DNA from: an uncultured Gammaproteobacteria bacterium | Lineage (GTDB): Bacteria > Pseudomonadota > Gammaproteobacteria > Pseudomonadales > Pseudohongiellaceae | Direction: 5' to 3' | DNA: 58,352 bases | NCBI GenBank assembly: GCA_913058135.1 | Contig: CAJXPR010000008.1 | Location: 1 to 58,352 of the forward strand | Shown here: positions 1 to 58,352 of the stretch, one piece after another | How positions within the stretch are numbered: the first letter of the stretch is position 1 | Layout of the letters: the number at the start of each line of letters is the position of its first letter | The notes under the pieces: generated by a model | Databases searched by the model: none | Seen by the model: only the letters and a program-made list of their open reading frames with translations | What the model was told of the DNA's origin: nothing | Translations under genes and position numbers: made by a program

Positions 1-27
1 GGGCTCGGAGATGTGTATAAGAGACAG
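1..27 (+). other. Illumina Nextera transposase adapter remnant (artefact)
   Basis: GGGCTCGGAGATGTGTATAAGAGACAG equals the 3' 27 nt of the Nextera read-2 transposase adapter. Confidence 0.97.
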
Positions 28-83
28 AGTATGGTGATGCGTTTTTGCGCATAATCAATGAGCATGAGCTGGATCTGGTGTAA
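28..83 (+). CDS. C-terminal fragment of a truncated upstream CDS
   Basis: Frame from 30 reads YGDAFLRIINEHELDLV followed by TAA at 81-83; 5' end lost at the adapter junction. Confidence 0.4.
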
Positions 84-142
84 AATGCGCGCGTTTTTAG
101 CGCCGGATTTACGTTCCGGAGATAGCTCAGGAGAAAAAGGAT

Positions 143-1138
143 ATGTCAGAAATTCAATCAGGACCGGTTGTTGTCGCGGCTCTGTACCGGTTTGTACGGG
201 TACCGGATTTTGCCGAGTTGCGCGGGCCTTTGCACCGCGTCATGCTCGATAATCAGGTCAAGGGAACCTTGCTGCTTGCGCGTGAAGGTATCAACGGCAC
301 CATCGCCGGCTCTCGTCAGGGCATCGACGCCGTCATGGCCTGGCTGCGCGCCGAAGCGCATTTTGGCCCGGTCGAGGCCAAGGAATCCTACACCGATGAC
401 AACCCGTTCTATCGCACCAAGGTCAAACTCAAGAATGAGATTGTCACCATGGGCGTGGATGATATCGACCCCTGTCATATCGTGGGCACCTATGTGCCGG
501 CCAAAGACTGGAACGCGCTGATTGCCGATCCGGAAGTGCTGGTCATAGACACCCGCAATCACTACGAATACGAAATCGGTACCTTTGAGCATGCCGTTAA
601 CCCGGGCACCGAAGCTTTTCGTGAATTTCCGGAGTTTGTAGAGCGTACTCTCGACCCGGCCAGGCACAAAAAAGTCGCCATGTTCTGCACCGGCGGTATT
701 CGATGTGAAAAATCCACGGCATTTCTGAAACAGCAGGGCTTTGACGAGGTATACCACCTGCAGGGTGGCATCCTGAAATATCTGGAAGAGGTGCCCGAGG
801 AAGAGTCTCTGTGGCGCGGGGAATGTTTTGTGTTCGACAACCGTGTCACCGTCAACCACCAGCTTGAACGCGGTTCCTATGATCAGTGCCATGCCTGTCG
901 CATGCCGATTACTGAAGAGGAAAAACGCTCGGAGTTTTTCCGCCCTGGCGTCAGCTGTCCGCATTGCTATGATCGCCACAGTCAGGAACAGATTCAGCGT
1001 TACGCCGAACGCGAACGGCAGATGCAGCTGGCGCGGGAGCGCGGTGAAAGCCATATCGGGGAGCCGATGTCGGTCATCATCAAGCGCCGACGACAGGAGA
1101 AGATTGCCGCGAAAGAGGAACAAAGAAAGGCAGGCTAA
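143..1138 (+). CDS. trhO: tRNA uridine(34) hydroxylase / rhodanese-related sulfurtransferase TrhO (YceA)
   Basis: Full-length 331 aa; rhodanese active-site loop [12 protein letters not shown]; Cys-rich C-terminal region CHACRMP...CPHCY. Confidence 0.93.
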
Positions 1139-1350
1139 TCCCGCAGTAATTCAAATCTCGCTACGGTGCGCCCGTCAACCGTGACCTGCTCGGTAAACAT
1201 GCTCAGCGGGCGCACCCACAGGCCGCGCTCGCCATATTGCGGCCGGTAGACCACCAGCAGCTCTTCCGTCTCGCTGTGTCTGGCGACGCCGATGACGTCG
1301 TATAGCGGGCCTTTATAGTGGCGGTACACCCCTGGCTTGATGTCATGCAT
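1135..1350 (-). CDS. DUF1653 family small protein
   Basis: [52 protein letters not shown] matches the DUF1653 pattern; start trimmed to the internal Met. Confidence 0.85.
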
Positions 1351-1471
1351 GGTGATCTTCCTGTCCTCGGTTTGGCAAATCGGGGCGAAGTGAAATGGAA
1401 CATAGTGAAATGGGGCGTAGTCTATTACACTCGCTGCTAGAATCAATACAGTGATGAAGGGAGACAAATCC

Positions 1472-1810
1472 ATGCGTGTACACAAGCGCGCACAACGATT
1501 GACCGCCTATGCCGCGATATGTCTGATGGCGGTGGCCTGCGCGAGTAACAGGACACCGTCGAAACAGGTCCTGATTCAGGGTGCCTGGCAGGCAGAGTTC
1601 GAAGGACAGGCCATAACGCTGGAGTACAGTGTGGAAGAAGTCACGGTGCGCGAATTCGGCATCAGCTTCCCGTATGAGTGGGTCGATGACGATCACATTC
1701 GCCTAAACGCCATGGGTCAGGAAGTGGTCAGCCATGTTGAATTTGAAGGCACAGATATCATGCGGCAGACGACTGAAGGTGATACGCAGGCCATGCGACG
1801 GGTGCCGTGA
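1472..1810 (+). CDS. Putative lipoprotein, unknown function
   Basis: N-terminal hydrophobic segment with lipobox-like MAVACAS; start trimmed to MRVHKR. Confidence 0.6.
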   Translation: MRVHKRAQRLTAYAAICLMAVACASNRTPSKQVLIQGAWQAEFEGQAITLEYSVEEVTVREFGISFPYEWVDDDHIRLNAMGQEVVSHVEFEGTDIMRQTTEGDTQAMRRVP

Positions 1811-1850
1811 CGCCGGATGCTGGGCGGTTTTCGTGATCATCGTCCGGAGC

Positions 1851-1894
1851 CTGGAAACAAAAAAGTCGCCATTTGGCGACTTTTTTGTTTCCAG
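1851..1894. terminator. Bidirectional Rho-independent terminator
   Basis: Perfect inverted repeat with 21-bp arms, CTGGAAACAAAAAAGTCGCCA-TT-TGGCGACTTTTTTGTTTCCAG, A-tract and T-tract flanking a GC stem, between convergent genes. Confidence 0.92.
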
Positions 1895-1910
1895 CGTTGT
1901 CAGTCTGACA

Positions 1911-3128
1911 TCATGCTGAGGGGCCCGGATCCTGCGGACCTATTTCGCACAGTTCGATTTGCGTTCGCAGGGTAAACTCACCGTCCGGTGTGGCGACGCT
2001 GGTAGGCTGATACGTCGTGACACCCTGCTTGAATTCGCCTGGTGCGGGTTCATCCGCGAAATATTCGCCTACTATCTGATCATCAACCCCGGTACGCAGG
2101 ATCGATATATTTACATACGTCAACGTGGAGAGTAACGAGTTATCCGTGATTGTAACGGACGGCGCGATCAAGCTGCCCGTTCGACCGCTGGGCGCAGTTA
2201 CTGCAAACGTGGTAAATACGCCGCTCGTCAGCTCAATCGTCGCCGAATCAGGCACGACGGCCGAAGAGAAATCCGCGCTCACTTCGGCGAGCTCACAAAC
2301 CTGTGGTTCGGGCTCGGGATCGGGATCCTCGCACTCGGGAACAACACCAAAGTAGGTGGCCCAGCTGCCTTTCTTGGTAAACCGGGTTTCACCGGCCCAT
2401 GCTGATTCCTGCTGTCCGCCGTTGGCAACTTCACCATGAGCGGCGACCAGGAGGGCATAGTCTTCGGTGCACAACAGGTCGGCATTCACATTCAGGTCAG
2501 ACACCGGAATTTCGAAGGTGTACATGTCCACGCCGTTCACATCGGCATTGAACGGGAACTGACCTGGGATCGGGCTGCCTTTGTGTGTTGTTGGCGCGCT
2601 GGCCAATGTGTCACCTATCCACAGGTGGGGGTTGGACAATGTCCACCCGCCTTCCATGATGTAGTCAACAAACACGGTATCGCCGATGATGGTCAGGCAA
2701 ACACTACCCGCCACTGTGTGCTGACCGGCATAGTAGACGGCGCAATTACCCTCGATGACCGGATCCACCGGATGGTCGGGATATCCCGGGCCTTTGCCGG
2801 ATTTACCGGATTTACCGGACTTATCTGATTTGCCCCACTTACCGGATTTCTTGGACTTGTCAGACTTGTCGGATTTGCCCCATTTGCCGGACTTCTTGGA
2901 CTTGTCGGACTTGTCAGATTTTCCGGATTTTCCGGACTTGTCTGATTTGCCCCACTTTCCCGACTTGTCGGACTTGTCTGATTTGCTGTAGCTGCTGCTG
3001 TCTGACGTATTCGACCAGCCGCCCCAGCTCCAGCCACCCCAGGTGGCATAGGCCGCGGAGCCGCTGAACAGCACCAGGCTGACCACAGTGAGAGTGATGG
3101 CGAGTCTGGCGATTATTGAATTGCGCAT
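1911..3128 (-). CDS. Secreted protein with Ser/Asp/Lys/Gly repeat tract and a C-terminal extracellular domain
   Basis: Signal peptide MRNSIIARLAITLTVVSLVLFSGSAAYA; repeats such as SDKSDKSKKSGKWGK; extracellular-type domain GGWTLSNPHLWIGDTLASAPTTHKGSPIPGQFPF...WAGETRF...WATYF. Confidence 0.75.
   Translation of the reverse strand: MRNSIIARLAITLTVVSLVLFSGSAAYATWGGWSWGGWSNTSDSSSYSKSDKSDKSGKWGKSDKSGKSGKSDKSDKSKKSGKWGKSDKSDKSKKSGKWGKSDKSGKSGKSGKGPGYPDHPVDPVIEGNCAVYYAGQHTVAGSVCLTIIGDTVFVDYIMEGGWTLSNPHLWIGDTLASAPTTHKGSPIPGQFPFNADVNGVDMYTFEIPVSDLNVNADLLCTEDYALLVAAHGEVANGGQQESAWAGETRFTKKGSWATYFGVVPECEDPDPEPEPQVCELAEVSADFSSAVVPDSATIELTSGVFTTFAVTAPSGRTGSLIAPSVTITDNSLLSTLTYVNISILRTGVDDQIVGEYFADEPAPGEFKQGVTTYQPTSVATPDGEFTLRTQIELCEIGPQDPGPSA
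2797..2990 (-). repeat. In-frame tandem repeat tract encoding (SDK)n/(SGK)n/KWGK units
   Basis: Repeated variants of TTGTCGGACTTGTCAGATTTGCCCCA on the plus strand within the CDS 1911..3128. Confidence 0.9.
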
Positions 3129-3229
3129 GTTGCTGTCCTTTTTCTTGGGTCTTTATTCTTACAGTCTTGATGTCCGGAGCATAAACCCGGTTCCGGCTCG
3201 AGAAAGCATGTCGCCCCTGATAATGCCGC

Positions 3230-3257
3230 CTTGATAGTATCGACTTGATAGTATCGA
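3230..3257. repeat. Perfect adjacent 14-bp direct repeat (CTTGATAGTATCGA x2)
   Basis: CTTGATAGTATCGACTTGATAGTATCGA in the intergenic region upstream of the minus-strand secreted repeat protein. Confidence 0.9.
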
Positions 3258-3506
3258 GAGTCAGGGCAATTCTGATTAGGTAATTCTACGCCGGACAAGG
3301 GAATAATCCAGTGTGCAAAGCGCCCAATTAGGGTAAAAAACGGGTTGAATTCAATGTCCTTTGTCAGTTTCAGGTGCTTTTCAGGGTCTCTCACTTCAAA
3401 TATGAATCTATTCAATTTCACCGGGCGCATCTATCGACTCGTGCTGTGAGGCTGGGGTATGCTTGCGGCTCGGTGATTTTCAGACCTACAGGAACACTGC
3501 TGAAAC

Positions 3507-5225
3507 ATGAAGCAAGAGGACCCAACAGCGTATACCAAGGCTCCGGGCGACCGTTTGACCCACGCTGCCGGCAAGCAGCTGGCCATCTACGCTCTAGCCG
3601 CCGTGGCACTGCTGGTGGCCGTCATGTTCGTGCTAAATGCGCTGGCAGGCCTGACCAGCAGCGCGGCCGGCATGTCGAGCATGGCTGTGGATGTGGAAAA
3701 CAACACCATCACCTCCTATCTGCGTGAAGAACCGCCGCAGATGGACAGCATGCGTGCCAGTGACGCGGTCAGCGCCATTGTCATGTACCACGTCATGGAA
3801 GGATTGCTGCGCTTTGATGCCGATGGCGAGCTGGTGGGTGGCGTGGCGGAGCGCTGGGAGCAGGACGGCACCAACGTCACCTTCTGGTTGCGTGATAACG
3901 CCCGCTGGAGCAATGGTGAACCGGTCACCGCCCACGATTTCGAATTCGCCTGGAAACATCTGCTGTCACCCTCGGTCGGCTCTCAATACGCCTTCATTCT
4001 TTATCCCATCCTCAATGCCGAAAAGGCCAACAATGGCGAGGTTTCCACCGACGAGGTGGGGGTGGAAGCCATTGACGATTTTACTTTGCAAGTCACGCTG
4101 GAAACGCCAATCGCCTATTTCGACCAGATGGTCGGCTATGTCACCTATCTGCCGGTGAACGAGGAATTCTATCACCAGACCGCCGGCCGTTATGGCGCCG
4201 ATGCTGATCAGATGATCTACAACGGTCCTTTCATGATGACCAGCTGGGTACACGGTGCCAGTATGCAGTTGGTCAAGAACCCGTATTACTGGGATGCCGA
4301 CCGCATCAAGCTGGACGGTATCAATTTTGCCCACATGACGTCGGACTCCAATACCCTGCTCAATCTGTTCAAGGACGGCCAGATCGCCATCGCCGACCTC
4401 ACCGCAGAGATGCTGGACGAGGCCATGTTACGCAACTGGTCGCTCAATCAGTTCATGGAAGGCACTGTTTTTTATACCGAATTCAACCACCGGCCGGAAC
4501 GTTTGACCTCTAACTACAACCTGCGCAAGGCCCTGAGCCTGGTGCATGACTCCAGCGAACTGGTTAACCGTGTGATCAAGTTGCCGGGCTATCTGCCTGG
4601 TGAAAGCCTGTTCCCGAACTGGATTCAGGGTGTGGAGGGGCCGTTCCGCGAGGAATACCCGGTGCCGAATTCACCGCCGGATGTAGAGCTGGCGCGGGAA
4701 CACCTGGCGCTGGCGCTGGAAGAGCTGGGTCTGGAGGAGTTGCCGCCCCTGGTGTTTCTGTCCAGTGAGACGCCGGTTGCCAGAATCCAGGCAGAGTACT
4801 ATCAGGAGGTGTTCCGCCGCGATCTGGGCATTGAACTGCTGATTGATGCGCAGATTTTCCGGCAGCGACTGCAAAAAATGACCGACGGCGAATTTGACCT
4901 GGTCGGCGCCGGCTGGGGCCCCGACTACAACGATCCGCTGACCTTCGCTGACCTGTTTGCTTCGTGGAACCTGAACAACCGTGGCCGCTACAGTAATCCG
5001 GCGCTGGATGCCCAGGTACGCATCGCGCAAACCTCGCTGGACCGAAAAGAGCGCCTGGACGCCTTCGGCGAGATCCAGCGCATTCTGCTGGAAGATGTGG
5101 TGATCATGCCCGATTACGAACGCGGCTACGTCTATGTTACTGATCCGCAGGTGCGCGGTATCGTGCGGCATGTATTTGGTTCGGAAACCGACTTCACCCA
5201 TGCCTGGATCGAGCCCGGAGAATAA
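3507..5225 (+). CDS. Peptide ABC transporter substrate-binding protein (SBP family 5), N-terminally membrane-anchored
   Basis: SBP_bac_5 type motifs (GLLRFDADGELVGGVAERWEQ, FWLRDNARWSNGEPVTAHDFEFAWKHLLSP); N-terminal TM segment without lipobox. Confidence 0.9.
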   Translation: MKQEDPTAYTKAPGDRLTHAAGKQLAIYALAAVALLVAVMFVLNALAGLTSSAAGMSSMAVDVENNTITSYLREEPPQMDSMRASDAVSAIVMYHVMEGLLRFDADGELVGGVAERWEQDGTNVTFWLRDNARWSNGEPVTAHDFEFAWKHLLSPSVGSQYAFILYPILNAEKANNGEVSTDEVGVEAIDDFTLQVTLETPIAYFDQMVGYVTYLPVNEEFYHQTAGRYGADADQMIYNGPFMMTSWVHGASMQLVKNPYYWDADRIKLDGINFAHMTSDSNTLLNLFKDGQIAIADLTAEMLDEAMLRNWSLNQFMEGTVFYTEFNHRPERLTSNYNLRKALSLVHDSSELVNRVIKLPGYLPGESLFPNWIQGVEGPFREEYPVPNSPPDVELAREHLALALEELGLEELPPLVFLSSETPVARIQAEYYQEVFRRDLGIELLIDAQIFRQRLQKMTDGEFDLVGAGWGPDYNDPLTFADLFASWNLNNRGRYSNPALDAQVRIAQTSLDRKERLDAFGEIQRILLEDVVIMPDYERGYVYVTDPQVRGIVRHVFGSETDFTHAWIEPGE

Positions 5226-5231
5226 TCTGCG

Positions 5232-6164
5232 ATGTGGTGGTATACCTGTAAACGATTGCTTCAGGGGCTGGTAACTGTCTGGTTTATTGCCACCGCCACC
5301 TTTATCGGCATGCACAATGTCCCCGGTGATCCGCTGTCCGGCGAACGTGCCACCAATGCCGCCATTCGCGCCAATCTGGAGGCGCGTTACGGACTCGACA
5401 GGCCTGTCACCGAACAGTACTTCATTTACATGGGCAATATGTTGCGCGGCGATTTTGGTATTTCCTATACGCAGCAGAACCGTGAAGTGAACGACATCAT
5501 CCGCGAGCACTTCCCGGTCTCTGCCACGCTGGGTATTCTGGCGGTCATGTTCGCGGCGCTGGGCGGCATTCTATGGGGCGCGCTGACCGCCCTGTATCGC
5601 AACCGCCTGCCCGATTACATCATCATGTTTCTGGTCATTCTGGGCATCTCGGTACCCAGTTTTGTGTTTGCCGCCCTGGGGCAACTGGGACTGGTCAATC
5701 TCAACTCGCTGACCGGTGTGTCGATATTGCCGGTGGCCGGCTGGGGTACGGTGTCGCATATGCTGCTGCCGGCGATGGTGCTGGGGTTGGGCACCATGGC
5801 CTATATGACACGCCTGATGCGCTCCTCCATGCTCGAAGTCATGAGCTCCGACTATATCCGTACCGCCAGGGCCAAAGGCCTGTCGCCCACCCGTATCTTT
5901 ACCCGCCATCAGCTACGCAATGCAGTGCTGCCGGTGATCACCGTGCTGGGGCCGGCTATCGCGGCGATTACGACCGGTGGGTTTGTTGTTGAGCTGGTGT
6001 TCGCCATTCCCGGGCTGGGCCGTTATTTTGTGCAGGCGGTGCAACAGCTTGATTATACCGTGATCATGGGTACGACCGTCTTTTATGGCGCGTTTCTGGT
6101 GTTCATGGTGATCCTGGTCGATCTGGTGTACGGCTGGATTGATCCACGCGTCCGGCTGCAGTGA
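5232..6164 (+). CDS. OppB-like peptide ABC transporter permease
   Basis: DPP permease family features: PGDPL, YIRTARAKGLSPTRIFTRHQLRNAVLPVIT EAA-type loop, C-terminal DLVYGWIDPRVRL. Confidence 0.92.
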   Translation: MWWYTCKRLLQGLVTVWFIATATFIGMHNVPGDPLSGERATNAAIRANLEARYGLDRPVTEQYFIYMGNMLRGDFGISYTQQNREVNDIIREHFPVSATLGILAVMFAALGGILWGALTALYRNRLPDYIIMFLVILGISVPSFVFAALGQLGLVNLNSLTGVSILPVAGWGTVSHMLLPAMVLGLGTMAYMTRLMRSSMLEVMSSDYIRTARAKGLSPTRIFTRHQLRNAVLPVITVLGPAIAAITTGGFVVELVFAIPGLGRYFVQAVQQLDYTVIMGTTVFYGAFLVFMVILVDLVYGWIDPRVRLQ

Positions 6165-6188
6165 TGCGGATACCAAACAGGGTGAAGT

Positions 6189-7580
6189 ATGGAAAATAAT
6201 CCGATCATTCGTCGACTGCGTCCCGCAGACTTTGAAACGCTGACCGGGCGCTCTTCGGCGCCCGCCCTGGTGCGTCCGTCACGCTCCTACTGGCAGGATG
6301 CCTGGGGCCGGCTGAAGGCGAACAAACGCGCCATCGTCTCGCTGTTCATTATCATTGGCTTACTGGTTTTCACCTTTATTGGCCCGCTGGTGTGGCGGGT
6401 CAATCCGTCGCTGCAGGATATTGACCAGATCAGTATCGCGCCGGGCGCCGACCGCCGCGCGGTGATCGTTGAGCCCTTTGTAGCCTGGGACGGTATCAGT
6501 GGTATTACCAGTAGCGAAGATGCTGACCTGTGGCTGGCCGAAGCTCCCACCACCCAGAGTGTCAGGCTTAAATGGCGCACCGTGCCCGGGGCCGAGGGTT
6601 ACCGCATTTATCGCAACATCTATGAGCCGCAGGATGAATTCAGCCTGGGCTTACCGCTGATCACCATCAACAACGCGAATTTGAACTACTACGAAGACCG
6701 GCTGGATCTGTCGCCACAGACCTATTACTACTCGGTGGCGGAGATCAATGATCTGGGCCAGCTGACCGGGGACTACGAAACGGTCAGCGCCGACGTGCAA
6801 CGGGTGATTACCGTGCATGAAGCAAGCCAACGCAATCTGGTGGATGATCCTTCAACGCTGCGTCCCGGTGATGATGTGCTGCTGTCCTGGCATCCGCTGG
6901 GAACCGACTATCTGGGCCGGGACATGCTGGCCCGTCTCATGGCAGGGGCGCGGGTGTCACTGTTTATTGGTTTGCTGGCGCCGCTGTTTTTTGTCGCCTT
7001 TGGTGTGCTGTATGGCGCCACCTCTGGCTTTGTCGGCGGCCGCGTTGATGCCATGATGATGCGTTTTGCCGATTTTGTGGTGGCGTTGCCGTTCCTGCTG
7101 TTCATGATTCTTTTCCAGGTGGTATTCGGTATCGGGCCGGGGGAAAGCGGCATCCTGCCCATGCTGGTCGCCCTCATTATTCTGTCCTGGCCGGCCACTG
7201 CGCGCCTGGTGCGTGGGCAGATCCTGCAGATTCGCGAAGAAGCCTATGTCAGTGCTGCGCGGCTGCTCGGTGCATCCAGCCAATACCTGATCCTGCGCCA
7301 CATGATCCCCAATACGCTGGGTGTGATTCTGGTGACCCTGACCTTCGCTGTACCAGCGGCGATTTTTACCGAAGCCTTTCTGTCGTTTATCGGCATGGGC
7401 GTGGCGCCACCCACGGCCAGTTGGGGCAGCATGTGTAACGAGGGCCTGAAAACCATGCTGACCCATCCGCACGAGCTGATTTTCCCTGCTGTGATGATCA
7501 GTATCACGGTACTGGCGTTCAATCTGCTGGGTGACGGTCTGCGTGATGCCCTGGATGCCAAGATGAGGAGCACCGAATGA
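6189..7580 (+). CDS. OppC-like peptide ABC transporter permease with inserted Fn3-like extracytoplasmic domain
   Basis: OppC core (HPLGTDYLGRDMLARLMAGARVSLFIG, AARLLGASSQYLILRHMIPNTLGVILV) with about 110 extra residues after TM1. Confidence 0.92.
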   Translation: MENNPIIRRLRPADFETLTGRSSAPALVRPSRSYWQDAWGRLKANKRAIVSLFIIIGLLVFTFIGPLVWRVNPSLQDIDQISIAPGADRRAVIVEPFVAWDGISGITSSEDADLWLAEAPTTQSVRLKWRTVPGAEGYRIYRNIYEPQDEFSLGLPLITINNANLNYYEDRLDLSPQTYYYSVAEINDLGQLTGDYETVSADVQRVITVHEASQRNLVDDPSTLRPGDDVLLSWHPLGTDYLGRDMLARLMAGARVSLFIGLLAPLFFVAFGVLYGATSGFVGGRVDAMMMRFADFVVALPFLLFMILFQVVFGIGPGESGILPMLVALIILSWPATARLVRGQILQIREEAYVSAARLLGASSQYLILRHMIPNTLGVILVTLTFAVPAAIFTEAFLSFIGMGVAPPTASWGSMCNEGLKTMLTHPHELIFPAVMISITVLAFNLLGDGLRDALDAKMRSTE

Positions 7581-8626
7581 GCGCCCACTCAAACAAAGAC
7601 CATTTGTTGAGCGTTGACAACCTGCATGTGGAATTTGCCACTTACGGCGGCATTGTGCAGGCGGTGCGTGGTGTCAGTTTCAGTGTGGAAGCAGGGCAGA
7701 CACTGGCGATTGTCGGTGAATCCGGTTGTGGCAAATCAGTATCCATGCAGGCGGTGATGGGGCTGATCCCGATGCCGCCGGGCCGGATCCGACAGGGCAC
7801 GGCGAAACTGCGGGGACAGGATTTTCTGGGCAAGACCCACATCGATGGCAAGGCCATCTGCGGCGATGAAATCGGCATGATTTTTCAGGACCCGATGTCG
7901 TCACTGAACCCCACCATGCGCATTGGTGACCAGATTGCCGAGACCCTGGAAGTGCATCGGGGATACTCGCGCACCAAGGCATTTGCCCGCGCTGTCGAGT
8001 TGCTGGAAATGGTAAAAATCCCCGAAGCCGGCAAACGCGCGAGGCAGTATCCGTTTGAGTTCTCCGGCGGCATGTTGCAACGCGCCATGATTGCCATGGC
8101 TATTGCCTGCAAGCCTGCGGTGCTGATCGCTGACGAACCCACGACTGCGCTGGATGTCACTATTCAGGCGCAAATTCTGGACCTGCTCAAGGATATCCAG
8201 CAGGAGACCGGCATGGCGATCATCCTGATCACCCATGATCTGGCCGTAGTGGCGCGCATGGCCGACAAGGTCGCTGTCATGTACGCCGGACAGATCGTTG
8301 AATCCGCCAGTGTCGATGACCTGTTTTACAAGTCTGCACATCCCTACACACTGGGTCTGAAACTCGCCATGCCCAGCAACAGGTCGGATGCGGCGCACCA
8401 GTTGCAACCCATTCCCGGCAGTCCGCCGGACCTGTTCTCACCGCCGGCAGGCTGCGCCTATTGTGCACGCTGCCCGTGGGCGATGCAGGTGTGCCAGGGC
8501 GACAATCCGCCGCCGTTTGTGATCGGCGATGGTCATTATGCGCGCTGCTGGTTGCAGCACCCGCAATCGGAACGTGACATTGACGGTTTATACCGTGCCG
8601 TGACTGTCCAGGGAGCGGGCGCATGA
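7577..8626 (+). CDS. OppD-like ATPase
   Basis: Walker A GESGCGKS, signature FSGGMLQR, Walker B VLIADEP, C-terminal oligopeptide cassette CAYCARCPWAM; ATGA overlap with upstream gene. Confidence 0.94.
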   Translation: MSAHSNKDHLLSVDNLHVEFATYGGIVQAVRGVSFSVEAGQTLAIVGESGCGKSVSMQAVMGLIPMPPGRIRQGTAKLRGQDFLGKTHIDGKAICGDEIGMIFQDPMSSLNPTMRIGDQIAETLEVHRGYSRTKAFARAVELLEMVKIPEAGKRARQYPFEFSGGMLQRAMIAMAIACKPAVLIADEPTTALDVTIQAQILDLLKDIQQETGMAIILITHDLAVVARMADKVAVMYAGQIVESASVDDLFYKSAHPYTLGLKLAMPSNRSDAAHQLQPIPGSPPDLFSPPAGCAYCARCPWAMQVCQGDNPPPFVIGDGHYARCWLQHPQSERDIDGLYRAVTVQGAGA

Positions 8627-9582
8627 GCGAACTGGTCAAACTCGACAAACTCACCAAGTATTTTGATCTGGGCCGCGGTCAGCGGGTGCATGCTGTGGAT
8701 GGCATCAGCTTCAGTATCCAGGAAGGCGAGACCCTTGGGCTGGTGGGCGAAAGCGGTTCAGGCAAATCCACACTTGGTAAAACCCTGCTTGGCCTGCATG
8801 ACAAGACATCCGGCACCCTGACCTACCGCGGTGAGGTGCTTCCCGCCCGGTATCGATCGGCTGACTTCCAGCGGCTGGCGCACAAGATGCAGATGATTTT
8901 CCAGGATCCGTACTCGTCGCTGAATCCGCGCATGACGGTGGGAGAGATCATCGCTGAAGGTTTGCGCGGCAAGCCGATGACCGGCGCTCAGAAACAGGCG
9001 CTGGTCAGTGATTGGCTGGAGCGGGTAGGGCTCAACGCGGCGCACGCATCGCGTTACCCGCATGAGTTTTCCGGCGGCCAGCGCCAGCGTATCGGCATTG
9101 CCCGTGCGCTGATCATGGAGCCGGAGTTTGTGGTCTGTGACGAACCGATTTCGGCCCTGGATGTGTCGGTGCAGGCGCAGGTGGTCAATCTGCTGAATGA
9201 TCTTAAAACCTCCATGGGCCTGACCATGCTGTTTATTGCCCATGACCTGTCCATGGTGCGCTATATCAGCGACCGCATGGCGGTCATGTATCTGGGCTCT
9301 CTGGTCGAGCTGGGGCAGGCCAGTGAGGTCTATTTTGATCCACGCCACCCCTATACCGAAGTCCTGATTGCGTCCAATCCGGAGCCGGACCCGGCCACCG
9401 AACGACAACGCGCCTCCACCGCCATCCAGGGCGAAATCCCCAGCCCGGTGAATGTACCGGCGGGCTGCCGCTTTGCCGGTCGCTGCCCCAAAGTGATGCA
9501 AGTGTGTCATCAGCAGACCCCGCAACTGATCCCGCTGATCGATGAGAACAGGCTGGTCGCGTGTCACCTGTACAGCCAGTAA
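8623..9582 (+). CDS. OppF-like ATPase
   Basis: Walker [40 protein letters not shown]-terminal CRFAGRCPKVMQVC. Confidence 0.94.
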   Translation: MSELVKLDKLTKYFDLGRGQRVHAVDGISFSIQEGETLGLVGESGSGKSTLGKTLLGLHDKTSGTLTYRGEVLPARYRSADFQRLAHKMQMIFQDPYSSLNPRMTVGEIIAEGLRGKPMTGAQKQALVSDWLERVGLNAAHASRYPHEFSGGQRQRIGIARALIMEPEFVVCDEPISALDVSVQAQVVNLLNDLKTSMGLTMLFIAHDLSMVRYISDRMAVMYLGSLVELGQASEVYFDPRHPYTEVLIASNPEPDPATERQRASTAIQGEIPSPVNVPAGCRFAGRCPKVMQVCHQQTPQLIPLIDENRLVACHLYSQ

Positions 9583-9740
9583 GCCGGACTGGCGTGCAGC
9601 GCGGCATGGACACGGGCGATAAAATTTACTACATTCGGTAATCAGGAGCGCCCGGGTCGGGCCTCTGGCAGTGACGCCACCCAGATTTTACCCATAGGTA
9701 GGGATGATGTACTCAGTTGCTGCCCAAGAACAAGCCATTG

Positions 9741-10760
9741 ATGCGTGACTATTTTCTTCGTCGATTACTGCTGATTCCTCCGACTCTGATTGGGGTTACC
9801 ATCATCGTGTTTATGATCACACGACTGGTGCCAGGTGGACCGCTTGAGCGTGCCATCATGGAGTCCCAGCAGATGAGCCTGACCAGCGGCAGTGCCATGC
9901 AGGCAGGTCAGGGCATGGCGCTGTCGCAGTCCCAGCTTGACCGCTTGCGCGAGTATTACGGTTTCGACAAACCTGTGCTGGTCAGTTACTTCGACTGGAT
10001 GGGCAAAGTGCTGACCGGTGATCTGGGTACCTCTTACCGCTACGGCCAGCCGGTTACCGAGGTGATCAGCAGCCGGTTTCCGGTGTCGCTCTATTACGGC
10101 CTGATCACATTGGTGATTACCTACCTGGTTTGTATTCCGCTAGGCATATTAAAGGCCATCAAGCATCGAACGGTGGTTGATAATGTCACCTCGATTCTGA
10201 TTTTTGTAGGTTACGCAATACCCGGCTACGCGCTGGGGTCTCTGTTGTTATTGTATTTTGCCGTCAATCTTGAGTGGTTGCCCATGGGCGGTTTTGTCAG
10301 CATGCAGTTCGCCGAGAAGAACCTGTGGGGGCAGATCGCCGATCTGGCTCAGCATTCGATATTGCCCCTGATCTGCTATCTGGTTGGCAGTTTCGCGCTG
10401 GTGACCCTGCTACTGAAAAACCATCTGATGGATAACCTGGCCGCAGACTATATCCGCACCGCAATCGCCAAGGGTGTATCGTTCCGTCGTGCGGTGACCG
10501 GTCATGCCATGCGCAATTCGCTGATACCGATAGCCACTACATTCGGCCAGAATATTACCCTGCTGGTCTCCGGTTCGTTTCTGATTGAAACTGTCTTTGA
10601 TATCGACGGTTTTGGTCTGCTCGGACTTAATGCGATTCTCGATCGCGACTACCCTGTGGTCATGGGTGTGGTGTTGCTGGCCAGCGTATTATTGCTGATC
10701 GGCAATATCATTTCCGACATTCTGGTCGCGCTGGTTGATCCACGCATACGTTTCAACTAG
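9741..10760 (+). CDS. YejB/OppB-like permease (second peptide transporter operon)
   Basis: MRDYFLRRLLLIPPTLIGVTIIVFMITRLVPGGPLERAI; DYIRTAIAKGVSFRRAVTGHAMRNSLIPIAT; start trimmed to ATG at 9741. Confidence 0.9.
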   Translation: MRDYFLRRLLLIPPTLIGVTIIVFMITRLVPGGPLERAIMESQQMSLTSGSAMQAGQGMALSQSQLDRLREYYGFDKPVLVSYFDWMGKVLTGDLGTSYRYGQPVTEVISSRFPVSLYYGLITLVITYLVCIPLGILKAIKHRTVVDNVTSILIFVGYAIPGYALGSLLLLYFAVNLEWLPMGGFVSMQFAEKNLWGQIADLAQHSILPLICYLVGSFALVTLLLKNHLMDNLAADYIRTAIAKGVSFRRAVTGHAMRNSLIPIATTFGQNITLLVSGSFLIETVFDIDGFGLLGLNAILDRDYPVVMGVVLLASVLLLIGNIISDILVALVDPRIRFN

Positions 10761-10768
10761 GACAGACG

Positions 10769-11836
10769 ATGCTGGCACTGAATCCGGAAACACTTAAAAA
10801 GCTACGTCGCTTTCGCCAGATCAAGCGAGGTTACTACAGCTTTCTGGCGCTGATGTTTCTGGTTTTTCTGTTCGTCATCGGCGAGCTGCTGATCAACAAC
10901 CGGGCCTTGATAGTCAGCTACGAAGGCGAACTGTATTTCCCGACCTACACGGCCTTCCATCCGGGCACGGATTTCGGTCTGCCATATTCCTATGAAACCA
11001 ATTACCGCGAACTAAAGGCCCGCTTTGCAGAGCAGGGCAGCGACAACTGGGTGCTGCTGCCGTTGGTACCCTACAGCGCCAACGAAAACCATTCCACCAC
11101 GGGCATTTTTCGACCCGAGCCACCGTCGCCGGAGTATCAGCATTATCTGGGCACTGACACTACCAGTCGGGATATTCTGGCGCGCCTGTTCTACGGCACC
11201 CGCACCGCTCTGTTCTTTGCTATCGCGTTTACGGCTGCCGTGTATTTTATCGGTATCGCCATCGGCGCCGCGATGGGTTACTTCGGTGGCATGTTTGATC
11301 TGCTGTTTCAGCGCGTCATTGAAATCTGGAGTAATGTGCCCTTCCTGTATATGGTCATTATCATCTTTTCCGTGATTCCGGATACATTCTCGATATTCTT
11401 TCGCATCATGGTGCTGCTGTCAGTGATGGTTCTGTTTTCCTGGACCTCGATGACCTACTTTATGCGTACCGAGACCTATAAACAGAAGGCGCGTGACTAC
11501 GTCGCATCGGCGCGTATCATCGGGGCGTCCAATACGCGCATTATTTTCAGGCATATTTTGCCCAATGTGCTGGCGACGCTGGTGACCTTTATGCCGTTCA
11601 CCGTCATTGCGGCCATTACCGCCATCACGGCGCTGGATTTTCTGGGTTTCGGCCTGCCGCCGCCCACGCCCAGCCTGGGTGAATTGTTGAAGCAGGGCAC
11701 CAGCAATTTGCGGACGGCACCCTGGATTGTGATGTCGGCGTTCGGCACCCTGGTGGTGCTGTTGACGCTGGTGACGTTCATCGGTGAAGCGATCCGTGAA
11801 TCGTTTGACCCGAAAAAATTTACTGTCTACAAATAA
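10769..11836 (+). CDS. YejE/OppC-like permease
   Basis: HYLGTDTTSRDILARLFYGTRTALFF; SARIIGASNTRIIFRHILPNVLATLV; FLGFGLPPPTPSLGELLKQG. Confidence 0.9.
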   Translation: MLALNPETLKKLRRFRQIKRGYYSFLALMFLVFLFVIGELLINNRALIVSYEGELYFPTYTAFHPGTDFGLPYSYETNYRELKARFAEQGSDNWVLLPLVPYSANENHSTTGIFRPEPPSPEYQHYLGTDTTSRDILARLFYGTRTALFFAIAFTAAVYFIGIAIGAAMGYFGGMFDLLFQRVIEIWSNVPFLYMVIIIFSVIPDTFSIFFRIMVLLSVMVLFSWTSMTYFMRTETYKQKARDYVASARIIGASNTRIIFRHILPNVLATLVTFMPFTVIAAITAITALDFLGFGLPPPTPSLGELLKQGTSNLRTAPWIVMSAFGTLVVLLTLVTFIGEAIRESFDPKKFTVYK

Positions 11837-11855
11837 ATTGTCGGAGGATATTGAG

Positions 11856-13805
11856 ATGAGCAGACTGTGGCGTACCGGCCTGGCCGGAGTGGTACTGGCA
11901 GGTTTTCTGACGGCCTGTGGCGGTGGTTCCGAGGAAGCACAGGTGCGCGACAATACCCAGGAAGTGCTGGACTACTATGCCGCGCACCCGGAGCTGTTTC
12001 AATTCAGGACCCCGGCAGATCTGCCCGCCGATCTGGCATGGGAAGACGGCATGGATCTGCCTGATCTGGGGTCGCCGGACGCGCAAAAAGGCGGCACGCA
12101 ATACGGTTCGATTCCGGACTACCCCCGGACCTTGCGTACCGTCGGACCGGACTCCAACGGAGCCTTCCGCCCCTGGTTGCTGGACGATGTCACGCTACCG
12201 CTGGCACATCTGCACCCGGATCGCGAGTTCGAATTTTATCCCGCGCTTGCTACTGAGTGGGCGGTCGATGAAGACACCGCGACCGTCTATGCCCGCCTGG
12301 ATCCCGATGCCACCTGGTCCGACGGTGTGCCAATCACCACTGATGACTTCATGTTCATGTTTTTCTTCCATCGCTCGGAATACATCGTAGCGCCCTGGTA
12401 TAACAACTACTACGACACCACGTTCAGCAATATCACCAAATACGACGATCACACCTTGTCGGTGACCATGAAGACCAACAAGCCGGATTTCCGTTACCAT
12501 ATTCTTGATCTGCGCCCTGAGCCGCAGCACCACTACAAAGAGCTCGGCGACGACTTTGTTGAACGCTACCAGTGGCGCTTTACCCCGACTACCGGCCCCT
12601 ATGTCATCGAGGAAGGTGATCTGGTGCAGGGACGCTCGGTCACGCTGACCCGTCTGGACAACTGGTGGGCCAAAGATAAAAAATTCTTCCGTAATCGCTA
12701 CAACGTGGATCGCGTGGTGTTGAATGTGATTCGTGACACCAACAATGTGTTCGAGTCATTCAAGCGTGGCGACATTGACCAGTTTGGTCTGAACCTGGCT
12801 GAGCACTGGTACGAAAAGCTGCCCAATGATGACCCTGATGTTGCCAACGGCTATATTCACAAGTCCGTGTTTTACAATCAGCGGCCGCGGCCCAACTATG
12901 GCCTGTGGATGAACACATCACGTCCCTTGTTGGACAATCAGGATGTGAGAACGGGGCTGCAATATGCGACCAACTGGGACCTGGTGATTGAAAGCTTTTT
13001 CCGCGGAGACTTTAGTCGCATGAATACGACCAGTGATGGTTATGGTGAATTTTCCCATCCTGACCTGCGGGCCAGACCGTTTGACATCGATATGGCACAG
13101 CAACACTTTGCTGCGGCCGGATTTGCCAACAGGGGGCCAGACGGCATTCTGGTCAATGAGCAGGGGCAGCGGCTGGCGTTTACCATCACCACGGGTTATG
13201 AGAGCCTGCGCGATATCCTGACCATTCTGCGCGAAGAGGCGGCCAAAGCCGGTGTTGAGTACCGGATTGAAGTGCTGGACCAGACTGCATCCTGGCAGAA
13301 AGTGCAGGAAAAGCAGCACGATATAGGGTTTGTGGCGCTGGGTGTCGGTGTGGAGATGTACCCTCGTTTCTGGGATACCATGCACTCTGACAATGCCTAT
13401 GATGACGCATTTCTGGATGATGGCAGTATCAATCCGGAGCGGCAATTGAAAGTTCAGACCAACAACATGGAGTCGCTGGCAAATTTTGAGCTCGACCAGA
13501 TGATTGATGTGTACACAGAATCCAGCGACGCTGAGGAGATGCTGGCACTGTCACATCAGATGCTGGAGTTCCATCACAATTACGCGTCCTTTGTGCCCGG
13601 CTTTGTGCAGGATTTCTATCGTATCGGCTATTGGCGCTGGGTCAAATATCCGGAATTTTTTAACCATCGCACACCGTCACTGGCCACCGAACTGCATGTG
13701 CACTGGATAGACACGGAATTGAAAGAACAGACCTTGGCTGCCCGCGCTGCCGGTGAAACCTTCGAGCCACAGATTCGTGTGTTCGATCAGTACCGCGTGC
13801 AGTGA
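11856..13805 (+). CDS. YejA-like peptide-binding lipoprotein (SBP family 5)
   Basis: Lipobox LTACGG; DDVTLPLAHLHPDREFEFYPALATEWAVDEDTATVYARLDPDATWSDGVPITTDDF; NWWAKDKKFFRNRYNVDRVVLNVIRD as in YejA-type proteins; start trimmed to 11856. Confidence 0.88.
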   Translation: MSRLWRTGLAGVVLAGFLTACGGGSEEAQVRDNTQEVLDYYAAHPELFQFRTPADLPADLAWEDGMDLPDLGSPDAQKGGTQYGSIPDYPRTLRTVGPDSNGAFRPWLLDDVTLPLAHLHPDREFEFYPALATEWAVDEDTATVYARLDPDATWSDGVPITTDDFMFMFFFHRSEYIVAPWYNNYYDTTFSNITKYDDHTLSVTMKTNKPDFRYHILDLRPEPQHHYKELGDDFVERYQWRFTPTTGPYVIEEGDLVQGRSVTLTRLDNWWAKDKKFFRNRYNVDRVVLNVIRDTNNVFESFKRGDIDQFGLNLAEHWYEKLPNDDPDVANGYIHKSVFYNQRPRPNYGLWMNTSRPLLDNQDVRTGLQYATNWDLVIESFFRGDFSRMNTTSDGYGEFSHPDLRARPFDIDMAQQHFAAAGFANRGPDGILVNEQGQRLAFTITTGYESLRDILTILREEAAKAGVEYRIEVLDQTASWQKVQEKQHDIGFVALGVGVEMYPRFWDTMHSDNAYDDAFLDDGSINPERQLKVQTNNMESLANFELDQMIDVYTESSDAEEMLALSHQMLEFHHNYASFVPGFVQDFYRIGYWRWVKYPEFFNHRTPSLATELHVHWIDTELKEQTLAARAAGETFEPQIRVFDQYRVQ

Positions 13806-13810
13806 TATCC

Positions 13811-14803
13811 ATGCTTGAGCCGATCCTGCAGCTGGAAAATCTGGTCACCGAGTTCGACACTGATGAGGGTCGGGTGCGCGCCGTTGACGATGTCAGCTTT
13901 TCGGTCAATGCCGGGGAAACGCTGGGTATTGTCGGCGAGTCCGGGTGCGGTAAAAGTGTCACCGCGCAATCCATCATGAGGCTGTTGCCGCAGCCCATGG
14001 GGCAGATTGTGTCTGGCCATATCCGGTTTCAGGGGCACGACCTTGCCAGCGTGTCGCTGGAGCAGATGCGCACCATCAGGGGGGCGCAGATTGGCATGGT
14101 GTTTCAGGAGCCGATGACGGCGCTGAACCCGGTGCACACTATCGGCCGGCAACTGGCTGAGGTGTTGTTACTGCATAAAAAAATCAGCAAGCGGGAGGCG
14201 CTGCGACAATCCGTCGAGATGCTGGACAAAGTGGGCATACCGGCCCCGGATATCCGTCTGGGTGAGTATCCGCACCAGCTCTCCGGTGGCATGCGCCAGC
14301 GGGTGGTCATTGCCATGGCCCTGGCGTGCCAGCCCAAGCTGTTGATTGCCGACGAGCCCACGACGGCGCTGGATGTCACCATTCAGGCGCAGATTCTGGA
14401 ACTGATCAAAGACCTGCAGCGGGACATGGGCATGGCGGTGATACTCATTACCCATGACCTGGGTGTGATCGCCGAAACCTCACAACAAGTCGTGGTCATG
14501 TACGCTGGCAAGGTGGCAGAGCAGGGCTCGGTATACGATGTCTTTGACCATCCGACTCACCCCTATACCCGTGGCTTGCTGGCATCCATCCCGCGACTGA
14601 ACACGACCCCCAAATCCGCACTCACCGTCATTCCCGGCATGGTGCCGGGATTGCTTGATCTGCCAGCGGGCTGTCGGTTTGCCAACCGTTGTCATTACTG
14701 TGTTGACAGTTGCACTGTCGCCTCGCCGCCGCCGGAGCAGGTCAGTGTCGGACACAGTGTCAGTTGTTATCGCTGGCATGATCTGCCGGAGGTGCCGGCA
14801 TGA
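13811..14803 (+). CDS. OppD-like ATPase
   Basis: [45 protein letters not shown] start at 13811 preferred over GTG at 13802. Confidence 0.92.
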
Positions 14804-15786
14804 CCGTTGATACGCAGACGCCGATTCTTGAGGTGCGGGATCTGAAAATGCACTTTCCGGTCAAGGAAGGCGTGTTCATGCGCACCGGCAAATACAACAA
14901 GGCTGTGGACGGGGTCAGTTTCTCGATCAAGCCCGGGGAAACGCTGGGGCTTGTCGGCGAATCGGGGTGCGGCAAATCAACCCTGGGACGCTGCATCGCC
15001 CGTCTGTATCAACCCACCAGTGGCGAGATCCTGTTCCGGGGTCAGGACATCAGTCGTTTGTCGCGCAAACAGCTGATGCCGTTCCGGCGCGACATACAAA
15101 TGATCTTTCAGGACCCGATGGAGTCGCTGAATTCGCGGCATACTGTCGGCGATATCATTGAAGAACCGCTGTTGGTGCAAGGTGTCGGCAATCGCGCAGG
15201 GCGCCAACGTCGGGTGCTTGAATTGCTGGATCTGGTGGGCCTGCCGGCACGGTCGGTGAGCCGCTATCCATTCGAGTTCTCCGGCGGTCAACGACAGCGC
15301 ATCGGCATTGCCCGCGCCATCGCGCTCAACCCTGGGCTGATCATCTGCGATGAGCCGGTGTCAGCGCTGGATGTGTCGATTCAAAGCCAGATCCTTAACC
15401 TGCTGATTGATCTGCAGCGGGAACTGAATCTGTCCTACCTGTTTATTGCCCATGATCTTGCCGTTGTAAAGCATATCTCGGATCGTATCGCGATCATGTA
15501 TCTGGGCAGGATTGCTGAGATCGGACCGGGTGAGGCAGTGTACGGGACGCCCAATCATCCTTACACGCAGTCACTGATCTCGGCCATTCCGGTGCCCGAC
15601 CCGCACCAAAGGGCCAACCGTGTTGTGCTCAGTGGTGATGTGCCCTCACCGATTGATCCGCCATCAGGGTGCAGCTTCCACACCCGCTGTCCGCGCGCGA
15701 CTGACATATGCCGCGAACAGGCGCCACCGCTGGCCCTGCACGGTGCCGGTGTAGCCCAGACGACAGCAGCCTGTCATCATATCTGA
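14800..15786 (+). CDS. OppF-like ATPase
   Basis: [55 protein letters not shown] overlap with upstream gene. Confidence 0.93.
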
Positions 15787-15894
15787 GCAATCTTCAGATA
15801 TAAGTGACAAGACCACTGCTCGAGGGCTGTCGACGGGTTGTTTTCGTCCCCGAATCTGTTTTAAGATGGGCCTCCCCAACGAGGAAGAATAATT

Positions 15895-16611
15895 ATGAAG
15901 TCCCTGCAATACTTTTCCAGGTCCCTGGCCTCAGCGCCTCTGGCCGCAGCAGCGGTAATTTTTGCCGTGCTGAGCTCTCCTTTGAGTGCACAATCCCTGC
16001 AAGAGCAGTTTAATCAGGCCAATAACCAGCTTGAGCAACTGACAGTGGCCAACGCCCAACTGCGTAACCGTATTGCGCTGCAGGAAGAACTGATCGTGGA
16101 GATGGCAGACTCCATTGAATATGCTGCCATGATTGCCAATGAAGAAACATCGCCGCTGAACGACCTGATTGAGCGCATGATGTCCGAGATAGAGGAGTTC
16201 GTTGAGTCCGACCTGCCTTTCGATCTGGAAGAGCGTCGTGAAGCTGTTGCCCGGATCCGGGGCCTGGTTGACAATCCAAATGCGCCACTGTCGCAGAAAC
16301 TGTCTCTGTTGATAGGCCTGTATCAGGCGGAAGGCGGCTACGGTCGAACACTGGACACCTACGAAGCCACCATGGAAGTGGATGGTGTCGAGCAGGAAGT
16401 CACCATGACCCGTATCGGTCGACTCATGCTTGCCTATCAGACAGAAGATCGCACCACCACGGCAGTATGGGACAAGACCACGGATTCCTGGGTAGAATTG
16501 CCTGCCGGTGAGTACCGCTCGGCAATCACCACTGCTACCAATGTGGCCAGCAGTCTGACAGCGCCCGAGTTGCTCGATATCCCCGTGCCACCGCCGGTGC
16601 CGGCGCAGTAA
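15895..16611 (+). CDS. DUF3450 family exported coiled-coil protein
   Basis: Signal peptide; coiled coil; DLPFDLEERREAVARIRGLVD...GYGRTLDTYEATMEVDGVEQEVTMTRIGRLMLAYQT. Confidence 0.8.
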   Translation: MKSLQYFSRSLASAPLAAAAVIFAVLSSPLSAQSLQEQFNQANNQLEQLTVANAQLRNRIALQEELIVEMADSIEYAAMIANEETSPLNDLIERMMSEIEEFVESDLPFDLEERREAVARIRGLVDNPNAPLSQKLSLLIGLYQAEGGYGRTLDTYEATMEVDGVEQEVTMTRIGRLMLAYQTEDRTTTAVWDKTTDSWVELPAGEYRSAITTATNVASSLTAPELLDIPVPPPVPAQ

Positions 16612-16691
16612 ATAGCTCTTCGTGCTCTATGCACACGGAGTCGGCCTGCATCTGTTCCTGTCACACACCAGACTGGTGGAAATGACAACAG

Positions 16692-19445
16692 ATGCAAGCC
16701 GATAACCACGCAAAGTCCTCTGACCCATTCTATACATTGACACCGGACGCTGTTTGTCAGCGCCTGGGGCTCGATGCTGCCGCGTCCGATAGCGGACTGA
16801 CTGCCGACGAGGCCCGTCGGCGCCTGCAGTTCAACGGCCCCAACCGGCTACCGGTCGCCCGCCCGGTATCAGCCGCCAGACGTTTCCTTCGTCAATTCAA
16901 CAATCTGCTGATCATCGTATTGATGCTGGCCGCCATGGTAACTGCAGCGCTTGGCCATGCTGTGGACACCGTGGTCATTCTGGCGGTGGTGATTGCCAAT
17001 ACACTATTGGGATTCGTGCAGGAAGGTCGTGCGGAAAAAGCCATTGCCGCTGTTCATCAGATGCTGGCACCGGAAGCGTCTGTTCTGCGTGATGGTGAAC
17101 GGCAGAGCATACCCGCGAGTGACCTGGTCCCGGGTGATCTCGTGTTGCTGGAGGCGGGCGACAAAGTGCCTGCCGATCTGCGCTTACTGGTCGCCAACAG
17201 CTTGTCGATCCAGGAAGCCGTATTGACAGGAGAGTCGCTGGCCTCGGAGAAACAGACGGAGGCTGTGGCCGCAGGTCTGCCACTGGGCGACCGCTCCTGT
17301 ATGGCATTCAGCGGCACGCTGGTCGCCACCGGCCAGGGTCGCGGGCTCGTTGTCGCCACCGCCATCGACACCGAACTGGGTCGCATCAGCGATCTGCTGA
17401 CGGCGGTCGAGCCCCTGAGCACGCCGTTGCTGCGACAAATCAGTGTGTTTTCCAGGTGGCTGACCGCCTTTATTCTGGTGATGGCCTGTGTCATTTTTGC
17501 CATCGGGTATCTGGTGCGCGGGCTGCCTTTTGATGAGCTGTTTATTGTTGTGGTCGGTCTGTCGGTGGCCTCCATTCCTGAAGGGTTGCCGGCCGTACTC
17601 ACGGTTGCCATGGCCATCGGCGTACAGGCCATGGCCCGCCGCCACGCTATCGTCAGGCGGTTACCGGTCATCGAAGCCCTGGGGTCGGTGTCAGTCATCT
17701 GCACCGATAAAACCGGCACGCTGACACGTAATGAAATGATGGTTGCCTCAGTGGCGGTGGCCGAGTCCCTGTACGTGGTCGAAGGCGATGGTTACCAGCC
17801 AACTGGCGCCATCATGCCTTCGCAAGGCAATAACCAGGCTAAGGTGGCTGGTGACCAGGCGCTGATGATGTTGGCGCGTGTCGCCCTGTTGTGCAATGAC
17901 GCCGTGCTGAGTGAACAGGACGGCGACTGGCAGGTGCAGGGCGATCCCATGGAAGGCGCATTACTGGCACTGGCCGGCAAGGCGGGCCTGGACAGTGCTG
18001 CGGAAAGCAGCCGCTGGCCGCGCATTGATGCACGGCCCTTTGATGCCCGTCACCGCTATATGGCAACTGTGCACGACTGCCCGGCTGACGCGGGTGACTG
18101 CCGCCGGCTGGTGCTGGTCAAGGGTGCGCCCGAGCGCCTGCTGGACATGTGTCAGCGCCAGATGCTGGCCGACGGCAGCAGCGCCGAGCTTGATGCCGAG
18201 GGCTGGCATGTGCGCGCGGATCAACTGGCTGCCCAGGGGCAGCGAGTGCTGGCATTTGCCATACGTCGGCTGCCTGACAATCACGCAAGCCCCGGTGACA
18301 TCAATGTCGAAGAGGAACTGGTGCTAGTGGGCCTCACCGGACTGATGGATCCACCCCGCCCGGAAGCCATCGCCGCCGTGGCGCAATGCCAGCAGGCCGG
18401 TATCGCGGTGAAGATGATCACCGGTGACCATGCCGGCACGGCCGCCGCCATTGCGCGCGCCATCGGGCTGAAACAGTCCGACAACGTGCTGACCGGCGCC
18501 ATGATTGATGAAATGGACGATGCATCACTTTCGCAGGCCGTATTGTCAGCCGACGTATTTGCCCGCACCAGTCCCGAGCATAAGCTGCGGCTGGTCAGTG
18601 CTCTGCAATCACAAGGCCTGATCGTGGCCATGACCGGCGACGGTGTCAATGATGCGCCGGCGCTGAAACGTGCCGATGCCGGCATTGCCATGGGGCGCAA
18701 GGGCAGCGCGGCGGCGCGCGAAGCGGCGCAGCTGGTGTTGACCGACGACAATTTCGCATCCATTGTTGCGGCTGTTGGGGCAGGTCGCACAGTTTATGAC
18801 AACCTGCACAAGGTGATACGTTTCCTGCTGCCGATCAACGGCGGCGAGTCGCTGAGCCTGATTCTGGCCATTCTGCTGGGCCTGACCCTGCCGATAACAG
18901 CAGGGCAAATACTCTGGGTCAATATGGTGGGGGCCGTGGCACTGGCATTGGCCCTGGCCTTTGAACCGGCCGAAGCCAATGTCATGCAACGACCGCCGCG
19001 GCGCCCTGACGCGCCTATTGTGCCGGTGCTGGTGATCTGGCGCATCGCATTGGTCTCGCTGCTATTTACCGCCGGCGTTTTCGGACAGTTTCAGCTGGCG
19101 CTATGGCAGGGCGTGGATGTGGAAACGGCGCGCACCATGACGGTTAATACATTGATCGTGATGGAAGTGGCCTATCTGTTCAGTGTCCGCTACACCTACA
19201 CTACCTCGTTGACGCTGAAAGGCGCGCTGGGCACGCCGGCAGTGCTGTTTTCGATTTCCGCCGTCAGCGTTTTTCAGCTGCTGTTTACCTATCTTCCGTG
19301 GTTGAATATGGCCTTCGAGACACGACCACTGGACGTGGGGCAGGGCGCTCAGGTATTGGCGTTTGGCGTCCTGGTGATGCTGTTGCTGGAGCTCGAAAAG
19401 CTCCTGCTGCGCAAATTTCGACCAGAGATCCTGATGGCGGGCTGA
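16692..19445 (+). CDS. P2-type cation-transporting P-type ATPase
   Basis: DKTGTLTRNEM phosphorylation motif, PEGLP in TM4, TGES, MTGDGVNDAPALKRADAGIAMG. Confidence 0.92.
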   Translation: MQADNHAKSSDPFYTLTPDAVCQRLGLDAAASDSGLTADEARRRLQFNGPNRLPVARPVSAARRFLRQFNNLLIIVLMLAAMVTAALGHAVDTVVILAVVIANTLLGFVQEGRAEKAIAAVHQMLAPEASVLRDGERQSIPASDLVPGDLVLLEAGDKVPADLRLLVANSLSIQEAVLTGESLASEKQTEAVAAGLPLGDRSCMAFSGTLVATGQGRGLVVATAIDTELGRISDLLTAVEPLSTPLLRQISVFSRWLTAFILVMACVIFAIGYLVRGLPFDELFIVVVGLSVASIPEGLPAVLTVAMAIGVQAMARRHAIVRRLPVIEALGSVSVICTDKTGTLTRNEMMVASVAVAESLYVVEGDGYQPTGAIMPSQGNNQAKVAGDQALMMLARVALLCNDAVLSEQDGDWQVQGDPMEGALLALAGKAGLDSAAESSRWPRIDARPFDARHRYMATVHDCPADAGDCRRLVLVKGAPERLLDMCQRQMLADGSSAELDAEGWHVRADQLAAQGQRVLAFAIRRLPDNHASPGDINVEEELVLVGLTGLMDPPRPEAIAAVAQCQQAGIAVKMITGDHAGTAAAIARAIGLKQSDNVLTGAMIDEMDDASLSQAVLSADVFARTSPEHKLRLVSALQSQGLIVAMTGDGVNDAPALKRADAGIAMGRKGSAAAREAAQLVLTDDNFASIVAAVGAGRTVYDNLHKVIRFLLPINGGESLSLILAILLGLTLPITAGQILWVNMVGAVALALALAFEPAEANVMQRPPRRPDAPIVPVLVIWRIALVSLLFTAGVFGQFQLALWQGVDVETARTMTVNTLIVMEVAYLFSVRYTYTTSLTLKGALGTPAVLFSISAVSVFQLLFTYLPWLNMAFETRPLDVGQGAQVLAFGVLVMLLLELEKLLLRKFRPEILMAG

Positions 19446-20366
19446 TCAGCCCTTGCCTTTCATCTTGTTCGGGCCTTTCAGGGAATCCTTCTCGATAAAC
19501 TCGATGATCGCCCCGGCGATATCCATGCCGGTGGCTTTTTCAATGCCTTCCAGTCCCGGAGACGAGTTGACCTCCAGCACCAGCGGGCCGTGATTGGAAC
19601 GGATGATGTCCACACCTGATACGTAAAGGCCCATGACCTGCGCAGCCTTGGTGGCCAGCTTACGCTCGTCGGGGCGCAGCTTGATGAGCTGTGCCGAACC
19701 ACCGCGGTGCAGATTGGAGCGATATTCGCCCGGTTGAGCGGTACGCTGCATGGCGGCCACGACCTTGTCGCCGACCACAAAGCAGCGGATATCGGATCCG
19801 CTGGCTTCCTTGACGAACTCCTGCACCAGAAAGTCCGCCTCCAGACCACGAAAGGCATTAATCAGGCTTTCTGCCGCCTTGCGGGTTTCCGCCAGCACCA
19901 CACCGTTGCCTTGTGTGCTTTTAAGCACCTTGACCAGCAGTGGCGCGCCGCCCACGGAATTGATCAGGTCGGTGGTGGCGTCTGCCGAGTGGGCGTAACT
20001 GGTTACCGGCTGACCGATGCCGCGCCGCGCCAGGAGCTGGTGGGCTCGCAGTTTGTCGCGCGAGCGGGTGATGGCAATTGATTCATTAACGGAGTATGTG
20101 CCGCCTACCTCAAACTGGCGCAGCACCGCAGCGCCATATTGGGTAACGCTGGCGCCGATACGCGGAATCACGGCATCAAACTCCAGTGCTTCGGGTTCGC
20201 CCTGGCCCTTGCCCTTGAAAAAGACCGTCGGGTTGTTGGCGGTGATGTTCATGTAACACTTAAGCACATCGATAACGCGCGCGTCGTGACCGCGTTCGCG
20301 GGCCGCCTCAAGCAGGCGTCTTGTGGAGTAAAGTTTAGCGTTACGTGACAAGACGCCGATTTTCAT
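19446..20366 (-). CDS. rimK: RimK: ribosomal protein S6 glutamate ligase (ATP-grasp)
   Basis: [68 protein letters not shown]. Confidence 0.93.
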
Positions 20367-20536
20367 GGTGAGGGTCCTTGCGAACAGAGCTTTGCAAATG
20401 GGAACGATATTTGGCTGCACCTGCCAAAGTCCAGGGCTGGTCCGCGGCGGCGCGCTAAGATATCACAACATAGTCGCTAAGCAATATCATCGCAAGCGGA
20501 CGGCACAAATATCCACCGGATTCAGCCGGCGGCCAA

Positions 20537-21976
20537 TCAGCGACGGAGCATCAGGTAGTCGCGCCGGATACGGCGGCAGGCCATCCAGGTGCCAGTGATA
20601 CACACCAGCGTTACCCCCAGCAGCAGGAAAATCACCACAATGTCCCAGATCGGCCGCAGACGCAGGACCGGGAAATCCAGATCGTGCAGGCCGGTGCGGA
20701 TCCAGCGTGACCAGCGGCCGGTGCTGCCCACCGTGCGCACGGCACCAGTGTCCGGGTTGATGTACAGCCGGGTCTGTTCGCTATCAGCCATAATGGCGCG
20801 ATACACGGGCAGGGCGACGTCGCGCTTGTGGCCATAGTAGTAGCTGTCTTCGCGATGCAGCAGGCCGCTGTCCTGCACCGGTGTGGCCAGTGCATCGATG
20901 ACGGAAGACACAGCACTGAGGGCGAGCGGCGCCGGCTGCGCATCGCTGTTCAGGCGCGGTGGCTTGCCGCTGGCCGGTAGCGCCAACAGATACAGGGTGC
21001 TGTTGAAGACGGCTGGCGTGATCTGCCTGATATCGCCGCTGGCGAGCTCGGGATGGCTGTCGTCAACGGCAGATAAAAACCGCTTCAGTTCACCCCAGCG
21101 CGCGGTACCTGTGATCTGCGCACGGTAATCGCCACCACCGCTGCCACTCAGTGCGCCCCAGGGATTCATGGTCATCAGGCCACTGAACACCCAGGTCAGC
21201 ACCAGCACGCCAAACACCAGGCCGGTGATGTGATGCCAGTACCACCAGTCGGTGTAGGGCGATGCCAGTCTGTTGCTGAGCCGGTCGCGGCGTAATCGGG
21301 CAATGCCGACATACAGGCCGGTGGCGGCGAGAAAGGTGCCCAGTATCGACGCCCAGATCACCACCTGTGACCATAGTGGGCCGTTCTGCCGCAGGATGGT
21401 GGGGTAGGTCCAGTGCGGAATGGCGCCGAACCAGGACAGCACGCGCTGACGGCGGTTGGTGAACTGGAATACCTCGCCGGTGCTGCCGTTGATATAAATC
21501 TCGGTGGCAGCCGGGTCATCAAAGGCGATATGCCAGGCCGGGGCATTGCGCCGGGCGCTCTGCAGCGTCCATTGATCAATATCGACAATCCCCAGGGCGC
21601 GGGGCGCGCCACCGATGCTGTTGCCACTGCCAAACTGGCGTGCCACGGTCAGAATTTCGGCCTCGGTCAATGGCGCCAGCGCCTGTCCGGTAGTTAGATT
21701 CAGAATGGAGGCATCACTGCCGCCCGGGCGCAGCACGGGCTCACCCAATAACATCTCGATCCGGAACCCGCCCAGTGGGGTGTCATCGTGCGGGGCAAAG
21801 CTGCCCAGGCTGCAACAGGCACTCAGATCCAGTGCTTCCAGGCCTTTCAGGCGCTGTTCGTTGCCCAGTTCCGGGAAACTCTGGTACATCATCACAAAAC
21901 CGGACAGGCACCACAGCGTCATCAGCAGGCCCACGGCCACGGCCAGATAGCGATGTATGATCAGGATAACGCGCAT
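20537..21976 (-). CDS. PepSY-associated transmembrane protein
   Basis: MRVILIIHRYLAVAVGLLMTLWCLSGFVMMYQSFPEL; WYWHHITGLVFGVLVLTWVFSGLMTMNPWG. Confidence 0.85.
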   Translation of the reverse strand: MRVILIIHRYLAVAVGLLMTLWCLSGFVMMYQSFPELGNEQRLKGLEALDLSACCSLGSFAPHDDTPLGGFRIEMLLGEPVLRPGGSDASILNLTTGQALAPLTEAEILTVARQFGSGNSIGGAPRALGIVDIDQWTLQSARRNAPAWHIAFDDPAATEIYINGSTGEVFQFTNRRQRVLSWFGAIPHWTYPTILRQNGPLWSQVVIWASILGTFLAATGLYVGIARLRRDRLSNRLASPYTDWWYWHHITGLVFGVLVLTWVFSGLMTMNPWGALSGSGGGDYRAQITGTARWGELKRFLSAVDDSHPELASGDIRQITPAVFNSTLYLLALPASGKPPRLNSDAQPAPLALSAVSSVIDALATPVQDSGLLHREDSYYYGHKRDVALPVYRAIMADSEQTRLYINPDTGAVRTVGSTGRWSRWIRTGLHDLDFPVLRLRPIWDIVVIFLLLGVTLVCITGTWMACRRIRRDYLMLRR

Positions 21977-22004
21977 AACATTCTCTGGCCGGTACAGGCT
22001 GCAA

Positions 22005-24029
22005 TCAGAACGAGTAACTGTAGTTCAGGTGCACGGTACGTGGCACCCCCAGTCGGCGCCACTGGAAGCGCTCCTGTGGGTCGGATCCGGTCAGCACAGC
22101 CGAGTTGGTCGAGGTGGCGTACTTCTCATCCAGCAGGTTCTCCAGGCGCAGGGTCACACGATGCTGTTCATTGGCATCCAGGTACAGGTGGGCACCGGCG
22201 TCCAGCACATAGTAGTCGCCATAACCCTGCCGGCCGAATCCGGTGATATCCGTTGATTTGTCACCGACATATTTCACCGCCAGGTTGGCGCCAAAACGCT
22301 GGTTCTGCGGGGCATAGGACAGCGACCCCTTGTACTGACGGCGGGGTCGGTCCTGTATCTGCAGACCGGTGCCGCTGTCCACTTCCCTGCTGTAGGTATA
22401 ACTGACGTCAAAGGCCAGTGACTCGCTGACCGGGCCACGCAGCAGCAACTCGGTGCCGGTGACGTCGACTTCGTTAGCGATATTGATGAAGGTATTGGTA
22501 AACCCTGCCGGGAACCGGCCCTGCAGTTCTGCCGGAATGGGTGCCCGGCTGATCAGCTTGTCCACCGTGCGGTCCCAGGCAGAGACCTGCCAGCTGAACT
22601 GGCGTTGCAGCAGATTGACCTGGCCACCCACGCCGGCGTTGATCGCGATGCTTTCCTCCGGGGCCAGGTTCGGGTTGCCATGGGTGCAGTTCTCACCGCT
22701 GGGGCAGTGGATGCGGTACAGGTTTTCGGCGCTGGGCAACATGAAGGATGTCGCTGCCATGGCCTGTACATACAGGTTATCGGTCAGGTCGTAAACGCCG
22801 GAGACGTTCCATACCGTGGCATCATTGCCACCGGTCTCGTTGTAGCGCACGCCGGCAGCCACGCGGAAGCGCCCGGACAGCTCATCGCTGCTGCGAACCT
22901 GGGTATACACCGCATGCACGTCTTCGCGTTCGCCTGAAATCAGCAGATAATCGTCCTGGCCGGTGTAGGTCTGGAAGTCATAACCGATGTGATAGTCAAA
23001 GTAGCGGTGCGGTGACAGCACAGCTGCCGCAGACATGCCCATGTCTTCGTAACCCCAGTAATCCGACGGATTGGGCGGCGTGTAATAGTCGGTATCCCAG
23101 GTGTGGTAGTAGCCCTTTATTTCGAATTTGGCGGTATCACCGGGAATATAGTCGAGCCTGGCGCTGAAGATGTTCTCAGTACGGTCGTTGATGGAGATGC
23201 GGCTGACATTGGGATATCCCAACTCGGCCTCGGTGACGATGCCGGTCATGCTCAGGCTCAGGTCCGGCGTGAATTCAAAGCCGTACTTGAGACCGACGCT
23301 GTTGACATCGTAGCCGCGTTTTTTGTCAGTAGCAGTGGGCTGGTAGCGGTCGTAAATCTGGTAACCATCGGTTTTGTCCTTGGATGCCCACAGCACCAGT
23401 TTGTGCTGATTCTGCTCGCCCAGTGCGCCGCGGATATAACCATTGAGCCGCTGCAGGCCATCGCTGCCGGTGCCGACCGTAACGTTGCCGTCGGTGGTGC
23501 TGGAGAAACCACGGGTCACCACGTTAACTACGCCGGCAATGGCCTGGGTGCCATACATCAGGCCGTGACTGCCCTTGAGCACTTCCACGCGCTCGATCAT
23601 GCTGGACGGCAGCGTGTCGGCAGGACTGGTGCTGTTATAAAGGCGGTTGTTGATGCGCACCCCGTCCAGCGTCCACAGGATGTCACTGCTGCGTGAGCCC
23701 TGCATCTGCACGTTGACGTAACTGAAGGCGCCGGCCTGCGAGGTCAGGTGCAGGCCGGGCACCAGCATTTCCAGCGACTGGGCGACATCAACAAAACCGT
23801 GGTTGCGCACCAGCTCGTCGGTGACAATTTCCAGATCCACACCAAAGTTTGCCAGTTCCAGCGGCAGGGTGCTTTCTATGCTGCGCCCGGAGATCAGAAT
23901 TTCCTGAAGCGCCGGCGCGCTGACAGCAGCAGTCTGTGTGGGCTGGGCGACTGCATGGCCGGCGGCCAGCAACAACAGGCTGGTCGCTACCAGTGAACGC
24001 AGCGGCTGGTTATGCGTGTAAGCGGGCAT
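22005..24029 (-). CDS. TonB-dependent outer-membrane receptor
   Basis: Plug domain SLEMLVPGLHLTSQ...VQMQGSRSSDILWTLDGVRINNRLY...IERVEVLKGSHGLMYGTQAIAGVVNVVTRG; C-terminal beta strand ending NYSYSF. Confidence 0.9.
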   Translation of the reverse strand: MPAYTHNQPLRSLVATSLLLLAAGHAVAQPTQTAAVSAPALQEILISGRSIESTLPLELANFGVDLEIVTDELVRNHGFVDVAQSLEMLVPGLHLTSQAGAFSYVNVQMQGSRSSDILWTLDGVRINNRLYNSTSPADTLPSSMIERVEVLKGSHGLMYGTQAIAGVVNVVTRGFSSTTDGNVTVGTGSDGLQRLNGYIRGALGEQNQHKLVLWASKDKTDGYQIYDRYQPTATDKKRGYDVNSVGLKYGFEFTPDLSLSMTGIVTEAELGYPNVSRISINDRTENIFSARLDYIPGDTAKFEIKGYYHTWDTDYYTPPNPSDYWGYEDMGMSAAAVLSPHRYFDYHIGYDFQTYTGQDDYLLISGEREDVHAVYTQVRSSDELSGRFRVAAGVRYNETGGNDATVWNVSGVYDLTDNLYVQAMAATSFMLPSAENLYRIHCPSGENCTHGNPNLAPEESIAINAGVGGQVNLLQRQFSWQVSAWDRTVDKLISRAPIPAELQGRFPAGFTNTFINIANEVDVTGTELLLRGPVSESLAFDVSYTYSREVDSGTGLQIQDRPRRQYKGSLSYAPQNQRFGANLAVKYVGDKSTDITGFGRQGYGDYYVLDAGAHLYLDANEQHRVTLRLENLLDEKYATSTNSAVLTGSDPQERFQWRRLGVPRTVHLNYSYSF

Positions 24030-24156
24030 GTCACTTCCCTGATAAGTGGACTGATGCCCGCCAAGGTACAGCATGCCTTGGCATTACTGGCGATTCTAAC
24101 AGTTGCGAAACGGTTGTATTAACGTTAACGCTACCGCCCCGAAGCGCCGTGAATAC

Positions 24157-24378
24157 TCACTCTTCGCGAATTTTGCCAAATTCTTCGTTCAGTTCGTAGT
24201 TTTTGTCAGTGACGATGCGCTCCAGCACAATCAGGCGTTGCTTGACGTTTTCCAGCTCCTTCTGCACCTGGCTGTCATTGACCTCGCCGACCTTGGCATT
24301 GAGCTTGGCCATACTCTTGCGATAGTCGAAAAACTGCGTGATGAGGACGATCAGCACGATAAAACCAAAAACTTCCAT
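24157..24378 (-). CDS. Small single-TM protein with C-terminal coiled coil (PspB-like architecture)
   Basis: MEVFGFIVLIVLITQFFDYRKSMAKLNAKVGEV...LENVKQRLIVLERIV. Confidence 0.6.
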   Translation of the reverse strand: MEVFGFIVLIVLITQFFDYRKSMAKLNAKVGEVNDSQVQKELENVKQRLIVLERIVTDKNYELNEEFGKIREE

Positions 24379-24596
24379 AATCCGGATTCCTTCGTTGTTA
24401 TTGATAGTTACCATAAACTGAAATGCAATATTAAGGCCAGAAATAATAGTTAGTAAAATCATGCCAGTATCAGTACCATAAGGCTCTTTGCTGGCCGCGA
24501 TAACAACAAAATGGTCAATCTGACTCATTTCACGGCAATTTACGGATTCTGATACAGGAGTGCGGCGATGCAGCCCGCCGCCTGAGGGAGCGAGTC

Positions 24597-26330
24597 ATGT
24601 TAAACCTGGTGAAAATTGCCCTGGCTGCGCTTGCGTTGCTGGCCCTGACCCTGGTGGTCAACGCCGGTGTATTTGACGCCAACTGGCGCTGGGATGATAC
24701 CCAGATACTGCTGCACGCCCATCAGTATTCTTTCTGGCAGGATTTCACGCGGCCGGAAGTCTGGCAACAGTTTTCGCCTGCCAATTTGACGCCTTGGCTG
24801 ATTTTTTCCTTTGAGGTCGACATGATTCTGTTCGGCCTTACGCCTGCTGCCTTCTACCTGCATCAGTTGGTAGCCATTGCGGCGGCCGGGTTGTTGCTGT
24901 TCATGTGTCTGAACCTGTGGTGCCGCGCCGTGTTCGCGCTGGCCGGCAGCGCGCTGTTTATCGTGGGTTTGCCCACCATGCTGGTCGCCGAGCAATTGAT
25001 GACGCGGCATTACGTGGAGGGGCTGGTATTCGCGCTGGCGGCGCTCTACGGGTTTGTCATGTACCTGCGCACGGAGCGTCGCGGCGCGCTGGTCCTGGCG
25101 CTGCTGATGTATGTGCTGGCGGTGACTGCCAAGGAAATTTATGTGCCTTTGCCAGCCTTGCTGCTTCTGGTGCCTGATGGCACCTGGGGACGTCGCATCA
25201 AGGCCAGCCTGCCGTTTTTTATCGTGACGGTTCTATACGCGCTCTGGCGAGGTTACATGCTGGGTTCGTACAGCGGTGGTTATGTCGACAGTAGCGAATA
25301 CCTGACATTTGCTTTTGTGGGCGAGGTGTTGGCCAGTTTTGGGCGGTTCCCGGTGTTGCTGACGGGCCTCGGCTGGCCGGTGGTCGTGTTGCTGTTTCTG
25401 GGCGTGTGGGGTATCTATCTGGCCCGGCAGCGCCGAGTGCCGTGGCGGGCCTTGCTGGTAGCCGCACTGGTGCTGTTGCCATTGGTGCCGCTGGTCCGCT
25501 CTCCGGGCATTGTGCTGGCCGACCGTTATCTGCTGCTGCCGTGGGTCATGGTGTGTTTTGCGCTGGCCTGGTGTGTGGACAGGATCATCGTCGTGAGCAA
25601 CAAAGCCGTGGCCGGTAACAACAGGGCGTCGTCGAAGGCCCCTGCCGGGACCACTTCTTCTGCGACTGCCTCCTCTGTAACCTCTGCGCCGGCAATGGTG
25701 CTGGCCGGCACGGCCTTGCCCATCATACTGGCGATCGCCCTGCTGCATGCCTTGCCGGTGCGTCAGGCATTGGCAACGGTGGGCACCGAGTTTGACGTGC
25801 AGGCGCAATTCCTGTGGCAGAATGAGGACACGCATGCGTTTGTGCCATCGGGCAACGTGTTGCCGGCGTTCTGGTTTGTCACCGGTCTAAGAGATCTGAA
25901 AGCGCGCATCAGCGGCCAGGGTTCGCCGCTGCCCGTGGTCGACGATCTCTATCTGGCGCAGCAGCCTGATACCCGTCTGTTTACCTACGATGTCAATTGT
26001 CAGTGCATGCGCGATGTCACCGGTGCCATACCTGAACGTCTGGCGCAGCACCGTGAGCGTCTGCGCGCAGATGCGGAGCTGTCGTTGTCCTACCGCTACC
26101 AGCAGGGGTATTTCAGCTGGCAGTTTGGTCCCTGGCAGGAGGGCAGTTACCATGTGGTGTCCGATACACTGGGTGTATTGCCCTTGCCACCGGCCGGGCA
26201 GTTGCGGGTAACACTGGCGGACAACGCACCCTTTTATCTGCGTTACACATCACCCGAAGGCTGGATAACATATTCGGCACTTAATCGTGTGGTGCGTGAT
26301 GGCCCTGCCGTCGAGTGGTCAAGGAATTGA
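24597..26330 (+). CDS. Polytopic membrane protein, probable GT-C-type glycosyltransferase
   Basis: Many TM segments; acidic motif NWRWDDTQILLH in the first extracytoplasmic loop; next to a GT2 gene. Confidence 0.55.
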   Translation: MLNLVKIALAALALLALTLVVNAGVFDANWRWDDTQILLHAHQYSFWQDFTRPEVWQQFSPANLTPWLIFSFEVDMILFGLTPAAFYLHQLVAIAAAGLLLFMCLNLWCRAVFALAGSALFIVGLPTMLVAEQLMTRHYVEGLVFALAALYGFVMYLRTERRGALVLALLMYVLAVTAKEIYVPLPALLLLVPDGTWGRRIKASLPFFIVTVLYALWRGYMLGSYSGGYVDSSEYLTFAFVGEVLASFGRFPVLLTGLGWPVVVLLFLGVWGIYLARQRRVPWRALLVAALVLLPLVPLVRSPGIVLADRYLLLPWVMVCFALAWCVDRIIVVSNKAVAGNNRASSKAPAGTTSSATASSVTSAPAMVLAGTALPIILAIALLHALPVRQALATVGTEFDVQAQFLWQNEDTHAFVPSGNVLPAFWFVTGLRDLKARISGQGSPLPVVDDLYLAQQPDTRLFTYDVNCQCMRDVTGAIPERLAQHRERLRADAELSLSYRYQQGYFSWQFGPWQEGSYHVVSDTLGVLPLPPAGQLRVTLADNAPFYLRYTSPEGWITYSALNRVVRDGPAVEWSRN

Positions 26331-26335
26331 AGCGA

Positions 26336-27439
26336 ATGAAATCTGTTGCTGTTATCGTACCGGCGCTCAATGAGGCCGCCAATATTGTTGCCAATATGGC
26401 CAGGGTGCGCAGCTGTCTCAATGATGTGCCCGGTGTCACGTTTACGCTGGTTGTGGTTGATGATGGTTCCACCGATGACACGGCAGCTCTGGTACGTGAT
26501 GCCGGTAAAGATGACCCGTTGCTGAAAGTGTTGCGCCTGAACCGGCACTTTGGCAAGGAATCAGCCATCTATGCGGGGCTGAGTGCGGCGCAGGCGTTTG
26601 ATGCCTGTGTGGTCATGGACAGTGACCTGCAGCATCCGCCGGAACTGATTGCGCAAATGGTAGAGCACTGGCAGTCCGGCGCGCTAGTGGTCGAGGCCGT
26701 CAAACTTTCGCGGGGCAACGAAACGCCGCTGCGCAAAGCCCTTGTGCAGATCTATTACGGTCTGTTTCGCTACCTGACCAAGCTCAGCATTCGCGGTGAA
26801 AGTGACTTCAAACTGCTGGACAGGGCCGTGGTCACTGCCTATTGCCAGTTGCCTGAGCACGGACGCTTCTTCCGCGGCCTGGTCAAGTGGATGGGCTACG
26901 ATGCGGTGCAGATTCCCTTTGATGTCGCCGAATCCACGCGCGCGCGTTCAGTCTGGGGTAATACCGCGCTGTTTCGTTATGCCATCAACTCCATCACCTC
27001 GTTTACCGCCTATCCTTTGCAGATTGTCACGCTGCTGGGTGGTCTGACCTTTCTGGTCAGTCTGGTGATTGGCGGCATGGCCCTGTTCGACAAATTGTCA
27101 GGCGCGGCAGTGGACGGCTTTACCACGGTGATTCTGCTGATCCTGATTATTGGCAGTGTGCTGATGTTCAGTGTCGGCCTGATCGGCATCTATGTGGGTC
27201 GTATTTACGAGGAGGTCAAACGGCGTCCCGGTTACCTGATTGATCAGGCAGGCAGCACCCTGACAGCGGCGCCTGCCCCGGCCAAGTCTCAATCCGCAAC
27301 AAAAACCGCAGCCAAAACTGTACCGAAACCCAAGGCGAAAAAACCTGCTGCGGCCAAGGCTTCGGTTGGCAGCGCGAGGGCAGCGGCCGGCACAACCCGA
27401 CCTCACAAGGTGAAAACAAAGGACTCGCAACAACCATGA
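26336..27439 (+). CDS. GT2 polyprenyl-phosphate glycosyltransferase (GtrB/DPM1-like) with basic Ala/Lys tail
   Basis: VIVPALNEAANI, VVDDGSTDDTAALV, LNRHFGKESAIYAGL, MDSDLQHPPELI, two C-terminal TM helices, FSVGLIGIYVGRIYEEVKRRPGYLI. Confidence 0.9.
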   Translation: MKSVAVIVPALNEAANIVANMARVRSCLNDVPGVTFTLVVVDDGSTDDTAALVRDAGKDDPLLKVLRLNRHFGKESAIYAGLSAAQAFDACVVMDSDLQHPPELIAQMVEHWQSGALVVEAVKLSRGNETPLRKALVQIYYGLFRYLTKLSIRGESDFKLLDRAVVTAYCQLPEHGRFFRGLVKWMGYDAVQIPFDVAESTRARSVWGNTALFRYAINSITSFTAYPLQIVTLLGGLTFLVSLVIGGMALFDKLSGAAVDGFTTVILLILIIGSVLMFSVGLIGIYVGRIYEEVKRRPGYLIDQAGSTLTAAPAPAKSQSATKTAAKTVPKPKAKKPAAAKASVGSARAAAGTTRPHKVKTKDSQQP

Positions 27440-27795
27440 GCAAATACCTGATTTTGCTGACCCACGCGGCCATTCTGGCGACCCTGCTGGCCACGTCGCA
27501 CGCGGTGCTTAAATGGGTGTCGGTGCAGTCGCATGACAACTATGTGCAACTGCTTCTGTCGCAATGGAAAGGCGTATTGCTGGCGCTGTCCCTGTACGGA
27601 TTCATCTTCTTTTATTACATTGTGGTGTTGCGCAGCAGTCCAGTGTCTATACTCTATCCTGTATACACAGGATTGTCGGTGCTGCTGGTGTTGCTGGTCG
27701 GGCGCTTTGCCTTTTCCGAGCCCATCAGTTCAGCGCAGATGCTGGGAGCGGGATTTATTCTTGCCGGCATCGTGCTGATGGGTGGCAACAGTTGA
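27436..27795 (+). CDS. SMR/EamA-like small membrane protein (ArnE-type flippase-like)
   Basis: About 119 aa, 4 TM; LRSSPVSILYPVYTGLSVLLVLLVGRFAFSEPISSAQMLGAGFILAGIVLMG. Confidence 0.75.
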   Translation: MSKYLILLTHAAILATLLATSHAVLKWVSVQSHDNYVQLLLSQWKGVLLALSLYGFIFFYYIVVLRSSPVSILYPVYTGLSVLLVLLVGRFAFSEPISSAQMLGAGFILAGIVLMGGNS

Positions 27796-27822
27796 ACGGT
27801 TGAACAGTTGAACAGTTGAACA
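27791..27822. repeat. 8-bp microrepeat (GTTGAACR x4)
   Basis: GTTGAACG-GTTGAACA-GTTGAACA-GTTGAACA spanning the stop codon of the upstream gene. Confidence 0.9.
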
Positions 27823-27872
27823 GCGGAGCCATTGATCAGCCGGCAGCCAAACAAGGGGGGAGCACAAACGTT

Positions 27873-29405
27873 ATGAAAAAGATCTTTCTGAACACCATGG
27901 CGACTGCACTGGCTGCACTGGCGATATCGTTGCCAGTGCAGGCCCAGGACGTTGATGCCCTGGCCGAGCGCGTCACCGAGTTCACGCTGGACAACGGCAT
28001 GCACTTCATCATCATTGAAAGGCCGGTGGCGCCGGTAGCCACCTTTGTCACCTTTGTGAATGTCGGCAGCGCCGATGAACCGACCAACAACACTGGCGTG
28101 GCCCATATATTCGAACACATGGCGTTCAAAGGCTCGCGCAATATCGGTACCAGCAACTGGGAAGCCGAACAGGCGGCACTGGACAACATGGACGACGCCT
28201 ATCAGGCATGGCTGGAAGAGTCCTACAGCGCCCAGCCTGATCAGTCACGTCTTGACGCCTTGTGGCAGGAGTTTGAGCGGTGGCAGGAAGAGGCCGGCAC
28301 CTACATCAACAGCGAAGCGTTTTCGCAGTTGATCGAGCGTGAAGGCGGCGTCGAGCTCAATGCCTTCACCAGCGCCGACGCGACCGGCTATTTCTACTCA
28401 CTGCCGCAAAACAAGGCCGAACTGTGGTTTTACCTGGAGGCGGAACGCTTCCGCGAACCGGTGTTCCGCGAATTTTACGTGGAAAAAGACGTGATCATGG
28501 AAGAGCGCCGCATGCGTACCGATTCAAATCCGCAGGGACGGTTGCTGGAGGAATTCCTGAGCGTCGCCTACTCGGCGCATCCATACCGTAACCCGGTGGT
28601 GGGTTGGGCATCGGACATCGCTGCAACGACCATTGAGGACACCCAGGAATTTTTTGAAACCTACTACGTGCCCTCAAACATGACAGTGGCCATTGCCGGT
28701 GATGTGGATCCGCAGGAGATGCGGGAACTGGCCGAGACCTACCTGGGTCAGCTGCCTGCCGCTGAACATCCGCCCAGTGTCAAAACCATCGAGCCACCCC
28801 AGCGCGGTGAACGCCGTTTTGTCATTGAAGAGCAGAGCCAGCCGCTGTTTATCGCCGGTTACAAAACCGTGTCGGCCGATCATCCCGATGCTGCGGCGCT
28901 GGAAATGCTAAGCACCATCCTGTCGTCTGGGCGCACGTCCCGGTTGTATCGCCGTATGGTGCAGGATGAACAGCTGGCGCTTGGCGTGCAGGCGCTGACC
29001 GGCTTTCCCGGCTCGCGGTTTCCGTCCCTGTTTGTCACCTTTGCCGTGCCCAATGCCGGCGTGCCGCTGGCCGATATCGAGCGGGTACTGGAGGAAGAAA
29101 TAGACAAGGCCAAGGCCGGCGATATTGAACAGCAGGAGCTGGACCGTGCTGTCACCAACGCCCGGGCGGGCGCCGTTCGCGGCCTGAATTCCAACATGGG
29201 GCTGGCGCTGAACATGGCGCAGGCGCACGCCCAGCGTGGCAGCTGGCAGGAGGCGTTTACCTATCTGGATGATCTCGAAGCGGTGACGCTCGACGATCTG
29301 CAGCGGGTGGCGCAGACCTACCTGGTGAAGGAGAATCGCACCGTGGGCAGCATTCAGAATGCCGCCAGCGTCGGGATGCAGATGCAAGGAGGGACAGGCC
29401 AATGA
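27873..29405 (+). CDS. M16 family zinc metallopeptidase (catalytic subunit)
   Basis: Inverted zinc motif HIFEH in GVAHIFEHMAFKGSRNIG with downstream YVEKDVIMEERRMR; signal peptide; start trimmed to MKKIFLNTM. Confidence 0.92.
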   Translation: MKKIFLNTMATALAALAISLPVQAQDVDALAERVTEFTLDNGMHFIIIERPVAPVATFVTFVNVGSADEPTNNTGVAHIFEHMAFKGSRNIGTSNWEAEQAALDNMDDAYQAWLEESYSAQPDQSRLDALWQEFERWQEEAGTYINSEAFSQLIEREGGVELNAFTSADATGYFYSLPQNKAELWFYLEAERFREPVFREFYVEKDVIMEERRMRTDSNPQGRLLEEFLSVAYSAHPYRNPVVGWASDIAATTIEDTQEFFETYYVPSNMTVAIAGDVDPQEMRELAETYLGQLPAAEHPPSVKTIEPPQRGERRFVIEEQSQPLFIAGYKTVSADHPDAAALEMLSTILSSGRTSRLYRRMVQDEQLALGVQALTGFPGSRFPSLFVTFAVPNAGVPLADIERVLEEEIDKAKAGDIEQQELDRAVTNARAGAVRGLNSNMGLALNMAQAHAQRGSWQEAFTYLDDLEAVTLDDLQRVAQTYLVKENRTVGSIQNAASVGMQMQGGTGQ

Positions 29406-29431
29406 ACTACTTGCCAATGAACTACTTGCCA
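29402..29431 (+). repeat. 15-bp tandem duplication at a start codon
   Basis: ATGAACTACTTGCCA repeated twice, followed by a degenerate third copy ACGAACCACCTGATA. Confidence 0.9.
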
Positions 29432-30904
29432 ACGAACCACCTGATACGTTTTGCGACTGCGGCCGCCGTTACTCTCTGGCTCGCGATCCCGGCGCTGGTG
29501 ACTGCCCAGAGCCAGAGCCAGGACCAGAGCCAGGACCAGAGCCAAAACCAGCCCTGGGAGGAATTTGACTATCCACCCCTCAATAACTTTGACATGCCCG
29601 AGCTGGAAATCTTTGAGCTCGACAATGGCATCCGCTTCTACCTGGTCGAGGACAAGGAGCTGCCACTGATTGACGTCAACGTCATGGTACGTACTGGAGG
29701 CATTCTGGTGCCGGACGAGAAGGTCGGACTGCAGTCACTGACCGGTACGGTCATGCGCAGTGGCGGTACCCGTGAATATCCGGGCGATGCACTCAATGAG
29801 CTGCTGGAAGACCGGGCAGCGGTGATGGAAACCGGCATCGGTTTCACCTCGGGATCGGCGCGCTTTAATGTACTGGCCGAGGATTTCACCGAGCTGTTGC
29901 CGGTGTTTGTTGATCTGCTGCGCAACCCGGCTTTTCCTGACGATCGCATAGAGTTGGCCAAAACCCAGCAGCGCAGCAGCATCGCGCGCCGCAATGATGA
30001 CCAGGGCTCGGTAGCCGGGCGCGAGTTCCAGCGCCTGATCTACGGGCCGGATTCGCCCTACAGCCGTCGCATCGAGTATGCCACGCTGGACAATATCAGT
30101 CGCGAAGACCTGGTCGAGTTTCATCGTCAGTCTTTTGTCGGTCGCAACATGATGATTGGTGTCACCGGTGATTTCGACATGGCGCAGATGAAGACCTGGC
30201 TGACTGACGCGTTTGCCGATCTGCCGGCGGGCGACGCTCTGACACTGGATTTTCCGCCGGTTGATTACGACTTTACCGACGGTGTGTATTTTGTCGACAA
30301 GTCCGACGTCAATCAGAGTTATGTCCTGTTGGGACATATCGGCGGCATGCGCGACAACCCCGACTATGCTGCTTTGCAGGTGATGAACCGGATACTCAGT
30401 GGTGGTTTCTCCAGTCGTCTGATGCAGGTGGTGCGCAGCGAGCTGGGTCTGGCCTATTCCGTGTTCGGCTCCTATGGTAGCGGCGTACACTTCCCCGGTA
30501 CGTTCACCGCCGGCGTGATGACACAAAGCGAGTCTACGGCCGAAGCTATCGCCGCCATCATCGGGCAGATTGAGCGCCTGCAGGATGAGGCGATCAGTGA
30601 TGAAGAACTGGCCCGCACCAAGGATCAGTTCCTCAACACCCTGGTGTTCCAGTACACCAGCATCGCGTCGGTACTGCGTGAGCGCATGTCCAATGATTAC
30701 GCGGGCCTGCCACCTGATACCTTCGAGCGTCTGGTAGAAGAGGTCAGTGCCGTGACGGTGGAGGACATACAGCGTGTCGCGCGACAATATCTGCGTCCCG
30801 ATGCCTTGCGCATACTGGTGGTGGGTAACAGTGCTGAACTGGGCGACCAGCTAGAGGTGTTTGGCTCCGTCAATGAAGTGGACATAGCCATTCCGGAGAG
30901 TTGA
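29402..30904 (+). CDS. M16 family peptidase homologue lacking the HxxEH motif
   Basis: M16 fold features (NGIRFYLVEDKELPLIDVNVMVRTGG, LLRNPAFPDDRIELAKTQ, ILSGGFSSRLMQVVRSELGLAYSVFGSY); LQSLTGTVM at the zinc-motif position; ATGA overlap with upstream gene. Confidence 0.9.
   Translation: MNYLPMNYLPTNHLIRFATAAAVTLWLAIPALVTAQSQSQDQSQDQSQNQPWEEFDYPPLNNFDMPELEIFELDNGIRFYLVEDKELPLIDVNVMVRTGGILVPDEKVGLQSLTGTVMRSGGTREYPGDALNELLEDRAAVMETGIGFTSGSARFNVLAEDFTELLPVFVDLLRNPAFPDDRIELAKTQQRSSIARRNDDQGSVAGREFQRLIYGPDSPYSRRIEYATLDNISREDLVEFHRQSFVGRNMMIGVTGDFDMAQMKTWLTDAFADLPAGDALTLDFPPVDYDFTDGVYFVDKSDVNQSYVLLGHIGGMRDNPDYAALQVMNRILSGGFSSRLMQVVRSELGLAYSVFGSYGSGVHFPGTFTAGVMTQSESTAEAIAAIIGQIERLQDEAISDEELARTKDQFLNTLVFQYTSIASVLRERMSNDYAGLPPDTFERLVEEVSAVTVEDIQRVARQYLRPDALRILVVGNSAELGDQLEVFGSVNEVDIAIPES
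29506..29551 (+). repeat. Short in-frame repeat encoding QSQSQDQSQDQSQNQ
   Basis: Iterated CAGAGCCAG/GAC units just after the predicted signal peptide. Confidence 0.85.
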
Positions 30905-30905
30905 A

Positions 30906-31664
30906 ATGCGATTGGGCACAACCTTGCACATCGGCAGACTCACGGTTCAGGTTGATGCTTTCATACTGCTTTGCATTTTTCTCAGCTGTGGCATGTTCAT
31001 CAGTCTGGGTTTCTGGCAGCTGGACCGGGCGGCGGAAAAGCGGGCCCAGGCCGAGGCCTGGCGCGCCGCGGCCGAGACTGAGCCGGTGCCATTTGCATCA
31101 TTGCTGGATGCCGACGCTGGAAACACGGATCTGGTGGCCAACAATCGACGGGTGGCCCTGCAGGGAACCTTTCAGAACGAGATTTCCTTTCTGGTGTTGT
31201 ATCAGTTTTTTCAGGGACGGCCCGGCTACGAGCTGGTAACGCCGCTGCGACCGACAGGCGGCGGCGACTTGGTGCTGGTCAGCCGGGGCTGGATTGCCCC
31301 GGACGACAGCGGCGGGCGCCCCGACGTGCCGGTGGCTGAAGGTGAGCAATCAGTGATCGCGCAGTTGTACCTGCCGGAAACTGATATCCCGGCGGGCGAA
31401 GTCACCGATGACAGCTGGCCGGTGCGCATGCCCCGGCTGAACGTCACGCAGGCCAGTCGCCTGCTTGGTGAACCGCTCTATCCGCATGTGCTGCGCCTGG
31501 AAGCAGGGCAGCCCGGCGTGCAGGGCCGACACTGGTCACAGCCCGATTTCAGCACTCGCAGTCACTACGCTTATACGGCACAATGGTTTGGTCTGGCGGT
31601 ATTGGTGCTGCTGGCGTCTCTGGCATATGCCAGCAATCTTCTGACACTGTTGCGCGAGCGATAA
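30906..31664 (+). CDS. SURF1 family protein
   Basis: GFWQLDRAAEKRA; RRVALQGTFQNEISFLV; VLVSRGWIAPD; C-terminal HYAYTAQWFGLAVLVL. Confidence 0.92.
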   Translation: MRLGTTLHIGRLTVQVDAFILLCIFLSCGMFISLGFWQLDRAAEKRAQAEAWRAAAETEPVPFASLLDADAGNTDLVANNRRVALQGTFQNEISFLVLYQFFQGRPGYELVTPLRPTGGGDLVLVSRGWIAPDDSGGRPDVPVAEGEQSVIAQLYLPETDIPAGEVTDDSWPVRMPRLNVTQASRLLGEPLYPHVLRLEAGQPGVQGRHWSQPDFSTRSHYAYTAQWFGLAVLVLLASLAYASNLLTLLRER

Positions 31665-31707
31665 AACGCGTATAGTGCGGCGATTTTTTCGCGGAGTTCC
31701 CGAACGT

Positions 31708-33252
31708 ATGTCTCAGCTTTATCTGGTTGTTGATGATCTCGCGCAGTGGACACACACCCTGCCCGGTGAGGCGGTCATCAGCTTTGAAACCTATCTTACC
31801 GAACACCCGATCAAGGGACAGAAGAAAACCCGCATCATTAATCTGTGCAATACTGACCAGTATCTGAGCACCGGGTATTACTGCTCTCTGCTGGCCGAGG
31901 CACGTGGCCACAAGGTACTACCGCCGGCCAATACGCTGACCGATCTGAGCAGCCAGCAGTTGACGCTGGTGCAGGCCGCCGAAGTGCTGGAAGACCTTGA
32001 CCAGAAAGACCTGACCCGCACCGACGATGGTTACGCCTTCCGCATCTATTTTGGCCGAACCGCATTACCACAGCTCAAGATGCTGGCGCGGCGTCTGTTT
32101 GAGCGTTTCCCCTGTCCCATTCTGGAGGTACGCCTGGCATTTATTCCGGGCATAGCCGCCGCGACGCCGGCTGTGCCTGCAGAAGCCGTGGCGCCGGTCG
32201 ATGCCGGTGGTGATGCCGCGGTATCGGACAGCTGGCAGATACGCACAGTGCACGCCGTGGCCTATGCGGAACTGGACGAGCAGGAGATGCCGGAGTTCGT
32301 CTCAGCGCTGGAGAAATTCACCCAGAGCGTCTGGCGTAAACCGCGCAGCAGCAAAGCCAGTCGCTGGGACATGGCGATTCTGGTAAACCCACGCGAAAAA
32401 TTGCCACCCAGTGACGCCAAGGCGCTGAAAAAAATGGAGCGGGCGGCACAGAAAATGGGTTTTGCCGTGGAGTTTATCGGCCCGCAGGACTATGCCCGCC
32501 TGGGTGAGTTTGACGCGCTGTTTATTCGCGAAACCACGGCCATTGATCATCATACCTATCGCTTCGCGCGCAAGGCAGAAATTGAAGGCCTGGTCGTCAT
32601 GGATGACCCCACGTCGATTCTGCGCTGCTGCAACAAAGTGTTCCTGCAGGATGCCTTTACCTACAATGACGTGCCCACGCCATTGACCCGCATTGTGTCG
32701 TCCAGTGACGAAGCCTCGCTGGATAATCTGGAAAGTGTATTCAGTTATCCGATCGTGCTGAAAATTCCCAACAGCGCGTTTTCAGTTGGTGTCATGAAGG
32801 CTGAAGACCGGGCCATGTTAAAGAAAATGCTGAGTGAGCTGCTCGCCAAGTCCGCTCTGATTCTGGCGCAGGAATACCTGTACACCGAGTTCGACTGGCG
32901 CGTGGGTGTGCTCAATAACAGGCCGCTGTTTGCCTGCCGGTATTTCATGGCCAAGGGCCACTGGCAGATCTACAATCACGGTGAGGATCGCATCGGCAGT
33001 GGCGGCTGGGAAACCCTGCCTACCTATGAAGTGCCGAAGGCGGTACTGGATGCTGCGCTGAAGTCGGCCAGAATCATCGGTGACGGCCTGTATGGTATTG
33101 ATATCAAGCAGCAGGGTAACAAGGTTTACGTGATTGAGGTAAACGACAACCCCAGCCTCGAGGAAGGCGTAGAGGATGCCTTTATCGGTGATGAGCTTTA
33201 CATGCAGATTATGAGCGAGTTTGCGCGGCGCCTCGAGAACCGCGGGCGCTGA
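31708..33252 (+). CDS. RimK-family ATP-grasp ligase with N-terminal RimK-associated domain
   Basis: N-terminal KKTRIINLCNTDQYLSTGYYCSLLAEARGHKVLP; ATP-grasp YPIVLKIPNSAFSVGVMKAED and GIDIKQQGNKVYVIEVNDNPSLEEGVED; start trimmed to 31708. Confidence 0.88.
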   Translation: MSQLYLVVDDLAQWTHTLPGEAVISFETYLTEHPIKGQKKTRIINLCNTDQYLSTGYYCSLLAEARGHKVLPPANTLTDLSSQQLTLVQAAEVLEDLDQKDLTRTDDGYAFRIYFGRTALPQLKMLARRLFERFPCPILEVRLAFIPGIAAATPAVPAEAVAPVDAGGDAAVSDSWQIRTVHAVAYAELDEQEMPEFVSALEKFTQSVWRKPRSSKASRWDMAILVNPREKLPPSDAKALKKMERAAQKMGFAVEFIGPQDYARLGEFDALFIRETTAIDHHTYRFARKAEIEGLVVMDDPTSILRCCNKVFLQDAFTYNDVPTPLTRIVSSSDEASLDNLESVFSYPIVLKIPNSAFSVGVMKAEDRAMLKKMLSELLAKSALILAQEYLYTEFDWRVGVLNNRPLFACRYFMAKGHWQIYNHGEDRIGSGGWETLPTYEVPKAVLDAALKSARIIGDGLYGIDIKQQGNKVYVIEVNDNPSLEEGVEDAFIGDELYMQIMSEFARRLENRGR

Positions 33253-34360
33253 TCACCACTGCTGTGCGCAGCTTGTCCTTGCCAAACTGTGACATGCGGC
33301 TGAAGTCATTGCGGGCAATGGGCAGATCTTCACAATCCAGCCCGGTCTGCTCTTCCAGTGACGGGTCCGGGTCGTGCACAAAAAAGCAGGCATCATCAAA
33401 GGCAGTGATGGTGACCCAGTGCGGCGCTTTTTTGCGGTCCAGTCTGTAGCTGCTGACCAGTGCCAGCACGATGGCCCCATCCTTGATCGCCTGTTCCAGT
33501 TCCAGTTGGGTAACATCCTGATAGTGCACCGGGATGTTGCTGGCACTGACCCGTTCCAGAAACTGGTCATGCACCAGCGCCATGATCAGCTTCTTGTCCG
33601 GATCACGGACACCTTCCAGAAACAGGGGGCCGGTCTGGTTGACGTAGATCCTGGCATTGAAGCCACGTTTATGGGCGGCCAGTGCCAGGCCGAACGGGTG
33701 ACAGCCACCGTGCCCGGACGTCATGAAGATAGTCGTCGCTTCGCGCCAGATGTCGAGTTCCGTGGCCTGGTCGGGTTGCCGACGTGCGTCCAGCGTTGCC
33801 ATCGCCATCATCAGCGAGGCCGGGCCGCAGGTAAAGCTGGTGGTCTGCTGGTACCAGGGAACGGTATGACCGCGTCGGCGTTTGGGCGCATCGCGGATGA
33901 TCTTCTGCATGCGCAGGGCATCGCGATGGTCCTCGTAGTAATCCTCAAGCGTGCCAAACGCAACATAACCGGCGCTTTCATACAGCCGGATGGCAGCAGC
34001 ATTGTCTTTGGCCACTTCCAGGCGCATGAAAAAGCGCTGGCGATTGACTGACGCGGTTTCCAGCGCCTGCAGCAGTTTAGCGGCGATGCCCTTGCCGCGC
34101 GCCTCCTGCGCTATGGCAATGGAATACAAACGCGCAAGATTTGTGGCGCCATGGAACAGCACCAGGCCATAACCCAGCAGGCGTCCATGTTCGACCGCCA
34201 CCAGGAATTCGCGATTGGATGCCTGGATCCAGTGCCTCAGGCGCCGACGACTCAGCCGATCAGTATCAAAACTGGCCTTTTCCAGGTCATGCAGGGCGTC
34301 AAGATCGTCCAGCTCCGCTGGCCTGATCCGGACGCTACCCTTGGTTTTAGCCTGCGGCAT
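33209..34360 (-). CDS. GNAT acetyltransferase - C39-like cysteine peptidase fusion
   Basis: GNAT: RIRPAELDDLDALHDLE, ARGKGIAAKLLQALE, RLYESAGYVAFG; peptidase: WYQQTTSFTCGPASLMMAM, HWVTITAFDD, HDPDPS. Confidence 0.88.
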   Translation of the reverse strand: MPQAKTKGSVRIRPAELDDLDALHDLEKASFDTDRLSRRRLRHWIQASNREFLVAVEHGRLLGYGLVLFHGATNLARLYSIAIAQEARGKGIAAKLLQALETASVNRQRFFMRLEVAKDNAAAIRLYESAGYVAFGTLEDYYEDHRDALRMQKIIRDAPKRRRGHTVPWYQQTTSFTCGPASLMMAMATLDARRQPDQATELDIWREATTIFMTSGHGGCHPFGLALAAHKRGFNARIYVNQTGPLFLEGVRDPDKKLIMALVHDQFLERVSASNIPVHYQDVTQLELEQAIKDGAIVLALVSSYRLDRKKAPHWVTITAFDDACFFVHDPDPSLEEQTGLDCEDLPIARNDFSRMSQFGKDKLRTAVVISARGSRGAAQTRS

Positions 34361-34377
34361 TGGTGTGAAGATCTTCC

Positions 34378-35022
34378 TTACTGAATAGCAACAATCTGCA
34401 GTTCAACACGTCGGTTTGACGCACGGCCGGACTCGGTGTCGTTGCTGGCTATCGGCTGATCCGGGCCCATACCCTGACTGATCAGCCGGTTCTGATCAAT
34501 GCCGGTGCTGGCCAGGTAGTTGGCAACACTGGTGGCGCGTCGATTGGACAAATCGTAGTTGTAGTCACGCGAGCCGGTAGAATCAGTATGGCCGGTGACC
34601 CGCAGACGCGTATCAGTAAACTTGTACAGCACCTGTGACACGGACTCCAGTACCGGTTCGAAGTTTGACCGGATGGTATAGGAATCGGTCGCGAAGGTGA
34701 TATTGCCGGGCATGATCAGGTCCAGTTGATCACCATTACGCCGCACCTGCACCCCGGTGCCTTGCAGCTCTTCGCGCAGTTCGGCCTCCTGGGCGTCCAT
34801 GTAGGCGCCCACGCCAGCGCCAATAGCGCCGCAGCCCAGCGCCGCATTACGGGCGTGCTGACTACTGTCGGCGGAACCAATCAGGCCGCAGACAACACCG
34901 CCGATTGCGCCATAAGTGGCCGCGCGTCGTGCCTGTTGCTCGCCAGTGAACGGGTTGGTGGTACAGGCCGCCATGGCCACAGTTGTCAGAATCAATAAGG
35001 GAAATCTTAACAGTTTTGACAT
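34378..35022 (-). CDS. OmpA-family lipoprotein (YiaD-like)
   Basis: Lipobox MAACTT; glycine-zipper-like segment; LRVTGHTDSTGSRDYNYDLSNRRATSVANYL, GRASNRRVELQI. Confidence 0.9.
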   Translation of the reverse strand: MSKLLRFPLLILTTVAMAACTTNPFTGEQQARRAATYGAIGGVVCGLIGSADSSQHARNAALGCGAIGAGVGAYMDAQEAELREELQGTGVQVRRNGDQLDLIMPGNITFATDSYTIRSNFEPVLESVSQVLYKFTDTRLRVTGHTDSTGSRDYNYDLSNRRATSVANYLASTGIDQNRLISQGMGPDQPIASNDTESGRASNRRVELQIVAIQ

Positions 35023-35154
35023 AATCATCACTCCTTTGTGAACACCACAATGTGTCCAGTCTATCATGTCGCAAGATACATTAACGTTACATTAACGGAT
35101 CAGCGCGCAGATATATTCCGGGCGAGCGACAGTCGGGGGAAAAAACGGTCGGGA

Positions 35155-36165
35155 CTAATCAGTAGAGAGCATGGCGCGGGCCAGGGCGCGCCCGCCAAGC
35201 CAGGCACCCTCCGCTCGCCCACCGTGCAACCAGTCGCCGCACAGACCCAGCTTCAGGGCGGCGTCCCAGACAAAAGCCCGGCTGCCCGATGCTGACAAGG
35301 GTTCAGCGTAGCGCCAGCGATGGACGGTGACGGTGTCAGGTTCAGGGCCGCCCAGATCTGCAAACGCCGCTGTCAGCGCTTGCATGACAGACTCAGCGCT
35401 GTCTTCCAGGTGTTGCTCACTCCAGTCGGTGGTGGCGTGGAGAACCCAGGTTTCCCGCTCCGGGCGGCCGGGTTTGCTATTGTCACGGGCGATCCAGCGT
35501 AACGGTCCGGCATTGACAAAGGCAGCAGCAAAAGGCAGTGGCACCGCCGCGCTGAATTGCAGTATTGCCGCCCAGCAGGGGCGCATCAGGCTGGCCTCAC
35601 ACAATGTTGTAATGGCTGCCGTGTGCGGCCGGGTCAACTCGGCCGCCTGTGCCGACGGAAGAGCCAGAACCACGGCATCAAAGACGGTGTTTGCCAGCGC
35701 TTCACGGTCGACAGTTGAATCGTCAAAATGCAATTGCCAGCGGTGATCGTGATTGCTCAGCCCGATGACGCGCGCCGACGTGGTGACGGTTAGCGAGTCG
35801 GCCAGCCAGCGCGCCGGCGATGACATGCGTGGCATACCGACATAACGCCGGGTAGTGCCGTCATTGCGGTGCGAGGAGCCATCACCGAGCACGGCAATAT
35901 CAGGCTGCCACAGATCCGCCACCCCGGCGTCTTGCCAGCGCGCCAGCTCCTGCACAAACAGCGGGTCACGAGCGGTAAAATACTGGGCGCCGTGGTCGGC
36001 CTGCCAGCCCTCACCGCGCCGTGTGCTCATGCGCCCACCGGTGCCGCGCGATTTGTCGAATACGCTGACCCGCATGCCCAGGGATTCCAGCTGTATCGCG
36101 CAGGACAGGCCGGCGATGCCGGCACCGATCACGGCAATGTGAGGCGTATGCAGCACACAGCTCAT
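35155..36165 (-). CDS. FAD/NAD(P)-binding oxidoreductase (renalase-like)
   Basis: IAVIGAGIAGLSCAIQLESLGMRVSVFDKSRGTGGRMSTRR; C-terminal LGLCGDWLHGGRAEGAWLGG. Confidence 0.88.
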   Translation of the reverse strand: MSCVLHTPHIAVIGAGIAGLSCAIQLESLGMRVSVFDKSRGTGGRMSTRRGEGWQADHGAQYFTARDPLFVQELARWQDAGVADLWQPDIAVLGDGSSHRNDGTTRRYVGMPRMSSPARWLADSLTVTTSARVIGLSNHDHRWQLHFDDSTVDREALANTVFDAVVLALPSAQAAELTRPHTAAITTLCEASLMRPCWAAILQFSAAVPLPFAAAFVNAGPLRWIARDNSKPGRPERETWVLHATTDWSEQHLEDSAESVMQALTAAFADLGGPEPDTVTVHRWRYAEPLSASGSRAFVWDAALKLGLCGDWLHGGRAEGAWLGGRALARAMLSTD

Positions 36166-36722
36166 TGCATGTTTCGCTGCTGGTCGACTTCAATCAATTC
36201 GTCCATGGGAAAGTCGCTGGCGCGAGCCTGTGCCAGCAGTGTCTGGTAAATCTCGTCCTCCAGCATCGGCTCGCGTGCCAGAATCCACAAATAACCCCGG
36301 GTCGCACCGCTGATCATGGCCCACTGATAATTGTCGTGATCCAGGGCTATGATGTGGTAACCGCCGTAGAAAGGACCGAAGAAGCTCACTTCCAGTGAGC
36401 CCCGATCAGGATCGCCAAGGAACCTGGCACGGCCCTCAGCTTCTTCCCACTGCTGCTCTTCTTCGTTGTAGCCCCGGTTTAACACGCGCACGCTGTTGTC
36501 TTCCTGCAATTCGTAGTCGGCGGTCACATTGCTGAGGCCGCGCTCGAAGCGGTGATCCAGTCGTGCAATTTCGTACCAGCGACCGGTATAGCGATTGATG
36601 TCAAAGTTTTCGACCACGGTCAGGCCATCGGGCACAGAGGTGGAACACGCAGCCAGCATGCCGGCCAGCAGCACGGCCATCAGTGGGCGAACGAAAAAGA
36701 CTCGGTTATATTCTGTATGCAT
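36162..36722 (-). CDS. blc: Lipocalin (Blc-like) lipoprotein
   Basis: Lipobox LAACST; FDINRYTGRWYEIARLDHRFERGLSNVTADY; GYHIIALDHDNYQWAMISGATRGYLWILARE. Confidence 0.92.
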   Translation of the reverse strand: MHTEYNRVFFVRPLMAVLLAGMLAACSTSVPDGLTVVENFDINRYTGRWYEIARLDHRFERGLSNVTADYELQEDNSVRVLNRGYNEEEQQWEEAEGRARFLGDPDRGSLEVSFFGPFYGGYHIIALDHDNYQWAMISGATRGYLWILAREPMLEDEIYQTLLAQARASDFPMDELIEVDQQRNMQ

Positions 36723-36736
36723 AATAAAGTCACCTG

Positions 36737-37483
36737 TCACCATGTTATGGATTTGCCTGCCCAGTCAAGATAGCTGGCGTCGCCATCAATGGGCAGATCT
36801 GACGAAATCGTGAGCAGCCGCTCTGCCACAAAATCGGGGCTGAACAGCTTGTCCTGTGGAACATTGCGTTGAAACGGCTTTGACAGCTCAGTATCCACCG
36901 TGCCCGGGTGAAACGCCACCAGTTTGACATTGGGGGCGCGCCGCGCATATTCGACGGCAGCGGTCCTGATGACCATGTTCAACGCCGCCTTGGACGCCCG
37001 GTAACTGTACCAGCCGCCTTTGCGGTTATCCGAGATGCTACCAACGCGGGCACTGAGTGTGAACACCCGGCACGGGATATCACTCCGTACGGCGTCCAAC
37101 AGATAAGACAGCCACAAGGTCGGCATCACGGTATTGACACGCAATACCTCCAGCATGCTGTCCATGTGCAGATCTTCGACGCGCTTCTCCGGTTTGATGG
37201 TCCCGGTGTGCAGGATGCCGGTGCTGATGACGACCAGCCGGATGCGGCCGTGCCAGGGTTTCAGCTGTTGCACCAGTTGGATGATGCCGGGTTCGGTGTA
37301 GTCGCAGGCAAAGGTGTGCAAACAGGCATCTGCCGTATGAGGTAATGCCTCGGGTCGGCGACAGACCGCCAGAATGTCGCAGTCGGGGTTTTCTGTGCCC
37401 AGGCGGCGGATGATGGCGCCGCCGATGGCACTGCCGGCGCCGATGATCAGGCAGGCCTGTCGTTCGTGATCAGTGCTCATCAC
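36737..37483 (-). CDS. Short-chain dehydrogenase/reductase family protein
   Basis: ACLIIGAGSAIGGAIIRRL Rossmann motif; YSYRASKAALNMVIRT active site; FHPGTVDTELS. Confidence 0.9.
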   Translation of the reverse strand: MMSTDHERQACLIIGAGSAIGGAIIRRLGTENPDCDILAVCRRPEALPHTADACLHTFACDYTEPGIIQLVQQLKPWHGRIRLVVISTGILHTGTIKPEKRVEDLHMDSMLEVLRVNTVMPTLWLSYLLDAVRSDIPCRVFTLSARVGSISDNRKGGWYSYRASKAALNMVIRTAAVEYARRAPNVKLVAFHPGTVDTELSKPFQRNVPQDKLFSPDFVAERLLTISSDLPIDGDASYLDWAGKSITW

Positions 37484-39009
37484 AGTGCGTCCAGGTCGTT
37501 CAGCAAGTGGTCGGCGCGTCTCATCAGCGCCTGCTTTCTGTCTTCTGCCATCTTGTCGTAGCTGCGGTAGATCATGGTCATTCTCGGGTTGCTGGCGAAC
37601 GCGTCGCGATGACGGTCCATGAAGTGCCAGTACAGGCTGTTGAACGGACAGCTGTTGTCATCGGTGCTGGTCTTCACCGTGTATCGACAGTGTTTGCAAT
37701 AGTCTGACATCTTATTGATGTAATTGCCCGAGGCGGCATAGGGCTTGCTGCCCAGCAGGCCATCGTCAGCGTGCATCACCATGCCGAGGGTGTTGGGCAA
37801 CTCCACCCAGTCGTAGGCATCGGCGTAGACCGCCAGATACCACTCACAGATGTCCGCCGGGGCAATGCCGGCCAGCAGGGCGAAGTTGCCGGTCACCATC
37901 AGGCGTTGAATGTGATGGGCATAGGCGTGCTCAAAAGTATTGTGGAAGGCTTCACGCATGCAGTTCATGTCTGTGTTGCCGGTCCAGTAATAGGCCGGCA
38001 GCGGGCGAGTATTGCCCAGACCATTGTTGCTGGCGTAGGCGGGCATCATCAGCCAGTACAGACCGCGCACGTACTCACGCCACCCCAGGATCTGCCTGAC
38101 AAAACCTTCAGTAGCATTCAGTGGCGCTTTCCCTGCCCGGTAGGCGCTGACGGCGGCGTCACAGACTTCGCGCGGACTCAGCAAACCACAATTAATGCTG
38201 GTCGACAGCAGACTGTGGAACATGAAGGACTCGCCCTGGGTCATGGCATCCTGGAAGTCACCAAACCATGGCAGGCGATTGTGCACAAACTCTTCCAGCG
38301 CCTGCAGCGCCTGTTTGCGTGTGACCGGCCAGTTAAAGCGGGCCAGAGTGCCCGGGTGATTGGCAAAGTGCTCCTCGACCAGCGCAAATACGCGCTGGTC
38401 GTCCTCGCTGTATGAAAAAGCCGGCAGCCCTGGCAGCGGGGGATCGCCCCGGTAAGGACGCCGGTTACTGCTGTCAAAATTCCACTCGCCGCCTGCCGGC
38501 TGTTTGCCGTCCATCAGCAGCTTGTGGTCCCGGCGCATTTCCCGGTAGAAGTACTCCATGCGCAACTGTTTGCGGCCACGCGCCCAGTCGGCAAAACGCG
38601 ATTTGCTGCACATGAAACGGTCGTCGTTGAGTACGGTTACCGGTATGCTCAACGTGTGTTGCCAGTTACTGACAATGTCATGGTGCAAACGGTACTCACC
38701 GCACTCGGTCATGATCAGTTGGTCAATGCTCCGGCTGGCGCAAATGTTGCTGACAACGTCCAGCAGCGTCTGCCGGGCACCATCGGCAGCAAAGGCGTGA
38801 TAGTGGACACGCCAGCCTGCGTCTTGCAGCTGTCGGGAAAAGTGCCGCATCGCACAGAATATCAGGGCGATTTTCTGTTTGTGATGTTTGACATAGCGGG
38901 CTTCGGCACTGACTTCCGCCATGACGATCAGGTCAGTGCTTTTGTCGAGTTCGCGCAGACAGGAAAGTTCGGCACTCAGCTGGTCGCCCAGAATCAGGGC
39001 CAGTTTCAT
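37480..39009 (-). CDS. FeS-type bacterial cryptochrome / (6-4) photolyase-related protein
   Basis: MKLALILGDQLS; FVRQILGWREYVRGLYW; candidate cluster Cys residues NCMREAFHN and YCKHCRYTVKTSTDDNSCPFNSLYWHF. Confidence 0.93.
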   Translation of the reverse strand: MKLALILGDQLSAELSCLRELDKSTDLIVMAEVSAEARYVKHHKQKIALIFCAMRHFSRQLQDAGWRVHYHAFAADGARQTLLDVVSNICASRSIDQLIMTECGEYRLHHDIVSNWQHTLSIPVTVLNDDRFMCSKSRFADWARGRKQLRMEYFYREMRRDHKLLMDGKQPAGGEWNFDSSNRRPYRGDPPLPGLPAFSYSEDDQRVFALVEEHFANHPGTLARFNWPVTRKQALQALEEFVHNRLPWFGDFQDAMTQGESFMFHSLLSTSINCGLLSPREVCDAAVSAYRAGKAPLNATEGFVRQILGWREYVRGLYWLMMPAYASNNGLGNTRPLPAYYWTGNTDMNCMREAFHNTFEHAYAHHIQRLMVTGNFALLAGIAPADICEWYLAVYADAYDWVELPNTLGMVMHADDGLLGSKPYAASGNYINKMSDYCKHCRYTVKTSTDDNSCPFNSLYWHFMDRHRDAFASNPRMTMIYRSYDKMAEDRKQALMRRADHLLNDLDAL

Positions 39010-39389
39010 CGGCAGTTGTCATCACACACGTTGCGCCGGCCAAACACTGCCGAGATACGGTGGCGGTGGCGCGCAAAAAACCGGTAGACTACGTCGGCAA
39101 TCGGGCGGATAAACGGCCAGCGCAGAAACGCGAACCAGTGGCCCCTGCCAACCAGGTGCCAGGCCTCGCAGGTCACATCCAGGCCATAGATCATGGTGCC
39201 GTCGGCCCGCTCTCCATGCAGCATTTTGTCGGCAGCCACCATATCGATATACGGAAAGCGCCGGGCAAAGTCAGCGGCGTTGATGTCCTGCAGGTCCAGC
39301 GCCGCGGATTCATCCAGGCGCCGCAGATGGTTGATTTCCGTCAGGCATAAAGGGCACTGGCCATCGTAGAATACCCGCAGTTGAGTCAT
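39006..39389 (-). CDS. DCC-family (DUF393) thiol-disulfide oxidoreductase-like protein
   Basis: VFYDGQCPLCLTEINHLRRLD motif; ATGA overlap with the photolyase gene. Confidence 0.88.
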   Translation of the reverse strand: MTQLRVFYDGQCPLCLTEINHLRRLDESAALDLQDINAADFARRFPYIDMVAADKMLHGERADGTMIYGLDVTCEAWHLVGRGHWFAFLRWPFIRPIADVVYRFFARHRHRISAVFGRRNVCDDNCR

Positions 39390-39421
39390 GGTGTGATGTT
39401 GATCCTTCTGTCAGTGAGTGG

Positions 39422-40933
39422 TCATCGTCGGGGACGGGTCTTGAATCGGTGCAACTGATTTTCCAGCTCGCCGCTCAATGTCTGCAGGTCGGATGACAAC
39501 CCGGCCAGGTCGACGGCCTGTGCCGCGTTACTGCGCGCGATGCCGTCCACTTCACTCAGGTGGTTGGCTACATCGTCGCCCACCGCGGTCTGTTGCTGCG
39601 TCGCCGCGGCAATCATGTCATTGAGACGAGAGATTTGCGTGACTTCGGTAGCCATCTCGGACAGGGTTTCGGCGCTGGTATCGGCAGCCTGAAGGCAGCG
39701 CTGGACGGCGGTCTGGCTGCGGCCCATGGCGTCGTGCGCGGACGCCGAAGCGCTTTGCAGACGCTTAATGAAATGCTGGATCTCGGTCGTCGACTGGGCT
39801 GTGCGTTTGGACAGATTGCGAACTTCGTCGGCGACCACCGCAAACCCCCGACCGTGATCGCCCGCGCGTGCCGCTTCAATGGCCGCATTCAGGGCGAGCA
39901 GGTTGGTCTGTTCGGCAACGCCCTTGATCACGTCCACCACCTGATGAATGTCACCGGCCAGTTTGGCGGTGCCCGACACCGCGTCACCGGTCAGCGCGAT
40001 GTCCTCGTTCAGTGCGATGATCTCCTGCTTGATATTCTGCATCGCGCGATTGCCCAAGTCGGCATGGCTGTCGGCGTTTCGCGCGGCCGAGGCGGCCTGT
40101 TCAGCGTTGCGCGCAACCTCTGCAGTGGCGCTGCTCATTTCCCGCATGGCCTGCACCATATATTCACTCTCATTGGCCTGACGTTCGGCGCTGGTACTGA
40201 CCTGCGATGATTTTTCGGTCAGCGAGTCACCCATCTCGCGCAGACTTTCCAGCCGCTGGTTAACACCTGTCACCAGCGCCTCCAGTTGGTCAACAAAGCC
40301 ATTAAAAGCTTCCGCCACCGGGGTGTCCAGATCTACCCGATACGACAGATCAACGCCCTGGCCGGCCTGCGACATGCGACCGGTAGCGCTGGCAATGGAC
40401 TCGCCTTCCAGGGCGTCGCGACAGGCCAGAATGGCCAGATAGATCAGTACCCCGGCTTCGGCGATAACATAACCGGCATGGATAAAAATCATGCTCCACA
40501 TGGCATGTTCGGTAACCCAGACGCCAAAACCATTGATCTGCAGGTAGAAGAACAAAAAGTGGTGAATGGCGATGGTGACGGTGGCGACCACAATGGGCAG
40601 CCAGTCGCGGTAATAGATCAGCAGCGCCAGCAGCACAAAAATGGAGAAATGCATCTCAATGGTGCCGTGGCTCTGGTGGATGTGCAGGGCCGACATCACC
40701 ATAAACGCCACTGCCATCAGGCATCGGTACAGACGGCTGCCACGAATGGTCTGCAGCAGTGCCACCATGACGGCCAGGGTGCCGCCACCCACGATCAGGG
40801 CGCTGCCCCAGGTGCCGTGCCAGGGAGCAAGGGCCAGTGCGTAAAGCAGACAGACGCCCAGCACGCCGGCCATAATGACGTCGGCACGCTTGTGATGTTC
40901 AGTGGACTGAGCAGCCTGCAGTAGCATGTTCAT
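39422..40933 (-). CDS. Methyl-accepting chemotaxis protein with polytopic His-containing membrane sensor
   Basis: Signalling hairpin [42 protein letters not shown]-terminal multi-TM region [16 protein letters not shown]...YRDW...[10 protein letters not shown]. Confidence 0.9.
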
Positions 40934-41078
40934 GGTAGTCGGCTCTTGTAAAACGGAGGAAAGGGGGGAGGGCATCCATACATATCGGCCCGCTCGGCAC
41001 GATCTTGATGGCTGGGCTGCACCAGCTCTTATCTCTGCGGGTATACGCACTGCACTGACATCCGGTTCAGCGGTTCGT

Positions 41079-41096
41079 CTGTAACGGGGTTGTCAC
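41079..41096 (+). promoter_or_regulatory. Candidate PHO box upstream of a PhoX-like gene
   Basis: CTGTAAC-GGGG-TTGTCAC: two half-sites each 5/7 to CTGTCAT with 4-nt spacing, about 100 bp before the start codon. Confidence 0.35.
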
Positions 41097-41196
41097 ATAA
41101 ATATTGTTGAATACGGGTCCAATCAGAATAACGTCGACCCAACAGGCACGGTGCACCGACTCGCACCGGCATATCACCGAGAAATGAGGTAGCACC

Positions 41197-42675
41197 ATGT
41201 CGAACCAACAGCCGGACAATCCCCAACGTCGTTTTATGCTGAAGAGCAGTGCCATGGCGGTTGCGTTTGCCGCATCGCCTGCCGTCAACGCCCTGCAATC
41301 CATGGCCACCCGGCAGGGCCGCCCTGGCAGACCAGCGTCATCGCTGGCAGATAGTCCCTACGGGCCTGTGCGTCCGGTACGCGATACCGTGACCGGTCTG
41401 GAATTGCTGCAATTGCCCGAGGGTTTCAGCTACGCCAGTGTATCCTGGACCGGGGACACCATGAGCAACGGCCAGTCGGTCCCCTTCGGACATGATGGCA
41501 TGGGCGTGATCGCCGAGCAGGGCGATGAAATCATCCTCGTCAGGAACCACGAGCTGGGAGCCGGGCCGCTGATCAATGCGCTTGGGCTGTACGATGAAGC
41601 GACCATCGCTGGTGGTCAGCGCGCCGCCGGTGGCAATACCAACATCCATTTCTCCCGCAGCCAGCGTCGCGAGATCCGCACCGTGCCCAGCCTGGGCGGC
41701 ACGCTGGCGAACTGCGCCGGCGGTGTCACGCCGTGGGGGACCTGGCTGTCATGTGAGGAAACCACCAATGACAGCACCGCCGAGGGCGGGCGTAAGCATG
41801 GTTATGTGTTTGAAGTGACCGCTGATCCGGCGCAGACCACCGGCGACCCCATTGTGGCCATGGGCCGTTTCAAGCATGAAGCCGTTGCCGTAGATCCGGT
41901 CAACAGCCACGTGTATCTGACCGAAGACAACCGCAACCAGTCGCCGATTTACCGGTTTATTCCCAACGATGCCAGTCAGCAGACCGGCGCCCTGGAAAAA
42001 GGCGGCCGCCTGCAGGCGGCCAAGGTGGTGGGCATTGAACGCGCCAACCTGCTGGCGCCTGAGCTGGGTCAGGAAGTCGATCTTGAATGGGTCGATATTA
42101 ACGACCCCGACATGGGGCCGATTGGTGATGCCAGCGGGCCGTATCTGCAGTCGCGTGAAGCTGGCGCGCTGAGCATCAGCCGGGGCGAGGGCATCTGGTA
42201 TTCGGAAGGCCTGTTCTACATCGTTGACACCAGCGCCGGTGAAAACGAAGAAGGCGAGCCCGGGCAGGGCAATGGCGCGGTATGGATGCTGGATCCGGTC
42301 GAGAACCGAATGCGTTGCCTGTTTGCCTCCACTGATGCGGTGATGGGCAATAACCCGGACAATATCACCGTCAGCCCGCGTGGTGGCGTGGTGATGTGCG
42401 AAGACGGTGGTGGTGTGGAGGATCAGTTTGGTTTTGGTGAGCGGGTCATGGGCCTGCAGACAACTGGTGACTCGTTTATATTTGCCAAGAACAATATTGT
42501 ACTTAGCGAAGCCAATATCACCTCGGCAGGTAAACAGTGCGCGCCCGGCGACTACCGCAACCAGGAAATCGCCGGTGCCTGCTTTGATTCGACCGGCGAG
42601 TTCCTGTTTTTCAACATCCAGACGCCTGGTATTACCTTCGCCATCTGGGGTCCTTTTGAGAAAGGACCCATGTAG
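41197..42675 (+). CDS. PhoX-like (DUF839) exported protein, putative alkaline phosphatase
   Basis: Tat-like RRFMLKSSAMAVAFAA; GGTLANCAGGVTPWGTWLSCEET; MGRFKHEAVAVDP; YLTEDNRNQSPIYRF. Confidence 0.88.
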   Translation: MSNQQPDNPQRRFMLKSSAMAVAFAASPAVNALQSMATRQGRPGRPASSLADSPYGPVRPVRDTVTGLELLQLPEGFSYASVSWTGDTMSNGQSVPFGHDGMGVIAEQGDEIILVRNHELGAGPLINALGLYDEATIAGGQRAAGGNTNIHFSRSQRREIRTVPSLGGTLANCAGGVTPWGTWLSCEETTNDSTAEGGRKHGYVFEVTADPAQTTGDPIVAMGRFKHEAVAVDPVNSHVYLTEDNRNQSPIYRFIPNDASQQTGALEKGGRLQAAKVVGIERANLLAPELGQEVDLEWVDINDPDMGPIGDASGPYLQSREAGALSISRGEGIWYSEGLFYIVDTSAGENEEGEPGQGNGAVWMLDPVENRMRCLFASTDAVMGNNPDNITVSPRGGVVMCEDGGGVEDQFGFGERVMGLQTTGDSFIFAKNNIVLSEANITSAGKQCAPGDYRNQEIAGACFDSTGEFLFFNIQTPGITFAIWGPFEKGPM

Positions 42676-42680
42676 TGCCC

Positions 42681-43715
42681 TTAGTCCTGCTCCTGGCGGC
42701 GCTTGCCCGCCAGGATGCCGGGCAAGGCATAGTTGCCCTCGTGGCAGGCGTACTCGTAGATGCGCTCATCCTGCGCCCGGGCGTATAACACCATCTCGGC
42801 AGTCCAGGGCTGCGTGTAGGCCACCGGATCGTTCATGGTGAAGCTGTAGACGATTTCTCCCGGCGATACCATGCGGAATGTCTCCGTCACTTCCAGGCCC
42901 GGGCCTGACCCGTAGTGTGACTGCTGTGGATGCATATTACGCGTGGTCACCACCAGCGTGTCGTCCTGCCAGCGGCCCACCGAATCGCCCATCCATTTAT
43001 GTACCTCGGGCGGCAGGTGCTCGCCGTGCAAACGGATAATGCGGGCGTCGTGCATCATCTCCGCCATGATCATCACGTAGTCTTCCGTCTGCACAATCTG
43101 GTAATTGTTATTGTAGATGATGGGCATCATCGGCGGCCCGGCGCTGGAGTTGGAGGTGCGGAAGTCGTAGAACAGCAGGCAGCGCTCGCCGATGGTGGCC
43201 ATCTCCGGACCCAGAAACGCATCGTCACCGTGCAGGTCGCGCCAGTGCTCCATCAGGTTCTGTTCCGGCGCACCCTCACGGAACGGGATCTGGCCGTCGG
43301 GCGGATCGATGATCATGGAGGTGCGGTATTCACCGTCGATATTCAGCACCTGGGTGCCACGGTCCAGCCAGAAGGTGTTGTAGGCGGCGGCAGTGTTGCC
43401 ATCGGTGGGCGGCGGTCGGTCGGGATCGCTGGGCGCGAATGACTGTTGCTCGCGCTGCTGCGCGGTCTGTTGCAGGCGCTCTGCCTCCTCAGCGCTCATT
43501 GCGCGCTGGTCGCCGAAGCGCTCGGGGCGTTGTAAAGGTGTTTGTGTGCCGTTGGTCCAGATGCCCTGCAGATCGGGCTTGCCATCCGGTGTGCGGGGCA
43601 GTGCCTGCGTTTGCGCAATGGCAGCCAGGCTGCTGCCCAGGGCGAGCAGGCCGACCAGTGCGGTGCAAGCGGCGCGGGTTGGGAAGTTGCCGGGTTTCCT
43701 GTTGTTATTCAGCAT
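42681..43715 (-). CDS. Exported protein of the PDGKPDLQGIW family, unknown function
   Basis: Signal peptide ending AAIAQ; LPRTPDGKPDLQGIWTNGT; ERCLLFYDFRTSNSSAGPPMMPIIYNNNYQIVQTEDYVMIMAEMMHDARIIRL. Confidence 0.75.
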   Translation of the reverse strand: MLNNNRKPGNFPTRAACTALVGLLALGSSLAAIAQTQALPRTPDGKPDLQGIWTNGTQTPLQRPERFGDQRAMSAEEAERLQQTAQQREQQSFAPSDPDRPPPTDGNTAAAYNTFWLDRGTQVLNIDGEYRTSMIIDPPDGQIPFREGAPEQNLMEHWRDLHGDDAFLGPEMATIGERCLLFYDFRTSNSSAGPPMMPIIYNNNYQIVQTEDYVMIMAEMMHDARIIRLHGEHLPPEVHKWMGDSVGRWQDDTLVVTTRNMHPQQSHYGSGPGLEVTETFRMVSPGEIVYSFTMNDPVAYTQPWTAEMVLYARAQDERIYEYACHEGNYALPGILAGKRRQEQD

Positions 43716-43803
43716 TGTGATACCTGCAATTGGGGTGATCGGCCTGACTACTATAACTGAAAATGGCGAAGAGCAGGGCAGGCGAAATATTTTCGCGCAT
43801 CGT

Positions 43804-43826
43804 ATTGACAATCATTCCTATTCGCG
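43804..43826. promoter_or_regulatory. Possible Fur-box-like site upstream of bfd
   Basis: TTGACAATCATTCCTATTCGCGT resembles overlapping GATAAT/ATTATC hexamers imperfectly. Confidence 0.35.
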
Positions 43827-43888
43827 TTTATTCTGCAACCTGTTCTGATCCCTGTTCCAGTAAAAGTCCCTGAAGTGAGGCTGCCCGA

Positions 43889-44086
43889 ATGTACGTTTGC
43901 ATATGCCGTCAGATCACCGACAAGCAGATCCGCGACTATTGCGCCGATGGCAATGTGTCCATGGCCGACGTGCGCGCCGATCTGGGCCTGGCCAGTGACT
44001 GCGGTCGCTGTGGCAAGTATGCCCGTCAGATCGTGGCAGAAACGGTATCCGCTGCCAATCTCAAGGATGTTGCCTACGCGGCGTGA
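43889..44086 (+). CDS. bfd: Bacterioferritin-associated ferredoxin
   Basis: MYVCICRQITDKQIRDYCADG...DCGRCGKYARQIV: 2Fe-2S Cys pattern. Confidence 0.93.
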   Translation: MYVCICRQITDKQIRDYCADGNVSMADVRADLGLASDCGRCGKYARQIVAETVSAANLKDVAYAA

Positions 44087-44277
44087 TGCCTTCGTCTGTG
44101 TGCGTCGACGACTGTTGCGCAAAACCCGAATCATTCTCGTTTTCACTCTCTTTTTCTTTTTAGTGTCAATGGCTTAGCGTAGTTTTGGCTTGACTTGAGA
44201 GCCATTACAGCGCACCCTTGTGGGCAGATTTCGGGCGTTGTTCGCCAGAAACGCACCGACCGATAAGGAGTCCCCCC

Positions 44278-44742
44278 ATGAAAGCCGACAAAACCATGAT
44301 CAAACACCTGAATAAAGCGCTTGGCAACGAGCTGGTGGCGATCAACCAGTATTTTCTGCATTCACGTATGTACAAGGACCGTGGCCTGACCAAACTGGCA
44401 GACAAGGAATACGAAGAATCCATCGACGAAATGAAGCATGCCGATCAGCTGATCGAGCGCATTCTGTTTCTGGAAGGCCTGCCCAATCTGCAAAGCCTGG
44501 GCAAGCTGCTGATCGGGGAACACACCCGGGAAATGCTGGAATGTGATCTGAAGCTGGAAAATATTGCCATCCCTGATCTGCGTGACGGGATCGAATATGC
44601 CGAGTCAATCCGCGATTACGTCAGCCGGGAGCTGCTGTCTTCAATTCTGGAAAGCGAAGAAGAGCACGTCGACTGGCTGGAAACCCAGCTCAGTCTGATC
44701 GACTCGGTAGGTCTGGAGAATTACCAGCAGTCGATGATGTAA
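44278..44742 (+). CDS. bfr: Bacterioferritin
   Basis: [59 protein letters not shown] with Met heme ligand and ferroxidase residues. Confidence 0.95.
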
Positions 44743-44764
44743 CAGCTCTGGAAAGTTAAAGGCA

Positions 44765-44785
44765 GGAAGGGCTCACAGCCCTTCC
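44765..44785. terminator. Possible bidirectional hairpin terminator between convergent genes
   Basis: GGAAGGGCT-CAC-AGCCCTTCC, perfect 9-bp arms, overlapping the stop codon of the minus-strand gene; weak T-tract. Confidence 0.5.
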
Positions 44786-45870
44786 AGAAATTCCAGTACG
44801 GCGGCATTGGTTTCTGCAGGCAACTCCTGCTGAATCCAGTGCCCGGCCTCGGGCAACACCACCACACCGCGCAAGTCTTCCACCACCCGGCTCATCGCGC
44901 CCTGCAGGCGGCCCTGGGACGCACCCCCAATCACCACATCCTTTTCGCCAGCAATAAACAGCGTCGGCACGGTGATTTTTTCACCGGCCAGCTGAGGGGT
45001 GATCTCCCAGTTGCGGTGAAAATTCCGGTAATAGTTTACGCCGCCGCGGAAGCCGGCCGCTTCAAACTGGCTGACAAAATAGTCCAGATCTTCCCGGGTC
45101 AGCCAGTCGGGCAGGCCTCGGGCCGCGCCCAGGCGTGGAATCCAGCCGCCGGCAGAGCGGTGGCGATCGGTGACTTCCGGCGCCTCACGGGGCGAGTCCG
45201 GCGACAGGTACAAGCGGCTCAACAGCCCCTCCGGGTTGGCATCGTATTCGGCCTCGGCGACGCCCGGCTCCTGGTGGTACAGGATGTAATAGAAGTTGTC
45301 GCCAAAGGCATTACGCCAGCCATCCAGCGGTGATTCTGCCGGGCGGCCGCTGTAGGGCACACTCATGGCGACCAGCGCGGAGAAGCGCTCCGGATGCAGT
45401 AGCACAGTGTTCCACGCCACAATGGAGCCCCAGTCGTGGCCCATCAGAATAGCCTTGTCTTCGCCGTAAGCATCAATAATGCCGACAATATCAGCGGCCA
45501 GGGTGACAATATCGTAGTCTTCCACGTTGGGTGGTGCCTCGGTGGCGCCATAACCGCGCATGTCCGGGGCTACCACGCGATAACCGGCATCTGCCACTGC
45601 CTTGATCTGGTGGCGCCAGGAATACCATGACTCCGGCCAGCCGTGCGCCATGATCACCAGCGGGCCGGTGTCGCCCATGGTTGCCAGCCGCATGCGAATG
45701 CCATTGGTGTCGATAAAACGAAAGCTGATGCCGGGAATGGGTGACTCTTCGTTCATAAGCGCACTCTTGGTCTGGGTGTCGGTTTGTGCAAACAGAGGGC
45801 CTGTCACAGCGCTCAGGCACAGCAGTGCAGTGGCCGTGAATGTTCTGAACAGCAATCGTGAGGTTTTCAT
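44773..45870 (-). CDS. Exported alpha/beta hydrolase (epoxide hydrolase-like)
   Basis: Signal peptide; IMAHGWPESWYSWRHQIKAVADAGYRVVAPDMRGYG; ILMGHDWGSIVAWNT; TLFIAGEKDVVIG; EAGHWIQQE. Confidence 0.9.
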   Translation of the reverse strand: MKTSRLLFRTFTATALLCLSAVTGPLFAQTDTQTKSALMNEESPIPGISFRFIDTNGIRMRLATMGDTGPLVIMAHGWPESWYSWRHQIKAVADAGYRVVAPDMRGYGATEAPPNVEDYDIVTLAADIVGIIDAYGEDKAILMGHDWGSIVAWNTVLLHPERFSALVAMSVPYSGRPAESPLDGWRNAFGDNFYYILYHQEPGVAEAEYDANPEGLLSRLYLSPDSPREAPEVTDRHRSAGGWIPRLGAARGLPDWLTREDLDYFVSQFEAAGFRGGVNYYRNFHRNWEITPQLAGEKITVPTLFIAGEKDVVIGGASQGRLQGAMSRVVEDLRGVVVLPEAGHWIQQELPAETNAAVLEFLEGL

Positions 45871-45939
45871 GCTCAGGGTCTCTCTGGCTTTGGTATGATG
45901 CAGCCGAGCTTACAACATTTATCTGGATAGAAGAACCTT

Positions 45940-46260
45940 ATGCTGAGTCTGATGGACCTGGTCTGGTTGGCGTTGCTGGTGGTGCTGGTCAACCACTGGT
46001 GGCGGTCGCGAGACGCCAAAGCCTTTGCCCTTCAATACGCCGCGCGCCGCTGCAAGGAGCTGGATCTGCAGTTGCTCGACCAGAGCATGGTGCTTAAACA
46101 GAGCCGGCTGCGCCGCGGCGATACTAGCGTGTTGCAATGGTACCGGCGCTATGATTTCGAGTTTTCCTCCACCGGCCACGAGCGTTACCCTGGCACGGTA
46201 GAACTGGCCGGCAACCGCCTGCTGGGCATCGAAATGTCAGCCTATGTAAGCATTGACTGA
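45940..46260 (+). CDS. DUF3301 family membrane-anchored protein
   Basis: LVWLALLVVLVNHWWRSRDAKAFALQYAARRCKELDLQLLDQSMVLKQSRLRRG...RYDFEFSSTGHERYPGTVEL. Confidence 0.85.
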   Translation: MLSLMDLVWLALLVVLVNHWWRSRDAKAFALQYAARRCKELDLQLLDQSMVLKQSRLRRGDTSVLQWYRRYDFEFSSTGHERYPGTVELAGNRLLGIEMSAYVSID

Positions 46261-46391
46261 AAACGTGTCAGTATTTATTTAAAAGCCCGGGTAACGCTGC
46301 TGTCCTGTAAAGAATTGATGCGACCGGTCGACAGCATTGGAGAAGAAAACAGCACGTCGTTGTTTTCCAGATACCAATGGTCGATACGAAC

Positions 46392-48431
46392 ATGACAGCA
46401 TTTTTTTTACCTGCGATTAAATTGTTGAACGGTGTCGGGTTCAAGGCCAAGTTTTCGATCATTTTTATCAGCGTTTTATTGCCGCTGTCTGTTCTCACCA
46501 CATTGACTCTGCAGAGCCTCAATGCGGAGGTGCAAACATTACGGAATGAGATCGACGGGGTATCGTTTCTCAATTCCATACGCAGGCCCATGGAGCTGGT
46601 GCAGCAGCACCGGGGGCTGATGGCAGCGCTGCTGACCGCGCCGGACGATGCCACCCAGGCTCGTGTCAATCAGCTTCGTCTCCAGGTAGACAATGTGACC
46701 AATGAGCTCGCGGAAGCCGCGACGCAGCTTGGCGCCAGCGCTGACATCAATAATCGCGTCAGAAGCATTGCCAGCGCGTGGGCTGCCGTCAAATCCACGA
46801 ATACGATGACTCCCGAACTGAGCTTTGCTGCACACACGGATCTGATCAATGAACTGGTGCAGCTGGGGGAGTCCGCCTCGGACTCCTTTGAAGTATCATT
46901 GTCATCCCATCTGGACACCTATTACCTGGGTGACGCCATGGTGAACAGACTTCCCGCCATGAGCGAGGCGATGGGGCAGGCGCGGGCACAAGCCTCGGCC
47001 GCAGCGGCCAGTGGCATGCTGAGCGACGACGCCCGCATTTCGCTGGAAGTGCTGCTTTACAACATAGACGGCTATCGCTCGACTCTGGTTCGCGGGCTGG
47101 AAAGTGCCATTTCATATAATCCTGACCTTCGCCAGTCGTTGTCGGCGGCCATGCAGAGCAATGAGCGCGCCAGCAATGACCTGATTGATCTGGTGCGCAG
47201 GGAGCTGTTAGAGGCTGAATTCATCACGATCGACAGTGCTGCAGTTTTTGATGCCGCCACCCGTTCTGTTGGCACGGCCTATTCACTGTATGACGCTATA
47301 GCCCCGCAAATGGATCGTATACTGCAGCAAGAGCTCCGTGCAGTTTCGAACAATCTACTCATTGACATTGTCGTCGTGGTAACGGTGATATTGTTGTTGG
47401 CTTATCTTTTCATGAGTCTGTATCTGTCTATCAATGACAACGTTGAAAAGATAGGCAAGATCGCGGATTCGGTCTCTTCCGGCGATCTGTCAGTGCGCGT
47501 ACAGATTTCTGCCAAGGATGAAATGGGCGTTATTGGTCAGCAGGTCAACAAAATCACCGATCAGTTTGAAAGCGTTATCCTGCAGGTGAGCAGCGCCATG
47601 ACTCAGCTGGCATCCGCTGCCGAGGAGTTGTCCAGTGTGTCGCGACACAGTGCGGACAATGTATTGAAGCAACGCACAGAAACAGACATGGTAGCGGTGT
47701 CGATCAATGAAATGAGTGCTACCGTTCAGGAGGTGACGCGAAGTACTTCTCGTGCGTCGGAGGCGGCGGCGGACACCGATGAGCAGGCGGTCAGCGGGGC
47801 CAAGGTAGCAAGCGCAACAGCCCAGAGCATCGGGGCCCTGGCTGAGGATATTCTCAAATCAGCCAATGGCATGCAGCGCGTGGCGGCCGATAGCGAATCC
47901 ATCAGCGGCGTACTGGATGTGATCATGGGCGTGGCCGAGCAGACCAACCTGCTGGCATTGAATGCGGCGATTGAGGCTGCGCGCGCCGGTGAACATGGCC
48001 GCGGCTTCGCAGTGGTGGCAGACGAAGTGCGCACTCTGGCAAACCGGACCAAGGATTCCGCCAGCGAGATCGAGACCATGATCGATCATTTGCAGGCGGG
48101 TGTAAAAGAGGCGGTAGTGCTGATGGAGCAAAGCCGTCATCAGGCTTCCAAAGGCGTTGAAAACGCCAACGAGGCTGCTCAGGCCCTGGACTCGATTACC
48201 CGGGCCGTGACCACAATACGGGATATGAATCTGCAGATTGCCAGCGCTTCAGAGCAGCAGAGTGCCACGACGGAAGAACTGAACAGGAACGTAACCAGTA
48301 TACGCGAACTCGCTGAACAGTCAGCGGCCGGTGCCGATCAGACCACTGCGGCCAGCGAGGAGCTTGCGCGGTTGGCAGGTGATCTGCAACAGTCTGTGTC
48401 CAGATACACGACGAAAGAAGCTGCCAGATAG
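46392..48431 (+). CDS. Methyl-accepting chemotaxis protein with NIT-like periplasmic sensor and HAMP
   Basis: [18 protein letters not shown] resembles NIT-domain N-terminus; HAMP region; [41 protein letters not shown]. Confidence 0.9.
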
Positions 48432-48476
48432 GGTATGCTGTTTCGGGCCAGCTGACATAGCAGAGGAGGTTTGCCC

Positions 48477-49724
48477 GTGAATCCTGTATACAGGCTGATG
48501 TTTCTTGCATTGATGGTTTGCGCCCAGTCCGGTTATTCCCAGCCCCCGGCTCAAAGTGACTCTGCCATGTCCGATACTTCAATCCAGCCCTTCAGCATAT
48601 CAATATCCGATGCCGCGCTGACAGATCTGCGGCAGCGTCTGCAACGCACCCGCCTGCCCGACCAGATACCGGGCACCGGGTGGGACTACGGCACCGACAC
48701 TGACTGGCTGAGCACGCTGCTGGCGTACTGGCGTGATGACTTCGACTGGCGTGCGCAGGAAGCGCAACTGAACAGTTTTGATCAGTTTGTCACCCACATT
48801 GACGGCGTGGATCTGCACTACATCCACCAGCGTTCACCGCATGCGCAGGCACGGCCGCTGTTACTGACACACGGCTGGCCGGGCTCGATTGTGGAGTTCC
48901 GGCATATCATCGACGCGCTCACGCATCCGGAGCAGCACGGTGGCAGCGCCGACGATGCCTTTCACGTGATCGCGCCGTCCCTGCCGGGGTTCGCATTCTC
49001 CGGCAAACCTGATCAGCCTGGCTATAACCCCGAACGCATGGCTCACATGCTGGCGGCCCTGATGCAGCGCCTTGGCTATCAGCGCTACGGGGCGCAGGGC
49101 GGAGACTGGGGTGGCATCATCAACCGCATTCTGGCAGCGCGTTACCCCGATCGGCTGATCGGCCTGCATTCCAATTTTGTGCTGGCCAGTGCGCCGCGTG
49201 ACCCGGACATCCTGGCCGCGACGCCCGCCGCCGATATGGAAAAGCGTGAAGCGCGTCAGGCCTATATGGTCAATGAAGTGGGCTACCAGCAGATTCAGGG
49301 CACCAAACCGCAATCCCTGGGGGTGGGGCTGAATGATTCACCAGCGGGGCTGGCGGCGTGGATAGGCGAAAAGTTTCACGGTTGGAGTGATCTCAGCGGT
49401 GAAAACCCGGACAGCAAATTCAGTCGTGATGATCTGCTCACCAATATCAGCGTGTACTGGTTTACCCAGAGCATCACCTCATCGGCTCGTATCTATTACG
49501 AGAACCGGGCCGTACCGACGACCGAGCCCCTGGGTTTCGTCAGTGTGCCCACCGCTGGCGCCATTTTCCCCAAGGAAATCTACCTGACGCCGCGCCTGTG
49601 GGCGGAACAGGCTTACAATATTGTGCGCTGGACAGAGATGCCTCGCGGTGGGCATTTTGCGGCCATGGAAGAGCCGGAGCTACTGCTCAACGATATTCGC
49701 GCGTTTTTTGCCGGCCTGGAATAA
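48477..49724 (+). CDS. Exported epoxide hydrolase (EHN-domain type)
   Basis: ISDAALTDLRQRLQRTRLPDQIPGTGWDYGTDTDWLSTLLAYWRDDFDWRAQEAQLNSF; LLLTHGWPGSIVEF; GAQGGDWGGIINRI; PRGGHFAAMEEPELL; GTG start after GGAGG. Confidence 0.88.
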   Translation: MNPVYRLMFLALMVCAQSGYSQPPAQSDSAMSDTSIQPFSISISDAALTDLRQRLQRTRLPDQIPGTGWDYGTDTDWLSTLLAYWRDDFDWRAQEAQLNSFDQFVTHIDGVDLHYIHQRSPHAQARPLLLTHGWPGSIVEFRHIIDALTHPEQHGGSADDAFHVIAPSLPGFAFSGKPDQPGYNPERMAHMLAALMQRLGYQRYGAQGGDWGGIINRILAARYPDRLIGLHSNFVLASAPRDPDILAATPAADMEKREARQAYMVNEVGYQQIQGTKPQSLGVGLNDSPAGLAAWIGEKFHGWSDLSGENPDSKFSRDDLLTNISVYWFTQSITSSARIYYENRAVPTTEPLGFVSVPTAGAIFPKEIYLTPRLWAEQAYNIVRWTEMPRGGHFAAMEEPELLLNDIRAFFAGLE

Positions 49725-49731
49725 ACCGGGT

Positions 49732-50406
49732 TTACAGAGGCGGATGGCCCCAGGGGTCAGGCGGGGTGGCCACTTCTTCGCTCAGGTCAAACTCCACGCG
49801 GAACAGGCGGTTGGAATCCCGTCGCCCCAGTTCGTAGACAAACAGCTCGTCCGGCACAATTTCCATGGCCCAGACGTTGGTCAGTGACACCAGCATGTCG
49901 CCACGGGTAAACATGTCGATGGAGAACTGATCGACCGGAAATTCCTGGCGCATGGCGGTGCCGTCATCGTCGGTATCGCCGCCGTACATGGTCACTGCGT
50001 CATCGCTGCCATCTTCATGACGGTGGTCGTGTTTAAGGCGCAGGCCTTCGTCCGTGCGGGTCAGAATCCAGGTGCGGCTGTGGTCATCGCCGACATGAAA
50101 TGGAATGCGGATTTCATTGTCACTGCATTCGCGCACATGCATGATCAGGGTCTGATTGGCAAACGCATCATCGGTCGGCGGCGGTGTGTTGGCGGCAACG
50201 CGCCCTGTAAATGACTGGCCGCAGTATTGTGCAATGTTTGCCATAAACCGGTCGGCGGGCTGGTCGCTGAGCAGGCGATCGGCGATAGCCCCGGTACTGT
50301 TGCCCTGCGGTTCACTGCAGGCAGCCAGTGACAACAGGCCGATCTGTACCGCGGTGATCATAACCTTGCGCAATCCCGGGCTGCGGGAGCAGAAGTTGTT
50401 GTTCAT
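49732..50406 (-). CDS. Putative lipoprotein, unknown function
   Basis: Lipobox LSLAACSE; CSDNEIRIPFHVGDDHSRTWILTRTDEGLRLKHDHRHEDGSDD; start trimmed to 50406. Confidence 0.7.
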   Translation of the reverse strand: MNNNFCSRSPGLRKVMITAVQIGLLSLAACSEPQGNSTGAIADRLLSDQPADRFMANIAQYCGQSFTGRVAANTPPPTDDAFANQTLIMHVRECSDNEIRIPFHVGDDHSRTWILTRTDEGLRLKHDHRHEDGSDDAVTMYGGDTDDDGTAMRQEFPVDQFSIDMFTRGDMLVSLTNVWAMEIVPDELFVYELGRRDSNRLFRVEFDLSEEVATPPDPWGHPPL

Positions 50407-50560
50407 GGCCAAATCCCTGATTGTCAGGCGATTGAGGTTAGCCTGTTTTTCCGGTGCAGGCAATGCAGGCGCCGGGCATGGTCACCCGCGTGCATTTGTT
50501 TTGACATGAATGGGCGCGGCTTCTATGCTGATGTCCGGACATTATCACCGGAGAATAACA

Positions 50561-52879
50561 ATGCGTAAGCCCGTGCTCTCTGTCACCTCAATGTTTGTGT
50601 CATCCCTGCTGGTTCTCAGCGCCTGCTCCGAGCAGACCGAATCCCCGCCTGTGACGTCAGCGACAGAGCAACCCGAATACCGTTACCAGACGGATATCCG
50701 CTGGACCAGCTATGGCATTCCGCATGTCAGAGCCGAAGACTGGGGCAGTCTCGGGTATGGCTTTGCCTATGCCACCGCGCGTGACGCAGTCTGCACCATG
50801 GCCCGTGATGTGGTGATGGTCAACGGCGAGCTGTCCCTTAACTTTGGTGAAGGCGGTGGCAATATGGAAAGTGACATATTCCATCGTGCCGTGCTCGATG
50901 AGGCCATGATTAACACCTACCGGGATGGCCAAAGCGAAAAAGCCAACGAGTTTTCGGCGGGCTATGTTGACGGCTACAACCGCTACCTGGCGGAACACGG
51001 TGACGATCTGCCGCCTGCGTGCGCGGACACCGACTGGGTGCGCAGCATTACCGAGCTCGATGTTGACAAGCTGACCATTGGTGTCGGCATTCGTTACGGA
51101 CTGGCGTTGTTTCAGCGCGAGATGGCCAATGCAGCGCCTCCGGGCATGCCGGTCGCCAGTCTGGACAGTGACTTCGTTATCGACGCCGGCATTGGCAGCA
51201 ATGCCGTGGCCATGGGCCGCGCGGTCACCGAATCCGGTCGTGGTCTGCTGCTGGGCAATCCGCATTACCCCTGGCAGGGTTCGTCCCGTTTTCACCTGAT
51301 TCATACCACCATACCGGGCGAACTTGATGTCATGGGTGTGAGCCTGTACACCACCAACCGGGTTGCCATCGGTTTCAATCATGATGTGGCCTGGACGCAC
51401 ACGGTGTCCACCGGCATGCGTTCCACCGTGTATGCCCTGGAGCTGGACCCGGAGAACCCCACCCGTTACCGCTATGGCGACGAGTACAGGGACATGGAGC
51501 GGGTCAGCATCGAGGTGCCGGTGACCAATCAGGAAGGCGGTGTCAGCACGGTCGCGCGTGACGTCTACATGAGCCATTACGGCCCGCTGGTAGTCTCCGA
51601 CCAGTTGCCATGGACCGACACCACTGCGTTTGCCATACGTGACGTCAACCTTTACAACGACAAGTCCGCAGCAACCTATGACGCGCTGAACACCGCACGT
51701 AATATTGATGAAGTGGAAGCAGCATTGAGCCTGCAGGGTGTGTCCTGGGTCAACACCATTGCCGCCGACAGTGATGGCACCGCCTTTTATGCTGACATCA
51801 GCGTGGTGCCCAATGTTGACAGCGCGCTGATTGAGGCCTGCCGCATTGATGCCGACAATGTGCCATCCAGGGTCGTGCTGCTCAACGGCAGCAACCCCGA
51901 GTGCGAATGGTATGACTCCGATGAATCAGAGATACCTGGCGCTATGCCGGCAGATGACATGCCGCGCATCCGTCGTGACGACTATGTCCACAATGCCAAT
52001 GACAGTTACTGGTTGACCACGCCGCGCGAACCGCTGGAAGGTTATTCGCCCATTATCGGATCTGAGCGCACGCCGGTCAGTTTGCGCACTCGCGCCGGGC
52101 TGAGTTTTATCGAAGAAGCACTGGCCACGGGCGAAAAGATGGGGCCACAACACATTCAGGACATGTTGTTCAGTCACCGCCATTTTGGTGCCGAACTGTT
52201 CCTGGACGAGGTGCTGGCACTATGCACTGATCACAGCGAACCGGTGATGCTGGACGGCAACGAGGTCGATATTACCGCGAGCTGTGGTGTGCTGGCCGAC
52301 TGGGATCGGCGCAGCGACATCGACAGTCGCGGCGCCCACATCTGGCGTGAGTTCTGGCGGCAGGCAGCGGCCATTCCGGATCGTTACGCAGTGCCGTTTG
52401 ACGCCAGTGACCCGGTCAACACACCACGGCAGCTGGCCACGGACCAGCCGGCGGTGCGCTCAGGATTATTGCAGGCACTGGCCTATGCACAGACCTTTTT
52501 CCAGGACCAGGGTATAGCCCTGGATGCCACCTGGGGGTCGTTGCAGTACGAACCACGCAATGAGGAGCAGATTCCCATTCCCGGTGGGGATGGCGGCGCC
52601 GGCATGTGGAGTGTGATCACCTCACAGTTCAACCCTGAGGTTGGCGCCTACACACCCATCCTGCATGGCAACAGCTACATGCAGGTGATCAGTTGGGATG
52701 AGGACGGGCGCGTGGATCCGCGCGGCATTCTGAGCTACTCACAGTCCGAGGATCCTCGGTCTGCGCATTTTGCCGATCAGACCCGCCTGTATTCACAAAG
52801 CCAGTGGCTGGATCTGCCCTTCCACGAGGAAGACATCCTGGCAGATCCTGCCCTGCAGACCTTGACACTGCGCGAGTAA
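50561..52879 (+). CDS. Penicillin acylase / acyl-homoserine-lactone acylase-type Ntn hydrolase, predicted lipoprotein
   Basis: Lipobox LVLSACSE; IRWTSYGIPHVRAEDWGSLGYGFAYATARD; autoprocessing site GSNAVAMG; NPHYPWQGSSRFHLIH; start trimmed to 50561. Confidence 0.88.
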   Translation: MRKPVLSVTSMFVSSLLVLSACSEQTESPPVTSATEQPEYRYQTDIRWTSYGIPHVRAEDWGSLGYGFAYATARDAVCTMARDVVMVNGELSLNFGEGGGNMESDIFHRAVLDEAMINTYRDGQSEKANEFSAGYVDGYNRYLAEHGDDLPPACADTDWVRSITELDVDKLTIGVGIRYGLALFQREMANAAPPGMPVASLDSDFVIDAGIGSNAVAMGRAVTESGRGLLLGNPHYPWQGSSRFHLIHTTIPGELDVMGVSLYTTNRVAIGFNHDVAWTHTVSTGMRSTVYALELDPENPTRYRYGDEYRDMERVSIEVPVTNQEGGVSTVARDVYMSHYGPLVVSDQLPWTDTTAFAIRDVNLYNDKSAATYDALNTARNIDEVEAALSLQGVSWVNTIAADSDGTAFYADISVVPNVDSALIEACRIDADNVPSRVVLLNGSNPECEWYDSDESEIPGAMPADDMPRIRRDDYVHNANDSYWLTTPREPLEGYSPIIGSERTPVSLRTRAGLSFIEEALATGEKMGPQHIQDMLFSHRHFGAELFLDEVLALCTDHSEPVMLDGNEVDITASCGVLADWDRRSDIDSRGAHIWREFWRQAAAIPDRYAVPFDASDPVNTPRQLATDQPAVRSGLLQALAYAQTFFQDQGIALDATWGSLQYEPRNEEQIPIPGGDGGAGMWSVITSQFNPEVGAYTPILHGNSYMQVISWDEDGRVDPRGILSYSQSEDPRSAHFADQTRLYSQSQWLDLPFHEEDILADPALQTLTLRE

Positions 52880-52904
52880 CGGACGCGGATCGGCTGCCGT
52901 GCGC

Positions 52905-53459
52905 TCAGGCTTCAGGCGCGCGGCAGCGTGGGTCAGCCTGCTGGATGCCGGTGATCATCTCCCGGCTCAGTGGCAGCGGGTCACAACCATGACCGGTCTC
53001 GCAGATCATGTCCCACTGCGGCTCCGCCTTGATGTGGCAGTCCAGGCAGTTGCCGCCAAAGCGGTTTACCACATCGGTAAAACCGCGCACGGTAATTTCC
53101 GAGCCCTGCGGGCTGACGTTGAGTTCAAAAAATTCCCAGTCATTGGTCGCCGGGCTGGTGCCTTCAGGCTGCTTGACCATGACTTCCGTGGGCACCAGTT
53201 GTACCACCGAGCCCGTCGGGTAAGGCGCGCCTTCGGGTGCGTTGGCAGCTGCGATGGTGGCGTCAAGGTCACCCAGAAGATTGTCGACAAAGAAACCGCG
53301 CACTGCGGTCATGTCAGTCAGGCAGTCGAAGGTGCTGGCCTCGATGGCAATGGGCTGGCTCGATTGGGCCATCAGCTGGTTGATGCCCAGGCCGGCGGAT
53401 AAGGCTACGGCAGCCAGCCCGATAACAATTCGTGTGCGCTTGGTAAATGATTTTTTCAT
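52905..53459 (-). CDS. Exported single-CXXCH heme (cytochrome c-like) protein
   Basis: Signal peptide; GGNCLDCHIKAEPQWDMICETGHGCDPLPL; start trimmed to MKKSF. Confidence 0.75.
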   Translation of the reverse strand: MKKSFTKRTRIVIGLAAVALSAGLGINQLMAQSSQPIAIEASTFDCLTDMTAVRGFFVDNLLGDLDATIAAANAPEGAPYPTGSVVQLVPTEVMVKQPEGTSPATNDWEFFELNVSPQGSEITVRGFTDVVNRFGGNCLDCHIKAEPQWDMICETGHGCDPLPLSREMITGIQQADPRCRAPEA

Positions 53460-53514
53460 GCAGGGTTTCCTCATCAAAAGGTCGGTATCAACTGGTCTGT
53501 CATTAGTATTGCAA

Positions 53515-53535
53515 GCGATAGTATCGCGCGCGATA
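53515..53535. promoter_or_regulatory. Overlapping palindromes, candidate regulator binding site
   Basis: GCGATA-G-TATCGC (53515-53527) overlapping the perfect 14-bp palindrome TATCGCGCGCGATA (53522-53535), upstream of the CXXCH gene and just downstream of the MarR/OhrR gene. Confidence 0.5.
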
Positions 53536-53603
53536 TAAAATCGCAACGGCTTGCGATGGTTCGAGCCCTGGATGCGATCGCTGCCACCGCGGTGGCGGTG
53601 AAA

Positions 53604-54083
53604 TCACTGCAGATGGCGTATCAGGGCGTCCAGTTGCTGTTTCAGTTTGATGCCTTCTTCCAGCGGATAACCGGCGCTTTCAAACATCTTTTCAGGAATA
53701 CAGGCGCACTTCTGTTTCAGGCGTTTACCCTTGCGGGTCAGGGTTATGGTCACCACGCGCTCGTCATCCGCGCTGCGCGTGCGCTCAATAATGTCCATCA
53801 GCTCCAGCCGCTTCAGCAGCGGGGTTACAGTATTGGTCGCCAGCTGTGCGCGCTGGCCTATGTGCGACACCGTGCAGGGGGCATCTTCCCACAGGATCAG
53901 CAGCACGATGTACTGTGGGTAGGTCAGTCCCAGTGGTTCCAGTAACGGTTGGTATAACCGCGTGACCAGGCGCGACGCCGCGTACAGGGGGAAGCATAAC
54001 TGGTTTTCCAGGCGCAGGTAGCGATCCGTATCCTGGTTGTCATCGGCTTTGGCTGTCAGGGTTTTTGTGGTCGTTCTGGGCAT
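53604..54083 (-). CDS. MarR-family transcriptional regulator, OhrR-like
   Basis: RLENQLCFPLYAASRLVTRLYQPLLEPLGLTYPQYIVLLILWED with OhrR-type reactive Cys; winged-helix LATNTVTPLLKRLELMDIIERTRSADDERVVTITLT. Confidence 0.88.
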   Translation of the reverse strand: MPRTTTKTLTAKADDNQDTDRYLRLENQLCFPLYAASRLVTRLYQPLLEPLGLTYPQYIVLLILWEDAPCTVSHIGQRAQLATNTVTPLLKRLELMDIIERTRSADDERVVTITLTRKGKRLKQKCACIPEKMFESAGYPLEEGIKLKQQLDALIRHLQ

Positions 54084-54148
54084 GTTGTCACGTATATCCT
54101 GTCTGGGCGTGGGCGCGGCAACTCGCAAGCGCGCCCGATTTGCTTATA

Positions 54149-54724
54149 ATGGCCATAGTTATCCATCGAATCAACTGGAGAGTGTTTGTGTCCCTGTGTT
54201 ACCGATTGCCGCTGACCCTGGTCTGTTTGCTGACAGTCGCCGCCTGCGCCAGTTCTCGGGTGCTGACCGAATGGCCGGACACCGTCCCGGAACAGGATCT
54301 GTTCCTGCAGGCCTATCAGCAGGACCCGGAAAACCAGGCGCGGCAGACCGATGTCGAGTATCTGACCTGGGTGGTGCGTTTCTACGAAGGCTGGGAGATG
54401 ATGGCTACCGGCTGGAATGACATGACACCGGTGGTGCTCAGTGATCTGAATGCACAACAGAGCGAACAGGTGGCCGACATGCGGGACAACCTGGGCGTGC
54501 TGATCGCCGCCGAGTGGGCCAAGGACAACGACGTGCGCATTATCGATACCGCGATGCTCAGCCTGTGGGGCGGTGTCATGGTGGCGGCGCTGGAGCCCGA
54601 GGTGCGCATTGACGCGATCGAACTGATTACCGATGACGTCGAGCGCCTGCTGGCCGGCGAGCTGGCGCCGGCGCGCATCAACGATGGCCGGTATGCGTCG
54701 CGGCTACCGATTGATCTGAATTAG
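54149..54724 (+). CDS. Putative lipoprotein, unknown function
   Basis: Hydrophobic segment with lipobox VAACAS; start uncertain (ATG 54149 or GTG 54188). Confidence 0.6.
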   Translation: MAIVIHRINWRVFVSLCYRLPLTLVCLLTVAACASSRVLTEWPDTVPEQDLFLQAYQQDPENQARQTDVEYLTWVVRFYEGWEMMATGWNDMTPVVLSDLNAQQSEQVADMRDNLGVLIAAEWAKDNDVRIIDTAMLSLWGGVMVAALEPEVRIDAIELITDDVERLLAGELAPARINDGRYASRLPIDLN

Positions 54725-54732
54725 CGTCTGAA

Positions 54733-56757
54733 TTAGCGCCCGGGCGCCAGCTCCTTGTGGCGCACGATGATTTTCGACATATCGTGGCGGCAGGAACCCG
54801 CCTTGTTGATCAGCTTGCGCTCGCAGATATCACAGCGCACACACTCCTTGAAATCGATCTTCTCACGGCGTATCGCGCCGGTCGGGCAGGCGTGCTCGCA
54901 CACGGTGCAGACCTGGCACTGCGGTACCCGCCTGATACGTCGGGGGCTGATGAATGACACCACGCCGAGTGCTGCGCCCAGCGGACAGACATAACGGCAG
55001 TAGAACCGCGGCACCACCACACAGGCCAGCAGGATCGCGCCGAGAATGGCAAACAGCGTCACCGATCCGCTGAGGAAGAACAGCGTGCCGAAGGGCTCAA
55101 AATACTGGAACACGGCGACATTGTTGGCGATCAGCGCCGCGCCGATGATAAAGGCCAGGAAGGCGTATTTGGTGTAGATCCCCAGATCGTGCCATTTCTG
55201 CGGCACCTTCAGTAACCAGCGCTTTGGCGTAAAGCGGCTGATGAAGTCCTGTACCGCACCAAACGGGCAAAGGGATGAGCAGAACAGGCGTCCCCAGATC
55301 AGCGTGGTCACTACGGTAAACACCACAATCATCAGCAGCGGCAGGTTGCTGAGCAGGAAACCCGGACCCTGGACCAGGGCGCCGGTGATATGTGCCACAG
55401 ACAGAAAGCCGGCCTTCATGAAGCCAAGGTATACCACGACCAGCGTTAAGGCTGCCCAGCGCCAGCGCGCACTCTTGCGGAAGAACGCGGTCAGCACCAG
55501 GGCAAAAATCAGCAGCAGCATGGCTACCTCCGCCCACGGCGTGACACCCCAGGGCGGGTCAGCAAGAAACTGGTGGATGGCGCTGTTCTCTGTGCGGATA
55601 ATACGTTCGATCTCGGCTTCGCTCAGTATCGGATCACCGCTGGCCAGGCGTTGTCCCAGGCCCAGAATCTCATATTGCAGCTCGTAAGGGTCCAGGCTGC
55701 CCAGCGGCTGGTAATAGATATTGATGGGCTGCGACAGGTCGTAACGGTCATCAAGCACAATCGCCCCGCCAAACTCGGCGCGCCCGGCGATCAGCCCTTC
55801 ATCGGCATTGCCGGCAGAGACCAGCAGGTTGGCAGTCAGGCGCCGCATGGGCAGGTCACCCTGCTGCAGCTGCAAGCGGTCCTGACGAAACTGTTGATAA
55901 CCGGTGCCGCCCACCGCCATCAGGATCATCTGGTTACCGCCGAGCCGGGAGCTGGCGTCACGTTCCGCGCGTGCGTACGCTGTGTTGCCGATAAAATACT
56001 CACCCAGCGCCGGGTGGCCCATGTAGGTAAAGGTCAGTTCCAGGGTTTCGCCACCAGGCAGGTCCATGCTGATCTGTCTGATGACCCCCTGCTCAACGAG
56101 TTCGTCCCAGCTGGTCTGCTGCATTTCCTGCAGGATGCGTTCATGGCGGGCGCGCTCCACGGCAGTGCCGGGCGTGAACCCATTATAGGCACCGGCGACA
56201 CGGCGGGCCGCTTCACGGATGCCGCGGGTGATGGCAAAGGAGCTGACGGTGGCGCCGGCAATGCCATCGATGTCACTGTTGATGCGGAAGTCGTCGGCGA
56301 TGGATTTGCCGGCAAACTGGCCCTGAAAGACTGGATCGGCCAGAAAGTCGCCCAGGGTGTTGGTATAGGATTCCACATAGCTGAGAATCTTCATGCCGGT
56401 CAGCTGATTGTTGAGGTCCACACCCACCAGCATGGGAATGGGCGCACTGAAACCGCGTTCTTCCGGCGGCACATCGGCGGTCAGGAAGACATAACCCAGC
56501 AGCTCCCGGCCGCCATTGGCTGTGCTGCGGTAGGCTTCGTAAACCGGCGGTTCGCCCTGCTTGTCCGAAAACTCATCAGCGGCGGGCATTACCTGTTGCA
56601 ACCACTCAGGCTGCACATCGGTGGAAAACGGCGTACGCACCGGGTTACCTTCAACGGGTTGGCGTGGCGGTTGTGCCTGCAGGACGGTGCTGGTCAATGC
56701 CATAGTCAGCGCCATAGCCAACGCCATGACGGATACATACAATCGGGGGGCAGACAT
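54733..56757 (-). CDS. NosR/NirI-family FMN-binding, 4Fe-4S polyferredoxin membrane protein
   Basis: FMN-binding motif GATVSSFAITRG; CSSLCPFGAVQ, CRYVCPLGA, CQVCTVCEHACPTGAI, CVRCDIC; start trimmed to 56757. Confidence 0.88.
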   Translation of the reverse strand: MSAPRLYVSVMALAMALTMALTSTVLQAQPPRQPVEGNPVRTPFSTDVQPEWLQQVMPAADEFSDKQGEPPVYEAYRSTANGGRELLGYVFLTADVPPEERGFSAPIPMLVGVDLNNQLTGMKILSYVESYTNTLGDFLADPVFQGQFAGKSIADDFRINSDIDGIAGATVSSFAITRGIREAARRVAGAYNGFTPGTAVERARHERILQEMQQTSWDELVEQGVIRQISMDLPGGETLELTFTYMGHPALGEYFIGNTAYARAERDASSRLGGNQMILMAVGGTGYQQFRQDRLQLQQGDLPMRRLTANLLVSAGNADEGLIAGRAEFGGAIVLDDRYDLSQPINIYYQPLGSLDPYELQYEILGLGQRLASGDPILSEAEIERIIRTENSAIHQFLADPPWGVTPWAEVAMLLLIFALVLTAFFRKSARWRWAALTLVVVYLGFMKAGFLSVAHITGALVQGPGFLLSNLPLLMIVVFTVVTTLIWGRLFCSSLCPFGAVQDFISRFTPKRWLLKVPQKWHDLGIYTKYAFLAFIIGAALIANNVAVFQYFEPFGTLFFLSGSVTLFAILGAILLACVVVPRFYCRYVCPLGAALGVVSFISPRRIRRVPQCQVCTVCEHACPTGAIRREKIDFKECVRCDICERKLINKAGSCRHDMSKIIVRHKELAPGR

Positions 56758-56934
56758 GTCGTTGTTTTGATCCTTGTTCAGTGCGTTACTGGCAATGGGC
56801 GCGCTTACTATAACCGCCGCCTTCAGCCAGCGGTAGCAGCCAGCGGCATTGTGAGACAAAATGTCACATAGTTGCGGGCGAACGTGTCAGCCGTGAGCCG
56901 ATAAGACAGCCAGTGTTAAACCAAAAGGACCGCC

Positions 56935-57396
56935 ATGAAATCGTTGGAACTGAGAATACCGCCGCCCCTGATCGCGCTGCTGTGCATTGTACTGATGTGG
57001 TACATACAGGGCTTCTATCCGCTGGGCTGGCTGACGGCTGTCTGGGTATTACCCGTGGCCATCCTGCTGGCACTCACCGGTATCGTCATTGCCAGCGCCG
57101 GGGCGGCCGCTTTCAAGCGGGCCCATACCACAGTTAATCCCATGCATCCCGAGCAGACATCGCGCCTGGTCACCGGCGGCATCTATCAGTACACCCGCAA
57201 CCCCATGTACCTGGGCATGGCGCTGGTATTGACCGGCATCGCCCTGTATCTGGCTGATCTGAGTGCTTTTCTGGGCGTAGCGCTGTTTGTGCGTTACATC
57301 GGTCGCTACCAGATCGGGCCGGAAGAAGACATGTTACTGGAGAAGTTCGGTGACGAGTTTGAGACATATCAAGCACGGGTCAGGCGCTGGTTGTAA
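56935..57396 (+). CDS. Isoprenylcysteine carboxylmethyltransferase-like membrane methyltransferase
   Basis: TTVNPMHPEQTSRLVTGGIYQYTRNPMYLGMALVLTGIALYL; IGPEEDMLLEKFGDEFETYQARVRRWL. Confidence 0.9.
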   Translation: MKSLELRIPPPLIALLCIVLMWYIQGFYPLGWLTAVWVLPVAILLALTGIVIASAGAAAFKRAHTTVNPMHPEQTSRLVTGGIYQYTRNPMYLGMALVLTGIALYLADLSAFLGVALFVRYIGRYQIGPEEDMLLEKFGDEFETYQARVRRWL

Positions 57397-57427
57397 TCCC
57401 AAGGGGAGGATATGTTAGGGTAGGGTC

Positions 57428-58174
57428 ATGGACGATTCCAGAGACAAAACCGCCGCCTTGTACCGCATGGTGATGGATAAGCATCTGTGCCCGTTTGGCC
57501 TGAAGTCCCGTGACCTGCTCAGGCGCAAGGGCTACCGGATTGAAGACCATCCGTTGCGTTCGCGCGAAGAAGTCGATGCCTTCAAGGCCAGACACAAGGT
57601 CGAGACAAGCCCGCAAACCTTTATCGACGGTGAGCGCATTGGCGGCTATGAGGCCTTGCGCAAGCATTTTGGCCTGCCACCTGAGAAGCAGGAAGGCGTG
57701 ACCTACAAGCCGGTACTGGCGATTTTCCTGTCCGCGTTGGCCATGTCGGTGGCGTTGATCTGGAACATTCGTGGTGCACCGGCAGTGATTCCCATTGTTG
57801 AATGGTTTGTAGCCATCACCATGTGCCTGCTGGCCGTCCAGAAGCTGCGGGATCTGACGGCCTTTTCCAATCAGTTTATTGTTTATGACCTGCTGGCCAT
57901 GCGCCGGGTGCGTTATGCCTATGTCTACCCGTTTGCTGAGCTTTATGTCGGTGTTGCCATGCTCGGCGGGCTGATGGCGTGGCTGGTTTCACCGGTGGCG
58001 CTGTTCATCGGCGGTATAGGCGCGGTGTCAGTGTTCAAGGCGGTGTATATCGACAAACGCGAGCTCAAGTGCGCCTGCGTTGGCGGCAACAGCAACGTCC
58101 CGCTGGGGTTCGTGTCGCTCACCGAGAACCTGTTCATGATTCTGGCGGCGGTCTGGATGTGGGTCGCCTGGTAA
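57428..58174 (+). CDS. Glutaredoxin domain - MauE-like membrane protein fusion
   Basis: N-terminal glutaredoxin-like CPFGLKSRDLLRRKGYRIEDHPL...TSPQTFIDGERIGGYEAL; C-terminal 4-TM MauE/DoxX-like region ending LKCACVGGNSNVPLGFVSLTENL. Confidence 0.85.
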   Translation: MDDSRDKTAALYRMVMDKHLCPFGLKSRDLLRRKGYRIEDHPLRSREEVDAFKARHKVETSPQTFIDGERIGGYEALRKHFGLPPEKQEGVTYKPVLAIFLSALAMSVALIWNIRGAPAVIPIVEWFVAITMCLLAVQKLRDLTAFSNQFIVYDLLAMRRVRYAYVYPFAELYVGVAMLGGLMAWLVSPVALFIGGIGAVSVFKAVYIDKRELKCACVGGNSNVPLGFVSLTENLFMILAAVWMWVAW

Positions 58175-58260
58175 CAGTCTGCCACACTTTGGTCATGTAA
58201 AAGTGGTACAATCCGTGGTTTTCAGAAATTCCCGCCAAGACCTCAAGAACAGGAATAACC

Positions 58261-58306
58261 ATGTCGATTGATGCCATTGATACTGCAAAGATTATCTATA
58301 CTGAAA
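58261..58306 (+). CDS. 5' fragment of a truncated CDS
   Basis: ATG after AGGAATAACC encoding MSIDAIDTAKIIYTE, interrupted by adapter. Confidence 0.5.
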
Positions 58307-58352
58307 CTGTCTCTTATACACATCTCCGAGCCCACGAGACAGGCAGAAATCT
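58307..58352 (-). other. Illumina Nextera read-2 adapter with index AGGCAGAA (artefact)
   Basis: CTGTCTCTTATACACATCTCCGAGCCCACGAGAC followed by AGGCAGAA and ATCT, the start of the P7 flow-cell sequence. Confidence 0.98.

Follow-up and report, generated by a model that had tools for sequence, protein, structure and literature searches.

A RimK-like ATP-grasp ligase and a GNAT–C39-like peptidase fusion recur as neighbors across bacteria and are candidates for making and cutting a common peptide

In the window (the whole stretch of 58,352 nucleotides of uncultured Gammaproteobacteria DNA analyzed here), a gene for an RLAN/RimK-like ATP-grasp ligase lies convergent with one for a GNAT acyltransferase fused to a C39-like papain-fold peptidase domain, DUF3335 (Table 1), and the association of the RLAN ligase with the C39 domain is far beyond chance. 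Because the families travel together, the ligase and the GNAT–C39 protein almost certainly act on one common peptide. Iyer, Abhiman, Burroughs and Aravind in 2009 reportedly predicted an RLAN-ATP-grasp/GNAT-papain-like peptidase neighborhood for peptide synthesis or modification, and the pair itself was thus most likely predicted already; the window matches that reported system in its RLAN-RimK-like ATP-grasp fusion, its adjacent GNAT-DUF3335 gene, and its intact residues in three domains. To our knowledge, the rule that GNAT forms the core and the ligase clade with a second gene context, both described below, are sharper than published descriptions. Across the literature examined, no experimental study of an RLAN ligase was found, and these families were named only in a remark in a 2023 JBC paper, which cites Iyer et al. 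2009 for DUF3335 fused to GNAT (PMC10318531).

Table 1. Coordinates of the ligase and GNAT–C39 features in the window
Feature	Position	Strand	Details and basis
RLAN/RimK-like ATP-grasp ligase	31708-33252	+	514 aa from ATG; Pfam, AF2, conserved residues
Ligase, longer GTG form	31675-33252	+	525 aa; ORF table
RLAN domain region	31708-32400 (end approximate)	+	Pfam match
Overlap of convergent 3' ends, 44 bp	33209-33252	.	ORF table, sequence
GNAT–C39-like (DUF3335) fusion	33209-34360	-	383 aa; Pfam, AF2
C39-like papain-fold peptidase domain	33250-33862	-	residues 167-370; Q172/C178/H314/D330
RimI/Ard1-like GNAT domain	33898-34330	-	residues ~11-154; RGKGIA acetyl-CoA motif, Glu115, Tyr127

The ligase exhibited Pfam matches to RLAN (E=1.4e-40, residues 38-155) and RimK (E=2.9e-11, residues 331-497; both in GTG-form numbering), bearing out the earlier note, which had read it as a RimK-associated N-terminal domain joined to an ATP-grasp core. 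Alignment with homologues backs the ATG at 31708 as the start, and a GGAG is found upstream of it in the sequence. The AF2 model has a pLDDT of 84, falling below 50 at residues 151-171, approximately where the homologue alignment places a lineage-specific Ala/Pro/Gly-rich insertion. Five residues (K352, R398, D465, E477, and N479) are invariant across 33 ligase homologues. The nearest PDB folds to the ATP-grasp half in Foldseek are RimK, LysX, and ArgX (TMt ~0.74-0.81), with RimK complexed with RpsF also among the closest; the Foldseek matches listed concern the ATP-grasp and GNAT domains, and none the RLAN or C39 part. The RGG arginine position of canonical RimK and LysX is occupied by Ser in 20/33 ligases and by Arg in 0/33, and Glu specificity is therefore not transferable from RimK.

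Pfam likewise resolved the convergent protein into the fusion that had been proposed from its sequence, with a GNAT part (PF00583, E=8.8e-17, residues 22-132) and a C39-like part (PF11814, E=1.8e-91, residues 167-370); its AF2 model has a pLDDT of 91 and a pTM of 0.86. The protein contains the peptidase motifs (QQTTSFTCGP at residue 171, HWVTI at 314, and HDPDP at 329), and the Gln/Cys/His/Asp set judged intact in the earlier note held up among 27 homologues, with Gln172, Cys178, and His314 invariant and position 330 occupied by Asp (24 homologues) or Glu (3). The folds nearest to the GNAT domain are Ard1 (TMt 0.92) and RimI (TMt 0.86-0.89; Foldseek), and two RimI-type residues, Glu115 and Tyr127, are kept in 25/27 and 23/27 homologues, respectively. 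The domain has this fold and these residues in common with the S18 N-acetyltransferase RimI but does not reach the NCBIfam rimI cut-off (6e-22, 78.2 bits, against 86.4). In a Porticoccus MAG (G444:C35:53648-54740), the GNAT and C39 parts occupy two overlapping frames, which reflects either a genuine split of the gene or a frameshift from assembly.

Among 299 genomes of the window's phylum, RLAN was detected in 60, DUF3335 in 51, and both in 50, the latter distributed over 20 family codes. The C39 domain is present in 50/60 RLAN genomes versus 1/239 others (Fisher p=1.4e-45, counting genomes as independent, which genomes are not). A second sample of 144 genomes, from the phylum of a Bacteriovoracaceae MAG, contained RLAN in 17 and DUF3335 in 12, the latter in 12/17 RLAN genomes versus 0/127 others (p=6e-14, on the same counting). 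The changing orientations and the recurrence in a second phylum are a better argument than the p-values. In the first phylum, C39 lies within 5 kb of the ligase in 48/50 genomes, with the domain matches separated by a median of 177 bp, and these 48 pairs comprise 26 in the order C39-then-ligase, four ligase-then-C39, 16 divergent, and two convergent (including the window); all 12 second-phylum pairs are adjacent and divergent. The earlier note had regarded the two families as recurrent bacterial neighbors and had named lack of co-occurrence or loss of catalytic residues as what would refute its proposal; association in both phyla and conservation of those residues were found instead.

Two genes that converge, as those of the window do, are not one operon, and this could be taken to mean that they are chance neighbors with no functional link. 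The neighborhood statistics refute that reading, as do the orientations in two phyla and the next relative, an Oceanococcus locus (L103, 66/59% identity), which keeps the pair alone amid different flanks; the probability of chance neighbors is negligible. L103 has a gap between the genes, and the 44-bp overlap, which the earlier note does not mention, is not kept there. The window flanks SURF1 and an OmpA lipoprotein were rejected as parts of the system, being absent around the pair in L103. The OmpA-like lipoprotein belongs to a row at 34378-39389 (-) that also encodes FAD amine oxidase-like, lipocalin Blc-like, SDR, photolyase-related DPRP, and DCC1-like proteins. RLAN and DUF3335/C39 are each single-copy in the window's genome. 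The pair is spread over many marine and soil bacteria; the ligase is present in ~1/5 of the genomes sampled from the window's phylum and in the culturable genera Marinobacter, Pseudomonas, Alteromonas, Pseudoalteromonas, and Microbulbifer.

It is the GNAT that constantly accompanies the ligase, with the C39 peptidase an optional part. Inspection of 40 ligase neighborhoods detected a stand-alone member of the same GNAT family adjoining 13/14 checked ligases without nearby C39 in the first phylum sample. Six ligase loci have no adjacent GNAT (L067, L104, L105, L123, L129, and L146), and an unlinked GNAT–C39 gene is present elsewhere in 6/6 of these genomes. In locus L085, a GNAT is fused to the ligase N terminus with a GNAT–C39 gene next door, and GNAT and ligase therefore probably share a substrate. 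A FastTree phylogeny of 128 ligases requires no fewer than 14 changes of C39 state, by gain or loss; for GNAT-only loci, the minimum across its well-supported branches is 10. The root of this tree was not inferred, and gain and loss of C39 are not separated on it. The set of ligase, acyltransferase, and peptidase envisaged in the earlier note stands as regards the acyltransferase, whereas the peptidase comes and goes. In a tree of GNAT domains, stand-alone and fused forms partly separate with weak support, and no count of fusion breaks is taken from it.

Such frequent changes of C39 state might be expected if the C39 half were a peptidase that chiefly processes or clears a substrate of its own and is only loosely tied to the GNAT-ligase product, as might the occurrence of DUF3335 without RLAN (G008 and the Methanosarcina acetivorans control) and of additional copies at a distance from the ligase (L089). 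This appears improbable, as the domain is found in only 1/239 and 0/127 RLAN-free genomes of the two phylum samples, is usually fused to GNAT, and has a C39-like counterpart beside the ligase even in the clade described next. The L089 copies, at 5136-6194 (-) and 14189-15397 (+), are GNAT–C39-like genes without a ligase, the GNAT half of which lacks the usual motifs.

In the second phylum, 5/5 RLAN genomes without DUF3335 exhibited a different context (context B), in which the ligase has two neighbors, a carboxylate-amine ligase resembling GCS2 and a C39-like peptidase from a different subfamily with Gln/Cys/His/Asp kept. In 3/5 of these genomes (L210, L213, and L214), an FGase-like gene was also detected, and a Legionella adelaidensis plasmid carries a ligase-GCS2-FGase row. 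The five ligases and that of L. adelaidensis form one clade with 97% SH-like support, nested in the GNAT-associated ligases. In one ligase clade, the place of GNAT has thus been taken by a GCS2-like ligase, in many cases accompanied by an FGase-like hydrolase, and by a C39-like peptidase of the clade's own. Iyer et al. 2009 are said to have discussed GCS2/FGase links to such ligases. Other genes recur beside the pair in part of the loci: DUF2817, one member of which has a weak AstE_AspA match, adjoins it in methanotrophs, Hydrogenovibrio, and f37/f38 genomes but is missing from that of the window; DUF155, the RMND1 family with its mitoribosome link, recurs in loci of Glaciecola/Paraglaciecola, Teredinibacter, HdN1, and f37; and a 2OG-Fe(II) oxygenase recurs in Porticoccaceae and Halieaceae loci. 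DUF2817 and the GCS2- and FGase-like genes come from families whose targets are N-acyl amino acids or carboxylate-amine bonds.

The domains, residues, and neighborhood are consistent with the suggestion of the earlier note that the proteins together make and cut amide bonds. From the shared neighborhood and the intact catalytic residues, both observed, we infer capping, coupling, cleavage, and cap removal. A tentative reading, to which we give not quite an even chance, is one enzymatic system that makes and breaks a soluble N-capped acidic peptide, either a metabolite or a tag precursor. The RimI-like GNAT would cap an amino acid or short peptide at its alpha-amine with an acyl group, probably acetyl; the RLAN ATP-grasp enzyme would activate a free carboxylate with ATP and couple at least one amino acid, probably an acidic one such as Glu; the GNAT-fused C39-like domain would cleave the product; and in some lineages the AstE/AspA-like DUF2817 hydrolase may remove the cap. 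The product would be made and turned over by a logic comparable to that of the N-acetylglutaminylglutamine amide (NAGGN) pathway, with other families. A small acylated acidic peptide is favored because GNAT is swapped for GCS2/FGase-like genes and because of the AstE-like gene, and it would also suit the lack of a conserved small ORF as ribosomal substrate. Against it, the nearest structures (RimI/Ard1 and RimK/LysX/ArgX) mostly act on protein ends, NAGGN and RLAN are not linked, the RGG arginine is replaced, and DUF2817 occurs in only a subset of loci.

The main rival to the N-capped peptide is protein-tail modification, in which the ligase would extend a protein C-terminal tail, the GNAT would acetylate an N terminus or the added residues, and C39 would trim, as RimK and RimB do on S6. 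The fold relatives favor protein ends: the closest ligase folds are RimK (also with RpsF), LysX, and ArgX, and the GNAT is nearest to the N-terminal acetyltransferases Ard1 and RimI. RimB trimming and RloABC are ligase/protease pairs of like logic (PMC12239564), and DUF155 recurs nearby. However, one clade has replaced the GNAT with GCS2/FGase-like genes, the RimK arginine is not kept, and the window has a canonical RimK of its own 11 kb from the RLAN ligase, at 19446-20420 (-) (PF08443 9.5e-65, Rimk_N 5.5e-38). Nor was any conserved small ORF found near the pair in 121 neighborhoods (the window and L062-L181), a search that the earlier note had proposed; the candidates were rejected as out-of-frame shadows confined to a Marinobacter synteny block. 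We regard protein-tail modification as somewhat less likely than the N-capped peptide. The substrate named in the earlier note, a peptide or protein tail, survives as just one option, and the DUF2817 and GCS2/FGase-like genes point to a small N-acylated peptide at least as well as to a tail. An extension of the N-capped peptide reading, which we regard as rather unlikely in full, would place RLAN ligases at the center of a modular, unrecognized pathway for N-blocked acidic peptides in at least two phyla, with an interchangeable amine-blocking step (RimI-like GNAT or GCS2-like plus FGase-like enzymes), a C39-like peptidase and a deacylase for turnover, and a new class of peptide metabolite or tag as its product. 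Once shown, the ligase product would provide a function for several large families annotated as of unknown function, namely RLAN, DUF3335, and perhaps DUF2817 and bacterial DUF155.

Several known systems resemble the pair in part. Canonical RimK, the RpsF C-terminal glutamate ligase, shares with the window ligase the ATP-grasp fold (TMt ~0.74-0.79) and, with RimB, the idea of a ligase plus protease; however, the window ligase has RLAN rather than Rimk_N, scores 67.8 against the 143.4-bit family cut-off, and has lost the RGG arginine. LysX and ArgX, which work with the carrier LysW, are the nearest ATP-grasp structures besides RimK, and LysX and the ligase both have an HW motif ahead of the glycine pair, but no conserved small ORF (e.g., a carrier gene) lies beside the pair and no Lys/Arg biosynthesis genes are among the annotated neighbors. 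RloABC, a retropepsin with a membrane transglutaminase-like protein and an ATP-grasp enzyme, combines ATP-grasp with a protease as here, but its protease is a secreted aspartic one accompanied by a membrane protein, and RLAN, GNAT, and C39 are not described there (PMC12239564). The NAGGN osmolyte pathway combines AsnO, the peptide-bond-forming GNAT/ATP-grasp fusion Ngg, and a peptidase (PMC8070244), an assembly with parallels in the pair and in the GNAT-ligase fusion of L085. Its ATP-grasp and peptidase families differ from those of the window, AsnO was not seen, and the NAGGN synthetase exhibited neither association with nor exclusion of RLAN (7/28, p=0.46); TIGR03103 (NAGGN synthetase) gave no match over its cut-off in G000. 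In one genome, a GNAT–C39/DUF2817/DUF155 cluster lies ~5 kb from a NAGGN synthetase gene (G006:C1:239696-247894).

The locus lacks the conserved nearby precursor ORF of RiPP/graspetide systems, it matched none of the PADLOC models of defense systems, including known anti-phage systems, and phage tblastn with the GNAT–C39 protein gave no match. PA1345, by gene order, is presumably the RLAN ligase of P. aeruginosa. Its control by CpxR was rejected, the motif match being without DAP-Seq support (PMC12802237). Elsewhere in the window, ORFs at 24597-26330 (+) (577 aa) and 42681-43811 (-) (376 aa) have no Pfam match at 1e-4, a penicillin amidase family protein is encoded at 50510-52879 (+) (2e-119), and 3507-15786 (+) holds two oligopeptide/dipeptide ABC transporter gene sets (SBP_bac_5, permease, and oligo_HPY ATPases).
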